Assembly (NCBI GenBank): GCA_030680175.1
Contig: JAUXWO010000117.1
Span: 62,001-126,000, forward strand
From: Vicinamibacterales bacterium
Lineage (GTDB): Bacteria; Acidobacteriota; Vicinamibacteria; Vicinamibacterales; UBA2999
Length of the DNA: 64,000 nt
Direction: 5' to 3'
Shown: piece by piece, positions 1 through 64,000 of the stretch
How the letters are laid out: each line of letters begins with the position of its first letter
Position numbering within the stretch: the first letter of the stretch is position 1
Program-made: the position numbers and the translations under genes
Notes under the pieces: model-generated
Database searches by the model: none
What the model saw: the letters and a program-made list of their open reading frames with translations, nothing else
What the model was told of the DNA's origin: nothing

Positions 1-1
1 C

Positions 2-721
2 ACGTCGATGCTCGACGCCTTCCTGACGGCCGACGATGTGCTGCGGCAGGCGATTCAGGGCATCTCGGACCTGATCCTGGTGCCCGGGCTCATCAACCTC
101 GACTTCGCCGACGTGAAGACGATCATGTCGGGCATGGGCGTGGCCATGATGGGCACGGCCACGGCCGACGGCGAGACGCGCGCCATGGACGCCGCCAACC
201 GCGCGATCTCGAGCCCGCTGCTCGAGGACGCCTCGGTGGCCGGCGCGCGGGGCGTGATCGTGAACGTGACGGGCGGCCCCGACATGTCGCTGCTCGAGGT
301 GAACGAGGCGCTGACGATCATCCAGGAGGCCGCCGACGAGGATGCGAACATCATCTTCGGCGCGGTCGTGGACCCGATGCTGGCGGGACGCGTGAAGATC
401 ACCGTGATTGCGACCGGCTTCGACGCGGTGCGCGCGGCGCGGACGGCCGCGGCCGCGGCGCCGATGCGCACGCCCGTGGACCTGCACAACTACACGGCGC
501 ACCTCCGGACCCCGCCCGCGGCGGCCGGCGGCGCCGAGGCCCCGCGCCTGACCATCTCGCGACGGCCCGGGCTCGACCTGCCGCTGGTGATGCCCAGGGC
601 GGCCGCCGCGGGCGGGGGCCACGCCGAGGAGGTCGCGCAGCACGATTCAGGCGACACCGGGGATCTCGAGCTGAACCTCGACCTGGACGTGCCGGCGTTC
701 CTGAGGAGAAACGAGGGCTAG
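2..721 (+). CDS. ftsZ: Cell division protein FtsZ, 3' part (gene enters from the left edge)
   Basis: FtsZ is the tubulin-like GTPase that forms the cytokinetic Z-ring. The GTP-binding N-terminal half lies outside the window. What remains begins in the core helix region and carries the T7 synergy loop NLDFADV (about residues 30-36 counted from the first ATG at 8), which completes the GTPase site of the neighbouring subunit. The rest of the C-terminal domain follows, including the GVIVNVTGG strand. A low-complexity linker then leads to a C-terminal conserved peptide ending DVPAFLRR, the motif that binds FtsA/ZipA-type partners in other bacteria. The reading frame is open to the left edge, so no start is claimed. 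Confidence 0.97.
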
Positions 722-846
722 GGCGGACGCCCTCTGTTCGCGGTGGTAGAGTAGGTAGATCCAGGGGACGCGGGAGCGGCGCCGGTGCAGGCGCAGCTCG
801 GTGACGTCCCCGGCCGACCCCCGCGCGAACGAAGGCCGTCCCGACC

Positions 847-2592
847 ATGAAGCCCCAGCAGCCACGCGAAGTCGCACAAGAACTCCTTTCCCGTGAGGTG
901 GGCTACGTCACCAAGCCCCACGGCGACAAGCTGCGTGTGGCGCTGGCCTTCCCCAACACGTACTTCGTCGGGATGTCGAATCTCGGCTTCCAGACCGTCT
1001 ACCGCCTCCTCAACAACCACCCCGGCGTCGTCTGCGAGCGCGTGTTCCTGCCGGCCAAGCAGGAACTGCAGGCGCTGCTGCAGTCGGGCATGCGCCCGGT
1101 CAGCATCGAGTCGCAGACGCCCCTCCACGAGTTCGACATCCTCGCGTTCTCGGTGTCGTTCGAGTGGGATTACACGAACGTCCTCACCCTGCTCCGGCTC
1201 GCGCACCTGCCGCTCAGGGCCGCCGAGCGCGACGTCCGGCACCCGCTGGTCGTCGTGGGCGGCGCGGTCACGTTCGTGAATCCCGAGCCCCTCGCCCTCT
1301 TCGCCGACGTGATCGCCGCCGGCGAAGGCGAGGTCCTCGTCCCGGCCCTCGTCGAGGCCGCGGGGCAGTCGACCTCGCGCGACCACCTGCTGCGCCTGCT
1401 CGCGCCGCAGCGCGGGTTCTACATTCCGTCGTTCTACGACATCGAGTACGGCCCCGACGGCACCATCGCGCGGTACGTGCCGAAGCCGGATACGGGCGCG
1501 CCCGCGACGGTGCGCAAGGCCGCGCTCAAGACCACCGAGGCGTGCGACCCGCCGGTGACGAGCATCTTCACGCCCGACACCGAGTTCGGATCCCGCTTCC
1601 TCGTGGAGGTCGTGCGCGGGTGCGCGAACCTGTGCCGGTTCTGCTGGGCGGGCTACAACTACCTGCCCGTGCGCGCGTTCCCGGCCGAGCGCATCCTCGA
1701 GCAGGCCCGCGCCGCCCGGCCCCACGCCTCGCGCGCCGGCCTGGTGTCGATCGCGCTCTGCGACCATCCCGAGATCGAGCACATCCTGCGCAGCCTGGCG
1801 GACATGGGCTACTCCATCAGCCCGGCCTCGCTCCGCCTCGACGACCTGACGCCCACCATCGTGCAGCTGCTGCAGCAGAGCGGCGAGCGCACGCTGACGA
1901 TCGCGCCCGAGACCGGGTCCGACCGCCTCCGCCGCGTCATCAACAAGACCATCACCAACGACGAGATCCTCGAGAAGGCGCACCTGATCTTCTCGAGCGG
2001 CATCGAGAGCCTGAAGCTCTACTTCATGATCGGCCTCCCGACCGAGGAAGACGAGGACCTGGTCGCGCTGCGCGATCTGACGCTGCAGCTGCGCGAGATC
2101 ATGCTGACCTACGCGCGCCCGCGCGGGCGCATCGGCCGCATCGTGGCCAGCGTGAACCCGCTCGTGCCGAAGCCGGGCACCGCGTACCAGTGGCTCCCGA
2201 TGGAGCGCGCGGACGTCATCGAACGCAAGATGAAGCGCCTGAAGGCGCTGACGGCCGGCATCGACAACGTCTACTTCACGATCAAGAGCGAGCGGCACTC
2301 CTATTACCAGGCGCTCATGTCGCTCGGCGACCGCCGCGTGGCGCCCATCATCGAGGCGGCGGAGCAGAACGGCGGCAACTGGCGCAAGGCCGTGGCCGAC
2401 ACCGGCATCGACGCCGACTTCTACATCTTCCGCGACCGGTCGGCCGATGCGGTGCTGCCCTGGGACATCATCGACGGCGGCATGAAGGCCAGCTTCTTCC
2501 GGTCGGAGTTCGACAAGAGCCTGAAGGCCGAGTGGACATTGCCGCCCAAACGGCAACAGGAGAATGCCCGCCTGCTGCCCGTGCTGCAATAG
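847..2592 (+). CDS. B12-binding-like radical SAM protein (TIGR03960-type)
   Basis: A 581-residue radical SAM enzyme. The N-terminal 200 or so residues resemble the cobalamin-binding-like fold of this group. The 4Fe-4S cluster motif is C259-x3-C263-x2-C266 (CANLCRFC), followed by the TIM-barrel signatures of the superfamily (for example TIAPETGSDRLRR near 350). Proteins of this kind are often annotated as YgiQ-like or TIGR03960 proteins and are commonly paired or fused with a DUF2344 partner. No such partner lies next to it here. The substrate is unknown. It starts 125 bp after ftsZ on the same strand. The start ATG at 847 fits the conserved N-terminal alignment, but I see no strong ribosome binding site. 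Confidence 0.88.
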   Translation: MKPQQPREVAQELLSREVGYVTKPHGDKLRVALAFPNTYFVGMSNLGFQTVYRLLNNHPGVVCERVFLPAKQELQALLQSGMRPVSIESQTPLHEFDILAFSVSFEWDYTNVLTLLRLAHLPLRAAERDVRHPLVVVGGAVTFVNPEPLALFADVIAAGEGEVLVPALVEAAGQSTSRDHLLRLLAPQRGFYIPSFYDIEYGPDGTIARYVPKPDTGAPATVRKAALKTTEACDPPVTSIFTPDTEFGSRFLVEVVRGCANLCRFCWAGYNYLPVRAFPAERILEQARAARPHASRAGLVSIALCDHPEIEHILRSLADMGYSISPASLRLDDLTPTIVQLLQQSGERTLTIAPETGSDRLRRVINKTITNDEILEKAHLIFSSGIESLKLYFMIGLPTEEDEDLVALRDLTLQLREIMLTYARPRGRIGRIVASVNPLVPKPGTAYQWLPMERADVIERKMKRLKALTAGIDNVYFTIKSERHSYYQALMSLGDRRVAPIIEAAEQNGGNWRKAVADTGIDADFYIFRDRSADAVLPWDIIDGGMKASFFRSEFDKSLKAEWTLPPKRQQENARLLPVLQ

Positions 2593-2748
2593 CCGGGCGC
2601 GCCGCCCCGCCCGCCCTCCATGTGTCCCGTGCCGATGCCACCACGGCGCGGAACACCGGCGTCCCGGGCCTGACCCGGAACACTAGCCCCTGTCGAACTC
2701 CACGCCGAGCGCCCGCCGCACCGACAGCTGCCGCCGGCGCCCCCCGAG

Positions 2749-3051
2749 TCAACTCGCGATGGCGGCCTGCGCCTCGAATTCGCTGAACGCCTGCAGCACG
2801 AGGTCGCGCACCTTGTCCTGCGCCGCCGCATCGCCCGTGGGCCGCAGCAGCGCGAAGTTGCGGCGCTCGCCGTTGACCGAGTACGCCCGCGCCGGGAAGG
2901 TGACGGACCGCCCGGGCCCGCTCTTCCGTTCCCAGATCGCGAAGCCGACCAGGCGCATCCCCTCCAGATCGCCCTCGGTGAAGTGGACCTCGGCATCCGC
3001 CAGCTTCCCGGCGGGGTTCCCCTTGTCGTTCGGCAGAATCTTGACGACCAT
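2749..3051 (-). CDS. Small conserved hypothetical protein (100 aa)
   Basis: I do not recognise a named family. The protein is compact, soluble and rich in beta-strand-like segments, with the phrase FPARAYSVNGERRNFALLRP in the middle and a helical C-terminus. Similar short proteins of unknown function with the PNDKGNPAGKLADAEV-type N-terminus are widespread. The start is well supported: GGAGGAGC lies 4-5 nt before the ATG at 3051. It is convergent with the radical SAM gene, and the large repeat block at 3071-3316 lies immediately upstream of it. Confidence 0.7.
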   Translation of the reverse strand: MVVKILPNDKGNPAGKLADAEVHFTEGDLEGMRLVGFAIWERKSGPGRSVTFPARAYSVNGERRNFALLRPTGDAAAQDKVRDLVLQAFSEFEAQAAIAS

Positions 3052-3070
3052 GTGCTCCTCCTGGTGAGCG

Positions 3071-3316
3071 CTGAGCGACGACTGCCGGTCGGCGCTCAGC
3101 GATCGGGGATGGCTGTCGGCGATCGGCTCTCAGCGATCGGCTATCAGCTTTCGGCTATCAGCTATCAGCTATCGGCAGTCAGCTCGGCGTCCGGCGGCCA
3201 GGTTGTGGCTTCCGCTCATCGGAAATTGGTACAGTTCTGCCGAAACCCGAAACCCGAAACCCGAAAGCCGACAGCCGATCGCTGATCGCCGACAACGATT
3301 GCCGACAACGATTGCC
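3071..3316. repeat. Family B intergenic repeat, imperfect inverted repeat
   Basis: The left part consists of variants of GCTATCAGC and GCGATCGGCT. The right part carries the complementary words (AGCCGACAGCCGATCGCTG, then ACCCGAAACCCGAAA). The block can therefore fold into a long, imperfect hairpin. The same words recur at 21156-21198 and 57136-57318. The stretch between 3052 and 3451 holds no convincing gene. Confidence 0.7.
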
Positions 3317-3451
3317 GACAGCGTCCGCGTGCCGCTCGCTGTTGGTATCGCAAACGCAGTGCCAGTCGAAAAGACGCCGTGATTCGCGGACCTTGCGTCC
3401 GCGCCGCGGCGCGCACGCAACCACGGTTGACACGCATCACAGGACCGAGCG

Positions 3452-4279
3452 ATGACCCTCCCGACCCCGCACCCCGCATTCCATTGGACCATCGAGCCTT
3501 GGGGCGCGGCGCTCCGCTGCGCCCCGCTCTCCGCGCTCGCGCAACACCTGTTCACCACCCGGCAACTCGGGTTGCGCGCGTCTGGCGACCCCCAGCCGGA
3601 GGCATGGGCGGCCGTGGCGGCGTCGCTCGGGATGGCGGGTGCGCCCATCGCGCGGGTGCGGCAGGTGCATGGCGATGGGGTGCGCGTGGTGGGGGCGTCG
3701 GGCGACGCGGCGTCTGGCGGCGAGGCGGCGTGGCGTGCGGCGTTGGCGGAGCGGCCGGAGGCGGATGCCCTCGTCTCGCGCGCCGCGGGCGTGGTGCTGG
3801 CGGTGCAGGTGGCCGACTGCGTGCCGATGCTGCTGGCGGATGCGCGCACGGGTGCGGTGGGCGCGGTGCATGCGGGCTGGCGCGGCACCTGCGCGCGCGT
3901 GGCGCCGGCGGCGCTCGAGGCGATGGCGCGCGAGTTCGGCACGCGCCCCGAGGACGTGACGGCCGCGATCGGCCCGAGCATCGGGCCGTGCTGCTACGAG
4001 GTGGGCGCGGAGCTGCTCCAGCGGTTCGAGGCCGGGCACCACGCGGAGGCGGACCTCGCGCGCTGGTTCACCAGGGTCGATGGCAAGACGATGGGGACGG
4101 AGTCGCTACGCCTGGACGTGGCGCGCGCGAACGTGGATCAGATGACGGCCGCCGGCGTCCCCCCGGCCCGCATCTTCGGATGCGGCCTGTGCACGAAGTG
4201 CCGCCACCACCTGTTCGACTCGTTCCGCGCCGACCAGGCCAACGCCGGCCGAATGGCCGCGGCGATAAGTGGGCAGTAG
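3452..4279 (+). CDS. pgeF: Peptidoglycan editing factor / laccase-domain protein PgeF (YfiH family)
   Basis: This 275-residue cytoplasmic protein belongs to the YfiH/LACC1 family. Bacterial members have been reported to prevent misincorporation of a wrong amino acid into peptidoglycan precursors, and LACC1-type members have purine nucleoside phosphorylase/adenosine deaminase activity. The metal-site residues are all visible: H73 in RQVHGD, C123 in VADCVPM and H140 in HAGWRGT. The GPSIGPCCYEVG and CGLCTKC segments are also typical. Length is normal for the family. It precedes a long palindrome that separates it from the convergent secreted-protein gene. Confidence 0.93.
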   Translation: MTLPTPHPAFHWTIEPWGAALRCAPLSALAQHLFTTRQLGLRASGDPQPEAWAAVAASLGMAGAPIARVRQVHGDGVRVVGASGDAASGGEAAWRAALAERPEADALVSRAAGVVLAVQVADCVPMLLADARTGAVGAVHAGWRGTCARVAPAALEAMAREFGTRPEDVTAAIGPSIGPCCYEVGAELLQRFEAGHHAEADLARWFTRVDGKTMGTESLRLDVARANVDQMTAAGVPPARIFGCGLCTKCRHHLFDSFRADQANAGRMAAAISGQ

Positions 4280-4294
4280 GTAGCGGGGCGGGAT

Positions 4295-4361
4295 GGGGGC
4301 AGGTCATGAATCATGAATTCCGGGGGCACTGCCCGAATTCACGATTCATGACCTGACCCCC
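4295..4361. repeat. Long near-perfect palindrome between convergent genes (REP/terminator-like)
   Basis: The left arm (4295-4320) and right arm (4335-4361) are complementary over about 26 bp with one substitution and one indel, around a 14-nt loop. The outer end is GGGGGTCAGGTCATGA-like, matching the GGGGTCAG ends of the palindromes at 55034 and 56257. It lies between the stop codons of two convergent genes, so it could terminate both transcripts. Confidence 0.75.
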
Positions 4362-4389
4362 ATCCCCCCATCCCCCATCCCCGTGCGAG

Positions 4390-5244
4390 CTACCTTCCGG
4401 TGTTGGTGTAGCTGACGCACGCCCCCTGGTTCTTGAAGCCTGTGCCGTCGGCGCGACGGAGGCTCGTCCAACCACCGTCCTTGCACTGCTCCTTGTCGGT
4501 GGCGACGGCGAAGGGTTCGAAGTTCACCCTCACGCTCGAGCCATCGTTCAAGTGGATCTCGAAGCCGTCGAGCTGACCGACGAAGTCGCTCCAGTTGCTC
4601 GCCGTGTGGATCGAGAACGCGAGAATGCGTTGCTCGGCATAGGCGACGCCTGGTCCCCGCGATCCGGACTTGCTCATCATGCCCTGAAGCGTCTCCCACG
4701 ACGGGTCGCTGTAGGACCCGAAGTAGTTGTACGTCGACTCGTAGGCGCGGAGCTGATTGGCGCCGGCGGAGGTCGACCACTGGTTCCATTCGCCGGCCGG
4801 GTCGGCCATGTTCATGGCGTAGTACGGCTCGAGACCGAGGCGCACTCCGTACCACCCGCCGCCCAGCTGCCCGGCGTACGGCTTGGTGTACAGGATGAGG
4901 TACCAGTCCTTCGGGTCGACCGCGTGCGTCGTGCCCTTCTTGGTCCAGTAGCTCATGCTCGCCACCTCGCCGACCGTGACTTCGCGACCGAAGATCATCT
5001 CCGGTGGGAAGTACATGTCTGTCTTGAGGACGCCGTTCGAGGCGAAGCTCCCGAAGCTGAACCCGGGCGCCGAGTCGCCGGCGACGCCGACGACCTGGTT
5101 GCCGCCCTCGGGCTGGCCCGTCTGGCCGGTGCCGAAGACACCAGCCGATTCCGGCGTGACCACGATGGTCGTCTGCGCCGAAGTCGCCGACGCCGTGAAG
5201 ACGAGCACCACCGCAAGAGACAAACCGAGAATCGAACCCTTCAC
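4390..5244 (-). CDS. Secreted hypothetical protein
   Basis: The protein has 284 residues when started at the GTG at 5244. I prefer this start over the ATG at 5274 because GGGAGG sits 5 nt upstream of it and the N-terminus then reads as a clean signal peptide (MKGSILGLSLAVVLVF...ATSAQ). The mature part is Gly/Ser/aromatic-rich with no catalytic motif I can name. The C-terminal 35 residues contain two cysteines in a pattern (QCKDGGW...FKNQGACVSY) that recurs at the ends of many secreted proteins and may form a disulfide-linked tail. Function unknown. Confidence 0.7.
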   Translation of the reverse strand: MKGSILGLSLAVVLVFTASATSAQTTIVVTPESAGVFGTGQTGQPEGGNQVVGVAGDSAPGFSFGSFASNGVLKTDMYFPPEMIFGREVTVGEVASMSYWTKKGTTHAVDPKDWYLILYTKPYAGQLGGGWYGVRLGLEPYYAMNMADPAGEWNQWSTSAGANQLRAYESTYNYFGSYSDPSWETLQGMMSKSGSRGPGVAYAEQRILAFSIHTASNWSDFVGQLDGFEIHLNDGSSVRVNFEPFAVATDKEQCKDGGWTSLRRADGTGFKNQGACVSYTNTGR

Positions 5245-5429
5245 ACGAACCTCCCATGGCTTCGCTGCCAGCACGGAGTGTACGGTCCGGGATGTCCATC
5301 GTGGCCGTCCCGGTCTGGACCGTTATACACCAGCCGCCCTCCAGGTGGGCCGGATGTGGCGGAAGGGATTAGGTGGGGTCCCCGGACCTTGCGGGTCGGG
5401 CGCGATTGGTGGATGACGGCCGCCTGCAA

Positions 5430-5514
5430 AGATAGATCCTGAGATCAGAAGCAAGATCGAACATCGTCGCATCTCACATCACAGATCACCACATCACCAC
5501 ATCACGAGATGTGC
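5430..5514. repeat. Family A repeat (GATC/CATC-rich)
   Basis: The block contains GATAGATCCTGAGATCAGAAG followed by CATCTCACATCACAGATCACC-type words. It ends 4 bp from the stop codon of the RNase HI gene. Related blocks lie at 10525-10880, 11768-11990, 14049-14126, 42399-42506 and 52196-52527. Confidence 0.75.
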
Positions 5515-5517
5515 CGA

Positions 5518-5913
5518 TCAGTTGTCGTCCATGCCAAGATTCGAGAGTCTGTCCGCTTCCGTGTTCTTCTCGCGCGGGATGTGCTCGAACGTGACCTGGC
5601 CGACGCGCGCCACGAGGTGTCGCGCCTCGCGGTAGAGCGGGAGCAGGCCCTCGTTCTTCACGCGGTAATTGCCCTTCATCTGTTCGACGAGCAGCAGCGA
5701 ATCGCTCTTGATGTGCACGCGCGTGTGCCCGCGCTCCGCGGCCCACGCGAGCGCCGCAAGCAGGCCGTTGTATTCCGCCACGTTGTTGGTGGCCGTGCCA
5801 AGCGCGCCGTGCAGCTTCGCAATCGGCAGGCCCTGGTCGTCGACGATGTAGCAGCCGTAGCCGGCGGGCCCGGGATTGCCCCGCGCGCCGCCATCGATGT
5901 ATGCGGTGATCAT
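5518..5913 (-). CDS. Ribonuclease HI family protein
   Basis: This 131-residue protein has the RNase H fold. The four acidic catalytic residues are in place: D7 (AYIDGGARGNPGP), E47 (NNVAEYNGLL), D71 (IKSDSLLLVEQMKG) and D121 (NTEADRLSN). It should hydrolyse the RNA strand of RNA-DNA hybrids with a divalent metal. It lacks the basic protrusion of E. coli RnhA and resembles the short archaeal/Gram-positive type. The gene for a zinc-ribbon coiled-coil protein lies upstream on the same strand, about 90 bp away across a GTGGGTA repeat, a pairing common in other bacteria. Confidence 0.92.
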   Translation of the reverse strand: MITAYIDGGARGNPGPAGYGCYIVDDQGLPIAKLHGALGTATNNVAEYNGLLAALAWAAERGHTRVHIKSDSLLLVEQMKGNYRVKNEGLLPLYREARHLVARVGQVTFEHIPREKNTEADRLSNLGMDDN

Positions 5914-5916
5914 GGA

Positions 5917-5990
5917 CGGTGGGAAGTAGGTAGTAGGTGGTAGGTAGTGGGTAGTGGGTAGTGGGTCGTGGGTCGTGGGTCGTGGGACGG
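5917..5990. repeat. Family C tandem repeat (GTGGGTA/GTGGGTC)
   Basis: A run of 7-bp units (GTAGGTG, GTGGGTA, GTGGGTC) sits between the start of the RNase HI gene and the end of the zinc-ribbon gene. A near copy lies at 62440-62497. Confidence 0.8.
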
Positions 5991-6000
5991 TGAGCGGTCG

Positions 6001-6801
6001 TCAGCTCGAGCTGCTGTCGGCAGCCGGCTGGTCCTGACCGCGGGTCCCCGATTCCTGATCCCCGGCCCCCGCTCCCCCTGTTGACTCCGCCGGCTTGGTG
6101 GCCACGGCGTAGAGGATACGCTGGCAGCTCTCGCACTGGAAGAGCGTCTGCCCCATCAGCAGGTTGTTCAGCACCTGCGGGCGGACGCGGACGTGGCAGG
6201 CTTCGCAGAGGCCGCCCGTCACCTTCGACACCGCGATGCCCTGGCGGCGCTTGTAGACCGTGTCGAAGAGCGCCAGCGTGCGCGGCTCGACGGTCGCGGC
6301 GATGGCGGCGCGTTCCGCCGTCATCTGCTCGACGACGACGGCCAGGTCGCGCGCTTCCTGTTCGATGGCGGCCTTCTCGTCACCGAGCGCCTTGATGTCG
6401 CGCGCCAGCGCGGCCTCGGCGTCCTTGAGCGCGACGGTCAGCTCGTCGTGCGCCATCATCTTCTCGAGGATCTGCCCCTCGACCTTCTGCACTTCGCCGG
6501 TGAAGGTCTCGATCTCGTGCTGGATGGCGTGGTACTCGCGGTTCGTCTTCACCTCCATCAACTGGTCCTTGTACTTCGTGACCCGTTGCTGGACGACGGC
6601 GCAGTCTTTTTCGAGGGTGCGGCGCTCGGTCTGGTTCTCGGCGAGGGCCTGCTTGGCGGCCTCGACGGCAGCGCGCGCGGCATCGAGCCGGCTGTCGAGC
6701 GCCCCGACCCGCCCCGGCGCCTCCCCAATCCGCCGCCGCGCATCGTCGGCCGTGGAGTCCACACTCTGGAGGCGAATCAACCGTTCGAGATCAGGCAGCA
6801 C
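6001..6801 (-). CDS. Coiled-coil C4-type zinc-ribbon protein (CdsZ-like)
   Basis: A 266-residue protein made of a long antiparallel coiled coil (about residues 1-185, heptad-rich Ala/Glu/Lys/Arg) and a C-terminal zinc ribbon with C199-x2-C202 and C223-x2-C226. Members of this family are conserved across bacteria and have been linked to nucleic-acid-associated roles. No enzymatic activity can be read from the sequence. The last 30 or so residues are low-complexity (TKPAESTGGAGAG...) and may come from repeat-derived DNA. It is in the same orientation as the RNase HI gene, which suggests shared transcription. Confidence 0.85.
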   Translation of the reverse strand: MLPDLERLIRLQSVDSTADDARRRIGEAPGRVGALDSRLDAARAAVEAAKQALAENQTERRTLEKDCAVVQQRVTKYKDQLMEVKTNREYHAIQHEIETFTGEVQKVEGQILEKMMAHDELTVALKDAEAALARDIKALGDEKAAIEQEARDLAVVVEQMTAERAAIAATVEPRTLALFDTVYKRRQGIAVSKVTGGLCEACHVRVRPQVLNNLLMGQTLFQCESCQRILYAVATKPAESTGGAGAGDQESGTRGQDQPAADSSSS

Positions 6802-6893
6802 GACTCACAGGATACTTGAAGTTGGGCGGGGGATGGTGGACGGAGGGGGGTGAACGGTGAACCGTGCACGGTTCACCCTCCCCCGGCAGGGTG

Positions 6894-6966
6894 TGGGCCC
6901 ACCTGGATTTGAACCAGGGACCAACCGGTTATGAGCCAGCTGCTCTGACCGCTGAGCTATGGGCCC
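6894..6966 (-). tRNA. tRNA with CAU anticodon, probably tRNA-Ile2 (lysidine type)
   Basis: A complete 73-nt cloverleaf reads on the minus strand. The acceptor stem is GGGCCCA/TGGGCCC, the D arm GCTC...GAGC, the anticodon stem-loop has CTCATAA in the loop, the variable loop is TGGTC, the T arm is CCTGG TTCAAAT CCAGG, and the discriminator base is A. No CCA is encoded. The D arm and the TGGTC variable loop resemble E. coli ileX (AUA-reading, after TilS modification) more than elongator tRNA-Met, but the choice between the two is not certain. It lies 6 bp downstream of rpoD. Confidence 0.93.
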
Positions 6967-6972
6967 GCTCGA

Positions 6973-8724
<1,752 letters not shown>

Positions 8725-8731
8725 GCCTTTT

Positions 8732-8737
8732 ATTATA
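8732..8737 (-). promoter_or_regulatory. Possible -10 element just upstream of rpoD
   Basis: A perfect TATAAT reads on the minus strand in the 19-bp gap between dnaG and rpoD. Seven nt separate it from the TTG start, so a transcript from it would be leaderless or nearly so. No good -35 hexamer is found at 16-18 bp, so this is a weak call. Confidence 0.3.
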
Positions 8738-8743
8738 ACTCGC

Positions 8744-10519
8744 TCAATTGGCCCGGAGGGCGCTGATCCGCTGCATCAGCGCGCGTTTCCGTTCCCATAG
8801 GGTTTCCAGGGGCAGCCCTTCCGCGGACCCCCGCTCCTGCAAGCGGGCGATTTCCCGCTGTACATCGGCCTGTTCTCGTTCGTAGCGCAGCAGTTTCAGG
8901 GCCCTGACGCACTGCTCGGCGTCCCGGACCGGGGGATGGGCCTCGGCGGCCACGGCGGCCAGCAATTGCGCCTCTGTATTACTTAGACGCTCCATCAGCA
9001 CACTTGGTAGCTCGATGTCCGGCTGCCGCACCATCTGCTGGGCCAGGACCAGGATATCCCGCGACCTGAGGCCTTCAAGGTCTTCTGGTTCAAGCATTTC
9101 CAGCCATTCAGCCATCGCCGCCGGGTCGTGGACCAGCGCCCACAGCAGCCCCTTCTCCGCCGCCCGGAGCTTGCCGTGCAGCCCCGGCATCCGCTCGGTC
9201 GGCAGCGTCGTCTTGCGCGCGGCCGCGGCCTTGCGGATTTCGTCGCGGATCACGCTCTCGGTGACCCGGGCCTTGTGGGCCAGGCGGTCGGCGAACTGGT
9301 CGCGGACGGCCGGATCCGGGATGCGGGCGGCCACCCCCAGCATCTTCTGCAGGTAGGCGCGCCGGCTGTCGTCCCGGCCGAGGTCGAACTCGCCGGCCGC
9401 CCGGTCGAGCAGGAACTCCAGGTACGGCTTCGAGTCCCGGAGCCGTGCCACGTAGCCGTCGCGGCCTTCCTTCTGGATGAATGTATCGGGATCGAGCCCG
9501 TCCGGCAGCAGGGCCACGTTCACGTCGAAGCCTTCGCTGACCAGAAGTTCACAGCTTCGCTCGGCGGCCGCCTGCCCGGCCGTGTCGGGATCGAACGAGA
9601 TGACGGCCTTGCTCGCGAAGCGGCGCAGCAGCTGCACCTGCTGCGGCGTGAGCGCCGTGCCGCAGGTGGCCACGACCGGCAGGCCGCCGGCCTGGTACAC
9701 GAGCGCGAAGTCGAAGTAGCCCTCGACGATCACCACGAACGCCGCCTTGCGCAGCCCCGCCTTCGTCAGGTTGAGCCCGTAGAGCATGCGGCTCTTGGTG
9801 TAGATGGGCGTTTCCGGCGAGTTCAGGTACTTCGGTTGCTGGTCGGCCTCGAGCGCCCGCCCGCCGAAGGCGACGATGGAGCCGGTGTCGCGGGCGATGG
9901 GGATCATCAGGCGGTTGCGGAAGCGGTCGATGAGCGACCCGTCATCGCGCGAGACGACGAGGCCGCTGCGGACGAGCATGCCGGTGGCGAAGCCCTGTTT
10001 CTGGAGCCGCTGGCGCAGCGCGTCGCGGCCCGGCGGCGCCCAGCCGAGGCCGAGCGCGGTGATGGTCTCTTCGGTGAGCCCGCGCGGGCCGTGCAGGTAG
10101 TCGCGGATGCGCGCGCCGGCGGGCGAGGCCAGTTGTTCCTGGAACCACGCCGCGGCGACTTCATGGATGGTGAGGAGCGCTTCGCGCTCGGAGGCATCCT
10201 CGCGCCGGCCCTCGCCGGCTTCGGGTTCGGGGATGGCCACGCCGAAGCGCTGGGCGAGCTGGCGGACGGAGTCCTGGAAGCCGGACTTCTCGACCAGCTC
10301 CATGAACTTGAAGACGTCGCCGCCGACGCCGCACCCGAAGCAGTGAAAGAAGCCGCGGTCGGGGTTGACGTGGAAGGAGGGCGACTTCTCGGAATGAAAC
10401 GGACAGAGCCCCTTGTAGCTGGTGCCGGACTTGCGCAACGACACGTAGTCCTGCACGACCGCCACGATGTTGGCGGCAGAACGGACTTCGTCGATAAACG
10501 ACTGGGGAAATAGCGACAC
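8744..10519 (-). CDS. dnaG: DNA primase DnaG
   Basis: DnaG synthesises RNA primers for replication. I place the start at GTG 10519 ([18 protein letters not shown]), giving 591 residues. A longer frame reaches 10651, but its first 44 codons are translated family A repeat and match nothing in primases. The N-terminal zinc-binding domain has C39-x2-H42 and C60-x2-C63. The TOPRIM catalytic core follows (VIVEGYFD, then SFDPDTAGQ). The C-terminal helicase-binding domain is present. No Shine-Dalgarno sequence is obvious. It is followed by rpoD on the same strand. No rpsU is seen upstream. Confidence 0.96.
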
Positions 10520-10524
10520 AGGGG

Positions 10525-10880
10525 GAATCTGGTGATCTTGTGATGTGGTGATGTGGTGATCTGATGTGAGATGTACAGATGTCTGATGTATCTCTTGATC
10601 TGGTGACCTGGTGATGTCGCCTCGTGCGACCTGGGGTTGCCACCCCACCACCCTGGCTTGTCCCGTCCGTCACCGCGCGGCCCGCTTGTCCGCCTACGCC
10701 GGTGCGTCCGTGGCCGGCACGGGGGTCAGATCGTCAGATTCCCAGGTCGCCAGCTTCGGAACATAGATCCCCAGATCAAAAGATAGATCGAAACATCTCA
10801 CATCGCGCATCCCATCACCACCTCACCACGTCACGAGATCACCAGATTCTCCAGACCCCGTCACGAGATCGTCAGATTCG
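10525..10880. repeat. Family A repeat pair forming a long imperfect inverted repeat
   Basis: The left half (10525-10625) has GTGATGTGGTGATCTGATGT-type words. The right half (10725-10880) has the complementary words (AGATAGATCGAAACATC, CCATCACCACCTCACCACG). They are separated by about 100 bp of unrelated sequence. The element fills the gap between the divergent dnaG and cyclophilin genes and extends the dnaG frame artificially. Confidence 0.75.
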
Positions 10881-10904
10881 CTACACTTTCCGCCGGGGGG
10901 CCCT

Positions 10905-11768
10905 ATGAGGGATCTGGCTGGGCGGAGCGGAGTGGCGGTACTGATGGTGTCGGCCCTTCTGGTGGGCGCGGCGGCGGCGCAGTCGAGCGATGACTGGCGC
11001 CCGCTCGATCTCGAGCACACCCTCTATCTGGAGCTGGCGTCGGGGCGGGTGGTCATCGAGCTGATGCCGGCGATGGCGCCGGCGCATGCGGCGAACGTGA
11101 AGGCGCTCGTGCGTGAGGGCTACTTCGATGGCCTCACGATCAACCGGGTCCAGGACAACTACGTCGTCCAGTGGGGGGATGCGGGGCAGGGCGACGCGCG
11201 GCGCGAGATCAAAACGGCGAAGCGGACGTTGCCGGCGGAGTTCGACGTGCCGATCGACCCGGCGATGCCGTTCACGCCCGCGCCGGACCCGGATGTGTAT
11301 GCGGCCGCGACGGGCTGGTCGCAGGGGTTCCCGGTGGCCCGCGACCCCGAATCGGGCCGCATGTGGATGACGCACTGTTACGGCACGCTCGGCACCGCGC
11401 GCGGCAACGATGCCGACAGTGGCGGCGGCACGCAGCTCTTCGTCGTCATCGGCCACGCGCCGCGGCATCTGGACCGCAACGACACCGCGTTCGGCCGCGT
11501 GGTGCAGGGGATGGAGCTGCTGTCGGTCCTGCCGCGCGGCACGGGCCCGCTCGGCACCTACGAGCGTGCGGACCAGCGCGTGCGGATCGAGCGCATCCGC
11601 GTGGCCGCCGACGTCCCCGAGGTTGAGCGCACGCGCCTGGAGGTGATGCGCACGGACACGCCGGCGTTTGCCTCGCACGTCGAGTCAAGAAGAACCCGCG
11701 CCGAGGAGTGGTTCAAGTACCGCGTAAGCCGCATCGAGATCTGCAACGTCCCGGTGCCGGCAAGATAG
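10905..11768 (+). CDS. Secreted cyclophilin-type peptidyl-prolyl cis-trans isomerase
   Basis: A 287-residue protein with an N-terminal signal peptide (VAVLMVSALLVGAAAAQS) followed by a cyclophilin domain. The domain is recognised by IELMPAMAPAHAANVKALVREGYFDGLTINRVQDNYVVQWGD, written here across the strand-helix-strand core, and by QLFVVIGHAPRHLDRNDTAFGRVVQGMELL. It probably assists folding of proteins outside the cytoplasm. The canonical catalytic Arg/Phe segment is altered to INRVQDNYVVQWGD, so activity may differ from classical cyclophilin A. About 35 C-terminal residues follow the domain. A TACACT hexamer at 10882 could be a -10 element. Confidence 0.85.
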   Translation: MRDLAGRSGVAVLMVSALLVGAAAAQSSDDWRPLDLEHTLYLELASGRVVIELMPAMAPAHAANVKALVREGYFDGLTINRVQDNYVVQWGDAGQGDARREIKTAKRTLPAEFDVPIDPAMPFTPAPDPDVYAAATGWSQGFPVARDPESGRMWMTHCYGTLGTARGNDADSGGGTQLFVVIGHAPRHLDRNDTAFGRVVQGMELLSVLPRGTGPLGTYERADQRVRIERIRVAADVPEVERTRLEVMRTDTPAFASHVESRRTRAEEWFKYRVSRIEICNVPVPAR

Positions 11769-11990
11769 ATAACAGGAATCTCGTGCCGTGGTGATCTGGT
11801 GACATGGTGATCTGATGTGCGAAGCCCCGATCTCGGGATCTCTCTCCTGAGCTCAGCAGATAGATCCGCGCATCTGGACATCCCACATCCGATCACCACA
11901 TCAGGTCGTCAGATCAGAAGCTAGATCTGACATCTGGACATCCCACATCAGATCACCACATCACCACATCACGAGATCACCAGATCTATC
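11768..11990. repeat. Family A repeat, inverted arrangement
   Basis: TGATCTGGTGACATGGTGATC-type words at 11783-11825 face complementary words (CATCCCACATCCGATCACC and CACATCACGAGATCACCAG) at 11878-11985. Two tandem copies of the right arm are visible. It overlaps the last codons of vapC at 11986. Confidence 0.75.
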
Positions 11991-12366
11991 TGATGTCTGT
12001 CTTCCTGAAGTCGTCTCCGACATATAGCAGCGTATCGCCCGCCACGGCGGCGACCGCGTAGCTCATGCAGTCGCCGAAGTTGAGTGCGGCGGGATGCCTC
12101 CCGCGTCCGAACTGCTGGTAGGCGCGCACGGCTTCGCGCCAGTGCGTCTCGTCGAACGTCACCACGGTCAGGCCGAGTTCGTCGACGAGCCGTTCGACAT
12201 CGCGTGGCGCGTGCGCTCCCCGGTAGCGGCTCAGCACGAGGCCGGTTTCCACCAGCGTGGGCGTCCCGACGCGCACCGGGTCGGCGCCGAGGATCGCGTC
12301 GACGAGTGCGAGGTGGTTGGCTTCGCCGCGGAGGATGGCGATGAGCGCCGAGGTATCGACCGTCAT
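11986..12366 (-). CDS. vapC: VapC-family PIN-domain toxin
   Basis: A 126-residue PIN-domain ribonuclease toxin. Acidic active-site residues are visible in the N-terminal VDTSALIAIL motif (D4), in PTLVETGLVL and in FGDCMSYAVA. It would cleave RNA unless bound by its antitoxin. The ATG at 12366 overlaps the antitoxin stop codon (ATGA), which marks translational coupling. A longer frame extends upstream through vapB in another frame and is not real. The C-terminus (YVGDDFRKTDIR) runs into the family A repeat. Confidence 0.9.
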   Translation of the reverse strand: MTVDTSALIAILRGEANHLALVDAILGADPVRVGTPTLVETGLVLSRYRGAHAPRDVERLVDELGLTVVTFDETHWREAVRAYQQFGRGRHPAALNFGDCMSYAVAAVAGDTLLYVGDDFRKTDIR

Positions 12367-12632
12367 ACGCCGCCCGGGCCGTAGCCGAGGATGTCGTCTT
12401 CCTCTTCGCGGGTGAGTGGCCGGGCGTGCCCGGCGTCGGGCACGTGTGGCCACACATCCTTCTTCAGGAACCGCAGCACGCGCGTGCGTCGTTCGTTGAC
12501 GGACCGGCCGGCGAGCCGCTGGCGCCGTTCGAGGAGCGCGCGGCGGATGGCTTCGGTCTTGGTCTCGCCGGTGAGCGCCGCCACTTCGGCCGCGAGCCGC
12601 TCGACCTCGAGGTTCTTGAGGTTCAGAGCCAT
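12363..12632 (-). CDS. vapB: VapB-type antitoxin (PSK/RHH-like)
   Basis: An 89-residue antitoxin of the Rv0623/PSK transcription-factor family. The N-terminus (MALNLKNLEVERLAAEVAALTGETKTEAIRRAL, split here into strand and helices) is the DNA-binding part. The acidic, Pro/Gly-rich C-terminus (EEEDDILGYGPGG) would wrap the VapC active site. It overlaps vapC by 4 bp. Such antitoxins repress their own operon. Confidence 0.88.
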   Translation of the reverse strand: MALNLKNLEVERLAAEVAALTGETKTEAIRRALLERRQRLAGRSVNERRTRVLRFLKKDVWPHVPDAGHARPLTREEEDDILGYGPGGV

Positions 12633-12793
12633 GATTACACCATGGTAGAATCAGTGTCGGGGCCTCTGTCAAGCAGCGCGCGCGGAGCAGCACGTCAACC
12701 TGCCGTGTGAAGGCCAGCCAAGCCAGCCAGCTGTTGACAGGAATTCCGGCAATGACTTAACTTCAGGTTAAGTCGTGCGCCTGGGGACAAGGC

Positions 12794-13111
12794 GTGGAAG
12801 ACCGCCCCACGCCGCTCGACCCGGCCAGAGCGTTCGAGGTGATCCAGCATCTGCTGGACGAAGAGGACACGGTCTCTCTGTCTGCACACGCTCGGGAGCG
12901 GGCCCGGGAGCGGCACTTCACGGTGGACGACGTCCTCAACGTGTTGCGGCGCGGCGTGGTCTCTGCGAACCCCGGGTGGGACGAGCGTTTTCAGAACTGG
13001 AAGTATCGCGTCGTGGGCCCCGATTGCGACAACCATCCGCTCGTGCTGATCGTCGCCATTCAGCCCGAGTTCGCGCGCATCGTCGTGATCACCGGAACGG
13101 ACACCCCATGA
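12794..13111 (+). CDS. DUF4258 protein, probable toxin of a toxin-antitoxin pair
   Basis: A 105-residue protein with the DUF4258 pattern SAHARERARERHFTVDDVLNVL, followed by strands ending in VLIVAIQPEFARIVVIT. DUF4258 proteins have a BECR/RelE-like small-nuclease look and are often found before MqsA-like antitoxins. Its stop codon overlaps the ATG of the next gene (ATGA), so the two are translationally coupled. Toxicity is inferred from context. Confidence 0.78.
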   Translation: MEDRPTPLDPARAFEVIQHLLDEEDTVSLSAHARERARERHFTVDDVLNVLRRGVVSANPGWDERFQNWKYRVVGPDCDNHPLVLIVAIQPEFARIVVITGTDTP

Positions 13112-13641
13112 CGATCACAAAGGTCAGGCGCTGCGTGGATTGCGGAGCCCCGCAGGAGCAGGTGCGCCGTGCGATCGACTACGCCGAGTCGGGGCTCGAC
13201 AACGTCCGCCTGCTGAACGTGCCCGTGTGGGTGTGCACGAACGGCCACGAGGAGCTGGCGGTGCCTGCCGTGACCGAGCTCCATGCGATGCTCGCGCAGC
13301 TCATCATCCGCAAGCCGGCGCCGCTTCGTGGCGCCGAGATCCGGTTTCTGCGCCGGCAGACGGGGCTGCAGGCGAAGGAGTTCGCCGAGCGCATCGGGCT
13401 GACCCCGGTGTCGCTCTCGCGTTTCGAGACCAACGCCCGCCACGCGACGCGCAGGGTCGACCTGCTGATTCGGCTGGCGGCTGCCGCGCTCATCGCCGGT
13501 CGCGACGGCAACCCATTTCCCTCCGACCTGGCGCCGCTCGTCGAGCGGCTCGAAGCGTGGGACGTCGGCAGCCACACGCTGCGCCATGTGGAGGCCGCTG
13601 CGCCGGAACGGGAGTGGGAGACGGCCGGCGACATCCGGTAG
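13108..13641 (+). CDS. MqsA-like antitoxin (YgiT zinc finger plus Xre HTH)
   Basis: A 177-residue protein starting at the ATG at 13108 that overlaps the preceding toxin gene. An N-terminal zinc-finger-like part has C9-x2-C12 and, further on, CTNGHEEL. The second pair is C...H rather than the usual C-x2-C of YgiT. A helix-turn-helix follows (GAEIRFLRRQTGLQAKEFAERIGLTPVSLSRFE), typical of Xre-type repressors. It should neutralise the DUF4258 protein and autoregulate the operon. A longer frame starting at 12775 is an artefact of the high GC. Confidence 0.85.
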   Translation: MTITKVRRCVDCGAPQEQVRRAIDYAESGLDNVRLLNVPVWVCTNGHEELAVPAVTELHAMLAQLIIRKPAPLRGAEIRFLRRQTGLQAKEFAERIGLTPVSLSRFETNARHATRRVDLLIRLAAAALIAGRDGNPFPSDLAPLVERLEAWDVGSHTLRHVEAAAPEREWETAGDIR

Positions 13642-13733
13642 ATCGGACAGGCCACTCCAGTCTCACAGATCAGAAGTTCGGGCGCTGGATGGGCATCGGT
13701 GGGTTGGTATCGTTGCCGGCAGAGGGTCTCACC

Positions 13734-13943
13734 ATGAAGAACTACACGGCGGTCATCGAGCGGGACGCCGAGACGGGGCTGTACGTGGCGTGGGTGCCTG
13801 GCTTCCCGGGGGCGCACAGCCAGGGCGGGACGCTCGACGAACTCCGGGCCAATCTCCGGGAGGTGATCGAGATGCTCCTTGAAGATGGCGCCCCCAGGCT
13901 CGAAAGCGAGTTCATCGGCACTCAGACCGTCGAAGTGGCGTAG
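13734..13943 (+). CDS. hicB: HicB-like antitoxin
   Basis: A 69-residue HicB-family protein with the partial RNase H-like fold (YTAVIERDAETGLYVAWVPGFPGAHSQGGTLDEL, then REVIEMLLEDG). The ATG at 13734 fits the conserved N-terminus. HicB proteins neutralise HicA mRNA interferases. Here only an 18-codon fragment of hicA remains 2 bp downstream, so this antitoxin is orphaned. Confidence 0.85.
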   Translation: MKNYTAVIERDAETGLYVAWVPGFPGAHSQGGTLDELRANLREVIEMLLEDGAPRLESEFIGTQTVEVA

Positions 13944-13945
13944 CC

Positions 13946-14002
13946 GTGGGGAGGCCGCCGGTCCTCAAACCTCGGGAGGTCGTAGCGCTCAACCGCGCGT
14001 GA
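13946..14002 (+). pseudogene. hicA: hicA remnant (first 18 codons)
   Basis: Starting at GTG 13946, the frame reads GRPPVLKPREVVALN and then stops. This matches the N-terminal helix of HicA toxins (LPxLKPREVVxxLE). The rest, including the double-stranded RNA-binding-like fold and the catalytic His, is absent. The sequence turns into family A repeat within 50 bp. The toxin has been destroyed by a deletion or insertion. Confidence 0.7.
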
Positions 14003-14048
14003 CCGCGCCTCCGCGTCCGAGCGAAGCTGACCCAGCCGCACCAGCTCA

Positions 14049-14126
14049 TCAGGTCAGAAGATAGATCTGACATCTGACATCCCACATCCGATCTCCACAT
14101 CACCACCTCACGAGATCTCCAGATGT
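14049..14126. repeat. Family A repeat, left side of the defence island
   Basis: The block includes CAGAAGATAGATCTGACATC and CACATCACCACCTCACGAGAT. It is in the same orientation as, and strongly similar to, the copy at 42416-42485 on the far side of the island. Confidence 0.8.
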
Positions 14127-14367
14127 GCCCCCTCCTTCGCGCCAGATCTTGGCAGTCCCAATAAGAATATTCCCTTCGTTTTCAGCTAGTTGCAGGAATT
14201 GACCTGCATATTTCCATTCCTTGTCCGTCTAATTAGTAGGCGCATCGCGCCGGGACCGGCCGTCGAGGTGTGACCCGGGCTGTCGCGGGTCCGTGCGATG
14301 GTGTGGCCCCGGGGACGAACGCGTTTGACTTCACTGGACCCGTAGCAGACGATTGCGCACCGATTCG
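14127..14367. other. Intergenic region before mcrB
   Basis: About 240 bp. The first part (14160-14240) is clearly AT-richer than its surroundings and may hold the promoter of the mcrBC/DISARM transcript. No -35/-10 pair fits well, so none is annotated. No ORF or RNA gene is seen. Confidence 0.5.
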
Positions 14368-16527
14368 ATGGACAACCCTTTCTTCGAGCGCCCGGTTCCC
14401 AGTCCCAGACGCATGACCCAGACCACTCTCGAGCAGGCCATCCAGTCCTTCGATCGCTCAGCCGTGGCCCCCGTGGAGGCTGCGGCCGAGAAGGCTCGGG
14501 CGGAGATCCTCTCGCGATTCCCGATGGAGGCGTGGCCGGACCTCCCGCTCGAGCGCTACGCGCTCGGGCAGCCCGACTCCACGGACACCTACTGCCGATG
14601 GCTGGAGTACGACAGCACGGACTTGGGTAGCATTGCCGGGGGCAGTGCGCAGAAACACATCATCTTCAAGCGGAAGCACAAGTCTGGCTGGTACTTTCCC
14701 CAGCGGTTCAAGAGCGTGGAAGAAGCGTGGGAAGCGCTTCGCGCCGACTTCGTGACGCTGTTGGCGCGCGCCTCCGAGGATCGCTGGCAGGAACTCGCGG
14801 AACTCCTGCCGTTCCAGTTCGGGCCGGCGCTCACGCTCAAGACACTCCATATCTATTTCCCCGACCGGATTCTGCCCGTCTACTCGCGCGATCACTTGAC
14901 GCACTTCCGCTATCGGCTGACGGGTGAGGATGCGAAGACCGCACGTAAGCTCGACCCGGTGACCCTGAACAAGGCCGTCGCCGACGTGCTTCGGGCGCGA
15001 CCCGAGCTTTCCGGTTGGACACCAAAGGAACTGGAGCGGCTTCTCTACCACTGGGACGATCCGCGCCAGTCGGGGAGCGTCTACAAGATTGCGCCCGGGA
15101 GGAACGCGAAGCATTGGAACGACTGTCTTCAGAACGGGTACGTCTGCGTGGGTTGGGATCGCGTCGGCGATCTCAGGAGCTACGAGACCTTTGAGGAGTT
15201 CGAGACGCGCTTCCGAGAGGAGTACGAGAAGGATGGGGCGGGAGGACGAGCGGCGGCAACCAGGAAGGCAAAAGAGCTGTGGCTGCTGACAAAACTCGAA
15301 CCTGGAGACCGGATACTCGCGAATCAGGGGACCAGCGAGATCCTAGCGGTCGGTGAAGTTGTCGATCCCGTCTACGAGTGGCTGGAGGATCGGCCCGAGT
15401 ACCGCCATGTCGTGCATGTGAAGTGGGACACGACGCTGGCGCGGCCGGTGCCCCCGCAGAAGCGATGGGCGTTCCTGACCATCGCGCCCGTTTCACGCGT
15501 CGAGTACGACCGGCTGATGAATGGAGAGAGCGACCCACCGCCGCCGCCCCCGCCCGATCCGCTCTTCGCGGAGCTTGCCGAGCTGCTGGACGAGCGAAAA
15601 CAGCTCGTGCTCTACGGTCCCCCTGGAACCGGAAAGACCTACACAGCCCGTCGGTTTCTGCTGCATTGGCTGTTGTCGCAGGCAGGCGAAGAGTCCGGAC
15701 CGGTCCTGGTCGATCGCGACCGAAACCGGGATGCCTGGACAAGGCTGACGAAGCCCGGGAAGAAAGGGGTCGCCCAGGTCACGATGCTGACCTTCCATCC
15801 CTCTTATTCGTACGAGGACTTCGTCGAGGGGTATCGCCCGCAGCCGGCGGAAGGCAGCGGCCTGAAACTCGCCCTCGAGGACGGCATATTCAAGAGGGTG
15901 TGCCGCGAGGCACGGGAAACGCCCCTGCAGCCGTTCGTGGTGTTCATTGACGAGATCAATCGTGCGAACCTGCCGAAGGTGCTCGGCGAGCTGATCACGG
16001 TGCTTGAAGCGGACAAGCGAGGTCTCTCGGTGACGCTGCCGCAGAGCAAGGAGCTCTTCTCGATCCCGGAGAACGTGTACATCGTGGGCACGATGAACAC
16101 GGCGGATCGCAGCATCAAGGTGCTGGATGCCGCGATCCGTCGCCGTTTCGCGTTCCACGAGCTCATGCCCCAGGTGGACTTGCTGGCCGGCGTGCAGTTC
16201 GGCGACCTCGCGCTGGACGCCTTCCTCGACTACCTGAATGCCCGGATCAGCAAGAAGGAAGGGCGCGAGAAGCAGATTGGACACTCCGTGTTCTTCGTCG
16301 GCGAAGACCCGGTGTCACAAGTGGAGGAGTTCGCCCGGCGTATCAAGCACGAGGTGATCCCGCTGTTGCAGGAGTACTGCTACGAAGACTACACCGCGCT
16401 TGCCGACTACCTCGGTAATGAGGTGGTCAACGAGAAGATGGAGCGACTCAACTCCGATCTTCTCCAGCAGCCTCAGGCACTGGCAGATGCACTGGCCAGG
16501 CTGATCGCGAAGGACTCGGGGGAATGA
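14368..16527 (+). CDS. mcrB: McrB-like GTPase with N-terminal modified-base-reader-like region
   Basis: An AAA+ GTPase that drives the McrBC modification-dependent endonuclease. I use the ATG at 14368 (719 aa); ATG 14413 is also possible. The N-terminal 370 or so residues include an EVE/PUA-like segment (VYKIAPGRNAKHWNDC...GYVCVGWDRVGDL, then LEPGDRILANQGTSEILAVGEV), a fold used to bind modified bases; this assignment is by pattern only. The motor has Walker A GPPGTGKT (417-424), Walker B-like FVVFIDEINRAN and the McrB signature MNTADRS (576-582). The stop codon overlaps the mcrC start. Confidence 0.9.
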   Translation: MDNPFFERPVPSPRRMTQTTLEQAIQSFDRSAVAPVEAAAEKARAEILSRFPMEAWPDLPLERYALGQPDSTDTYCRWLEYDSTDLGSIAGGSAQKHIIFKRKHKSGWYFPQRFKSVEEAWEALRADFVTLLARASEDRWQELAELLPFQFGPALTLKTLHIYFPDRILPVYSRDHLTHFRYRLTGEDAKTARKLDPVTLNKAVADVLRARPELSGWTPKELERLLYHWDDPRQSGSVYKIAPGRNAKHWNDCLQNGYVCVGWDRVGDLRSYETFEEFETRFREEYEKDGAGGRAAATRKAKELWLLTKLEPGDRILANQGTSEILAVGEVVDPVYEWLEDRPEYRHVVHVKWDTTLARPVPPQKRWAFLTIAPVSRVEYDRLMNGESDPPPPPPPDPLFAELAELLDERKQLVLYGPPGTGKTYTARRFLLHWLLSQAGEESGPVLVDRDRNRDAWTRLTKPGKKGVAQVTMLTFHPSYSYEDFVEGYRPQPAEGSGLKLALEDGIFKRVCREARETPLQPFVVFIDEINRANLPKVLGELITVLEADKRGLSVTLPQSKELFSIPENVYIVGTMNTADRSIKVLDAAIRRRFAFHELMPQVDLLAGVQFGDLALDAFLDYLNARISKKEGREKQIGHSVFFVGEDPVSQVEEFARRIKHEVIPLLQEYCYEDYTALADYLGNEVVNEKMERLNSDLLQQPQALADALARLIAKDSGE

Positions 16528-17831
16528 CGGGCCACACACCGCCATCAGTCGTGCTCCAGGAGTGGGGTAGTGCCGACATGCCGGGCGTTCGCCTGACATC
16601 GTCGGATCATCGGCTGGTCGCGGTGCTCAAGACTCGCGGTCAGCTCGTCCTAACCGAGACGTCAACCGGTGTCCGGGTTGAGGCGGCGGGATGCGTCGGC
16701 GTGGCACGCCTCCAGGCGCTCTCGGTGGTCGTCGAGCCGAGGCTGCTCGATGGCCACAAGAACCTCGTGCGGCTGCTTGACTTCGTCCACGGACTGGGCC
16801 TGCTGCGGCGTCTCCGGGAACGCGCGACGTTCGATGCCGAGGGCACGGACTTGTTCGACCTCGTGGCCTGGCTGCTTGCCGACGCCTGCGATGAGGTCCT
16901 TCGTGTTGGCGTGCATGCCGACTACCTCCCACAACACGAGGAGCTGACAACGCTCCGAGGGCGAATCGATGTGCGGACGCAGGTGCTGCGCCGGTGGGGC
17001 CGCGTCGACCGGCTGGCCTGCGATTTCGATGAACGGTCCCGCGAAGTGGTGGAGAATCGCTGGCTGCTGCGGGCCCTCAGAATTGCGCGGCGAGGAGTCC
17101 GCACGCCAAGCGTCGCGACTCTTGTGAAGCGCACCGATGAGGTCTGGAGCGAACTCTGTAGCGACGACGCGACGGAGGCGTTGGTGCGTCCGGAGCGGAC
17201 GCGGCAGACGGCGCACTACGCGGGTGCACTTGCGCTGGCGCAGATGGTCTGTGACGGCCAGACGGTCTCCAACCCCCTTGCCGGCGGCGGTGCCGCGGGC
17301 TTTTCGTTTCTGCTCGACATGCCAAGGCTCTTCGAGGACTTCGTGGCCACCGTCCTCGAGCGCGCACTCTCGACGCCGCCTTTCGGCGTTCATCGGCAGC
17401 CGCGGGAGCGGTCGATCCTGTGGGACCCCGACGCGAACCGCTCATACGGCCACGTTCGCCCTGACATCCTGCTTCGTACCGGGGACGGTCGGTGTCTCCC
17501 CGTGGACGCGAAGTACAAGAACTACTCGCGGGCGAGACTGCAGCCGGCAGACCTCTACCAGGGAGCCGTGTACGCCCTGTCTCTTGCGTCTGCTGGTGGG
17601 GACGGCGTTCGGCGTACTGTCATGCTCTACCCAAGGCCCGCGCAGGAACTGCCGCAGGATGCGCTGCGAGTCCAGGTCCGAACGAGCGCCTCCGGAATCG
17701 CCGAGGTCTCCCTGCTGGGCGTCAACGTTGAGGCGCTGCTCACTCATGCAATGGCGGGCGCGGAGGCCGGCCGTGTTGTTGACCACCTCTGTGCCTCGGC
17801 CGGCCCCGAACTGCTGAGCGTGGCGGTATGA
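16524..17831 (+). CDS. mcrC: McrC-like endonuclease subunit
   Basis: A 435-residue partner of McrB. The N-terminal half is the McrB-contacting domain. The C-terminal half is a PD-(D/E)XK nuclease with D314 (HVRPDILL) and D328-A-K330 (PVDAKYKNY), which cleaves DNA once McrB has translocated. The ATG at 16524 overlaps the mcrB stop (ATGA), so the two are coupled. The gene ends 67 bp before drmD, with a GGCACC repeat in the gap, so mcrBC and DISARM may be co-transcribed. Confidence 0.9.
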   Translation: MTGHTPPSVVLQEWGSADMPGVRLTSSDHRLVAVLKTRGQLVLTETSTGVRVEAAGCVGVARLQALSVVVEPRLLDGHKNLVRLLDFVHGLGLLRRLRERATFDAEGTDLFDLVAWLLADACDEVLRVGVHADYLPQHEELTTLRGRIDVRTQVLRRWGRVDRLACDFDERSREVVENRWLLRALRIARRGVRTPSVATLVKRTDEVWSELCSDDATEALVRPERTRQTAHYAGALALAQMVCDGQTVSNPLAGGGAAGFSFLLDMPRLFEDFVATVLERALSTPPFGVHRQPRERSILWDPDANRSYGHVRPDILLRTGDGRCLPVDAKYKNYSRARLQPADLYQGAVYALSLASAGGDGVRRTVMLYPRPAQELPQDALRVQVRTSASGIAEVSLLGVNVEALLTHAMAGAEAGRVVDHLCASAGPELLSVAV

Positions 17832-17885
17832 GCTGCAGACGTGGGACGGGTGACCAGCGGATCGACAGCCCGAGTGGCGCACCCG

Positions 17886-17930
17886 ACGCACCGCACCTGT
17901 GGCACCAGAGGCACCTGTGGCACCCGTAGC
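17886..17930. repeat. Family D short repeat (GGCACCTGT units)
   Basis: GCACCTGTGGCACCAGAGGC-type units span the drmD start and encode its APEAPVAPVA N-terminus. They are the reverse-complement sense of the GGTGCC repeats at 54940 and 59671. Confidence 0.6.
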
Positions 17931-20900
17931 AACCGACCTCCCCCCCACCCCCGGCGAGATCGTCCGCGTCCGCTCGCGGCGGTACCTCGTGGAAGGCGTC
18001 ACGCCTGCCCCCGCGCCGGAGGACCAGACCCTCGTCCGCCTTTCCTGTCTCGAAGACGACGCCGAAGGCGAAGAGCTGGAGGTGCTGTGGGAGAGGGAGG
18101 TGGATGCGCAGCGCGTGAGCGAGGCCGACTGGTCGCGTCTCGCGCAGGGGCAGTTCGATCTGCCGCGCCACTTCGCCGCCTACTACCGCACGCTGCGCTG
18201 GAACACGGTCACCTCCACCGACCCGAAGCTGTTCCAGGCGCCGTATCGCGCCGGGATCCGCATCGACGCCTACCAGCTCGAGCCGCTGCGCAAGGCGCTG
18301 CTGCTGCCGCGCGTGAACCTGTTCATCGCAGACGATGTCGGTCTCGGCAAGACCATCGAGGCCGGGCTCATCGTTCGTGAGCTCCTCATGCGCCAGCGCG
18401 TCCGCCGCATTGTCGTGGCCGCGCCGCCGTCGGTGCTGCTGCAGTGGAAGGAGGAGCTGGACCAGCGCTTCGGCCTCACGTTCGTCGTGCTCGACCGCGA
18501 CTACGTCCGCCGCATGCGCCAGGAGCGCGGCTTCTCGGTGAACCCCTGGGCCACGCATTCGCGCTTCATCGTGTCGCACCACCTGCTGCGCGACGAAGAC
18601 GACGCCTCGCCGCTGCGCGACTGGCTCGGCACGTTCGCGCCGCAGAGCCTGCTGATCCTGGACGAGGCGCACAACGCGGCGCCGGCCAGCGGCGCGCGCT
18701 ACGCCGTGGACTCGCAGTTCACGAAGTCGATTCGCGAGCTGGCGCCGCTCTTCGAGCACCGCCTGTTCCTGTCGGCCACGCCGCACAACGGCCACTCCAA
18801 CAGCTTCTCGGCGCTGCTCGAGATCCTGGACCCGCAGCGCTTCTGCCGCGGCGTGCCGGTGGAGAGCGCAAAGCAGCTGGATGCGGTGATGGTGCGCCGG
18901 CTCAAGGAGGACCTGCGGCGGCTCGAGGGCGGCTTCCCGGATCGGAAGATCGAGGAGGTGGCCATCGACGGCCTGCCCGCGGACGATCCGGCGCTGCTGC
19001 TGCCCGAGCTTCTCGACGAGTATCGCGAGGCGCGCGAGGAACGGCTGAAGGATGCGCCGAAGTCGGTGCAGAACGCGGCGGGCCTCGTGCTGTGCAGCCT
19101 GCAGAAGCGGCTGCTGTCGTCCGTCGAGGCGTTCGCCTGCACGCTCCGCGTCCACCGCCGGGCGTTCGAGGCCGCGGCGGCGAAGGCCGCGCCCGCGCCC
19201 TCGGGCCCCGTGCCGGCCTCGCTCAAGCTGCTGGCCACCACCCCGGATGCAGACGACGACCGCGCGGACGCGTCCGAGGAGGACGTGGCGGAGCAGGAAG
19301 AGGCCGCGATGGAGGCGGCCACGGCGCGCGGGATGACCGGCACGTCCGCCGACGCCTACGCCCGCGAACGCGACCTGCTGGCGCGCATGACCGACGTGGC
19401 CGACGCCGCGCGCGGCCGCGCCGACGCGCGCGTGAAGCACCTGGTGGACTGGTGCAAGGCCAACCCCCACAGCCGTGTGCTGGTCTTCACCGAGTACGGC
19501 GACACCAAGCGTTATCTGGAGCGCCAGCTCCGCGCGGCGCTCACGCCCGGGCAGGAAGCAGATCCGCGAATCGCGACGTTTCACGGCGGCATGGGAGACG
19601 AGGCGCGCGAGGAGGTGAAGCGCGCCTTCAACACCGACCCGGCGAAGCACCCGCTGCGCGTGCTGATCGCCACCGACGCCGCGCGCGAGGGCGTCAACCT
19701 GCAGAACCACTGCGCGGATCTCTTCCACTTCGACGTGCCGTGGAACCCGAGCCGTCTCGAGCAGCGCAACGGCCGTATCGATCGCAAGCTCCAGCGCGCG
19801 CCCGAGGTCCGCTGCCGCTACTTCGTCTACGCCCAGCGTCCCGAAGATCGCGTGCTGAAGGCGCTGGTGGAGAAGACGAAGGTGATCCGCCGCCAGCTCG
19901 GGAGCCTGGCGCCCGTGCTCGAACGGAAGCTCGAGGATCGCCTGAGCGCCGGCTTCGCACGCCGGGACGCGGCGTCACTCGTGCAGGCCATCGAGCACGA
20001 GCAGGTGGACGCCGGGCAGGAGCGCGCGACGGCGCAGGAACTCGAGGCCACGCGCCAGCGCGACCACGAGCTGATGGCGCAGATCTCGGAGCTGGGGACG
20101 CTGCTCGGCAAGTCCCGCGAGTGGCTGCGCCTGGAAGAGCCCGATCTCCGCCAGGCCATCTCGTGCGGCCTCGAGCTGATGGGCGTCGAGCCGCTCCAGC
20201 CGGGCGGGCAGGACGGCGAGTACGCGCTGCCGGACCTGACGAGCCGGCTCCAGGCGAACCCCTCGTGGATGTACACCCTCGACACCCTGCGCGCGCCGCA
20301 GCGCAAGGGGCAGCAGACGTGGGAGTGGCGCCGCCAGCAGCCCGTCCGCCCCGTCGTCTTTCAGGACCAGGGCACGCTCGACGCGCACGCCGTCCACCTG
20401 CACCTCGAGCACCGCTTCGTCCAGCGTCTGCTCGGCCGCTTCCGCTCGCAGGGCTTCACGCTGCACGACCTGTCGCGCGCCTGCATCGGCGTGTCGGACG
20501 ATCCGGTGGCACGTGTCATCCTGCTCGGCCGCCTCTCGCTCTACGGCGAGCGCGCCTCGCGCCTGCACGACGAGATCCTAGCCGTGGCCGCGCGGTGGAC
20601 CGACGGCGCCATCCGCAAGGAGCCGCTCAAGCCCTACGCCGGCGAGACGCTCGACAAGACCATCGGCCTCCTCGAACGCACGCTCAGCCGCAGCGCGCCG
20701 CACGACCTGCCCCCGCAGGTGGTGCAGCGTCTGGCCTCCGGCGCCGTGCGCGACCTCGACGAACTGCGCCCGCACCTGAAGGCGCAGGCCGGGGAGCTGA
20801 CGGCAACGGCGACGAAGCAGCTCACCTCGCGCGGCGACAAGGAGGCCGCCGAGATGCGCGCCATCCTCGACGCTCAGCGCGCGCGCATCCGGAAGACGCA

Positions 20901-21114
20901 GGAGGGGAAGGAGAAGCAGGCCGACCAGCTCCCGCTCTTCGCCGAGAGCGAGCGCCGGCAGATCGAGGCCGACACCCGCTACTGGCAGAAGCGCCTGGAC
21001 GAACTCGGCGGGGAACTCGACACCGAACCCGAGCGCATCCGCCGCAGCTACGACGTCAAGGCCACCAGGTTCGAGCCTGTGGGCCTGGTATATCTCTGGC
21101 CCATCACCGGATAG
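17899..21114 (+). CDS. drmD: DISARM SNF2-like helicase DrmD (class 1)
   Basis: A 1071-residue SF2/SNF2 ATPase. Motif I is DDVGLGKT (145-152), motif II DEAHN (255-259), motif III LSATPHNGHSNSF, and motif VI QRNGRIDRK (from 622). DrmD marks class 1 DISARM (drmD and drmMI plus drmA, drmB, drmC), a multi-gene anti-phage system that methylates self DNA and blocks incoming DNA. The C-terminal 350 residues are helical, with a charged region ending near the SNF2-associated domain. The start GTG at 17899 lies inside a family D repeat, so the first 10 residues are uncertain. Confidence 0.9.
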   Translation: MAPEAPVAPVATDLPPTPGEIVRVRSRRYLVEGVTPAPAPEDQTLVRLSCLEDDAEGEELEVLWEREVDAQRVSEADWSRLAQGQFDLPRHFAAYYRTLRWNTVTSTDPKLFQAPYRAGIRIDAYQLEPLRKALLLPRVNLFIADDVGLGKTIEAGLIVRELLMRQRVRRIVVAAPPSVLLQWKEELDQRFGLTFVVLDRDYVRRMRQERGFSVNPWATHSRFIVSHHLLRDEDDASPLRDWLGTFAPQSLLILDEAHNAAPASGARYAVDSQFTKSIRELAPLFEHRLFLSATPHNGHSNSFSALLEILDPQRFCRGVPVESAKQLDAVMVRRLKEDLRRLEGGFPDRKIEEVAIDGLPADDPALLLPELLDEYREAREERLKDAPKSVQNAAGLVLCSLQKRLLSSVEAFACTLRVHRRAFEAAAAKAAPAPSGPVPASLKLLATTPDADDDRADASEEDVAEQEEAAMEAATARGMTGTSADAYARERDLLARMTDVADAARGRADARVKHLVDWCKANPHSRVLVFTEYGDTKRYLERQLRAALTPGQEADPRIATFHGGMGDEAREEVKRAFNTDPAKHPLRVLIATDAAREGVNLQNHCADLFHFDVPWNPSRLEQRNGRIDRKLQRAPEVRCRYFVYAQRPEDRVLKALVEKTKVIRRQLGSLAPVLERKLEDRLSAGFARRDAASLVQAIEHEQVDAGQERATAQELEATRQRDHELMAQISELGTLLGKSREWLRLEEPDLRQAISCGLELMGVEPLQPGGQDGEYALPDLTSRLQANPSWMYTLDTLRAPQRKGQQTWEWRRQQPVRPVVFQDQGTLDAHAVHLHLEHRFVQRLLGRFRSQGFTLHDLSRACIGVSDDPVARVILLGRLSLYGERASRLHDEILAVAARWTDGAIRKEPLKPYAGETLDKTIGLLERTLSRSAPHDLPPQVVQRLASGAVRDLDELRPHLKAQAGELTATATKQLTSRGDKEAAEMRAILDAQRARIRKTQEGKEKQADQLPLFAESERRQIEADTRYWQKRLDELGGELDTEPERIRRSYDVKATRFEPVGLVYLWPITG

Positions 21115-21155
21115 GGACGAATCGCTACTATTCTGGCTGGCTGTCGCTGGCCGCT

Positions 21156-21198
21156 GACCAATAGCCGAAAGCTGAAAGCCGAAAGCCGATAGCCGACA
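21156..21198. repeat. Family B short repeat
   Basis: CCGAAAGCTGAAAGCCGAAAG and CCGATAGCCGACAG directly abut the GTG start of drmMI. Confidence 0.7.
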
Positions 21199-24100
21199 GT
21201 GTCCACCACCTCCCCCGAGCTCGCCGCGCACAAAGAGTGGCTTGGCCAGATCCAGCAGATCGGCCTGGTCGTCTCTCCGCACGTCCTCGTGCGCCACGGC
21301 GTCGGCCTCGACCGCCGGAAGAGCGTCGAGGTGCAGGAGCGTCTAAACGAGCTCGCGGTGGAGGACCCTTCGACTTCGCTCAGGGCGGGCGATGGCGTCC
21401 GCGTGGACGACTTCCTGGCGCTCGCGCGCGGGGTCTTGGAGTGGTCGGACGGCTACCTGCTGGGCGCCCCCGGCGCGCCCGACCTCCCGGGCACCCTGAA
21501 CGTCGCCCTCCCGGAACACGACGACGTCCTCTCGCCCACGTACGCAGTTCCCGCTCTCGGCGACACCGAGACAACCGGCTCCGAAGCCACCGCGAAGCCC
21601 CTCGCCCTCATCCAGGTAGTCGATTCCGGCACCGACCTCGACAAACCCCCGGCCACCACTCCCCAGCACCGCGGCTGGCGCGCCGCCCCGCACGCGCGCC
21701 TCGAGCGGCTGCTGCGCGAGACCGAGGTCCCCGTCGGCCTCCTCTTCAACGGCGCCGCGCTCCGCCTCGTCTACGCCCCGCGCGGCGAATCCTCCGGCCA
21801 TCTCACCTTCCGCATCAAGGACCTCACCCAGACGCTGGGCCGTCCCATGGCCGGCGCGCTCTTCGCGCTTCTCGGCAGCCCGCGCATTCTCGACGGCCTG
21901 CCCGAGCCGCAGCGTCTGCCGGCGCTCCTCCGCGAGAGCCGCAAGTATCAGAACGAGGTCTCGACGAAGCTGGCCGGCCAGGTGCTGGAGGCGCTGTGGG
22001 ATCTCGTCCGCGGCTTCCAGCAGGCCGACGATGCGGCGGAGGGGCGGCTGCTGGCGGAGGCGCTGCGGGAGCAGCCGAAGGACGTCTACGGGGGCCTGCT
22101 CTCCACGCTGATGCGCCTCGTCTTCGTCCTCTACGCCGAGGACCGTGGCCTGATGCCGGCCGGCGACGTCTACCAGCGGCACTACAGCGTGTCGGGCCTC
22201 TTCGAGCGGCTGCGAGAGGACGCCGCGCGCTACCCCGACACCATGGACGCGCGCTACGGCGCGTGGGCGCAGCTCCTGGCGCTCTTCCGCCTGATCCACG
22301 ACGGCGGCGGCCACGGTGGGCTTCGCTTCCCGGCGCGTCACGGCCGCCTCTTCGACCCCGACGCCTATCCCTTCCTCGAGGGCCGCCCCTTCGGCACGAG
22401 CCGCGTCCTCGGCGACCCGGTCGATCCCCCGCGCGTGGCCGACGGCGTCGTCTTTCGGGTGCTGCAGAACCTGCTGATGCTCGACGGCGAGCGGCTGTCG
22501 TATCGCGCGCTCGACGTGGAGCAGATCGGGTCCGTCTACGAGGCCATGATGGGCTTCGCCCTCCAGCAGGCCGGCGGGCCCTCCATCGCCCTCGCCCCCA
22601 AGCACATCGTCATCAGGCTGCGGGATCTGCTGGAGCAGACGCCGAAGGAGCGTGTCCAGTGGCTCCAGAAGCAGGCCGAGACCAAGGTGACGGGCGACGC
22701 GCTGGCAAAAGCGGCGACACAGGACGAGGCGCTGGTGGCGCTCGGCAAGCGCGTGTCGCGCTACACGCCGCACGTGCTGCCGGCGGGCGCGATGTACCTG
22801 CAGCCCACCGAGGAGCGCCGCCGGTCGGGCTCGCACTACACCCCGCGTTCCCTCACGCAGCCCATCGTCGCGACGACGTTCCGGCCCATCCTGGAGCGGC
22901 TGGGCGAGCGGGCGACGCCGGAGCAGATTCTGGACCTGAAGGTGTGCGACCCGGCGATGGGGTCGGGCGCGTTCCTGGTGGAGGCGTGCCGGCTGCTGGC
23001 CGACCGGCTCGTGAAGGCGTGGGATGTGCACGGGCGCACGCCGAAGAACATCCCGGACGACGAGGACGTGTGGACCTATGCGCGGCGGCTGGTGGCCGAG
23101 CGGTGCCTGTACGGCGTGGACCGGAACGTCTTCGCCGTGGACCTGGCGAAGCTGTCGCTGTGGCTCGCCACCCTCGCGCGCGACCACCCGTTCACCTTCC
23201 TCGATCACGCGCTCCGGCACGGCGACTCCCTCGTGGGGTTGTCGCGCGAGCAGATTGCATGCTTCCACTGGGAGACCGGCAAGCAGCTGCCGATCCTGCG
23301 CAGCCTGATCGACGCGCGCGTGAAGGAGGCGCAGGCCCTGCGCGAGCGCATCCAGGGCCTGGCGGCGTCCGACGACGTGCCCGAGAAGGCGCGGCTGCTG
23401 CGGGAGGCGGAGGAGGCGCTGGCGGACGTCCGCCTGATCGGCGACCTGACGGTGTCTGCCTTCTTCGAGCGTGAGAAGCCGAAGGACCGTCAGACGCTGC
23501 GCGTGGCGTATTCGGGCAAGGTGGAGAGATGGCTGGCCGCGCGTGACGGCAACGGCTCAGCGGCCAGCGCACGGCCTGCGCCCGACGAGCGGATGGATGG
23601 GCTGACGCCGTTCCATTGGGAGGTCGAGTTCCCGGAGGTCTTCACGCGCGAGGACGGCGGGTTCGACGCCTTCGTCGGCAACCCGCCGTTTGCAGGCAAG
23701 AACACCCTCAGCGCATCGAACGTGTCGAACTACCTCCCGTGGCTGCTGCAGCTCCACGAGGAGAGCCACGGCAACGCGGATCTTGTCGCGCACTTCTACC
23801 GGCGCGCGTTCAACCTGCTGCGCCGCAACGGCGCGTTCGGATTGGTGGCCACCAACACCATCGCGCAGGGTGACACGCGCTCGACGGGGCTTCGCTGGAT
23901 CCGTCTGCACAAGGGAACCATCTTCGCCGCGACGAAGCGCCGCAAGTGGCCCGGCGAGGCCGCCGTCGTCGTGTCCGTCGTCCACGTGCACAAGGGCGCG
24001 CTTCCCGGGCCGTTCGACCTGGACGGCCGTACCGTGGATCTCATCACCGCGTTTCTGTTTCATGCAGGCAACGACGAGGACCCCAAGCCGCTGGCCGAGA

Positions 24101-25164
24101 ACGCCGGCAAGAGCTTCATCGGCAGCTACGTCCTCGGCATGGGCTTCACCTTCGACGATACCGACAAGAAGGGCGTTGCCAGCCCACTCTCGCTGATGCA
24201 GGAGCTCACCCGAAAGAATCCCCGCAATGCCGAGCGGATTTTTCCTTACATCGGCGGCGAGGAGGTCAACGACAGCCCAACGCACGCGCACCATCGGTAC
24301 GTCATCAACTTCGGGCAGATGTCGGAGGAGGAGGCGCGGCAGTGGCCAGACTTGATGACGATCGCTGAGGAGAAGGTGAGACCGGAGCGCGAGAAGCTCG
24401 GCGACAACCCGGACGCGAGGCGTCGCAAGCAGCAGTGGTGGCAGTGGGGGCGCTACACGCCCGCATTGTTCGAGGTGCTCCGCGACCTCGACCGTGTGCT
24501 GGTGACAGCGCGTGTCTCCCAGCACTGGTCGCCGGCATTTCTTGCAGCCGGCCCTGTCTTTTCCGAGCAGCTCGTAATCTTTGCCTCATCGTCGAATGCC
24601 ATCTACGCGTTACTCCAATCGCGCTTGCACGAGAGTTGGTTCCGATTTTTCGGCTCCTCCCTCGAAGAGCGCCCACGCTATACACCGGGAGACTGCTTCG
24701 AGACCTTTCCGTTCCCATCCGCTTGGGAGTCGAACGAGCCCGCCGAGCAGGTCGGCCGCGAGTACTACGACTTCCGAGCGGCACTGATGGTGCGGAATAA
24801 CGAGGGCCTGACGAAGACGTACAACCGCTTCCACGACCCCGACGAGCGCGATCCGGACATCGTGAAGCTGCGCGAGCTGCACGCCGCCATGGACCGCGCC
24901 GTCCTCGACGCCTACGGCTGGACCGACCTCCAGCCCACTTGTGAGTTCATCCTCGACTACGAGGACGATGACGACGCCGAGCCCGGCAAGCCAAGCAAGA
25001 AGAAGAAACCCTGGCGCTACCGCTGGCCCGATGAGATCCGGGATGAGGTTCTGGGCCGGCTGCTGGCACTGAACGGCGAGCGTGCCGCGGCCAGACAGGG
25101 CACAGTGCGAGAGGGAACGACGAAGAAGCGAGCGAAGCGAGCGACAACTCCGCTGCTGGATTGA
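21199..25164 (+). CDS. drmMI: DISARM adenine-N6 DNA methyltransferase DrmMI
   Basis: A 1321-residue class 1 DISARM methylase. AdoMet-binding motif I is DPAMGSGAF (584-592) and catalytic motif IV is NPPF (828-831), the adenine-N6 type. Long N- and C-terminal regions probably hold target recognition. In DISARM it marks host DNA so the restriction arm ignores it. GTG 21199 is the start, directly after a family B repeat. Codons for DPSTSLRAGDGV near residues 56-67 come from an inserted dispersed element. The locus then breaks: drmA does not follow, and six unrelated genes intervene. Confidence 0.92.
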   Translation: MSTTSPELAAHKEWLGQIQQIGLVVSPHVLVRHGVGLDRRKSVEVQERLNELAVEDPSTSLRAGDGVRVDDFLALARGVLEWSDGYLLGAPGAPDLPGTLNVALPEHDDVLSPTYAVPALGDTETTGSEATAKPLALIQVVDSGTDLDKPPATTPQHRGWRAAPHARLERLLRETEVPVGLLFNGAALRLVYAPRGESSGHLTFRIKDLTQTLGRPMAGALFALLGSPRILDGLPEPQRLPALLRESRKYQNEVSTKLAGQVLEALWDLVRGFQQADDAAEGRLLAEALREQPKDVYGGLLSTLMRLVFVLYAEDRGLMPAGDVYQRHYSVSGLFERLREDAARYPDTMDARYGAWAQLLALFRLIHDGGGHGGLRFPARHGRLFDPDAYPFLEGRPFGTSRVLGDPVDPPRVADGVVFRVLQNLLMLDGERLSYRALDVEQIGSVYEAMMGFALQQAGGPSIALAPKHIVIRLRDLLEQTPKERVQWLQKQAETKVTGDALAKAATQDEALVALGKRVSRYTPHVLPAGAMYLQPTEERRRSGSHYTPRSLTQPIVATTFRPILERLGERATPEQILDLKVCDPAMGSGAFLVEACRLLADRLVKAWDVHGRTPKNIPDDEDVWTYARRLVAERCLYGVDRNVFAVDLAKLSLWLATLARDHPFTFLDHALRHGDSLVGLSREQIACFHWETGKQLPILRSLIDARVKEAQALRERIQGLAASDDVPEKARLLREAEEALADVRLIGDLTVSAFFEREKPKDRQTLRVAYSGKVERWLAARDGNGSAASARPAPDERMDGLTPFHWEVEFPEVFTREDGGFDAFVGNPPFAGKNTLSASNVSNYLPWLLQLHEESHGNADLVAHFYRRAFNLLRRNGAFGLVATNTIAQGDTRSTGLRWIRLHKGTIFAATKRRKWPGEAAVVVSVVHVHKGALPGPFDLDGRTVDLITAFLFHAGNDEDPKPLAENAGKSFIGSYVLGMGFTFDDTDKKGVASPLSLMQELTRKNPRNAERIFPYIGGEEVNDSPTHAHHRYVINFGQMSEEEARQWPDLMTIAEEKVRPEREKLGDNPDARRRKQQWWQWGRYTPALFEVLRDLDRVLVTARVSQHWSPAFLAAGPVFSEQLVIFASSSNAIYALLQSRLHESWFRFFGSSLEERPRYTPGDCFETFPFPSAWESNEPAEQVGREYYDFRAALMVRNNEGLTKTYNRFHDPDERDPDIVKLRELHAAMDRAVLDAYGWTDLQPTCEFILDYEDDDDAEPGKPSKKKKPWRYRWPDEIRDEVLGRLLALNGERAAARQGTVREGTTKKRAKRATTPLLD
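21366..21391. repeat. In-frame dispersed element in drmMI (STSLRAGD type)
   Basis: CCCTTCGACTTCGCTCAGGG is a partly palindromic short element that I recognise from many GC-rich genomes and metagenome assemblies, where it is translated as STSLRAGD or similar. Here it keeps the drmMI frame open. Confidence 0.55.
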
Positions 25165-25581
25165 TGCACTTGTTGCGATTAGGCGACCAGGATTTGCCGC
25201 GGCAGGGCGAAAGTAAGGCGTTGCCAGGGAGATTGTTCCAAAGACAGGGAACGCGAGGTCTTGAACCCTCCATGCAAAGCGACTACTCAGCGGTGAAGTT
25301 GCCCAGAGCTATCGAAACCGTGCCCGAACCCGCCACTGGCGAGAGCGGTCCCCTTCAAAGGAATCCTGAGTCCATAACGTCAGTGCCAATTTCGGACGCG
25401 ACAGTGTGACTGTTGTTCAAGCGTCACTAGCAGTGGTCTCCACCAATGGCCGTTGATGTCGTAGACAACGCCAGTAGAATGCCCCATGTGAACGCACTTC
25501 TGGGGTCGGACAAGGCGCTGGGCGGCAACGAATGGCGCCGCACATCCATAGGATGTTAGGCAGACCGGGCGAGGTATCAGG
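25165..25581. other. Intergenic junction between drmMI and the inserted gene block
   Basis: This 417-bp stretch has no convincing gene. GC content falls from the drmMI level partway through. A GTTAGGC heptamer occurs at 25555-25561, just before the first inserted gene, but I find no partner core site for an integron attC. A promoter for the inserted block could lie here; no clear hexamers were found. Confidence 0.5.
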
Positions 25582-26472
25582 ATGACTGAATCTCAGAATC
25601 TCAAGGCAATCTTCAAGGAAGCTGCTGATATCGCGGCGCAGGTTCCCGAATCGCTCCGTCAGGTTGCCTTCCAGAGGGCCCTGGACGCGTTACTCAACGT
25701 GGCTCCACCTCCTGCCCGCCGCGCCGCCGAAGACGAGAGGACAAACGAGAGGCAGAACAGCGGCAATACTGGGCCCCGACAGCAGGAACGTGGAAGCCAC
25801 TCCGCTTCGGTAACTGCGCTTCTCGAGATGCTCGATCGAACGGAACTTGCTGGGCTGCTGCGAGGGCGGAAGGTCCTCGACCGTTCTCTGCTCCTGCTGC
25901 GTGCCGCCCAACATCACGACATTGACGCCCTGACCGCGGCGGACATTGCCCACGTGCTTGCGAAGAAGTTCCGGGAGCCGACAGCTGCCAGCGCGGTGAG
26001 GATGGCGCTTGATCGCAGCCCGAGTTACACCGATAGACGCCCGAATGGTGGGACCTTTTTCTATTCGTTGATGGCTCCAGGCGAGGCGTACCTGGCCAGT
26101 CTCGCTGACCCTCAGGTCAAGCCCGCCCGCCCGTCATCGTCGCAGTTACGACGGAGGAGGGCGAAGCCCAAGGGAGCAACAAAGAGCGCGTCTTCGCCTA
26201 GAGCGGCAGTGCCCTCGTCATCTAAACAACGGCGAAAGCGTTCTGCAACAGCAGGCCGGCCAGGCCCGAAGGCCGCCCTTGAGTCGTTGCTCACCGAGGG
26301 ATTCTTCTCGGAGCCACGCATCATGTCCGAAATCCTGACGTACCTTCAGGTTGAGAAGACGTTCGCCTACAAGACGAGCGACATGACCGCGACTCTGCAA
26401 AGACTCGTTCGTCAGGGGCACCTCACTAGGTCGCGAAATGCCGAAGAACAGTTCCAGTACACCGCAAAGTAG
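25582..26472 (+). CDS. Unknown protein with two winged-helix-like segments (first gene of the nested block)
   Basis: A 296-residue protein I cannot assign to a named family. There is an N-terminal helical segment (about 5-40), then a possible winged helix around 115-175 (LTAADIAHVLAKKF...SPSYTDRR...FFYSLM). A very basic linker of about 55 residues rich in Arg, Lys, Ser and Pro follows, and then a second winged-helix-like C-terminus (PRIMSEILTYLQ...TSDMTATLQRLVRQGHL). The layout suggests nucleic-acid binding. ATG 25582 is preceded by CAGG 6 nt upstream. Its last 35 bp overlap the next gene, which points to coupled translation and a functional pair. Confidence 0.6.
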   Translation: MTESQNLKAIFKEAADIAAQVPESLRQVAFQRALDALLNVAPPPARRAAEDERTNERQNSGNTGPRQQERGSHSASVTALLEMLDRTELAGLLRGRKVLDRSLLLLRAAQHHDIDALTAADIAHVLAKKFREPTAASAVRMALDRSPSYTDRRPNGGTFFYSLMAPGEAYLASLADPQVKPARPSSSQLRRRRAKPKGATKSASSPRAAVPSSSKQRRKRSATAGRPGPKAALESLLTEGFFSEPRIMSEILTYLQVEKTFAYKTSDMTATLQRLVRQGHLTRSRNAEEQFQYTAK

Positions 26473-27232
26473 TCCGGCCCTAGAGGCCGCCCTCCGCGGT
26501 GTGCCTGAGCCCTTTCGGACGAAGATCATTTCCCAGTATTTGGGCATGCGGGACGCGTTCGTGTCTTCGGACCACGACGCTGTGGGCCTGCGGAGCGGTG
26601 TCTTCGCTGAGGTTGTCTTGCGCCTGCTTCAGGAACAATTGACCGGCACGCACATCCCTTTTGGCTCTCGGCTTCCGACCTTTGATGCCGAGTGCTTGCG
26701 GCTGCAGAACCTCCCCAAGACGGCGGGCCACGAAAGCCTTCGCCTCGTAATCCCGCGCGCTCTCGTGTTTCTCTACACGATTCGGAACAAGCGCGGGATA
26801 GGACATGCCGGAGGTGAGGTGGAAGCGAATGCCATCGATGCAGCTACTTGCGTCAGGGTGTCTGACTGGTGCCTGTGCGAATTGCTTCGCATGTATCACA
26901 GCCTCTCACTGGAGGAAGCACAATCCCTGCTTGACGCGATCGCCGTTCGCGCAGTGCCGGTGGTATGGCTAGTCAACGGGCGAAAGCGAGTGCTTGACAC
27001 GTCGCTGGACTATCGGAGCCAGGCGCTTGTCCTTGTCTATTCGTCTGGAGAAGACGCTGTACTTGAGGAAGACCTGCGCGGATGGATTGAGTATCCACAG
27101 GTGTCGCGGTTCAGAGAGCGCGTCCTGAAGCCGCTGCATTCGTCGCGCTTGATTGAGTGGGATAGGGAACTCGGCACTGTCTCGCTCTCACCCACGGGCG
27201 TCCGAGAGGTGGAAACACGCATTCTCGTGTAA
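26438..27232 (+). CDS. Unknown protein with an HEPN-like RX6H motif (partner of the preceding gene)
   Basis: A 264-residue protein. The central helical part (about 20-165) carries R116-N117-x5-H123 in RNKRGIGHAGG, which fits the RX4-6H signature of HEPN ribonucleases, where a polar residue usually follows the Arg. The C-terminal 80 residues look like a winged helix (VLEEDLRGWIE, RLIEWDRELGTVSLSPTG). The start codon lies inside the upstream gene (35-bp overlap). An abortive-infection RNase is a reasonable guess, not shown by the sequence alone. Confidence 0.55.
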   Translation: MPKNSSSTPQSSPALEAALRGVPEPFRTKIISQYLGMRDAFVSSDHDAVGLRSGVFAEVVLRLLQEQLTGTHIPFGSRLPTFDAECLRLQNLPKTAGHESLRLVIPRALVFLYTIRNKRGIGHAGGEVEANAIDAATCVRVSDWCLCELLRMYHSLSLEEAQSLLDAIAVRAVPVVWLVNGRKRVLDTSLDYRSQALVLVYSSGEDAVLEEDLRGWIEYPQVSRFRERVLKPLHSSRLIEWDRELGTVSLSPTGVREVETRILV

Positions 27233-27283
27233 TGGCGACGGAGTGTGCGAGCTAGACATTACGACGAAGTTGAAAGGATCACT

Positions 27284-28009
27284 GTGGCTGCAAAGCCTTG
27301 GACCTACGGCCCGAAAGAGCTCCTGGAGCATGCGCGAGATCATCTGGCTGGCACAACAGCCTTTGACTACCGCATCGCAATGATTAGCGTCGACAACGCA
27401 GTCGAGCTCGCCATCAAGACCTACCTGGGGCTGCCGATTCGCGTGCGCGGGACCGCCGGGCCACCGCGCAAGGTTCTTCAGGCGGCCATGGGCTTTCCGG
27501 ATCTACTCGACTTGCTTGAGAAGTACGGTGGCGACAGGCTGCAGGGAATCGAGCTGGCTGACATCGAGTGGTATCACCGCGTGCGCAACACCCTTTATCA
27601 CGATGGAAACGGCGTTACGGTGGACCCACAACAAGTGGACGCCTACAATCAGATCGCGAATCTGCTGTTTCAGAATCTGTTTGAAGCTTCCGTCACGCCT
27701 GAAACCGGGCCACCCGCAGCTACGATCCTGGGTGAGTTTGTGTTGAAGTGGGCGGCACTCGAGACGCACATTAGGTCTTTGGCGGCCAAGCATCTGCCCA
27801 AACGGACACCCGCGGCGCACTCGGCTCTCAGCCTATATGATGGGTTGATCGCGAAGGGTGTTGCAACGCCGACAGTCCGGAGCAAGTTCGAGAAGCTCCT
27901 TCAGAAGCGCAATGCCGTGCTGCATGGGGTGATGACACTTCCCGCGTCCCAGCTGAAGGAACTGATCTCAGCAGCCGACGAGATTCTCGGAACGTTGCCC
28001 CCAGCATGA
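27284..28009 (+). CDS. Protein with two HEPN-like RX4H motifs
   Basis: A 241-residue all-helical-looking protein. I choose the GTG at 27284 because GAAAGG lies 6 nt upstream; a GTG at 27245 gives 13 more residues. Two copies of the HEPN signature are visible: R101-N-T-L-Y-H106 and R209-N-A-V-L-H214. The sequence before each (ISVDNAVELAIKTYLGLP; LKWAALETHIRSLA) fits the first HEPN helices, so this looks like a tandem HEPN protein. Such proteins are usually metal-independent RNases or nucleotidyltransferase partners. No MNT partner is adjacent. Confidence 0.6.
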   Translation: MAAKPWTYGPKELLEHARDHLAGTTAFDYRIAMISVDNAVELAIKTYLGLPIRVRGTAGPPRKVLQAAMGFPDLLDLLEKYGGDRLQGIELADIEWYHRVRNTLYHDGNGVTVDPQQVDAYNQIANLLFQNLFEASVTPETGPPAATILGEFVLKWAALETHIRSLAAKHLPKRTPAAHSALSLYDGLIAKGVATPTVRSKFEKLLQKRNAVLHGVMTLPASQLKELISAADEILGTLPPA

Positions 28010-28148
28010 GGCTCTTATCCGAGCCAGTCTAGCCAGCGTTTACAGCCGCCGGCGGCGGACTCTTGTGACACAAATCCGCGCCGACGGCCGCCGCGGCTGA
28101 GGCGCGGTCGTTGATACTCCTATCCGGTTCCAGGACTCTGGGGGGGCA

Positions 28149-29711
28149 GTGATCGCATCACACAACCAGATCTACTTTTCCGATGCGTTTAGAGTCGCCA
28201 CCAAGACCTTGGAGGAATACGGCGCTTTCGATGTGTCGCTGATCAACGATCTCCCATTGTTCATTGATCCATTTCTTCTTTTCAACAGCGACGCCCCCAC
28301 GTATCGACGTCTTCACGATCAGATCATTGAGTACCTGCGCTTCCTACGCGACAAAGCTGGTGCTGGACCAGTTCCTGAGGGATTGCTGCGCGCTTGGTTT
28401 ACGTTCCCCGAAGTGCGACAGAACTGGTTGGGATACTCCTTGAGTGGCAACCGGGGCTCCGGGCTTGGGCTCGACTTCGCCAAAGGGCTGGCCCGCAATC
28501 TGTCGACGTTGTTTCACTCCTTCGGAGCTGAGACCGTGACATTGGGGAGCCACCTCGAGAAGCTGTGCCTGATCGCCGATGGCGTCGGGCGCGACAACAT
28601 CAGCGACTTCACAACGAATCTCATCAAGAACTATCTCCTGGAGTACACGCAAGAGTTCGCGCGGGCCCACCTGCTACCTGAGCAGCGACGCGTTGTGCCC
28701 GTCCGGAAAACCGTGTTCAACTACGAAACTGAAACGTGGGAAACACGCCGATTCGACCTTCCCTTCGTTGGGGGTGACTACGTCATCTTGACGCCCATGG
28801 ACCTCCTCACGAAGGAAGACATTTGGATCAACAGGCCGGACCTGATTCGACAGTACCCCTACGTCGTTGCCGCCGTTCCCAACGATCAACTGCGGGAACA
28901 GCTCAACAACTACCTCAGCGGTGTGCTGACCCGGATTCTAGAGCGCGACGACAGGACCCGGCGCGAGAAAGAAGGTGGGCCAGGTCGGCGCAGGGGACGT
29001 CGACGACCCGCGCAAGACAGGCAGCCCACAGCCAAGCAGGCGTCGGAGGCGATCGGCGCGCTGGTCCACGCTCATCCGGAGTTCATTGACTACTACATTC
29101 GCTACAAGGAAGACCACGGAGATGAAGCAGCCGCCCAGGCGGACGTCAGGGTGCGCGCGTCAGAGCGCCTCTACATCCAGCAGGTCAGGGCACTGGTGTC
29201 CAACCTGCAAGCCTATACTGAATTCTATGCCTATCCTGGAACGACTCTGGACGAGGCCAGGCGGCGCGTCGCGTTTTTGAAGGACGTCATCGAGAACAAG
29301 GGAGGCTGGCGCATCTTCTACGTCGACGGGCAGCCACTCAGGCGTGAGTCGGACCTGCACATCATGTTTCGTCTCACATGGTGCAACACGCCGTCAGACG
29401 TCAATCGAGAGGTCAACAACGGACGCGGTCCGTCCGACTTCGAGGTGTCGCGAGGACGCTTCGACAAGTCGCTCGTCGAATTCAAGCTCGCCAGAAGTAC
29501 TTCATTGGCCAAGAATCTGGTCCACCAAGCAGAGGCCTACCAGAAGGCCAGTGACGCACAGCACGCGCTGAAGGTCATAGTGTATTTCACTCTGGCTGAT
29601 GAGGAGCGCGCGCGGCAGGTCCTTACGGGGCTCGAGCTCTACGGGCATCCAGACATCGTACTGATCGACGCGAGGGATGACAACAAGCCTAGCGCCTCGA
29701 AGATCGGGTAG
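28149..29711 (+). CDS. Large protein with C-terminal PD-(D/E)XK nuclease signature
   Basis: A 520-residue protein. The N-terminal 270 residues are of unknown fold (FSDAFRVATKTLEEYGAFD, FIDPFLLFNSDAP). A basic Gly/Arg-rich linker follows at about 275-300, then a helical region. The C-terminal domain has D430 in PSDFEVSRG, E444-F-K446 in LVEFKLA and a following helix with HQAEAYQKA, the arrangement of PD-(D/E)XK nucleases. It is probably a DNA-cleaving effector. The start GTG at 28149 follows a G-rich stretch; an internal start is possible. A 139-bp gap separates it from the gene before. Confidence 0.65.
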   Translation: MIASHNQIYFSDAFRVATKTLEEYGAFDVSLINDLPLFIDPFLLFNSDAPTYRRLHDQIIEYLRFLRDKAGAGPVPEGLLRAWFTFPEVRQNWLGYSLSGNRGSGLGLDFAKGLARNLSTLFHSFGAETVTLGSHLEKLCLIADGVGRDNISDFTTNLIKNYLLEYTQEFARAHLLPEQRRVVPVRKTVFNYETETWETRRFDLPFVGGDYVILTPMDLLTKEDIWINRPDLIRQYPYVVAAVPNDQLREQLNNYLSGVLTRILERDDRTRREKEGGPGRRRGRRRPAQDRQPTAKQASEAIGALVHAHPEFIDYYIRYKEDHGDEAAAQADVRVRASERLYIQQVRALVSNLQAYTEFYAYPGTTLDEARRRVAFLKDVIENKGGWRIFYVDGQPLRRESDLHIMFRLTWCNTPSDVNREVNNGRGPSDFEVSRGRFDKSLVEFKLARSTSLAKNLVHQAEAYQKASDAQHALKVIVYFTLADEERARQVLTGLELYGHPDIVLIDARDDNKPSASKIG

Positions 29712-29833
29712 TCCCGCGGCACGAGGAGCGCCAGCATGACACGCTTACAGCTGACGGCAACCCGATGGGTCATTAGTTGACGGCGGCTGAAGCCTTCTTC
29801 GCGAATGGTGGGGGCTTGTGGTGGCGCCGATAG

Positions 29834-30475
29834 ATGGTCAGAATGCGTCGCATGCATCCCCTGACCTTGCCGCAGCTCTACGACGTGCACGACGCGATTC
29901 TTGGCAACGCGCGCAGCTTGATCGCCGATGCGGAGTTGCTGGAGTCGAAGGGACGATTCGCCAGGGCGTTCTCACTCGCGGTGTTGGCTTGCGAGGAACT
30001 GGCAAAGTCAATGTTTGTCAATCAGGCGTGTGTAGCGGTCGCCCTGGGGCGGGATGTCGATTGGACCACCCTCGGACTGTGGCTCAGGCAGCACGGCAGG
30101 AAGTTGGCAGTGATGCGTCTGCTTGACGTCCTTTCCAGTCCAGACGACGCCAGGAGCACATTGTTTCTCGAGAAGGTAGAATCGGAAACGCTGATCGCGC
30201 ATCCGTCTGAGATCAACATCGCGAAACAAGACGGCTTTTATGTCGATATCTCCGACGACGGCACTGCAATCGTTCCTGCCGAGGTCGTCGCCGACGGTGA
30301 TGCCCGGGCTGCAATCGAGCTGGCGGGTCGAGGGCTTGCGCTTTTCGAAGAAGCCACCCATGAAACGCGCCATCTGCTGCGCAAGCCCCAGCACTACGCG
30401 GAACGGGTGGAAAGAATCCGAGTGAGTCTTCGACCGATAATCGGGCAGTTGAAGACCATGCTCGGTGACAACTAA
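29834..30475 (+). CDS. AbiV-like abortive infection protein
   Basis: A 213-residue protein resembling the AbiV family: DAILGNARSLIADAELLESKGRFARAFSLAVLACEELAKSM (first helical hairpin, residues about 18-60) followed by LRQHGRKLAVM. AbiV of Lactococcus arrests phage translation, and the family is placed in the HEPN clan. The classical RX4H is not obvious here, so it may act by binding rather than by RNase activity. ATG 29834 is used; the ATGs at 29846 and 29855 are alternatives. Confidence 0.65.
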   Translation: MVRMRRMHPLTLPQLYDVHDAILGNARSLIADAELLESKGRFARAFSLAVLACEELAKSMFVNQACVAVALGRDVDWTTLGLWLRQHGRKLAVMRLLDVLSSPDDARSTLFLEKVESETLIAHPSEINIAKQDGFYVDISDDGTAIVPAEVVADGDARAAIELAGRGLALFEEATHETRHLLRKPQHYAERVERIRVSLRPIIGQLKTMLGDN

Positions 30476-30671
30476 CAGTCAATATGGCGCGTCGACACGA
30501 TCGGATAGGGGCCACATCGATCCAGCACTGCTTGTGAGTGCACGCTCAGTTGTTCGACACGGCTCGGGACGGCGGCACTTCGCCGAGCGGAAAGTGGCTC
30601 GCGCGACTGATTCGGGAGTACTGAACTGCTGCTACGGACGCGCGCGTCGCTCGGCGCGTCGGGGAAGAGGC

Positions 30672-32942
30672 ATGACCGACGACTCCGCTGATCGCGCGAG
30701 GCGTATAGTGGCCATGGAGCGCGCCTTTGAGCAGCTCAAGAAGAAGCGTGCGCGGTTATTGTTCGAACCCGAAACTAGGCTGGCCGTTCGTGCATCTCGA
30801 GAGTTGCTCGTCGCTGCAGAAGAACTCAGAGCCTATGATTCCGGTGGGCGACGTCTGCGCAATGTCCACTATGCTCGATATCTTCTGGCCACTTCAGAGT
30901 GCATTCACGCAGAATTGCATGGCCGGTTTGACGATGCCACACAGCACCTACTAGTGGCCATCGAGATGGCCCACCTCCTCGACAATAGTCCGCGCTTCTT
31001 TCCAAACTACTGGACGGACCGCGTCGAACTCGAATCGCACGCACTCTACCAAGATGCGGTTCTGGCATTCAAGAATGGGCGCTTTGCTAAGGCAGCGCTT
31101 GACTTTGACCGATGGCTTACTGCCAACAGCCATCTAGCCAGAAATGGGCTAACGCGATACGACAGCAACTACTTCCACAAGTACCTGTGTCTCGCAATCG
31201 ACGCGTTTGAGCAGCGCCGCGAGTGCTCGGCGCCACTGAGTGCCGCTGCGGACGTCTTGGCCGATCCACAGCTCAGTATTCATCGACTGTCACGAGCCCT
31301 TTGGAACCATATAGAGCCACTGCGTGCATTGGCGGGCGGCGCGCTCTGGTCTGAACCGCACGCAAGCGAGCTAAGCGCAACGCTTCTCGATAGAGCCCGA
31401 GAAGAATGGAGGCTGCTGCTTCAGGGAGCGCGGCTCAAGCGTCGGGACCGTGGTGCAAGCCTTGCGGAGCCAGTGCGACTGCCGCTGTTCTTGGACTTCT
31501 CTCAGGAGCTCAACATAGAAGACGACTACTGGCGTTTTGTGCTGCTGCAGGCCCTCCGGAACGCACTAATGTTGAAGGCGGATTACGAGTCGAAGCTCCA
31601 TCCCAGGTTGAAGCGCCGGAGCGACGATGGCACTGTCGTGCTCAAGTCTTGTGAGATCGAGCATTTGGAAGTCGACGCGGCCATCGCCTATATCAAGAAG
31701 CTGGTTAAGGCCCGACAAGCGATCGACTTTGAAATAATGGAGAGAGTGCTTCCCTCTTGGTTCGACGCGCGGGATGCTGCCCTAAGCGGTGATTTCGGAT
31801 TCGCCATGCGTGCATATGTCGCGTTTTTTTCACAGTTGCGCTCGCTGCCTCATGTTGTTCGCGTGAACGCTTCGTTCCGCACATCTGGTGAGGTGGACTC
31901 CGCATGGAGAGATGCGCGCCCTTCCTATCAATTCACAGCCGAACGCGTGTGGCAGTGTGTGCCGCGCACACTGGTTGGAACCACGTCCAGCACGCCGCCA
32001 TCCATCGGCTACGCTTACATGCGCCCCAGATGGAACAAGAATCTCAAGGCGCAAGCACATATTCGAAACCCCATGCTCGACTCCCCCATGTCGGCGCGGA
32101 TGCCCGAATGGATGGCTCTATTCGAGCGATGGGTCAAGGGACACGGACCGGTGGACGCAAACCGATTTGCGAGATGGTGCAGCCAGATGCCTGCGCGGTG
32201 GCTACCTGTTGCGCTCCGTTTGTTGACACAGGTCATCTTTGTGGATGAACCGACAACTAGAAAGCTATGGCGCACGCTTTTTACGGAGCAAGTACCGGAT
32301 CTCTTGAGAACGAGAAGCGTCACGTTTGTCGGTCTCGGCGAAGCCGGCAAGAGCGGTCCTGCACAAATGTACTGGCTCAAGCAGGCACTGTCGGAATTGC
32401 CACCTGCGAAATCGACGATCAATGTGCGAGCGGCTTTTCGCTCAGAGGCGAGCCTCGGACAATTGGAGGACACCATAGAGCTGGTTGTGTTCGTTGACGA
32501 TTTTGTCGGTAGTGGCTCACAAGCGAAGGCTTTCCTCGGTTCGCTTGTGACGAAGTATCCAAAGCTCAAGACGCGCTTGTTGTTTCTTGCCGCGTTGGCA
32601 GGTTTCGACACAGGGGTCGAAGAAGTGAAGCGTGGCGTTCCTGGCTCAGTAATCGTGCCCCTGATCGGGCGAGTATTGAACGACTCGCATCGCGCCTTCT
32701 CTCCGGCAAACAGTCTATGGGATTGTGACAACGATCGACTGATTGCTCGTGAGTGGTGTGAGAACGTCGGGAAACAACTAGTATCAAGTATGGGACTCGA
32801 TCAGAAACATGCGCTGGGCTGGGAAGGCTCTCAGGCGATGATCGCGTTCCACTACAATGTCCCGAATAACACTCTACCGCTCTTCTGGGGAAGTGGGCAG
32901 GTAGACGGTCGACGCTGGGAGTCACTATTCGACCGATTCTAA
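30672..32942 (+). CDS. PRTase-CE-like phosphoribosyltransferase-fold protein
   Basis: A 756-residue protein. The ATG at 30672 is chosen because GAAGAGG lies 2-3 nt upstream; an upstream in-frame extension to 30465 overlaps the AbiV-like gene and looks non-coding. Residues 1-500 are mostly helical and repeat-like, with no named domain. The C-terminal part has the PRPP-loop pattern of phosphoribosyltransferases, VVFVDDFVGSGSQA (D609, D610, S614, G615). Members of this group (PRTase-CE) have been proposed by genome-context work to be immune-system components; their reaction is not known to me. The gene has low GC and many codons ending in A or T. Confidence 0.65.
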   Translation: MTDDSADRARRIVAMERAFEQLKKKRARLLFEPETRLAVRASRELLVAAEELRAYDSGGRRLRNVHYARYLLATSECIHAELHGRFDDATQHLLVAIEMAHLLDNSPRFFPNYWTDRVELESHALYQDAVLAFKNGRFAKAALDFDRWLTANSHLARNGLTRYDSNYFHKYLCLAIDAFEQRRECSAPLSAAADVLADPQLSIHRLSRALWNHIEPLRALAGGALWSEPHASELSATLLDRAREEWRLLLQGARLKRRDRGASLAEPVRLPLFLDFSQELNIEDDYWRFVLLQALRNALMLKADYESKLHPRLKRRSDDGTVVLKSCEIEHLEVDAAIAYIKKLVKARQAIDFEIMERVLPSWFDARDAALSGDFGFAMRAYVAFFSQLRSLPHVVRVNASFRTSGEVDSAWRDARPSYQFTAERVWQCVPRTLVGTTSSTPPSIGYAYMRPRWNKNLKAQAHIRNPMLDSPMSARMPEWMALFERWVKGHGPVDANRFARWCSQMPARWLPVALRLLTQVIFVDEPTTRKLWRTLFTEQVPDLLRTRSVTFVGLGEAGKSGPAQMYWLKQALSELPPAKSTINVRAAFRSEASLGQLEDTIELVVFVDDFVGSGSQAKAFLGSLVTKYPKLKTRLLFLAALAGFDTGVEEVKRGVPGSVIVPLIGRVLNDSHRAFSPANSLWDCDNDRLIAREWCENVGKQLVSSMGLDQKHALGWEGSQAMIAFHYNVPNNTLPLFWGSGQVDGRRWESLFDRF

Positions 32943-33008
32943 TGGAAGACGTTCCGTAAGCTGTGGGGGCGTCCGGTGGCGGAGTACCGGTGTGCTTCCC
33001 TGAATCAG

Positions 33009-33032
33009 AGGCCCGCGTTGTGAGCCGGGCCT
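33009..33032 (+). terminator. Possible terminator hairpin after the nested block
   Basis: AGGCCCG (33009-33015) and CGGGCCT (33026-33032) form a perfect 7-bp stem with a 10-nt loop, 67 bp after the PRTase-like gene. There is no T-run, so intrinsic termination is uncertain. Confidence 0.4.
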
Positions 33033-33081
33033 AGGATCCAGAGCACCTATGTTCACGCGTCCTCACTCTGGCTTGGCCGTC

Positions 33082-33087
33082 TACAAT
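33082..33087 (+). promoter_or_regulatory. Possible -10 element of drmA
   Basis: TACAAT lies 8 nt before the drmA ATG. A start at the usual distance would give an almost leaderless mRNA. No convincing -35 is present. Confidence 0.3.
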
Positions 33088-33095
33088 AGCGTGCG

Positions 33096-36000
33096 ATGAA
33101 CGCCGCGGAAATCAGAGCCAGGCTCACCCGTGCGCTGTGGCTCGATCTCGTGGGCCCTGCCACGGGCGAACTACAGGCGGCCGAGGTCATCGATCGCCCT
33201 CCCTCCCGGTGGTACCTCACCGGCTTCCTCGTTCCCTGGAACGCCCCCGCCTCGCAGAAGGCGGATGACGATGCGCAGGATGAACTCGACCTGTCGCCTG
33301 CCGGCGGGAGCGGTGACGAGGACGAGGCGACGCCGGAGCCCCAGGCCGCGCGCCGCGGGCACTTCCCGTCGTCGATCGGCCTGAGCGTTCTCGTCCCGGA
33401 AGGCCTCACCGAGCTGCGCGTCACCGCGCGCTGGGGGGACTACGCCCCGGTGGAGAAGAACGGCGAGCCCACGGGCGAGTGGCAGCGGACAGAGCGGCAG
33501 GAGACCTTCCCGGTTCGCCTCCCGGACGACAGGGCAGGCCGTCAGGCGACGCCGGTGCCAGGCAGCCACGGGCTCGAGGTGGTGACGTCCGTGCGCGCCA
33601 TCCGTCGAACCGGGGATCTCCGCGGCCTGCCTGCCCGGACGCGCGCCGTGGCCGTGTTCCTCGTCAACCGGCGCGAGCCGCTCGAAGGCGCCGGCGACCT
33701 GAAGGACACGGTGTTCGCGTTCCAGACGACGCTCACCGTCGAGTCCGACCGCCCGTTCGTGCCGCGGCCCAACCCGCGCGGCCGGGACGGCAGCGACGCC
33801 GACGAGCGGATCGCCGAACTCCAGTACCGCGACGCCGTGGAGTACGCCGTCGGGCACGGCACGTCCACGCACGCCCCCGTCGTGAACGGCGAGTGCCGGC
33901 GCGTCGAGACCACGTGGATGCCGCAGGCCCAGGTGGAGCGCGTCGAGCCGGCTTCGTTTCACGGCGTGGAGCTCGGCATGCAGGCACTCGCCGATGCGTC
34001 CGACGCGGCTTCCCTCCGCGCGTCGCTCGGCGGCCTCGTGTCCCAGTACCGCGACTGGATCGCCGCGCAGCGCAAGAGCGCGCCGGCCGACGGCCCGCAG
34101 GGAGAGGTGGCGGCGGAGCTGCTGCAGGGCGCGGCACGTGCGGCCGACCGCATCGAGGCGGGCCTCGCGCTGCTCGACGATCCGCTGGTCCTCGACGCGT
34201 TCCGCCTGGCGAACCGCGCAATGGCCATGGCCGGACGCCAGCGCCGTGCCCAGGAGCGTGGCATCGCCCCGGACGCAGTCGAGGCGCAGCAGTGGCGGCC
34301 GTTCCAGCTCGCGTTCGTCCTGATGAACCTGCGCGCGTTCGCCGAGCCCACCCACACCGACCGTGCGCTGGTGGACCTGCTCTTCTTCCCCACCGGCGGT
34401 GGCAAGACCGAGGCCTATCTCGGCCTCGCCGCCTTCGCCATCGTCCTCCGCCGGTTGCGGGAGCCAAGGCTCACGTCGGCGGGCGTCACGGTGCTGATGC
34501 GCTACACGCTGCGCCTCCTCACGCTCGACCAGTTGAGCCGCGCGTCCACGCTGGTGTGCGCGCTGGAGCTGGTGCGGCAGGAGATGCCCGATCGCCTCGG
34601 CGCGTGGCCGTTCGAGATCGGGCTGTGGGTGGGGAAGGCCGCCACGCCGAACCGCATGGGCCGAAAGGGCGAGAAGGATCGGACGACGGCGCGGGCGAAG
34701 ACGATCAACTACAAGAACAACAGCCGCAAGGCGTCGCCCATCCCGCTCGAGACGTGCCCGTGGTGCGGGGGCAAGCTGAAGCCCGACTCCTTCCAGCTCC
34801 TGCCGACGGCCGACGAGCCCACGGACCTGCGGCTGTACTGCCTCGCGCCAGGCTGCGTGTTCAAGAACAGGAACCCGCTGCCGGTGATCGCCGTGGACGA
34901 GCCGCTGTATCGTCGCGTGCCGTGCTTCGTGATCGCCACGGTGGACAAGTTCGCCAGCCTGCCGTGGGTGGGCGCCAGCGGGGCGCTGCTCGGCGGCGCC
35001 GACAGCCACGACAAGGCAGGGTTCTACGGGCCGTGGCAGCCGCACACGGGCCAGAAGCTCCCCGCATCGCTCGCGCCGCCGGATCTGATCATCCAGGACG
35101 AGCTGCACCTGATCTCCGGACCGCTGGGGACGATGGCGGGGTTGTACGAGACGGCGATCGACGCGCTGTGCACGAGGAGCGTGGATGGGCACACCGTGCG
35201 TCCCAAGATCATCGCGTCCACGGCCACCGTGCGCCGCGCCGATGCGCAGGTGCGCGCGCTCTTCGCGCGGCCGCGCGTCGAGGTGTTCCCGCCGCCAGGG
35301 CCAGACAGGCACACGTCGTTCTTCGCCGAGACCGTCGCGCTCGACAAGCAGCCGGGGCGGCTTTACCTCGGCGTGGCGGCGCAGGGGCGCAGCCTGAAGG
35401 TGGTGCTGCTGCGCACGTACCTGGCGCTGCTCGCCGCGGCGCAGAAGGCATGGCAGGAGGCGGGCGGCACGAAGAACGCAGCGAACCCCGCCGATCCCTA
35501 CATGACGCTGCTCGGCTACTTCAACAGCCTGCGCGAGCTGGGCGGCAGCCGGCGGATCGTGGAGGACGAGGTGTCGTCGCGCGTGGCGGCATACGGCGAC
35601 CGGCGGCGCGTGGGCGAACAGGACAGCAGCTTCGCGAGCCGGCAGGTGGCCCGCGAGGTGATGGAGCTGACCTCGCGCGTGCCGACCAACGAGGTCTCCG
35701 AGACCAAGCGCCGGCTGGCGCTCCCGTTCGCCGAGAAGGAACGTGTGGACGTGGCGCTCGCCACCAACATGATCTCCGTCGGTCTCGACATCACGCGGCT
35801 GGGGCTGATGGTGGTGCTCGGCCAGCCGAAGGCCGCCGCCGAGTACATCCAGGCCACGAGCCGCGTCGGCCGCGACCGCGCGAAGCCGGGCCTGGTCGTC
35901 ACGCTCCTCAACATCCACCGGCCGCGCGACCGCTCGCACTACGAGCGCTTCGAGGCGTTCCACGCGTCGTTCTACCGTGCGGTGGAAGCCACCAGCGTCA

Positions 36001-36491
36001 CGCCCTTTGCCCCCCGCGCCCTCGACCGCGCCCTCCCCGCCATCGTCGTCGCCCTGGCGCGGCATCTGCGTCCCGCGCTCACGCCCCCACGCGGCGCGCT
36101 GGGCATCGTCCACGAACGTGCCGAACTCGGAGACATCCCCGAGATCCTGGCGGCGCGAGCGCGCGGCCACCGGCATCTGACGCCGGAGGAGGAGGCGCGC
36201 TTCGACGCCACGCTGCGGGCGCGCGCGAAGGACCTGCTCGATTCGTGGTTCAAGGTGGCGAAGGCGCAGCAGGACGTCAATGCGCGGCTCGTCTACCAGA
36301 AGTACGAGAACGCCGACGGGCCCGAGCTGCTCCGGACGCCGCTCGACCCCGAGCTGGCGACGCTCGGCCGCGACGCGCGGAAGTTCAAGGCGCCCCGGTC
36401 GCTGCGGGACGTGGAGCCGTCCGTGAACCTGTGGATCAAGCGGATGGACGGCGTCACCGTGGACGTCCCCGTTGAAGGGGAAGACGCCTGA
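33096..36491 (+). CDS. drmA: DISARM helicase DrmA
   Basis: A 1131-residue core DISARM protein with an SF2 helicase domain. Walker A is PTGGGKT (432-438), motif II is the unusual QDELH (D668-H671), and the C-terminal motifs include TNMISVGLDITRLG and QATSRVGRDR. A CPWCGGK zinc-binding element lies between the two RecA lobes. DrmA is thought to work with DrmB on incoming DNA. It has host-like high GC, unlike the block before it. The stop TGA overlaps the drmB ATG by one base, so drmA-drmB-drmC form one translation-coupled unit. Confidence 0.92.
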   Translation: MNAAEIRARLTRALWLDLVGPATGELQAAEVIDRPPSRWYLTGFLVPWNAPASQKADDDAQDELDLSPAGGSGDEDEATPEPQAARRGHFPSSIGLSVLVPEGLTELRVTARWGDYAPVEKNGEPTGEWQRTERQETFPVRLPDDRAGRQATPVPGSHGLEVVTSVRAIRRTGDLRGLPARTRAVAVFLVNRREPLEGAGDLKDTVFAFQTTLTVESDRPFVPRPNPRGRDGSDADERIAELQYRDAVEYAVGHGTSTHAPVVNGECRRVETTWMPQAQVERVEPASFHGVELGMQALADASDAASLRASLGGLVSQYRDWIAAQRKSAPADGPQGEVAAELLQGAARAADRIEAGLALLDDPLVLDAFRLANRAMAMAGRQRRAQERGIAPDAVEAQQWRPFQLAFVLMNLRAFAEPTHTDRALVDLLFFPTGGGKTEAYLGLAAFAIVLRRLREPRLTSAGVTVLMRYTLRLLTLDQLSRASTLVCALELVRQEMPDRLGAWPFEIGLWVGKAATPNRMGRKGEKDRTTARAKTINYKNNSRKASPIPLETCPWCGGKLKPDSFQLLPTADEPTDLRLYCLAPGCVFKNRNPLPVIAVDEPLYRRVPCFVIATVDKFASLPWVGASGALLGGADSHDKAGFYGPWQPHTGQKLPASLAPPDLIIQDELHLISGPLGTMAGLYETAIDALCTRSVDGHTVRPKIIASTATVRRADAQVRALFARPRVEVFPPPGPDRHTSFFAETVALDKQPGRLYLGVAAQGRSLKVVLLRTYLALLAAAQKAWQEAGGTKNAANPADPYMTLLGYFNSLRELGGSRRIVEDEVSSRVAAYGDRRRVGEQDSSFASRQVAREVMELTSRVPTNEVSETKRRLALPFAEKERVDVALATNMISVGLDITRLGLMVVLGQPKAAAEYIQATSRVGRDRAKPGLVVTLLNIHRPRDRSHYERFEAFHASFYRAVEATSVTPFAPRALDRALPAIVVALARHLRPALTPPRGALGIVHERAELGDIPEILAARARGHRHLTPEEEARFDATLRARAKDLLDSWFKVAKAQQDVNARLVYQKYENADGPELLRTPLDPELATLGRDARKFKAPRSLRDVEPSVNLWIKRMDGVTVDVPVEGEDA

Positions 36492-38326
36492 TGGCCGCGA
36501 AGAAGCGCGGCCAGGTGCGCCCTGCCGGGCAGATCCGCCAGAGCCAGATCGTCACCACCTTCGGCCCGGGCGCGATGGTGGACCTGCCGGACCACGCCGT
36601 GATCATCGGCGGCCTCGAGCACTGGACCGGCTACAAGGACCGGCAGATCTTCGAGGACCGGCTCGCGGCGAAGGTGAAGACGCTGCTGCGGATGGACGGC
36701 GTGGAGTTCTTCGCGCCGCCGGCCGACCGCGACGACCCGATGGCCGAGGTCACCGGCATCACGGCGTGGCTGTTTCCCGAGTGGTTCGTCGCGCAGTACG
36801 AGGAGCGGCAGGGCGGATCGAACGTGCGGTCCCGCCCCCTCGTCCACCGGCTCGACCTCGGGAAGGGCCTGCGGTACGAGCGCGACAAGCGGCCGTACAA
36901 GACCGTGCCGGTGCGCTTCGTCCAGGCCTGCACGCGCGGGCACGTGAGCGACATCGACTGGCGCGTGTTCGTCCACGGCCCCGGCGCCGACTGCACGCGC
37001 AACCTGTGGATGGACGAGCGCGGCACGAGCGGCGACCTCACCGACATCACCATCCGGTGCGAGTGCGGCCAGTTCAAGGCGCTGTCGGCCGCGACGAAGC
37101 TGAACGACGTGCCGCTGGGGCCCTGCAAGGGTATGCGGCCCTGGCTTGGCAACTTCGCCAGAGAGCAGTGCGGGGGCGGCGGGGCGAAGGGACAGATCAA
37201 CAGGCTCCTCGTCCGATCGGCGTCGAACGCCTACTTCGCGCAGACGCTGTCGGCGATCTCGATTCCGGAGCCGGGAGGCGCCCTGCGCGCGGCCGTGGAC
37301 TCGGTGTGGCAGGACTTCCTGCAGTATGCGGAGTCGGCGGAGGACGTGGCGCGCGAGCGGCGCAAGCAGAAGGTGAGCGCCGCGCTCGAAGGCTTCCCGG
37401 ACGCGGACGTGTGGCGCGAGGTGCAGCGCCGCAAGACCGGCGCGTCGGCGGGTGCGACCGGCATCCGCGACGCCGAGGTCGAGATGCTGCTGTCGTCGCC
37501 GGACGAGATCGGCCAGGATCAGCCCGACGGCGTCTTCCACGCCAGGACGATCCGGCTGCCGGCCGGGGATACGCTTGTCGCGGACCGCATCAGCCGTGTG
37601 GTGAAGGTCCACCGGCTGCGCGAGGTCATCGCGCAGGTGGGCTTCACGCGGTTCGAATCCGCCGTGGCCGACGTCAACGGCGAGCTGGCGCTCGATGTGG
37701 AGCGCGCCGCGCTGTCCCTCGACCAGACGTGGCTGCCGGCCGTGGAGAACCGCGGCGAGGGCGTGTTCATCGGCTTCAGGGACGAGGCCATCAAGGCGTG
37801 GCTCGAGCGGCCGGCCGTGAAGGCGCGCGGTGCGCAGCTCGTGGGTGGCTTCGACGCATGGAAGCACGCGCACCAGGGCGTGACGGCGAAGTTCCCGGGA
37901 CTGCCGTACTTCCTGATGCACTCCCTCTCGCACCTTCTGATCACCGCCGTGTCGCTTGACTGCGGCTACGCGGCCAGCTCCATCCGCGAGCGCATCTACG
38001 TGGGCGACGCGGGGCACGGCATCCTGCTCTACACCGCGAGTCCTGACGCGGAAGGCACGCTTGGCGGCCTCGTGGAGGCCGCGGACCGCATCGGGCAGTA
38101 CCTGCGGCAGGCGATCGCGATGGGCGAATTGTGCTCGAACGACCCCCTGTGCGCGCAGCACGAGCCGGACAACCGCGAGGAGGAGCGGTTCCTGCTTGGG
38201 GCGGCCTGCCATGGGTGCCTGCTGCTCCCGGAGAGCTCGTGCGAGCGGCGCAACGACTTCCTCGACCGCGCGCTCGTCGTCCCCACCGTGGACGGTGACG
38301 GCGCGGCCTTCTTCGAGGATGTGTAG
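36491..38326 (+). CDS. drmB: DISARM protein DrmB (DUF1998)
   Basis: A 611-residue protein with the DUF1998 domain of DrmB/MrfB-type proteins. Conserved pieces include the CTRGHVSDIDW segment, CECGQFKAL, and HSLSHLLITAVSLDCGYAASSIRERIY near residue 480, with C-terminal cysteines in CSNDPLCAQH and GAACHGCLLLPESSCERRN that probably bind metal. DrmA and DrmB are reported to form a complex that recognises foreign DNA. It overlaps drmA by one base and is followed by drmC after 3 bp. Confidence 0.92.
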   Translation: MAAKKRGQVRPAGQIRQSQIVTTFGPGAMVDLPDHAVIIGGLEHWTGYKDRQIFEDRLAAKVKTLLRMDGVEFFAPPADRDDPMAEVTGITAWLFPEWFVAQYEERQGGSNVRSRPLVHRLDLGKGLRYERDKRPYKTVPVRFVQACTRGHVSDIDWRVFVHGPGADCTRNLWMDERGTSGDLTDITIRCECGQFKALSAATKLNDVPLGPCKGMRPWLGNFAREQCGGGGAKGQINRLLVRSASNAYFAQTLSAISIPEPGGALRAAVDSVWQDFLQYAESAEDVARERRKQKVSAALEGFPDADVWREVQRRKTGASAGATGIRDAEVEMLLSSPDEIGQDQPDGVFHARTIRLPAGDTLVADRISRVVKVHRLREVIAQVGFTRFESAVADVNGELALDVERAALSLDQTWLPAVENRGEGVFIGFRDEAIKAWLERPAVKARGAQLVGGFDAWKHAHQGVTAKFPGLPYFLMHSLSHLLITAVSLDCGYAASSIRERIYVGDAGHGILLYTASPDAEGTLGGLVEAADRIGQYLRQAIAMGELCSNDPLCAQHEPDNREEERFLLGAACHGCLLLPESSCERRNDFLDRALVVPTVDGDGAAFFEDV

Positions 38327-38329
38327 CCG

Positions 38330-39112
38330 ATGGCCCTCTTCGGCACCGCGTCTGCCTCCACGCTTCGCATGGTGGCCGGCGCCCTGCGCGCCGGGCATCT
38401 TGGCGTGCCGCTGACCCGCTTCGCCATCGAGCGCGTCGCCTCGTGCCCGCCGGAGGTGGTGACGACGATGGTGGCGCTGGCGGGGGAGGGGATGGCGCCG
38501 GCGCATCTGGCGCTGCTGCTGGACGAGGCCGCTGCCGCCGCGGAAGCCGCGATGAACGGGCAGACCTTCACGGAGCTCGTGTGGACCGGGCCCGAGGGCA
38601 CCGCGTCCCACAGCCGCGACACCGCGGTCGTGGTGGAGGAACTCTTCGCGCGGGCCGAGCGGAGCGTGCTGGTCAGCAGCTTCGTGGTGCGTGGGGGCGC
38701 CACCGTGTTCAAGCCCCTTGCGGCACGCATGGCCGAGCGGCCCGAACTGCACGTCCGCCTGTTCCTGCACGTGGGCCGGGAGTGGAAGGACACGCGCGAC
38801 GAGTCGGAGCTGCTGCGCGAGTTCGCCGCGGCGTTCGCGTCGCAGTGGAAGTGGCCGCAGCGTCCCGAGGTGTTCTACGATCCGCGCACGGTGGCCGCCG
38901 ACCCCGCCGCCCGCGCCGCGTGGCACGCCAAGTGCGTGCTGGTGGACGACGAGCTGGCGTTCGTCACCTCCGCGAACTTCACCGAGTGGGCGCAGCAGAG
39001 GAACGTCGAGGCCGGCGTCCTCGTGCGCAGCCGGCACCTGGCCGGGCAGCTGCGCGGCCAGTTCGAGGGGCTGGTGCAGACGAAGCAGGTAAGGCGGTTG
39101 CCGGGGTTCTGA
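38330..39112 (+). CDS. drmC: DISARM phospholipase-D-fold protein DrmC
   Basis: A 260-residue PLD-superfamily nuclease-like protein with a single HxKx4D motif at H199-K201-D206 (WHAKCVLVDDELAFVTSANFTEW). It is therefore expected to act as a dimer or to use a degenerate second half-site. DrmC is the least essential DISARM subunit in published work. It closes the drmABC cluster. A GGGGACAGTCCCC palindrome follows 6 bp after the stop codon. Confidence 0.9.
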   Translation: MALFGTASASTLRMVAGALRAGHLGVPLTRFAIERVASCPPEVVTTMVALAGEGMAPAHLALLLDEAAAAAEAAMNGQTFTELVWTGPEGTASHSRDTAVVVEELFARAERSVLVSSFVVRGGATVFKPLAARMAERPELHVRLFLHVGREWKDTRDESELLREFAAAFASQWKWPQRPEVFYDPRTVAADPAARAAWHAKCVLVDDELAFVTSANFTEWAQQRNVEAGVLVRSRHLAGQLRGQFEGLVQTKQVRRLPGF

Positions 39113-39118
39113 GGAAAA

Positions 39119-39131
39119 GGGGACAGTCCCC
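39119..39131. repeat. REP-like palindrome GGGGACAGTCCCC
   Basis: A 6-bp perfect stem with a 1-nt centre, extended by AGGAAAA and CTCTTCC on the flanks. It is the type of GGGGACAG REP element that Y1/RAYT transposases act on in other genomes. It sits between drmC and the HNH gene and may terminate the drm transcript. Confidence 0.55.
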
Positions 39132-39165
39132 TCTTCCGAACGCCCAGATTGCGGCGGGAGGTTTC

Positions 39166-40098
39166 GTGAACGGCACGATCGCCAACACGCATCCCGACTG
39201 GTTCGACTTCCTCGCGACGAGGACGTTCTGGCCGGAGGTCAACTTCTGGAACCCCTCGGACTTCTACGCTTTCCACGGCAAGCCCGGCAGCCCGTTCTTC
39301 TTCCGGTTGCTCTCGCCGCGCAACGCCATTGGCGGGTTCGGCTACGTCCAGAGCTTTGCCAAGCTCCCGGAGTGGCTGGCGTGGGAGTGTTTCGGACAGG
39401 GCAACGGGTCCGCGACCTTCGAGGGGATGAGCGCTCGCCTGGCCGAGCTGCGGGCCAGGAACAACATCAGGGGTGGTTCCGAGCTCAAGCAGATCGGCTG
39501 CATCATCCTCCGCGATGCGGTCTTCTTCCCGCCCGAGATGTGGGTGAAGCAGCCTTCGGACTGGGGACGGCAGAACCTCCGCTACAAGGGCTACCCCCTT
39601 CACGAGGGCGAGGGCGCGCGCGTCTGGAACGACTGCCTGCCTCTGGCGGCGCTGCTGATGGAGAAGGCCGGCATCGAGCTGCCCGAGGTCCGCGAGCAAC
39701 CGCGCTACGGCGAACCGGTCCTCGTCCGCCAACGCCTCGGCCAGGGCGCGTTCCGCGTCGCCGTTACCGAGGCCTACGACCGCGCCTGCGCGGCGACGCG
39801 AGAGCACTCCCTGCCCGCCCTCGAGGCCGCGCACATCAAGCCCTTCGCGCTCGAAGGGCCGCACACCGTGAACAACGGGTTGCTCCTGCGTTCCGACCTG
39901 CACCGCCTGTTCGACCGCGGCTACGTCACGGTGACGCCTGAGCACCGCCTCGTCGTCGGAGGGCGCCTGAAGGAGCACTTCGACAACGGGAAGAGCTACT
40001 ACCCGCTGCACGGCAGTGTCGTGGCGCTTCCAAAGCGCGTGGCGGACCATCCCGATCCCGAGCTCCTTCGGTGGCACAACGAGAGGTTTCTGGGGTAG
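39166..40098 (+). CDS. HNH endonuclease with possible modified-base-binding N-terminal domain
   Basis: A 310-residue protein. The GTG at 39166 is chosen because GGGAGG sits 4 nt upstream; a longer frame from 38443 is a drmC shadow. The C-terminal HNH motif is complete: H223 (AAHIKPF), N236/N237 (VNNGLLL) and H246 (LHRLFDRG). The N-terminal 170 residues (PSDFYAF...SPFFFRLLSPRNAIGGFGYV...LPEWLAWECFG) resemble EVE/PUA-like domains that read modified bases. Restriction of modified phage DNA is the likely role, complementing McrBC and DISARM. Confidence 0.82.
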   Translation: MNGTIANTHPDWFDFLATRTFWPEVNFWNPSDFYAFHGKPGSPFFFRLLSPRNAIGGFGYVQSFAKLPEWLAWECFGQGNGSATFEGMSARLAELRARNNIRGGSELKQIGCIILRDAVFFPPEMWVKQPSDWGRQNLRYKGYPLHEGEGARVWNDCLPLAALLMEKAGIELPEVREQPRYGEPVLVRQRLGQGAFRVAVTEAYDRACAATREHSLPALEAAHIKPFALEGPHTVNNGLLLRSDLHRLFDRGYVTVTPEHRLVVGGRLKEHFDNGKSYYPLHGSVVALPKRVADHPDPELLRWHNERFLG

Positions 40099-40135
40099 GT
40101 CCAGACCCCCCCCCGTGACCTCATCTGTCACGGCC

Positions 40136-40954
40136 ATGACGTACGCTTGTGCTCGCGAGGGGTGCTCTCGGGATGTATTCACGGAGCAGGCGCGCGTGCG
40201 TCTGTTCTCGGCTACTGGTCGCCCTAGATTCAATGGCTGTTTTTCAGGCGTTCTTCGACGCTGGCGGTTTCTCTCAGAGTTGGCGGGCCTTATTCTGCGG
40301 CATACAAACCGGGACTTTTCGCAGAGCGCATTCTTGGATGGTTTTCGTGCTGTTGATGCCCAGTTCGAGTATCACGAGCGCGTCGGGCATCCGTACGCGA
40401 TCTGCGCACTTCAGTGCATAACGGCCGTCTTGAAATGGATGTCTAGGAAGCATCCGAAGGACGACGTCATGTTTGTGTTCGAGAAGGGCGATCCCCATCA
40501 GGATGAAATCATTCAGATGCTGCGACGGGATCGAATCGACTTGGGCATCGATCCGATATTCGCCGAGAAACGCTGGCACGTGGGTGAATCCATTCGCGTC
40601 CTGCGGCCGCTGGAATGCGCTGATTTCCTAGCCTATGAGCACCATAAGGTGTTGATGGACGCATATCTTCGCTCCAAGGGCACTGCGCGTACTTCGCTAT
40701 GGGCACTACAGGAGAAAGGCGCTTACTTTGGCGTTGAGGGTCGAGCAAACTCCGTCATCGACGGAAGGTTCTTCGAGTTAAGCGCGAGAGGCTTCAATCT
40801 GCCACGCCGTGCCGGGGCTCCGATGATTGAGATCCCATACGAGTTCAATGTACTAAAGGACGCGCTCAAGAGTCAGTTTCTCGCGAGCCCCGTGGAACGC
40901 CAAATCAAGGTCGTCCCGCGTCCTGATCCGCTTCCTAAACTAAAGGGCGCCTAA
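40136..40954 (+). pseudogene. DUF3800-like gene, apparently lacking its 5' end
   Basis: From about residue 50 of this frame onward (RWRFLSELAGLILRHTN, YAICALQCITAVLKW, VMFVFEKGDPHQDEI, RPLECADFLAYEHHK) the protein follows the DUF3800 family. The family's N-terminal strand with the conserved aspartate (xxDESG) and the following 60 or so residues are missing. The first 45 residues here (MTYACAREGCSRDV...) match nothing in it. The gene is either 5'-truncated or frameshifted. Low GC matches the nested block, suggesting separate acquisition. An attC-like pair of core sites flanks its 3' end. Confidence 0.55.
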
Positions 40955-41051
40955 CGGGATTCGGCGCGTCGCTTGGATTTGTCGCGTCGCCATCTGTTCC
41001 CTCGCGTTCTACTTCATTCTTCGGCACGGTGATGATCCGCTTCGTTAGGTT
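40949..41051 (+). other. Possible integron attC-like site
   Basis: GCCTAAC (40949-40955, overlapping the stop of the DUF3800-like gene) and GTTAGGT (41045-41051) fit the RYYYAAC and GTTRRRY cores and are complementary at 6 of 7 positions, about 90 nt apart. Inner arms are only weakly complementary (GGAT/ATCC). No integrase is in the window. The rest of the 40955-41224 gap holds no gene I can support. Confidence 0.25.
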
Positions 41052-41224
41052 CGTCAGGCGGCCGAATACTCTGGGGCCACGGATCGAGCGGCGAGAGACG
41101 TTCCGTGCACTCATTACACCTGTGCTGCAGGATCTGGCCGACGCCATCGATCACCTGGTGAGACTCGAGGGGAGGGCTTGCTCACGCCTCCCGACGACGC
41201 TACTATCGGGCAGGGAGGGTCGCC

Positions 41225-41407
41225 ATGACGGATCAGGTGAAGGAAGCGGTGGCGCGATTGACTCGCACGATCCGCGAGATCCAGGACTCGTCCGGCCCGC
41301 CCGTCGTCCGCCGGCAAGAGGGCGACTTCTACACGTTCTCCACTCCTGGATTCCCCAGGCCGGTAACGCCCGACTCGGAGACGCCCCAGGGGCCCGAGCG
41401 CAAGTAG
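41225..41407 (+). CDS. Small hypothetical protein (60 aa)
   Basis: A short acidic-to-neutral ORF with an N-terminal amphipathic helix (VKEAVARLTRTIREIQD) and a Pro-rich tail. GGGAGG sits 6 nt before the ATG, which supports translation. I do not recognise the family. Confidence 0.45.
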   Translation: MTDQVKEAVARLTRTIREIQDSSGPPVVRRQEGDFYTFSTPGFPRPVTPDSETPQGPERK

Positions 41408-41436
41408 TTTCGCGGACCTGCCAATCGCCGCAGCTC

Positions 41437-41499
41437 ATGGCTCAGGGCACCGGCATAGAGTGGACCGAGTCCACCTGGAATCCGGTCACCGGCTGGGTT
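41437..41499 (+). pseudogene. 5' fragment of a DUF5131 (phage Gp37/Gp68-type) gene
   Basis: The frame reads MAQGTGIEWTESTWNPVTGW. The DUF5131 family begins with the same IEWTxxTWNPVTGC, the last residue being the first cluster cysteine. The match ends exactly at that codon, where the sequence switches to the reverse complement of a parE-like gene. Only about 20 codons remain. Confidence 0.65.
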
Positions 41500-41569
41500 G
41501 CTCGAGTTCGTAGTAGTGTGCCGCGTCGTTGAGTTCGCGCTCAGCCAACTCGTTGAACGTGACGAGCAC
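41490..41569 (-). pseudogene. 5' fragment of a ParE/RelE-type toxin gene
   Basis: Starting at GTG 41569, six bases after the antitoxin stop codon region, the frame reads LVTFNELAERELNDAAHYYE, then ELEQP and a stop. This is the N-terminal helix-strand segment of ParE-type toxins that follow this antitoxin family. The remaining 70 or so residues are gone, cut at the same point as the DUF5131 fragment. Confidence 0.65.
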
Positions 41570-41572
41570 GGC

Positions 41573-41794
41573 TCAGATCCGCGATTGAGCGTCCCGGAAC
41601 ACGTCGGCGGCGGGCCGAGCCGAGAGCGTCCCAGCATCCTGCGCGTCCGCCCGTCGCTGCGCCTCTTCCGCCCAGATCCGGGCATTCTCGTCTGGCGCAA
41701 GATTGTCGAGGCTGCTCAGCAGACGCTCGGCGAGGCGCGCCCGGCCCTTGGGGTCGAGCTTCAGCGCTTCAGCTTCGAGATCCTCGAACGTCAT
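41573..41794 (-). CDS. Addiction-module antitoxin (TIGR02574-type)
   Basis: A 73-residue protein starting at the ATG at 41794: MTFEDLEAEALKLDPKGRAR, then LAERLLSSLD and a helix with EEAQRRADAQDAGTL and SARPAADVF. This is the pattern of small 'putative addiction module component' antitoxins. A longer upstream extension (to 41872) looks unrelated. Its toxin gene downstream is only a fragment, so the antitoxin is orphaned. Confidence 0.75.
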   Translation of the reverse strand: MTFEDLEAEALKLDPKGRARLAERLLSSLDNLAPDENARIWAEEAQRRADAQDAGTLSARPAADVFRDAQSRI

Positions 41795-41868
41795 TGAATC
41801 ATTCCACGCTCGATACGGCTTCACCGACCCGCGTTGGGTGTTCCGCGTTGCACACTGCATCGGGACGC

Positions 41869-42198
41869 TCACCGCCGCTCGAGCGCGTCGATCCGGGTCG
41901 CGTGATTCTCGAGGGCGGCGTCGTGGTCGCCGAACCGTGTCGTCACGGCGTCGTGGATCTCCACAAGCTGCCGGCTGATGTGCTCGAGCGTCGCGCCATA
42001 GCCTTCAGCCGCTCGCTGAACGAGGTCGCCGAACTCCTCGACCTGCACCTTGCGCTGGACCTCGAGCCGGTCGAAGCGCTGATCGACCGCATCGAACCGC
42101 CGGTCCACCGCATCGAATCGCCGGTCCACCGAAGCGCTGAGCGCATCCAGCTTCCGCTCCACGCCATCGAGCCGCTCACGCACGTTCTGGTTCCCCAC
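41869..42198 (-). CDS. Short coiled-coil protein
   Basis: A 109-residue protein. GTG 42198 is chosen because GGAGGT lies 6 nt upstream. The sequence is almost entirely heptad-repeat coiled coil, with a tandem repeat of RRFDAVD-type units (residues about 24-42). Such proteins occur near phage tail-fibre or mobile-element genes, but no function can be assigned. Confidence 0.55.
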   Translation of the reverse strand: MGNQNVRERLDGVERKLDALSASVDRRFDAVDRRFDAVDQRFDRLEVQRKVQVEEFGDLVQRAAEGYGATLEHISRQLVEIHDAVTTRFGDHDAALENHATRIDALERR

Positions 42199-42398
42199 GT
42201 TCGCACCTCCGGTCGCCTTCAAGTGCGAATCCCGCGCCAACGCGCCTTTGCTCCAGAATTCGTCGATCTGGTCGTGTGCGCCTGCATCGAGTACGCAGAG
42301 TCTGCCAGCCTCGGCCCGCATGCCAGTGGCAGATTCTGCTGCGGACTCGGCGCCGGTGCCAGCCTCCGGACGACGATACCATCGTCCCGCCAGGGACA

Positions 42399-42506
42399 GA
42401 TCACCAGATAGATCGGAGATCAGAAGATAGATCTGACATCTGAACATCTCACATCCATCACCACATCACCACATCAGCAGATCGAAAGATTCTATCTATC
42501 TATCTC
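42399..42506. repeat. Family A repeat, right side of the defence island
   Basis: CAGAAGATAGATCTGACATC, then CACATCCATCACCACATCACC. It is a direct-orientation match to 14049-14126 with only a few differences. Its end (TCTATCTATCTATCTCCC) supplies the last codons of the glucosidase gene. Confidence 0.8.
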
Positions 42507-45192
42507 CCACCGACTCCCTCGGCGTGACGCCCACCTGCTGAATCAGCTTCGCCACCAGGCCCGTCCAGCCGGTCTGCTGGCTGGCGCCGAGGCCGGCGCC
42601 GGTGTCGCCGTGGAAGTACTCGTGGAAGAGCAGATGGTCCTGCCACAGCGGATCCTGCCGGAACTTGGCGTGGGTGAACGCCGGGCGGACGCCGTTCCCA
42701 TCGCGCAGGAAGATGCCGATCAGCCGGCGCGAGATCTCCGCCGACACCTCCCACAGGTCCTTCATCCGCCCCGAGCCGGCCGGGCACTCCACCGTGAAGT
42801 TCGGGCCGTGATAGTGGAAGAACTTCTGCAGCGACTCGATCGCCAGGTAGTTGATCGGGAACCAGACCGGCCCCCTCCAGTTGGAGTTGCCGCCGAAGAT
42901 GCCGCTCCGCGACTCCCCGGGCTCGTAGGCCACCCGGTACTCCTGCCCGTCGAGGTGCAGGACGTAGGGCTCGGCGCCGTGCCGCGCCGACAGCGAGCGG
43001 ATGCCGTGCGGCGACAGGAACTCCGCCTCGTCGAGCACCCGGCCCAGCACACGGCGGAGCTGCTCCGGCCCGAGCACCGACAGCAAGCGTCGTCTTCCCA
43101 AGCCAGGGACGTCGATCTCGGCCACGTTGCGGCACAGGTCTGGCCGGTTGCGCAGGAACCAGTCCATCCGGCGGCGGAACCCGGGCAACCGCTCCAGCGT
43201 CTCCGGCTCCAGCGTCTCCACGGCGAACAGGGCGATCAGCCCGACGATGGAGCGGACCTTCAGGGGGAAGGACCGGACGCCGGGGAAGTGGGCGACGTTG
43301 TAGAACCAGCCGTCCGTCTCATCCCAGAGCGGGACGTCGGCCGTGCCGATGTGGTTCATGGCATCGGCGATGTGCAGGAAATGCTCGAAGAACTTGCTCG
43401 CCATGTCCTCGTAAGCGGGCTTCGTCAGCGCCAGCTCGAGGGCGATGGTCAACATGTTCAGGCAGTACATGGCCATCCAGGCGGTGGCGTCCGACTGCTC
43501 CAGGTGTCCGCCGCGCGGCAGCGGCTGGCTGTGGTCGAAGACGCCGATGTTGTCCAGGCCCATGAAGCCGCCCTGGAAGATGTTGTTGCCCTCGGCGTCC
43601 CTGCGATTGACCCACCAGGTGAAGTTCAGCAGCAGCTTCTGGAACACGCGCTCGAGGAAGTCGGTGTCGCCCTCGCCCCGGTGCCGCCGGTCGATCTGGT
43701 AGACACGCCAGCAGGCCCAGCCATGCACGGGCGGGTTCACATCGCTGAAGCTCCACTCGTAGGCGGGCATCTGTCCGTTGGGGTGCAGATACCACTCCCG
43801 AAGAAGGACGAGCAGCTGCTCCTTGGCGAACCCGGCGTCCACGACGGCCAGCGGAATGCAGTGGAAGGCGGTGTCCCATGCCGCGAACCAGGGAAACTCC
43901 CACTTGTCCGGCATCGAGAGCACCTCGCCCGCGCTGACGTGCTGCCAGTCGAGGTTGCGGACGCGCGACCGCTTTGGCGACGGGTACGCCGGATCGCCGG
44001 CGAGCCACTGCCGCACGTCGTACAGGTAAGTCTGCTTCGTCCAGAGCAGGCCGGCGAAGGCTTGACGCTGCACATGACGCTGATCGTCCGTGAGGTGGCC
44101 AGGCTGAATCGCGTTGTAGAAGGCGTCCGCCTCGTCGCGGCGTCGCGCCAACGTCTCGTCGAAGCCGCCGAATGGATCCGGGATCTGGTCGGTCAGGCGG
44201 AGGCGGATGGTGGCGGACTCGCCTGGCTGAAGGTCGAAGCGGTAGCGTGCCGCGGCTTTCGTGCCGTGCCCGTTCGGATTCACCGCATCGGCCGCGCCGT
44301 GGACGACGAAGTCGTTGATGCCGTCCTTGACGTAGGGCGAGTGGTTGGCGACGCCGAAGAGCCGCGCACGGTTCGTCTCCACCTCGGTGAACAGCAGCTC
44401 CGGCGCGCCTTCGCAGTAGAGCCGGTTGGGCGTCAGACGGTCGCGGCCGGAGGAAACCGAAAGGCTCGACCAGCCGTTCGGACCCGCCGGACCTGTCGGA
44501 CCTGCCGGACCTGTCGGACCTGTCGGACCTGTGCAGACCTCCGGCCGTCGATCGTCCAGGCCCCACGCCCACGTGTTGCGGAACCAGAGCGTCGGCAGGA
44601 GATCAAGCCGGGCGGCGTCCGGCCCGCGGTTGGTGGCCGTGACGAGCACCAGCATGTCCTCCGGCCATGCCTTGGCGTACTCCACCGTCACGTCGAAGTA
44701 GCGGTCGTCGTCGAAGACGCCGGTGTCGATCAGCTCGTATTCCGGGTCGTCGTACCCGCGACGTTGATTCTCGGCCTCCAGCTGTTCGTACGGGAATGGC
44801 GCCTGCGGATAGCGGTAGACGAACCGCATATAGGAGTGCGTTGGCGTGCTGTCGAGGTAGTGGTAGTACTCCTTGACGTCCTCGCCGTGGTTGCCCTGGG
44901 GGCCGCTGAGGCCGAAGAGCCGCTCCTTGAGGATCGGGTCCCGGCCGTTCCAGAGGGCGAGGGCGAAGCAGAGCCGCTGGTCGCGATCGCAGATCCCGCC
45001 GAGGCCGTCCTCACCCCAGCGATAGGCCCTCGACCGTGCGTGGTCGTGCGGAAAATAGGTCCAGGGGTTTCCGTCGCGGCTGTAGTCCTCGCGCACCGTG
45101 CCCCAGGCCCGCTCGCTCAGGTAAGGCCCCCAGCGCTTCCAGTCGGTCACTCGGGCGCGGTCGTCCTCGAGGCGCTGTCGTTCTGGATCCAT
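42496..45192 (-). CDS. MGH1-like / GH63-related glucosidase
   Basis: An 898-residue cytoplasmic glycoside hydrolase of the MGH1-like/GH63 (alpha/alpha-six barrel) group. Family landmarks are [45 protein letters not shown] and [18 protein letters not shown], written here as scattered blocks. It probably hydrolyses alpha-glucosides or glucosylglycerate-type compatible solutes. AAGGAG precedes the ATG at 45192. Around residue 225 a Gly-Pro-Thr/Ala collagen-like run is encoded by a GGACCTGTC repeat. The C-terminus runs into a family A repeat. It is divergent from the MDR oxidoreductase gene. Confidence 0.85.
44479..44533. repeat. GGACCTGTC/GGACCTGCC tandem repeat inside the glucosidase gene
   Basis: Six 9-bp units, in frame, encode (Gly-Pro-Thr/Ala)n on the minus strand. 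They are related in style to the GGTGCC-type family D repeats between genes and to 62297-62345. Confidence 0.8.
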
Positions 45193-45244
45193 GCGGCTCC
45201 TTCATTGTGCTCGAAGAAGTCGACTTAGGATATGAGCGACGATC

Positions 45245-46249
45245 ATGAAAGCCGCCGTCTATCGGACATACGGACCGCCGAGCGTCGTGCGCGTCGAAGA
45301 CGTGCCGACACCTCAGCCGAAGGACCACGAGGTCCTGATCAGGATCAGCGCCAGCACCGTCTCGTCCGCGGACTGGCGGGTGCGCAGCCTCGAGCTGCCC
45401 AGGGGATTTGGCCTCTTCGCGCGCCCGGTCTTCGGGCTGTTCGGGCCGCGACAGCCCATCCTCGGCACCGAGCTCGCGGGCACGATCGAGGCCGTCGGTC
45501 GCGCCGTCACGCGCTTTCAGGCCGGCGAGGCGGTCTTCGCCTTTCCCGGATCCGCGCTGGGATGTCACGCCGAGTACCGCACGATGCCCGAGGACGGACG
45601 AATCGCGCGGATCCCGGCCGGCCTCACCTTCGACGAGGCCGCCGCCCTGTCGTTCGGCGGGACGACGGCGCTCTACTACCTGCGCGACCTGGCGCAGGTG
45701 CGCGCGGGCGACGAGGTGCTGATCGTGGGGGCGTCAGGCGCCGTGGGGAGCGCCGCCGTGCAACTCGCCAGGCACTTCGGGGCCCGCGTGACCGGCGTCA
45801 CGAGCACGGCCAACCTGGAATGCGTGCAGGCCCTGGGCGCCGACCGGGTGCTGGACTACACGAAGGAGGACTTCCGCCGCGGCACCGCCACCTGGGACAT
45901 CATCGTCGACACGGTCGGCGCCACGGAGTTCGCCGCGTGCGCGCCGGTGTTGAAGGATGAAGGACGGCTCACCCTGGTGGCCGCCACGCTGCCGCAGATG
46001 CTGGGCTCCATGCGGAGACGACGACCTGATGGCAAGCGGGTGCTGACGGGGGCCGTGAAGGAGCGCGTGGAGGACCTGCTCGTCCTGCAGGCGCTCGCCG
46101 CGGAGGGCCACTTCAGGCCCCTCATCGATCGCCGCTACCCGCTCAACGAGATCGCCGCCGCCCACGCCTACGTGGACACCGGGCGCAAGCGGGGCAGCGT
46201 CGTCATCACGATGGGCCCGGCGGCGGAGGCCGCTACGCCTTCTCCTTGA
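45245..46249 (+). CDS. NAD(P)-dependent alcohol dehydrogenase / quinone oxidoreductase (MDR family)
   Basis: A 334-residue medium-chain dehydrogenase/reductase. The GroES-like N-terminal domain is followed by the Rossmann domain with VGASGAVGSAAVQLAR (about residue 160), which binds NADPH. The cysteine-rich structural zinc lobe of classic alcohol dehydrogenases is absent, so it is nearer the zinc-independent quinone-oxidoreductase branch. Substrate unknown. ATG 45245 is supported by alignment. Its 3' end overlaps the convergent cytochrome gene by 17 bp. Confidence 0.87.
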   Translation: MKAAVYRTYGPPSVVRVEDVPTPQPKDHEVLIRISASTVSSADWRVRSLELPRGFGLFARPVFGLFGPRQPILGTELAGTIEAVGRAVTRFQAGEAVFAFPGSALGCHAEYRTMPEDGRIARIPAGLTFDEAAALSFGGTTALYYLRDLAQVRAGDEVLIVGASGAVGSAAVQLARHFGARVTGVTSTANLECVQALGADRVLDYTKEDFRRGTATWDIIVDTVGATEFAACAPVLKDEGRLTLVAATLPQMLGSMRRRRPDGKRVLTGAVKERVEDLLVLQALAAEGHFRPLIDRRYPLNEIAAAHAYVDTGRKRGSVVITMGPAAEAATPSP

Positions 46250-46658
46250 TGTGGCACGTGGCGCACCGCACCGGCGCCACCACCTTCGTCGCCGCCTTCG
46301 CGTTCAGCTCGATGTGGCAGTCGATGCACACGCCCTTGCGCGCCAGCGCATCATGGAATGCGTCGCGGTTCGACGTCTTCATGGGCGCGGCCGGCTTCGC
46401 TACATGGCACGTCGAACAGGCCTGGTGGGGCGTCTTCATCGGCATGCCCGGCCGCGCGGGGTGATGGCACGTTTCGCACGCCGCCTTACGGTCGTGCGCG
46501 TGCAGCTTGTGCTCGAACGTCACGACCCCGATCGTGGCGCGCTTCATGAGCACCGTGTCTGGTTCCTTGGCCGTTTGCGCCTGGAGCCAGACAGCGGTCA
46601 CGCCGATCGCAAGCACGCAGGCGAGAACCACGAGCACGAACGAAGGGTGACGGCGCAT
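46233..46658 (-). CDS. Small tetraheme c-type cytochrome (cytochrome c7/c3-like)
   Basis: A 141-residue exported protein with an N-terminal signal peptide or anchor (FVLVVLACVLAIGVTAVWLQAQ) and four CxxCH heme-binding motifs: CETCH, CSTCH, CIDCH and CATCH. Additional histidines (FEHKLHAHD, CETCHH) can be distal ligands. It should shuttle electrons in the periplasm. No partner oxidoreductase is adjacent. It overlaps the MDR gene at the 3' end. Confidence 0.88.
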   Translation of the reverse strand: MRRHPSFVLVVLACVLAIGVTAVWLQAQTAKEPDTVLMKRATIGVVTFEHKLHAHDRKAACETCHHPARPGMPMKTPHQACSTCHVAKPAAPMKTSNRDAFHDALARKGVCIDCHIELNAKAATKVVAPVRCATCHIKEKA

Positions 46659-47179
46659 GTCTACCTCACATCTCTGGGCCGTCCGTGCAGCGGCGGGGAC
46701 CTCACCACACGGCCAGCTGTGATGGCTTCGAGCCTAGCATGGCGCCGGGCTCGTCGAGTGCGCGAAACCAGACAGGCCCTCCGGCGGGCACGGACGTGGC
46801 TCGGCGATGTAAAAGAATGTCCGCACTTGTCGCCGCCGCGGGATCCGCGCACGCGCTTTCCTCGATGGGACACTCGCGATCGCACGTCGCGACTGCGTTG
46901 CAATTGATCACACCGGTGGCCTGTGGTCACTTGACTCGTGTGCTTCACAGCCCTAGGCTCTCAGAAGTGACACGAGGCACTCGCACGACGCGCACACACA
47001 CGTCGCATCGTCGTCAGAGTCCACGCGACGGCCGTGCGGGCCCCCAACGATTGGCGCTCCCCGCGCCCGCCTCGCCCACCCCTTCGACGACACGCTCAGA
47101 CGAATCTCTTCGCGGCCACGCGCGCCCGCGTCCCGCCCGCCCGCCCCACTTCGCTCCCGTCACAAAGGACAGGTACTAC
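46659..47179. other. Intergenic region upstream of the S9 peptidase gene
   Basis: A 521-bp gap. The frame of the peptidase stays open across it, but the translation is Arg/Ser/Pro-rich without homology-like pattern and precedes a clear signal peptide, so I treat it as non-coding. A TTGACT at 46931 followed after 17 bp by TAGGCT could be a weak promoter. Nothing else is seen. Confidence 0.5.
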
Positions 47180-49273
47180 ATGGTTGGTCGCTCTCGACTT
47201 GCGTTCTCCACCCTGATCGGTCTGCTCGTCCTGAGCCTGGCCGCGCCGGCCACGGCGCAGAGCCGGGGCCTGGCCAGCAGCGATCTCTACAACCTGAAGG
47301 CGGTCAGCGGCATCGAGATGTCGCCCGATGGCAGCCGCGTCGCCTACACGATCCAGCACAGCGACCGGCCCGGCACGCCGTACTCGCAGGTGTGGATTCT
47401 CAACGTCGGCGGCGGCGAGCCGGTACGTCTTGGCACGGAGGCGGATGGCGCCTCGAGCCCCCGCTGGTCGCCGGACGGGCAATGGCTCGCGTTCTTCGGC
47501 CGCGCCGATCAGAAGAGCGGGTTGATGATCGCCCGCGCGGATGGATCCCAGGTGACGTTCCTGGCCGAGGTGCAGGGCACCAACCATCCCCTGCCCTCGA
47601 CCGGCGAACGTGTGACCTGGTCGCCCGACAGCCGGCAGATCGCCTTCGTGTCCGCCACGCCCGGGCCGGAGACCGAGGACGCCAACGGCGATCCGATGGT
47701 GATCACGCGCTACCTGTACAAACCGACGGCGTCGGAAGGCCTGACGCGGTTCAACGACAACCGGCGCGTGCACATCTTCATCGTCAACGTCGACACGAAG
47801 GCGGTCCGCCAGCTGACCTCCGGCAACTACTACGAGCATTCGATCAGCTGGTCGCCGAAGGGTCACGAGATCGCGTTCGTGTCGAATCGCGAACCCGACC
47901 CCGATCGCTTCTTCAACTACGACATCTTCACCGTCGCGGTTGAGGGCGGCGCGATCCGGCGCCTCACGAACACCAAGAGCGCGGAGTACCGGCCGGTGTG
48001 GTCGCCCGACGGCAGCACGCTGGCGTATCTCGGCACCACACGCGACCTGACCTCGTCGGAGACGACGATGGAGGACACGCATGTGTGGCTCATCGGGGCC
48101 GACGGGTCGGGCCGCCGCGAACTCGGGACGCTGGACAACCGGCAGGGCAACCCCGGATGGACGAGGGACGGCCGCGCCGTGCTGGCCACGGTGCAGGAGC
48201 GCGGCAGCGTACGCCTCTACCAGTTCGATCTCGACGGCGCCGCCCCCAGGGTGCTGGTGCCGGCCGCGGATGAGCGGGGACGCGTGGGCTCCTGGTCGGT
48301 GGGCCCCGACGGGCTCCTCGCCTATACCCTCGAGACCCCGGCCGCCCCGGCGGAGCTCTTCGTGCGCCGCGGCACGGCGCCGGCGCGTGCGCTCACGTCG
48401 GTCAACCAGGCGCTGCTCGCGGGCCGCGCCCTCGCCGAGGTCGAGTCGCTGCGGTTCAGGAGCGCCGGCGGCCTCGAGGTGGAAGCGTTCCTCACGCATC
48501 CGCTCAACGTCGACCGCGCCCGGAAGTACCCGCTCGTCGCGATGATCAAGGGCGGCCCGCACGGGCAGCAGGGGCCGACGTTCAACGCCAAGGCCCAGGC
48601 CTACGCGGCGCATGGCGTGGCGTCGCTGATGGTGAACTACCGGGGATCGACCGGGTACGGGCAGGCGTTCGCCGACGCGATCTTCGGCGACCAGAACGGC
48701 GCCGAGGCGATGGATGTGCTGGCCGGCGTCGATGCCGCGCTGGCGGCGCATGCCTGGCTTGATGCGGACCGCCTCGGCGTCGAGGGCGGGAGCTACGGCG
48801 GCCAGCTCACCAACTGGCTGATCACGCAGACCGGCCGCTTCAAGGCGGCCATCCCGGCCGCCGGCATCGCCAACCTGGTGAGCTTCAACTACATGGCGTA
48901 CTACCACGACTACCTGGCCGTCGAGTTCGGCCTGCTGCCGCACCAGACGTGGCCGGCGGGCGCGCGTCCGGCCGCGGCCGGGGACGCGATGCACCTGATG
49001 GACTTCCTCTGGCAGCGCTCCCCGCTGCGGCATGTGGCGAACGTGAAGACGCCGACCATGTTCGTGCACGGCGAGAACGACAACGACGTCCCGATCGCCG
49101 AGGCCGAGCAGTACTACATCGCGCTCATGGACGTGGGCGTCGAGACGGTCATGATCCGCTACCCGCGCGAGGGACACGGCATTCGCGAGACCAGGCACGT
49201 CGTGGACGTGATCGACCGCAGTCTGGCCTGGTACGACCGGCACTTCGCGTCCACGGGAAGCGTGCGCCGGTAG
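47180..49273 (+). CDS. Secreted S9-family prolyl oligopeptidase-like peptidase
   Basis: A 697-residue serine peptidase. The ATG at 47180 begins a signal peptide (FSTLIGLLVLSLAAPATAQS). Residues 40-400 are a TolB/WD40-like beta-propeller (repeated SPDG, WSPDG and WSPKG turns). The C-terminal alpha/beta hydrolase has nucleophile S538 in GGSYGG, D634 in HGENDND and H666 in EGHGI. It likely degrades peptides in the periplasm or outside the cell. AGGACAGG lies 6 nt upstream of the start. The TonB-dependent receptor gene follows, so uptake of peptides is a possible joint role. Confidence 0.9.
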   Translation: MVGRSRLAFSTLIGLLVLSLAAPATAQSRGLASSDLYNLKAVSGIEMSPDGSRVAYTIQHSDRPGTPYSQVWILNVGGGEPVRLGTEADGASSPRWSPDGQWLAFFGRADQKSGLMIARADGSQVTFLAEVQGTNHPLPSTGERVTWSPDSRQIAFVSATPGPETEDANGDPMVITRYLYKPTASEGLTRFNDNRRVHIFIVNVDTKAVRQLTSGNYYEHSISWSPKGHEIAFVSNREPDPDRFFNYDIFTVAVEGGAIRRLTNTKSAEYRPVWSPDGSTLAYLGTTRDLTSSETTMEDTHVWLIGADGSGRRELGTLDNRQGNPGWTRDGRAVLATVQERGSVRLYQFDLDGAAPRVLVPAADERGRVGSWSVGPDGLLAYTLETPAAPAELFVRRGTAPARALTSVNQALLAGRALAEVESLRFRSAGGLEVEAFLTHPLNVDRARKYPLVAMIKGGPHGQQGPTFNAKAQAYAAHGVASLMVNYRGSTGYGQAFADAIFGDQNGAEAMDVLAGVDAALAAHAWLDADRLGVEGGSYGGQLTNWLITQTGRFKAAIPAAGIANLVSFNYMAYYHDYLAVEFGLLPHQTWPAGARPAAAGDAMHLMDFLWQRSPLRHVANVKTPTMFVHGENDNDVPIAEAEQYYIALMDVGVETVMIRYPREGHGIRETRHVVDVIDRSLAWYDRHFASTGSVRR

Positions 49274-49359
49274 GACCCTCGACACGCGCGGCGCGCCCGG
49301 CTCGGGCGCGTCGACCCGCGTGCGGGTCCGGAACGACAGCGATGGCAGGGAGGTGTGTG

Positions 49360-52197
49360 GTGGCAAATACTCATCGACGGCTCATGGTTGGCGTCATCGT
49401 CGCGGCGCTCGGTCTGGCGATCATCCCGCCCGCGCACGGGCAGGGGGGCTCCGGTCAGATCGAGGGTGTCGTCCTCGACGAACAGGGCGGCGTGCTGCCC
49501 GGCGTGACGGTGACGCTGCAGCATCAGGCGAGTGGCGTGCAGCGCGTGGCGATCACGGAAGGCAACGGCCGCTACCGGTTTCCGGCGCTCGGCCCCGGCC
49601 GCTACACCCTGCGCACGGACCTGAGCGGCTTCGCGCCGCAGGAGGTCCGGGACATCGAGATCACGATCGGGCTGGCCCTCCGGCAGGACTTCTCGCTGAG
49701 GGTGGGCGCGGTGTCGGAGTCGATCATCGTGAGCGGCCTGGCGCCCGTCGTGGATACGACCAAGGCCGAAGTGTCGGGCGTCGTCACGCAGCAGCAGATC
49801 GAGGCGCTGCCCATCAACTCCCGGCAGTACCTCTCGCTGGCGCTCCTGATGCCGGGCACCAGCGTGGATGCCACGCGGTCGTTCTTCCCCACGGTCAACG
49901 TCGGCGGCTCGATGAGCTTCAACAGCACCGGCAACGTCGTCGACGGGATGATCAACAACATGGCCGAGGACGGGGAGCCCCGCCAGAACCTTCCCCAGGA
50001 CGCCGTGGAGGAGTTCAAGGTCAGCAACATGCAGTTCCCGGCGGAGTTCGGGCTGGCGACGGGCGGGATCGTGCAGGTGGTGACCAAGTCCGGCACCAAC
50101 GCGTTCACCGGCAGCGCCTTCGAGTACTTCCGCGACAAGGCGCTCAACGCGAAGGGCCTGTTCGAGACGGAGAAGCCGGAGTTCCGGCGGCACCAGTTCG
50201 GGGTGAGTGTGGGCGGGCCCCTCCGCAAGGACCGCATGCACTTCTTCGGGGCGGTCGAGCGGACGCAGGTGGATGAGTTCTACACGGTGAACACCGGCCT
50301 TCCGCAGTTCTACTCGTCGGTCGAAGGCACGTTCAAGAAGCCCTTCACGCGCAACCTCTACCTCGGCCGCGTGGACTACCAGGTGAGCAACACCCAGTCG
50401 ATGTTTGCGCGATGGGCGCAGGAGCAGGAGCGGAGCGAGTGCAACGGCTGCGGCGGCGCGACGGCGTCCACGGCCGGATACGACATCGAGGTGCCGCGCA
50501 CGTCGCTCGTGGTCGGCCACACATGGGTCCGTGGCCTGCGACAGCTCAACGACTTCCGCGTGCAGATCGCCACGGCGGCCTACTACATCGCGCCGGCGGG
50601 CACGAAGATCTTCACCGAGACCGGCAGCTTCCCGCCGGAGCGGATGAACCGGCTCAGTCAGGGCCTGAACTTCCCGTCGATGTCCTATGGGAGCAGCTTC
50701 GACGAGCTCGGCCCCGAGGCCCGCTTCCAGATCAAGGACACCTACAGCATCGCGGCCGGCGACCACGACATCAAGTTCGGGTTCGACTACAGCTACATGC
50801 CGTACCAGGAGGAGAACACCGGCAACATCCTAGGCACCTTCACGTTCGACCGGGACCAGTTCTTCGACCCGAACAATCAGGCGTCGATTGCCGCGCTGAC
50901 CGGCGCAACCACGTTCAGTGCGAGCCTGCCGGCGATCAACACCGAGCATCCGACGCACTACTCCGTAGGCTTCGTGCAGGACTCCTGGAAGATCCGGTCC
51001 AACATGACGCTCAACCTCGGTCTGCGCTACGAGCGGCTGTACGGCGCGGCCAACGAGGATCTGGATCCGTCGATCTTCCCGGTGCCGATTCCGTACATCG
51101 ACGTGTCACAGCGTGGCGACACCAACAACTGGGGCCCGCGTGTCGGGCTGGCCTGGGATGTGTTCGACAACGGCGAGACGGTGTTCCGGACCGGCTACGG
51201 GCTGTACTACGGGCACGTCCGGATCCTCGGGAACCTGAACGAGTTCCGGAACTACCAGCGCTTCACCGTCAACATCACCAACCCGTCCTATCCCGACCCG
51301 TACGGCGGACGCGACCCGGCCGAGTTCATCGTCTCGGCGCCCGCCAACATCACCGTGGTGGCCAACGACTACGTCCAGCCGTACTCGAACCAGTACAGCG
51401 TGGGTCTGTCGCATCACCTCTACGGGGAGCTGGCGCTGCACGTGGACGCCGTCTACACGGACACGAACCACGACCGGAAGACGCTGGACATCAACCCGCG
51501 CGACCCGGTCACCCGGGCGCGGCCCAATCCCACCTTCGGGCGCGTGGATCGCAATCAGTCGACGGGCTCGCTCGACTACAAGGCGGTGTACGTCAAGCTC
51601 GAGAAGCGCTACAGCCGGCGCACCCAGGGCCTCGTCAGCTACACCTACACGCAGAGCGAAGACAACAACCTGCTCGGGCGCTACCTCGACCCGTTCGACA
51701 CCTCGCTCGACTGGGGCCCGTCCAACGGCGAACGCCGGCACGCGCTGATTGCGAGCGGGTCGGTGCTGCTGCCCGGCGACATCACGCTCGGCGCCATCTG
51801 GTCGCTGCGGTCCGAACTCCCGTGGTCGGCCACGGCGGGCCGTGATCTCAACGGTGATGGCTTCGGCACGGACCTGGTGCCCGGCACCACCCGCAATGCC
51901 GGTGCGCGCACGCTCGACCTCGGGGCGGTCAACGCGTACCGCGCGCTGAGCGGCCTGCCGGCCGTCACCGAGGGGCAACTCGACAGCTCCCGGATCAACC
52001 TGGTGGACGTGCGCGCCAGCAAGGACTTCCGCCTCCCGAGCGACGTCCGGCTGCAGGTGCTGGCGCAGGTCTTCAACGTGCTCAACACCGACAACCTGGT
52101 CGGCCGGGTGGGCAACGCGCTCTCGAGCAACTTCGGGCGCATCTTCACCGCGCGGCCCGGCACGCAGGGGGAACTCGGCGTCAGGGTGATCTGGTAA
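49360..52197 (+). CDS. TonB-dependent receptor with carboxypeptidase-regulatory-like N-terminal domain
   Basis: A 945-residue outer-membrane receptor of the Oar-like type abundant in Acidobacteriota. The start is GTG 49360, with GGGAGGT 6 nt upstream. The signal peptide (VGVIVAALGLAIIPPAHGQ) is followed by a CarboxypepD_reg-like Ig domain (IEGVVLDEQGGVLPGVTVTL...YTLRTDLSGF) and a plug domain (LPINSRQYLSLALLMPG; QVVTKSGTN). A long beta-barrel region ends in an aromatic residue (RVIW). The substrate is unknown. It stops just as a family A repeat begins. Confidence 0.92.
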   Translation: MANTHRRLMVGVIVAALGLAIIPPAHGQGGSGQIEGVVLDEQGGVLPGVTVTLQHQASGVQRVAITEGNGRYRFPALGPGRYTLRTDLSGFAPQEVRDIEITIGLALRQDFSLRVGAVSESIIVSGLAPVVDTTKAEVSGVVTQQQIEALPINSRQYLSLALLMPGTSVDATRSFFPTVNVGGSMSFNSTGNVVDGMINNMAEDGEPRQNLPQDAVEEFKVSNMQFPAEFGLATGGIVQVVTKSGTNAFTGSAFEYFRDKALNAKGLFETEKPEFRRHQFGVSVGGPLRKDRMHFFGAVERTQVDEFYTVNTGLPQFYSSVEGTFKKPFTRNLYLGRVDYQVSNTQSMFARWAQEQERSECNGCGGATASTAGYDIEVPRTSLVVGHTWVRGLRQLNDFRVQIATAAYYIAPAGTKIFTETGSFPPERMNRLSQGLNFPSMSYGSSFDELGPEARFQIKDTYSIAAGDHDIKFGFDYSYMPYQEENTGNILGTFTFDRDQFFDPNNQASIAALTGATTFSASLPAINTEHPTHYSVGFVQDSWKIRSNMTLNLGLRYERLYGAANEDLDPSIFPVPIPYIDVSQRGDTNNWGPRVGLAWDVFDNGETVFRTGYGLYYGHVRILGNLNEFRNYQRFTVNITNPSYPDPYGGRDPAEFIVSAPANITVVANDYVQPYSNQYSVGLSHHLYGELALHVDAVYTDTNHDRKTLDINPRDPVTRARPNPTFGRVDRNQSTGSLDYKAVYVKLEKRYSRRTQGLVSYTYTQSEDNNLLGRYLDPFDTSLDWGPSNGERRHALIASGSVLLPGDITLGAIWSLRSELPWSATAGRDLNGDGFGTDLVPGTTRNAGARTLDLGAVNAYRALSGLPAVTEGQLDSSRINLVDVRASKDFRLPSDVRLQVLAQVFNVLNTDNLVGRVGNALSSNFGRIFTARPGTQGELGVRVIW

Positions 52198-52527
52198 CAG
52201 ATAGATAGATCACAAGATTTCGTGATCTCGTGATGTGGTGATCTGATGTCTGATGCGCCGATGCCTGGATGTATCTGCTGATCTGGGGTGTGATACTCCG
52301 ATGTGTGGATGTACCTGCCGGTCTGGTGATGTCATGCGCGCCGGCGTGGGAGACTGCGCCGGCACGTATCTATGCAGGTCGGCGCGACTGACAGGTCGCC
52401 AGATCTCCAGATCTCCAGATTCTCCAGATCTCCAGATCAGGAGATAGATCGCACATCTGGACATCTCACATCAGATCACCACATCACCACATCAGAAGAT
52501 CACCAGATATCTGTATCTATCTATCTA
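52196..52527. repeat. Family A repeat, longest copy, about 330-bp imperfect inverted repeat
   Basis: The left end begins CAGATAGATAGATCACAAGA, followed by GTGATGTGGTGATCTGATG. The right end is the mirror, CATCAGATCACCACATCACC, ending TGTATCTATCTATCTACTCC. The centre has tandem CCAGATCTCCAGAT units. It fills the whole gap between the convergent TonB-receptor and mutS2 genes and touches both stop codons. Confidence 0.85.
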
Positions 52528-54930
52528 CTCCTTCAGCTCCACCACCGTCGCCCCCCCGCCCCCCTGATTGTCGGGCGCGGGGGCGATGTGCGCGACCAGG
52601 GGGTGCGCCTTCAGGAACGTCTGCAGGCCCTTGCGCAACTGGCCCGTGCCGAAGCCGTGCACGATGCGCAGCTCGCGCAGGTCGGTGACCATCGAGTCGT
52701 CAAGGAAGCGCGAGACGCGGTCGACGGCCTCCTCCACGGTGCAGCCGATGACGTTGATCTCGCTCAGCAGGCCCTCGCGCTCGCGCAGCGACACGTTGAC
52801 GCGGACCTGTCCCGCCGAAGCCCGCGCCGCGGGCGAAGGCGGGCCCGAGACGACGCGCAGTTCCTTGATCTTCGCGCGCAGCCGCTTGCCGCGCACGTCG
52901 ATCTCGGCCTGGTTGCCGTGGAGCGACACGACCGTGCCCTCCATGCCGAAGCCGGGCACCACCACGCGCGCGCCGATTTCGACAGGGCCGGCCGGCTCCG
53001 TGGACGGCGTGGGCGCCGCCGTTTCGGCGATCGCGTCCGGCTCGCCCGCGCCGCGGATCTGCGCGGCGATGCGCGTCACGGCCGAAAGCGTATCGGCGCG
53101 CAGCGCACCGGCATCGCCGGTCGTGACGCCGGCCGTCCGCGCACGCTCGAGCAGGGCGTCGGCGCGCGTCTTCATCTCGGCGATCACCTGATCGACCTCA
53201 CGCCGCGCGAGGCGGACGCGGTCGTCGAGCCGCTCGTTCAGCCGCTTGGCGAAGCGCTCCTCACGCTCGGTCAGGTCGCGCTCGCGCTCGGTGATCGCAC
53301 GCGCCGTCTCGTCGGCCGTCCGCCGATCGCGCGCGAGCTTCGTGCGCTCGGACTCGAGCGCGCGTGCCTGGGCGTCGACGCGCTCGAGGTGCGCGGCGAG
53401 CCGCTTCTGGTCGTCGCTCAGGAATCCGCGCGCCGCGGCGACCACCGCCAGCGGCAGGCCGTGACGCTGCGCGATCTCGAGCGCGAGGCTCCGGCCCGGC
53501 GCGCCGTAGATCAGGGTGTAGGTGGGCGCGAACGTCTGCGGGTCGAACGCGAACGCGGCCGTCATCACCCCGTCCGTCGCCGTGCCCCACGTCTTCAACG
53601 CATCGTAATGCGTCGTCGCGATGACGAGCGCGCCGCGCTGCTTGAAGTGATTGACGACGGCGGTGGCGAGCGCGCCGCCCTCGTTCGGATCGGTGCCCGT
53701 GCCCACTTCGTCGAGCAGGACCAGCGAGGGCAGCGCCATCGCCTGATCCATGGCCACGATGTTCGCGACGTGAGCGGAGAAGGTGGAGAGGCTCGCCGAG
53801 ATGGACTGCTCGTCGCCGATGTCGGCGAAGATCGACTGGAAGACCGGCAGCACGGCGGATCGCGCCGGCACGTGCAGGCCCGCCTGCGCCATCAATGCGA
53901 GGAGCCCCGCCGTCTTGATCGCGACCGTCTTGCCGCCGGTGTTCGGACCTGTCAGGAGCAGCGCGCGCACGGGCGGCTGGACGAGGACGTCGATCGGCAC
54001 GGGCTCGGCCAGCAACGGATGACGCGCGCCCTTCAGCTCGAGCCGTCCATCGACGGCGAACTCCGGTTCGACGCCTCGGATCCGCTGGCCATACTGGGCC
54101 TTCGCCTGCAGGACGTCGAGCTCTGTGGCGACCTCCACCGCGGTCCACACATCCCCCGCACGCACGCGGAACCGGTCGGTGAGCGCGAGCAGGACGCGGA
54201 AGATCTCCGCGCGCTCCCGCTCCTCGAGCTCGACGATGTCGTTGCCGATCTCGACGGTGGCCGCCGGCTCCAGAAACAGGCTCGCGCCCGTCGTCGAACT
54301 GCCGTGGACGATGCCGGGCACGTTGCCGCGATGCTCGGCGCGCACCACGAGCACGTAGCGGCCGTTGCGCTCGGTGATGACGTCTTCCTGCAGGTACTTC
54401 GCGTCGCGCCCGCGGACGAAGTGCTCGAGCGTGGCGCGCAGCTTCTGGCGCTTCGCGCGGAGGGCGTCGCGGATGCCGCGGAGCGCGGGGCTGGCCTGGT
54501 CCAGCACGTCGCCGGATCCGTCGATGGCGTGGCGCACGGCGGCGACCTCGTCGGCGAACGGGGCGAGCCGGCCGGAGATGGCGCTGAGCAGGGGGAAGCC
54601 CGTGCCCGCGGCGGCGATCGCGCTGCGTGTGCGGTCGAGCGAATCGAGGAAGTCCGCGAGGCCGCGGAGCTGCAGCGGCTCGAGCGGACGGCCCTCGATG
54701 CCGAGTCCGCCGAGCGCCTCGTCGATCCCCGCCCCGGCGCGCAGCGGGAACAGATCGCGCCGTTCGAGGTAGGTGGTGGTCTCGCTGGTGTGATCGAGCG
54801 CGGCGGCGACCGCCCTGGGATCGGCCTCCGGCTCGAGCGCGCGCAGCCGCCGCTCGCCAAACGGCGTCAGCGCCAGCGCGGTGACGGCGTCGACGATGCG
54901 ATCGAACTCGAGGGCGCGGAGGTGGAACAT
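52525..54930 (-). CDS. mutS2: MutS2 family endonuclease
   Basis: An 801-residue MutS2 protein. It lacks the mismatch-recognition domain of MutS. It has the ATPase with Walker A GPNTGGKT (328-335), the FSAHVANI and LLDEVGTGTDP motifs, a long coiled coil and a C-terminal Smr endonuclease domain (ELRIVHGFGTGQLRKGL). MutS2 suppresses homologous recombination or rescues collided ribosomes in different bacteria. The stop codon is at the border of the large family A repeat. Confidence 0.94.
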   Translation of the reverse strand: MFHLRALEFDRIVDAVTALALTPFGERRLRALEPEADPRAVAAALDHTSETTTYLERRDLFPLRAGAGIDEALGGLGIEGRPLEPLQLRGLADFLDSLDRTRSAIAAAGTGFPLLSAISGRLAPFADEVAAVRHAIDGSGDVLDQASPALRGIRDALRAKRQKLRATLEHFVRGRDAKYLQEDVITERNGRYVLVVRAEHRGNVPGIVHGSSTTGASLFLEPAATVEIGNDIVELEERERAEIFRVLLALTDRFRVRAGDVWTAVEVATELDVLQAKAQYGQRIRGVEPEFAVDGRLELKGARHPLLAEPVPIDVLVQPPVRALLLTGPNTGGKTVAIKTAGLLALMAQAGLHVPARSAVLPVFQSIFADIGDEQSISASLSTFSAHVANIVAMDQAMALPSLVLLDEVGTGTDPNEGGALATAVVNHFKQRGALVIATTHYDALKTWGTATDGVMTAAFAFDPQTFAPTYTLIYGAPGRSLALEIAQRHGLPLAVVAAARGFLSDDQKRLAAHLERVDAQARALESERTKLARDRRTADETARAITERERDLTEREERFAKRLNERLDDRVRLARREVDQVIAEMKTRADALLERARTAGVTTGDAGALRADTLSAVTRIAAQIRGAGEPDAIAETAAPTPSTEPAGPVEIGARVVVPGFGMEGTVVSLHGNQAEIDVRGKRLRAKIKELRVVSGPPSPAARASAGQVRVNVSLREREGLLSEINVIGCTVEEAVDRVSRFLDDSMVTDLRELRIVHGFGTGQLRKGLQTFLKAHPLVAHIAPAPDNQGGGGATVVELKE

Positions 54931-54939
54931 GAGTAGTCA

Positions 54940-54995
54940 GGTGCCGGGGTGCCGAAGTGCCGAAGTGCCGAAGTGCCGGTGTGCCGGGGTGCGGG
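54940..54995. repeat. Family D repeat (GGTGCCGAAGTGCC)
   Basis: Units of GTGCCGAA and GTGCCGGG repeat about seven times, immediately upstream of mutS2 on its 5' side. A TATGAT hexamer on the minus strand just beyond could be the mutS2 -10. Confidence 0.75.
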
Positions 54996-55033
54996 TCCGA
55001 TCATACCGGAGCCCCCGCCTGGGGCCCTGGCCT

Positions 55034-55078
55034 GGGGTCAGATCTTGAATCTGAGCGCAAGGATCAAGATCTGACCCC
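55034..55078. repeat. REP-like palindrome, copy 1
   Basis: Arms GGGGTCAGATCTTGA (55034-55048) and TCAAGATCTGACCCC (55064-55078) are perfectly complementary over 15 bp around a 15-nt loop. The same element flanks the S1-domain gene on the other side. Confidence 0.9.
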
Positions 55079-55095
55079 TGCTAAGATTGTAGATT

Positions 55096-56271
55096 GTGAG
55101 CGATAACCAGGAAGATTTTGCGACCTTGTTCGAGGCGTCGGTCAAGGCGCGGCAGTTTCGGCGCGGTCAGACGGTAGAAGGGACCATCGTGGCCATCGGG
55201 CCGGAGGTGGCCTTTGTCGACATCGGCGGGAAGGGCGAGGCCGAGATCGCCGTCGCCGAACTCAAGGACGCCGACGGCGACCTCGAGGTGTCACCCGGCG
55301 ACCGCCTCCAGGCCATGGTCGTCTCCACCAGCGGCGTCGTCACCCTGTCGCGCAAGGGCGTCCGCAACGCCGCCAGCCAGCGCGAGCTCGAAGACGCGTT
55401 CGAGGCCGGCCTCGCCGTGGAGGGCAAGGTGGTGCAGGAGGTCAAGGGCGGCTACGAAGTCCGGATCGCGCGCGAGCGCGCCTTCTGTCCGCTCTCGCAG
55501 ATCGACATGGTCCGCACCGTGGATACGGCCGCGCACGTCGGCCAGACCTACGCCTTCCGCATCATCGAGTACAAGAACGGCGGGAAGGACGTGGTCGTCT
55601 CCCGCCGCAAGCACCTCGAGGCCGGGCAGCACGCCGCGGCCGGCGAGGCGCGCAAGGCCATCGTGCCCGGTGCGGTGATCACGGGGCGCGTCGCCTCGGT
55701 CGTGGCGTTTGGTGCGTTCATCGACCTCGGCGGCGGCATCCAGGGCCTGCTCCACGTGTCGGAAATGGGCTGGACGCGCGTCACCCACCCGAGCGAAATC
55801 GTCTCGCCCGGCGACGAGATCACCGTGCGGGTGCTGCGCACGGACGAGGCCACCGGCCGGATCTCGCTCGGGCTGAAGCAGCTCCAGGACGACCCGTGGA
55901 CCGAGGTGCACACCCGCTACCAGGCCGGGCAGGTGCGGACCGGCCGCGTCGCGCGTCTGGCCGATTTCGGCGTGTTCGTCGACCTCGACCCCGGGTTCAC
56001 GGGCCTGATCCCGGTCGGCGAATCCGGCGTCGAACGCGGCATGGACCTGCGGAAGGCCTTCCCGGTCGGGTCCGAAGTCGAGGTGGTGGTGCTTGAGGTC
56101 GATGCCGCGGCCAAGCGGATTCGCCTCAGCCGGACGGCGGTCGCCCAGGAGCAGGAGCGCGCGGAAGTGCGCGACTACGCCGCCAGGAGCGAGACCCCGG
56201 CCAGCTCGTCCGTCGGGTCGCTCGCCGACAAGCTGCGCGGCGCCCTCGGGGGGCCTGGGGTCAGATCTTGA
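55096..56271 (+). CDS. S1 RNA-binding-domain protein (short RpsA-like)
   Basis: A 391-residue protein with four S1 domains (starting about residues 22, 104, 194 and 279), shorter than the six-domain E. coli ribosomal protein S1 and similar to the four-domain type of other phyla. It would bind mRNA at the ribosome. The start is GTG 55096. The final residues GGPGVRS and the stop codon are encoded by a REP palindrome, so the native end has been replaced. A TAAGAT/TAGATT stretch directly upstream suggests a very short leader. Confidence 0.85.
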   Translation: MSDNQEDFATLFEASVKARQFRRGQTVEGTIVAIGPEVAFVDIGGKGEAEIAVAELKDADGDLEVSPGDRLQAMVVSTSGVVTLSRKGVRNAASQRELEDAFEAGLAVEGKVVQEVKGGYEVRIARERAFCPLSQIDMVRTVDTAAHVGQTYAFRIIEYKNGGKDVVVSRRKHLEAGQHAAAGEARKAIVPGAVITGRVASVVAFGAFIDLGGGIQGLLHVSEMGWTRVTHPSEIVSPGDEITVRVLRTDEATGRISLGLKQLQDDPWTEVHTRYQAGQVRTGRVARLADFGVFVDLDPGFTGLIPVGESGVERGMDLRKAFPVGSEVEVVVLEVDAAAKRIRLSRTAVAQEQERAEVRDYAARSETPASSSVGSLADKLRGALGGPGVRS

Positions 56272-56301
56272 TTCTGAGCGCAAGGATCAAGATCTGACCC
56301 C
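56257..56301. repeat. REP-like palindrome, copy 2
   Basis: Arms GGGGTCAGATCTTGA (56257-56271) and TCAAGATCTGACCCC (56287-56301) match copy 1 exactly and the loop differs at one position (ATTCTGAGC against ATCTGAGC-type). The left arm is inside the S1-protein reading frame. Confidence 0.9.
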
Positions 56302-56380
56302 AGGGCAGCGGCTGAGGTTGCACCGGGCCATGCGCTGACCGATGATGGCCTTCGGACACCGGCCATCCAGGAGGTCAGTC

Positions 56381-57133
56381 ATGCGCGGACGCCTCGCCGC
56401 CTCGACCCTCGCGCTCGTCGTCGTCCTCCTCGCCCCCTCCCCCGTGCACACCCAGGCGCCCGCCCTCGCCGGCGACCTCATGCTGCTCTCGGTCATCGAC
56501 TTCAAGCCCGACCAGTTCACCGAATTCGGTGAACTGCAGGCGCAGACGATGGCCGCGCAGCAGAAGGGGGGACAGGCGTGGCGCGAGACGTGGAATGTGG
56601 CGACGTTCGGCCACCCGTACCGCGTCTACGTCCTGCGGCCACTCACGGGCTTCGCGGAACTCGATGGCCAGTCGTTCACGGTCAAGGGCGCCGGCGCCGA
56701 ACAGGCGCGCATGATCAACGAGAAGGCACGGGGCATGATCACCGGCCAGCAGATCTTCGCGCTGCGCACGCGCCCGGACCTCGGCTACGGTAGCCGGCCG
56801 TCGACCCCGAGCGTGTCGGTGATGACGACGATCGGCGTCGCGCCAGGACGCAACGCCGAGTTCGAGGCCGTCGTCCGCGACATGGTGATCCCGGCGTACA
56901 AGAAGGCGGGCGAGACCTCGCTCGCGATCGCACAGGTCGGACTCGGCGGCGACAGCAACCAGTACGTCGTGTTCACGCACTACAGCAACTTCGCCGCGCT
57001 GGCCAACGGCCACCCAATCCTGCGCGCGCTCGGTCCCGACGGCTACGCCGCCTACCGGCAGCGGATCGCCGGCATCGTCACCCTGGAATCGCACACGGTC
57101 GTGCGCTACAACCCGGCGCTCAGTTTTCGATGA
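56381..57133 (+). CDS. Secreted hypothetical protein with dimeric-barrel-like halves
   Basis: A 250-residue protein. ATG 56381 is chosen because AGGAGGT lies 6 nt upstream. The signal peptide (LALVVVLLAPSPVHTQ) is cut near residue 27. Two halves of about 100 residues each (LLSVIDFKPDQFTEFGELQ...; SVMTTIGVAPGRNAEFEAVVRDMVIPAYKKAG) look like NIPSNAP/ABM-type alpha-beta barrels, which often bind small molecules or heme. Catalytic residues are not visible and the function is unknown. Confidence 0.65.
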   Translation: MRGRLAASTLALVVVLLAPSPVHTQAPALAGDLMLLSVIDFKPDQFTEFGELQAQTMAAQQKGGQAWRETWNVATFGHPYRVYVLRPLTGFAELDGQSFTVKGAGAEQARMINEKARGMITGQQIFALRTRPDLGYGSRPSTPSVSVMTTIGVAPGRNAEFEAVVRDMVIPAYKKAGETSLAIAQVGLGGDSNQYVVFTHYSNFAALANGHPILRALGPDGYAAYRQRIAGIVTLESHTVVRYNPALSFR

Positions 57134-57135
57134 AA

Positions 57136-57318
57136 GGGTCGTCGGCGATCAGCGATCAGCGATCAGCTTTCGGCTTCGGTACACCGCTGATCCGCTGAGC
57201 GCCGATAGCCGAGAGCCGAGAGCCGAGAGCTGATCGCCGAGAGCTGATCGCCGATCGCTGATCGCTGATCGCCGATCGCTGATCGCTGACCGCCGCTCGC
57301 CGCTCGTCGTCCGCGGCG
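57136..57318. repeat. Family B repeat, inverted arrangement
   Basis: Left CGGCGATCAGCGATCAGCG-type words face right GCCGATAGCCGAGAGCCGAG and CTGATCGCCGATCGCTGATC words. The block lies between the convergent hypothetical and larB genes. Confidence 0.8.
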
Positions 57319-57322
57319 AGCG

Positions 57323-58078
57323 TCACCCATGATTGATCATGCTGGCGATGCAGCCGGCGCCGAAGCCGTTGTCGATGTTCACCACCGACACCCCGTTCGC
57401 ACAGGAGTTGAGCATGCCGAGCAGGGCGGCGATGCCGCCGAAGCTGGCGCCGTAGCCGATGCTGGTCGGGACGCCGATGACAGGGACGTCCACCATCCCC
57501 GCCACCACGCTCGGCAGCGCGCCCTCCATCCCGGCCACGACGATGATGACGCGGGCGGCTTCGAGCCGGGCACGTTCTTTGAGTACACGGTGGATGCCGG
57601 CGACGCCGACGTCGTAGAGCCGCTCCACCGTGTTGCCCATGAGCTCGGCGGTAACGGCGGCTTCCTCGGCCACCGGCACGTCGGAGGTGCCGGCCGATGC
57701 GACGACAATCGTGCCACGCCCTGGGGCCACTTCGCGTCTGACGATAATGGCGCGGGCGACGGCGAGGAACTCGGCCTCGGGCACGAGCGCCTGGACGGCG
57801 GTGAACGCGGCCTCGTCGGTCCTGGTGACGAGCAGCGGGTGGCCGCGCTCGACGAGACGGGCCGAGATGGCGGCGATCTGGTCGGGGGTCTTGCCGAGGC
57901 CCAGGATGACCTCGGGGAAGCCCTGCCGGACGCTCCGGTGGTTGTCGAGCCTGGCGAAACCCAGGTCGTCGTACGGGGCGTCCCTGAGGGTGGCCAGCAG
58001 CCGCTGGTGGGCCGCCTCCGCAGGCAGGGTCCCGGCGGCGATCTGGTCGAGCAGGGAGCGAAGCTCGGCTGGGGTCAT
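57323..58078 (-). CDS. larB: Nickel-pincer cofactor biosynthesis protein LarB
   Basis: A 251-residue AIR-carboxylase-like protein. LarB carboxylates nicotinate adenine dinucleotide and hydrolyses it, the first step in making the nickel-pincer cofactor of lactate racemase. The PurE-like domain fills the C-terminal half (VVASAGTSDVPVAEEAAVTAELMG, VVAGMEGALPSVVAGM, GVPTSIGYGASFGGIAALLGMLNSCANGVSVVNIDNGFGAG), seen here in order. larC and larE are not in the window. ATG 58078 is the likely start. It is divergent from the glycosyltransferase gene. Confidence 0.93.
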   Translation of the reverse strand: MTPAELRSLLDQIAAGTLPAEAAHQRLLATLRDAPYDDLGFARLDNHRSVRQGFPEVILGLGKTPDQIAAISARLVERGHPLLVTRTDEAAFTAVQALVPEAEFLAVARAIIVRREVAPGRGTIVVASAGTSDVPVAEEAAVTAELMGNTVERLYDVGVAGIHRVLKERARLEAARVIIVVAGMEGALPSVVAGMVDVPVIGVPTSIGYGASFGGIAALLGMLNSCANGVSVVNIDNGFGAGCIASMINHG

Positions 58079-58099
58079 GACGATATCATCCGTGTTTTG

Positions 58100-58127
58100 T
58101 TGATTTTGCCGCTCCCGACACTATAAT
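58100..58127 (+). promoter_or_regulatory. Putative sigma-70 promoter of the glycosyltransferase gene
   Basis: TTGATT (58100-58105), a 16-bp spacer and TATAAT (58122-58127) lie 43 bp before the ATG of the downstream gene, in the divergent larB gap. Confidence 0.5.
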
Positions 58128-58170
58128 CAAAGATTGGATTTCCCGCCCGCGCGCGGGGTCAGAGAGTTCG

Positions 58171-59667
58171 ATGACGCCCGCTGAAACCCTCATCCTTGCC
58201 GCGTACTTCTTCGTCCTGGTGATCCTGGCCGTCTACGGCTGGCACCGGTACTTCCTGGTCTACCTGTACATGAAGCACAAGGACCAGCAGCCGGTGCCGA
58301 AGGCGCTGCTGGATCCGCTGCCGGTCGTCACCGTGCAGCTGCCGCTCTACAACGAGATGTACGTGGCCGAGCGGCTCATCGACGCCGTGTGCAAGCTCGA
58401 CTACCCGCGCGAGCGGCTCGAGATCCAGGTGCTCGACGACTCGACCGACGAGACGCGCGACATCGCCGCGCTCGCCGTGCGCCGCCACGCCGCCCACGGC
58501 GTGGACATCAAGTACCTGCACCGCACCGATCGCACCGGCTACAAGGCGGGCGCGCTCGAGGCCGGGATGCACGTGGCGCGCGGCCAGTTCATCGCGATCT
58601 TCGACGCCGACTTCCTGCCGGACCCCGGCTTCCTGCAGCGCACCGTGCACCACTTCTCCGATCCGAAGATCGGGATGGTGCAGACGCGCTGGGGCCACAT
58701 CAACGAGGACTACTCGCTCCTCACGAAGATCCAGGCCATCCTGCTCGACGCGCATTTCGTGCTCGAGCACGGCAGCCGCAACCGCGGCGGCTGCTTCTTC
58801 AACTTCAACGGCACGGCGGGGATCTGGCGGCGCGAGACGATCGGCGACGCCGGCGGCTGGCAGCACGACACGCTCACCGAGGACCTCGACCTGAGCTACC
58901 GGGCGCAGCTGCGCGGCTGGCAGTTCGTGTTCCTCGCCGACCACGTGGCGCCGGCGGAGCTGCCGGTCGAGATGAACGCCTTCAAGTCGCAGCAGCATCG
59001 CTGGGCGAAGGGGTCCATCCAGACATTCCTGAAGCTGATGCCGCAGATCCTGCGGTCGGACCAGCCGCTGCGCGTGAAGGCCGAGGCGTTCTTCCACCTG
59101 TCGGCGAACTTCAACTACCCGCTGATGGTGGTGTTGTCGCTGCTGATGGCGCCGTCGATGGTCATCCGCTACAACATGGGCTGGTACGAGATGCTGCTCA
59201 TCGACGTGCCGCTCTTCCTGGCGGCGACGATGTCGGTGGCCAACTTCTACATGGTGTGCCAGCGCGAGCTGTATCCGCAGACGTGGATGGAGCGGCTGCG
59301 CTACCTGCCGCTGCTGATGTCGATCGGGATCGGGCTCGCCGTCAACAACACCAAGGCGGTGTTCGAGGCGCTGATGCACAAGCCGAGCGAGTTCGCGCGC
59401 ACGCCGAAGTACCAGATCGAGTCGGGGTCCGACGAGTGGGTCGGCAAGAAGTACCGGCAGTCGGTGGCCGTGCAGCCGCTCATCGAGCTCGGCCTCGGCC
59501 TCTACTTCACCGCGACCGTCTTCTACGCGCTCGCCAACGGCATCTACGGCACCCTGCCGTTCCTGGTCCTCTTCCAGGTGGGCTTCCTCTACACCGGACT
59601 CCTCTCGCTCGTGCAGCAGTACGCCGGCGATCTCGGCGGGCCGCTGGTCCAGTCGAAAGAAGCCTGA
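58171..59667 (+). CDS. Membrane glycosyltransferase family 2 protein (cellulose-synthase-like)
   Basis: A 498-residue processive-type GT2 enzyme. An N-terminal membrane helix (ILAAYFFVLVILAVYGWHRY) is followed by the cytoplasmic catalytic domain with DDS (89-91), DAD (145-147), TED (236-238) and QQHRW (274-278), the D,D,D,QxxRW set. Three or four C-terminal transmembrane segments follow (for example LMVVLSLLMAPSMVI and LLIDVPLFLAATMSVANFY). It likely polymerises a beta-linked polysaccharide or glucosylates a lipid. No bcs partner is nearby. A good promoter precedes it. Confidence 0.87.
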   Translation: MTPAETLILAAYFFVLVILAVYGWHRYFLVYLYMKHKDQQPVPKALLDPLPVVTVQLPLYNEMYVAERLIDAVCKLDYPRERLEIQVLDDSTDETRDIAALAVRRHAAHGVDIKYLHRTDRTGYKAGALEAGMHVARGQFIAIFDADFLPDPGFLQRTVHHFSDPKIGMVQTRWGHINEDYSLLTKIQAILLDAHFVLEHGSRNRGGCFFNFNGTAGIWRRETIGDAGGWQHDTLTEDLDLSYRAQLRGWQFVFLADHVAPAELPVEMNAFKSQQHRWAKGSIQTFLKLMPQILRSDQPLRVKAEAFFHLSANFNYPLMVVLSLLMAPSMVIRYNMGWYEMLLIDVPLFLAATMSVANFYMVCQRELYPQTWMERLRYLPLLMSIGIGLAVNNTKAVFEALMHKPSEFARTPKYQIESGSDEWVGKKYRQSVAVQPLIELGLGLYFTATVFYALANGIYGTLPFLVLFQVGFLYTGLLSLVQQYAGDLGGPLVQSKEA

Positions 59668-59670
59668 GCA

Positions 59671-59714
59671 AGGTGCCCAGGGTGCCCAGAGTGCCCAGGG
59701 TGCCCAGAGTGCCT
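59671..59714. repeat. Family D repeat (GGTGCCCAGA units)
   Basis: Four to five units of GGTGCCCAGGGTGCCCAGAG start just after the glycosyltransferase stop codon. Confidence 0.8.
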
Positions 59715-59754
59715 ACGGGTCTTGGGTGTTCATGATGGCCGTGTTAGGTACGCC

Positions 59755-62295
59755 TCACTCGTACCTGAGCGCCAGAATCGGGTCCGTCCGGCTGGCGCGT
59801 TGCGCCGGGATGAGGCCGGCGGCGGCCGACACGGTGGCCAGCAGCAGGATGGCGGAGCCCGCCATCCACGGGTCGTGCGGGGCGATGCCGTACAGCTCGG
59901 TCGAGACAATGCGCCCGAGGGCGAGCGCGGCGGGCACGCCCACGGCCAGGCCGATGCCGAGCAGCACGAGCACCTCGCGCATCACCATCCACAACACACC
60001 CACGCGGCTGGCGCCAAGCGCCAGACGGATCCCCAACTCCTTGCGGCGTCGCGCCACCACGAACGCCATCACGCCGTAGAGGCCGATCGACGCGAGGACC
60101 GTGGCGAGCAGGCCGAAGGCGGCCGAGAGCATCGCGATCAGCCGGTCGGTGAGCAGCGTCTCGTCGAGCTGCGACCGCACGGTCTTCAGCTCGAACACCG
60201 GCATCGACGCGTCGAGGCGCCGCACCTCGTCACGCACGAGGCCGTAGACCGCGTCCGAGGCGACCTGCCCGCGCACGTAGAGCGTGGCGCTGCCCTGACC
60301 CCACTTCGGCACGAAGACCTGCCGCCGGACGCCCTCCCGCGGACCCTCGTACAGCGAGTCCGCGGCGACGCCGACGATCTCGATGGTGAGCTTCATCGTC
60401 GGTCCGCTGCCGAAGCCGATGCGCCGGCCGACCGGGCTCCGGCCCGGGAAGAAGTGCTCGGCGAAGCGGCGGTTGACGATCGCGACCGTGGCCTCCTCCC
60501 GGGCATCGAGCCGCGTGAAGTCCCGCCCTTCGAGGAGCGCAATCCCCATCGTCTCGAAGTAGCCGGGCGACAGCGCGTTCATGAACATCTGCATGTCCTC
60601 GCCGTCCTCGGCCTGATGCCCCTCGACCGACATCGTGCTGTCCCACTCGTCGCCGGCGAGCACGGGCACGGCGGCCATGCCGGCCGACGACACGCCGGGG
60701 GCCGCGCGCAGTTGATCGAGGAGGCGCTCGTAGAAGCTCGTCGCCCGTGCGTTGTCGTACCCGCTCAGTGCGGGTGCGAGCCGGAACGTGACCAGGTTGT
60801 CGAGGGTGATGCCGCTGTCGGTGCCCTGCAGGTTCTGGAGGCTGCGCACGAACAGGCCGGCGCCGAAGAGCAGCAGGAAGCTGAGGGCGACCTGCGCGAC
60901 GACCAGGCCCTTGCGCAGGAAGAGCGATCCGCCCGATCCCGCCACGGCCCCCGCCGTGTCCTTGAGCGTCGTCCACGGATCCGGCCGGCTGGCCCTGAGC
61001 GCCGGGAGCAGCCCGAAGATGATGCCGGTGGCCAGTGTCAGAATCAGCGTGAACGCCAGGACGCGGGCGTCCGGCGTCGGCTGGATGAGCAGCGGCTGCG
61101 CGCCCGACGGGATGAGCGAGACCAGCGCACGCGTGAGCCCGATGGCGAGCAGCACGCCGAGCGCACCCCCCGCCAGCGCCAGCACCAGGCTCTCGGTGAG
61201 CAGCTGCCGCACGAGCTGCCGCCGCGTGGCGCCGAGCGAGAGGCGCACGGCAATCTCGCGCTGCCGCGCCATGGCGCGCGCGATGAGGAGGTTGGCCACG
61301 TTCGCGCACGCGATGAGCAGCACGAGGCCGACCATGCCCATCAGGACGAGGAGCGGCGTCGAGAAGTCGTTGCGCAGCGCGGAGTAGCCGATCGCGGCAT
61401 TCTCGAGGCGGAGCCGGCCCTCCATGAAGCGCTCGCGCAGGAACGGCGACCAGTTCGCGGCGCCCGGCAGCGTCATCTCGTGGGCGCGCACCTGCAGGAA
61501 GAGCCCCTGGAGCGGCGCCTGCGCCGATTCGATCGTCCACCCGGGCTTCAGCCGCGCGAACACCTGCACCCACCGGGTGCGCGGGTCGTCCATCTCGAAC
61601 CACCCCCACTCCGGGACGACAGCCGGCTTCATCAGAATCGGCACGCGGATCTGCGGCGCGCTCGTCGGGTCCAGCCCCGCGAAGCCCGCGGCGGACACGC
61701 CGACGATCGTCATCGGGTAGTTGTTGACGAGGATGCTTCTGCCGACGATCCCGGGGTCGCGGTTGAAGCGGCGGACCCAGTAGTCGTAGCCCAGCACGGC
61801 GACGGGATGGCCCTGGTAGATCTGATCGTCCTGCTCGGAGCTGAACACGCGGCCGACGGCGGGCCGGACCCCCAGCATCGTGAAGAAGTTGCCCGAGACG
61901 AGCTCGGCTTGCAGGCGCTCGGTCTGGTTGTCGATGCTGACGGACGCGGGCACAAGGCGGCGGGCGACGACCTCCGCCAGCGGTTCGCCGCGCTTCTGGT
62001 ACTCCTGATAGATCGGATAGGAGTGCATCCGCGCGCCCATGTTGCTGCCGCTGTGCGGCCCCTCCTGGTAGAGCATCACGAGCTCGTCGGGACTCGCGAC
62101 GGGCAGCTTGCGCAGCAGCACCTGGTCGATGAGCGTGAAGATGGCCGTATTGGCGCCGATGCCGAGTCCAAGCGACAGCGTCGCGACGAGGGCGAAGAGC
62201 GGACTGCGGCGCAGCCCGCGCACGGCGAGACGGACGTCGCTCAGGGGCAGCATCATGCCGGGGTTAGACGGGGCGGCGTCCGAGAGGGTTGGCAC
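59755..62295 (-). CDS. ADOP-family ABC transporter permease (MacB-like)
   Basis: An 846-residue permease of the ADOP type, typical of Acidobacteriota. The order is an N-terminal helix (LRRSPLFALVATLSLGLGIGANTAIFTLID), a MacB-like periplasmic core domain (about 60-270), a first FtsX permease block (VLMGMVGLVLLIACANVANLLIARA...), a second soluble core domain and a second FtsX block (FGLLATVLASIGLYGVMAFVVARRRKELGIRLALGA). No ATPase is encoded beside it in the window. The substrate is unknown; efflux or outer-membrane mechanotransmission is the family theme. The ATG at 62295 or an internal ATG (62256, MLPLSDVRLAVRG) could be the start. Confidence 0.9.
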   Translation of the reverse strand: MPTLSDAAPSNPGMMLPLSDVRLAVRGLRRSPLFALVATLSLGLGIGANTAIFTLIDQVLLRKLPVASPDELVMLYQEGPHSGSNMGARMHSYPIYQEYQKRGEPLAEVVARRLVPASVSIDNQTERLQAELVSGNFFTMLGVRPAVGRVFSSEQDDQIYQGHPVAVLGYDYWVRRFNRDPGIVGRSILVNNYPMTIVGVSAAGFAGLDPTSAPQIRVPILMKPAVVPEWGWFEMDDPRTRWVQVFARLKPGWTIESAQAPLQGLFLQVRAHEMTLPGAANWSPFLRERFMEGRLRLENAAIGYSALRNDFSTPLLVLMGMVGLVLLIACANVANLLIARAMARQREIAVRLSLGATRRQLVRQLLTESLVLALAGGALGVLLAIGLTRALVSLIPSGAQPLLIQPTPDARVLAFTLILTLATGIIFGLLPALRASRPDPWTTLKDTAGAVAGSGGSLFLRKGLVVAQVALSFLLLFGAGLFVRSLQNLQGTDSGITLDNLVTFRLAPALSGYDNARATSFYERLLDQLRAAPGVSSAGMAAVPVLAGDEWDSTMSVEGHQAEDGEDMQMFMNALSPGYFETMGIALLEGRDFTRLDAREEATVAIVNRRFAEHFFPGRSPVGRRIGFGSGPTMKLTIEIVGVAADSLYEGPREGVRRQVFVPKWGQGSATLYVRGQVASDAVYGLVRDEVRRLDASMPVFELKTVRSQLDETLLTDRLIAMLSAAFGLLATVLASIGLYGVMAFVVARRRKELGIRLALGASRVGVLWMVMREVLVLLGIGLAVGVPAALALGRIVSTELYGIAPHDPWMAGSAILLLATVSAAAGLIPAQRASRTDPILALRYE

Positions 62296-62296
62296 G

Positions 62297-62345
62297 GGTC
62301 CGGACAGGTCTCGACAGGTGCGACGGGTCCGGCAGGTCCGGCGAC
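62297..62345. repeat. Short GGTCCGGACAGGTC-type repeat
   Basis: GGTCCGGACAGGTCTCGACAG followed by GGGTCCGGCAGGTCCGGCG lies upstream of the ADOP gene. It is similar in composition to the in-gene repeat at 44479. Confidence 0.5.
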
Positions 62346-62439
62346 GGAAGAATATCCATCGGACCTGCGTCCAGGCCCCCGTCCTGCCGTGCGCGCCGCG
62401 CGCGTGGACCCGATGATGGCGCTTCGGAATGACTAGAAG

Positions 62440-62497
62440 AGGGTAGTGGGTAGTGGGTGGTGGGTAGTGGGTGGTGGGTAGTGGGTGGTGGGTAGTA
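62440..62497. repeat. Family C tandem repeat (GTGGGTA/GTGGGTG)
   Basis: At least eight 7-bp units (GTAGTGG, GTGGTGG). Near copy of 5917-5990. Confidence 0.85.
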
Positions 62498-62514
62498 CGG
62501 TCGGGTCCCGGCCT

Positions 62515-62928
62515 TCAGCCGGGCAGCACGGCGAAGCGCCGGCGCCGTCCGGGACGGTAGACGGAGAAGTGGCGGCGGTCGAGGGTGAAGATCCGCGTCA
62601 TCTCCTCGCGCTCCGCCACGCGGACGAGCGCCGCGTCCGCGAGGTCCATCGGCTGGTCGCGGTACTTCTCCATCAGCTCGCGCATACGCGGCACATCCGC
62701 CTCGTCGAGGGGCGCCAGCGTGAGGGCCTCGCTCTCCACCCGGCTGAGCATGGCCTTCTGCGCCGGCCAGGAGTCGCCGAGCAGGTACATCGCTTCGGTG
62801 AACGCGGGCCAGACGGTGATCAGGGGCTCACGCAGATCACGCAGGACATCGACGCAGGCCTCGTGCGCGGCATCGCTGCGGTCCAGCAACGCGACGAGGG
62901 GCCCGGCGTCAACGAGCACGCCGCGCAC
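62515..62928 (-). CDS. vapC: VapC-family PIN-domain toxin (second locus)
   Basis: A 137-residue PIN-domain RNase. The GTG at 62928 gives the conserved N-terminus VRGVLVDAGPLVALLD with the first active-site Asp. Later acidic residues are in PAFTEAMYLL and MDLADAALVRVA, and FTLDRRHF closes the fold. The start overlaps the antitoxin gene by 20 bp. A longer frame from 63144 is a shadow of the antitoxin gene. Confidence 0.9.
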   Translation of the reverse strand: MRGVLVDAGPLVALLDRSDAAHEACVDVLRDLREPLITVWPAFTEAMYLLGDSWPAQKAMLSRVESEALTLAPLDEADVPRMRELMEKYRDQPMDLADAALVRVAEREEMTRIFTLDRRHFSVYRPGRRRRFAVLPG

Positions 62929-63181
62929 GGGCCTTCGCTCGGACGATTGAGGTGAACTGCTCGCCCGTGGTGCGATCCGGATCCCGCAGGCCGAGATGGA
63001 CGATGCCGATGACGTCGGCCCACGCCGCAAACGGATGATCGCCCGCCGCCTCCGACTCGTGCGAGGCGGCGTAGTGCTCGAGCGCCTCCCGCACCACGTC
63101 GGACCGCGACTGCTGCCGGCGGGCGGCCAGGGCCGCGAGCGCACGCTCGGTCTTCGCGTTGAGTCGTACGTTCAGAGGCAT
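62909..63181 (-). CDS. vapB: Ribbon-helix-helix antitoxin partner of VapC
   Basis: A 90-residue CopG-like protein with MPLNVRLNAKTERALAALAARRQQSRSDVVREALEHY, the strand-helix-helix of RHH DNA-binding proteins. The C-terminal tail (FTSIVRAKARARRAR) would contact VapC. ATG 63181 is preceded by AGGAG 9 nt upstream. Its C-terminus overlaps the vapC start. Confidence 0.86.
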   Translation of the reverse strand: MPLNVRLNAKTERALAALAARRQQSRSDVVREALEHYAASHESEAAGDHPFAAWADVIGIVHLGLRDPDRTTGEQFTSIVRAKARARRAR

Positions 63182-63301
63182 GGTGAAGGCTCCTGTGTAA
63201 TACGATAATGTATCACAGTCGCCGGCCGCTGATTGGTCGCGCACCCTTGGTGAGTGGCCGCCCAGGGGGGCGTTGCGGAGCCGAAAGCCGAAAGCCTCTC
63301 G

Positions 63302-64000
63302 TCAGTTTCCCGCCTTCAGGCGGTAGAGGCGCGTGGCGGTGCGGACGAACAGGCCGTCGGTCGTGAGCGCCGGGGTGGCGAAGGCGAGTTCGTCGAGGCT
63401 GTTCTTCGCGAGTTCGACGTACTTGTCGCCGGCCTCGATGACGAACGTGTCGCCCTCTTCGCTGAGCAGGAACACCTTGCCGTCGGCCGCCCACGGCGAG
63501 GCCGAGAACGTGTTGCCGATGCCGCCCGCGCGTGCCTGATAGACCTGCGTACCCGTGGCGGCGTCGAACACGGTGAGGATGCCGTTGTCGTTCACCACGT
63601 ACATCCGGTTGCGGTAGATGAGCGGCGACGAGGTGTAGGCGGACGCGCGCGGGTGCATCCAGACGACGAACGCGTTGCGCTCTTCGCCCTTCTGCAGCGT
63701 GATCTCCCCTCGCGCGCCGGGGCGGACGACGAAGACGGGGCGGTTCGACTCGCCCTGCGATCCGGTGGCGAGGTACAGCAGGCCGCCGGCGGCGACCGGC
63801 GTCGGCGTGGACTGCCCGGTCAGCCCGTGCAGCCGCCAGATCTCCTTGCCGGTCTCGGGGTCGTAGCTGATCGCGTACTGATGGCCGATGACGATGAGCT
63901 CGGTGCCGGTGTCGTGGGTCCAGATGAACGGCGTGGACCAGCCGGAGCCCGGCCGTCCCTCCGGCGAGAGGCTGCGATCCGTCGTCCACACGTCCGTGCC
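63302..64000 (-). CDS. PQQ-like beta-propeller protein, 3' part (runs off the right edge)
   Basis: The visible 232 residues form several blades of a PQQ-binding-like beta-propeller (AISYDPETGKEIWRLHG, LTVFDAATGTQVYQAR, TFVIEAGDKYVELAKN), each with the typical D..TG.....W/Y pattern. Such proteins are usually periplasmic and either bind quinone cofactors or act as scaffolds. The frame continues beyond position 64000. A short family B-like stretch (GCCGAAAGCCGAAAGCC) lies just past the stop codon at 63281-63299. Confidence 0.85.
   Translation of the reverse strand, partial: GTDVWTTDRSLSPEGRPGSGWSTPFIWTHDTGTELIVIGHQYAISYDPETGKEIWRLHGLTGQSTPTPVAAGGLLYLATGSQGESNRPVFVVRPGARGEITLQKGEERNAFVVWMHPRASAYTSSPLIYRNRMYVVNDNGILTVFDAATGTQVYQARAGGIGNTFSASPWAADGKVFLLSEEGDTFVIEAGDKYVELAKNSLDELAFATPALTTDGLFVRTATRLYRLKAGN

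Follow-up and report, generated by a model that had tools for sequence, protein, structure and literature searches.

An overlapping gene pair, P1 and P2, lies within a class 1 DISARM operon of a Vicinamibacterales bacterium (assembly GCA_030680175.1, contig JAUXWO010000117.1, positions 62,001 to 126,000; these 64,000 nt are referred to below as the window). The pair is real, conserved, and uncatalogued in the libraries searched. We give an even chance to the reading that P2 is a HEPN RNase effector controlled by the co-translated, winged-helix-like P1, the two forming a toxin-antitoxin-like conflict module used in defense, for which we infer the RNase activity, the neutralization, the trigger, and the anti-phage function. 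The genes are co-directional (Table 1), and a plausible AGGT ribosome-binding sequence is present just 5′ of the P2 ATG start. The 35-bp overlap named in an earlier, sequence-only reading of this DNA was found again at the same coordinates, a figure that hinges on the start codon because an alternative GTG start is located at position 26501, 3′ of the P1 stop. The same reading knew of no named family for the pair, which holds for Pfam, NCBIfam, PHROG, and PADLOC, where no model covers P1 or P2 at cut-off. P2 had no match at the limits used in Pfam, PADLOC, and PHROGs and a spurious one in NCBIfam (E 0.12); P1 had no match in PADLOC, NCBIfam, or PHROG.

Table 1. Features of the P1-P2 pair and the surrounding DISARM island, in window positions
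Feature	Position	Strand	Description
McrBC-like pair	14353-17831		Directly upstream of DISARM
DrmD	17899-21114		PADLOC
DrmMI	21199-25164		PADLOC
Cassette	25165..33095	+	Six lower-GC genes between drmMI and drmA: P1, P2, tandem-HEPN-like gene, PDC-M36A, AbiV, PRTase-CE
P1	25582..26472	+	Upstream partner, 296 aa, winged-helix-like (ORF)
P1 residues 92-175	25855..26106	+	First winged-helix-like part; sequence pattern only, no significant match
P1 residues 176-235	26107..26286	+	Very basic linker; 17 K/R and 2 D/E in 60 residues
P1 residues 226-296	26257..26469	+	Second winged helix ("GFFSE" type); Penicillinase_R and L028a likeness
P1 end/P2 start	26438..26472	+	Overlap, 35 bp
P2	26438..27232	+	HEPN-like domain and C-terminal winged helix, 264 aa; predicted effector
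P2 residues 24-155	26507..26902	+	HEPN-like four-helix core; AF2 of domain, pLDDT 53, four main helices
P2 E58	26609..26611	+	Invariant acidic residue, helix 2
P2 RNKRGIGH	26783..26806	+	R116-X6-H123, end of predicted helix 3
P2 residues 190-264	27005..27229	+	MarR-like winged helix; sequence and fold matches
Gene after P2	27245-28009		Two Rx4H motifs, RNTLYH and RNAVLH; weak PADLOC RTasHEPN match, E 0.0018
PDC-M36A-like gene	28149-29711		Candidate defense gene; also phrog_30194, E 8.6e-31
AbiV	29834-30475		Pfam E 4.8e-29
PRTase-CE protein	30465-32942		825 aa; last 255 residues PRTase-CE, E 9.5e-39
DrmA	33096-36491		PADLOC
DrmB	36491-38326		PADLOC
DrmC	38330-39112		PADLOC

The sequence-only reading had overlooked that P1 and P2 are cargo inside the DISARM operon, which was delineated with PADLOC models and is preceded by a McrBC-like pair, an association described previously (PMC11090510). 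The two genes open a six-gene cassette whose GC content (0.57 to 0.61) differs from that of the DISARM genes (0.69 to 0.73); no exact repeat of ≥9 bp common to both cassette ends was found. Judging from its two motifs, the product of the gene after P2 may be a tandem HEPN protein, and the first ∼560 residues of the PRTase-CE protein had no Pfam match. In a genome of the same order, L115, whose DrmA is 74% identical, different genes, including a PDC-M30A-like gene, are located upstream of drmA, and we interpret the drmMI-drmA gap as a slot for cargo within DISARM. The location of the pair between drmMI and drmA would also be expected if P1 and P2 were an accessory part of DISARM itself, but this is extremely improbable given the stand-alone homologs without adjoining DISARM genes, the gene content of L115, and the GC difference, on which grounds membership in DISARM proper was rejected. 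Nor did the pair behave as a constant class 1 component, as no Drm match was obtained for it. A tRNA-Asp predicted at 37591-37672, inside the drmB reading frame, is probably a false call.

The RX6H motif RNKRGIGH, which the sequence-only reading had singled out in P2, is present at residues 116 to 123. Taken alone the motif proves nothing because 1.7 RX4-6H matches are expected by chance in a protein of P2-like composition and 2 were observed; RNKRGIGH is the only one of the two that is conserved in the family, and at the level of the alignment this conservation makes the motif real. Among the 12 members of the P2 family, whose identity falls to about 20%, E58, Y113, R119, H123, D134, W144, E148, and R151 are unchanged in 12/12, and R116 is kept in 10/12, being replaced by alanine in two related homologs (L015 and L028). 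The invariant arginine of the motif is R119, rather than the R116 named previously, and R119 may share or replace the role of R116. As far as can be judged from sequence, the conserved residues of P2 match the published description of HEPN domains, in which a polar residue follows the motif arginine, the motif stands at the end of helix 3, an acidic residue is found in helix 2, and a variable insert separates helices 2 and 3 (PMC3710099). In P2, R116-N117...H123 supplies R-X4-6-H with the polar residue after the arginine, and E58, located in a predicted helix of residues 46 to 69, supplies the acidic residue.

AF2 models of P2, built on two sequences, reached a pLDDT of 48 at full length and of 53 when restricted to residues 15 to 171; in the latter, at this pLDDT of 53, the predicted helix order agrees with HEPN. 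HEPN chains, recognized by title, made up 18 of the 50 VIA matches to the isolated-domain model, with Z of 5.0 to 8.2 (Csm6, 8.2 and 8.1; LsoA, 7.2; ST0689, 7.1; AF0298, 7.1; AbiV, 6.4; sacsin, 6.4; HepT, 6.1); helical bundles commonly give Z below about 13. Because such values are common, and because the scores of hemerythrins and designed bundles against this domain are similar to those of HEPN chains, the evidence is the over-representation of one superfamily and not the Z itself. Foldseek ranked Csm6 first and ST0689 fourth for the same domain, neither significantly. With the full-length model, no HEPN appeared in the VIA list and Foldseek returned chance-level matches; the viral fold library yielded nothing. 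Comparison of P2 with HepT and DUF4145 by hhalign was not significant (P about 0.07), in a test that gave just P 0.007 between two accepted HEPN families. No Pfam match was obtained for the window P2, and the best HEPN match in any family member had an E of 0.07. Abi_C was also a candidate because of its RNKxGxGH-like motif.

The earlier view of P2 as a HEPN-like protein is favored by the conserved residues, the helix order, and the HEPN over-representation among isolated-domain fold matches, and is tempered by models of low confidence. That the helical domain is unrelated to HEPN, with the RX6H motif and the fold matches arising by coincidence, would be compatible with the nonsignificant profile comparison, the pLDDT of 53, and the similar scores of hemerythrins and designed bundles. 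We consider this quite improbable, given the strong HEPN over-representation in the fold matches and a motif whose residues never vary at the places expected of HEPN.

The C-terminal winged helix proposed for P2 is backed by both profile and fold alignments. A family profile of residues ∼180 to 258 matched mostly IclR, MarR, NmtR, FUR, and eS19 in the PDB, nearly all of them winged helices (best E 0.043), and many MarR-type chains align to residues 157 to 264 of the full-length model. Individual family members matched MarR (up to E 0.009) and HVO_A0261_N (E 0.001), all below curated cut-offs. From these predictions, P2 looks like a HEPN-like helical domain joined to a MarR-like winged helix. 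For P1, two winged-helix-like parts joined by a very basic linker had been described. The composition of the linker agrees with this description, and the second part is weakly favored by a Penicillinase_R-like match over residues 248 to 295 (E 0.0081, below cut-off) and by its resemblance to L028a, a separate small gene beside a P2 homolog (hhalign P 2.6e-4); the first part remains a sequence pattern. No nucleotidyltransferase match was found in P1 or its counterparts.

Homologs of P2 were detected in 10 of the 396 same-phylum genomes, this one counted (∼2.5%), as well as in a Phycisphaerales MAG (best segment, 49% identical), in one more genome of that MAG's phylum, with a truncated copy in another, and on a plasmid of the archaeon Natronomonas. 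No relative was found in viral contigs (five scans) or phage records, and a phage origin is unsupported within the reach of these searches. Of the 11 members with upstream sequence (the window included), 10 possess a small co-directional upstream ORF whose end falls anywhere from 15 bp short of P2 to 35 bp within it; the two overlap in 8. The eleventh, L017, has a partner-like ORF ∼590 bp upstream, behind an apparent degenerate second P2 start, and the archaeal copy has a candidate partner downstream, interrupted by an insertion sequence; insertion sequences adjoin several P2 copies. The partners have in common their small size and winged-helix-like patterns, and several carry an N-terminal IxVxGxExF. 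Across groups, P1 had no detectable homology to the other upstream partners, except for that between its second winged helix and L028a. Most P1 proteins paired with different P2s likewise have no detectable homology to one another, which leaves one conserved role for all partners at most presumptive. A distant P1-like gene without any HEPN gene occurs in three genomes of one family.

The layout had been likened to a toxin-antitoxin or sensor-effector pair. Its co-translated arrangement is strongly supported, with the small partner first in a compact co-directional pair (≤15 bp in 10/11, 8 overlapping), and it is the function of the pair that we infer. HEPN RNases are dimers and cleave RNA without metal. 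In the toxin-antitoxin-like reading, P2 would be a HEPN endoribonuclease that needs no metal and carries a fused MarR-like winged helix, and P1, translated just before P2 from the same transcript, would bind P2 or its promoter and keep P2 quiet. Infection or loss of P1 would free P2, which would then dimerize, bringing its paired R-N-K-R-X3-H sites together, and the dimer would cut cellular or phage RNA, stopping growth. The winged helix of P2 would aid dimerization or nucleic acid binding, and P1, made first and translationally coupled, would be the restraint or sensor of P2. The DISARM setting, together with the adjoining AbiV and PRTase-CE genes, makes anti-phage use of the pair at this locus likely. 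One P2 homolog is located three genes upstream of a TIR-TM defense gene. In six genomes, the pair lies among ordinary genes outside any defense island, and these fit an addiction-like module as well.

The pair could also serve as a defense sensor and effector rather than as an addiction module, in which P1 would use its winged helices to sense a nucleic acid or protein of the phage and then turn P2 on, with no neutralization at rest. The P1 proteins are highly variable beside a conserved P2, as would be expected of a sensor, and HEPN-like proteins other than P2 are also preceded by a P1-type protein (L096, 5627-6352; L015, 11046-11885). Partner-first order and overlapping frames are, however, classic for antitoxins, and the lone pairs outside islands resemble addiction modules, so we regard the sensor-effector arrangement as unlikely. 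Catalysis may be absent altogether. Inactive MtlR has been proposed as a HEPN-like nucleic-acid-binding regulator, and P2 might similarly be such a regulator carrying a winged helix, with P1 as its co-regulator. The winged-helix-like parts in both proteins and the loss of R116 in L015 and L028 would suit such a pair, but the invariance of H123, R119, and the acidic residues would be needless in an inactive domain and no conserved target gene is found beside the pair, which makes a noncatalytic role rather improbable.

Bacterial immunity relies on HEPN RNases as major effectors, and few two-gene partners of these RNases are known. P1-P2 varies the known HEPN two-gene theme; as a compact, widespread pair with a different regulator type, it offers a small testable system, and it enlarges the known cargo of DISARM islands. 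It is possible, if somewhat doubtful, that the winged-helix partner, which changes fast, acts as an exchangeable control unit for at least three different HEPN effectors (the P2 type, the L015 winged-helix/HEPN protein, and the L096 DUF4145-like protein), which would constitute a modular, so far undescribed class of HEPN immune pairs.

When the literature was searched for a winged-helix/HEPN gene pair already described, only HEPN-MNT, CoCoNuT, and fused forms came up. The HEPN-MNT (HepT-MntA) type VII toxin-antitoxin system is likewise a compact two-gene module with the regulator first and the HEPN RNase second, but its partner is a nucleotidyltransferase rather than a winged-helix-like protein, and P2 differs from HepT in its additional C-terminal winged helix and in the nonsignificant profile match. 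Membership in HEPN-MNT was rejected because P2 has no MNT partner. CnuE of CoCoNuT resembles P2 in uniting HEPN with a winged helix in a single effector and in its proximity to McrBC systems, whereas its winged helix is N-terminal and it is encoded with the helicase CnuH; that of P2 is C-terminal, without a helicase partner (PMC11090510). Membership in CoCoNuT was rejected given the reversed domain order and the absence of a helicase gene beside stand-alone P2 homologs. AbiV, an abortive-infection protein of HEPN fold that is also encoded in the cassette, has the fold match to the P2 domain noted above, but there is no sequence match between the two, and the H of RX4-6H is usually missing from AbiV (PMC3710099). 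DUF4145-type HEPN proteins of restriction-modification operons are similarly embedded in defense operons, but compare with P2 at P 0.07 only and differ in motif context and partner.

Two related gene neighborhoods were also observed. In L096 (5627-6933), a P1-type gene overlaps by 4 bp the winged-helix/DUF4145-like HEPN gene that it precedes (DUF4145 E 0.027). In L015 (8809-12792), two successive partner/HEPN pairs, in the second of which a P1-type protein precedes an RNGCGHP protein, are followed by a TIR-TM defense gene (E 6.5e-61).
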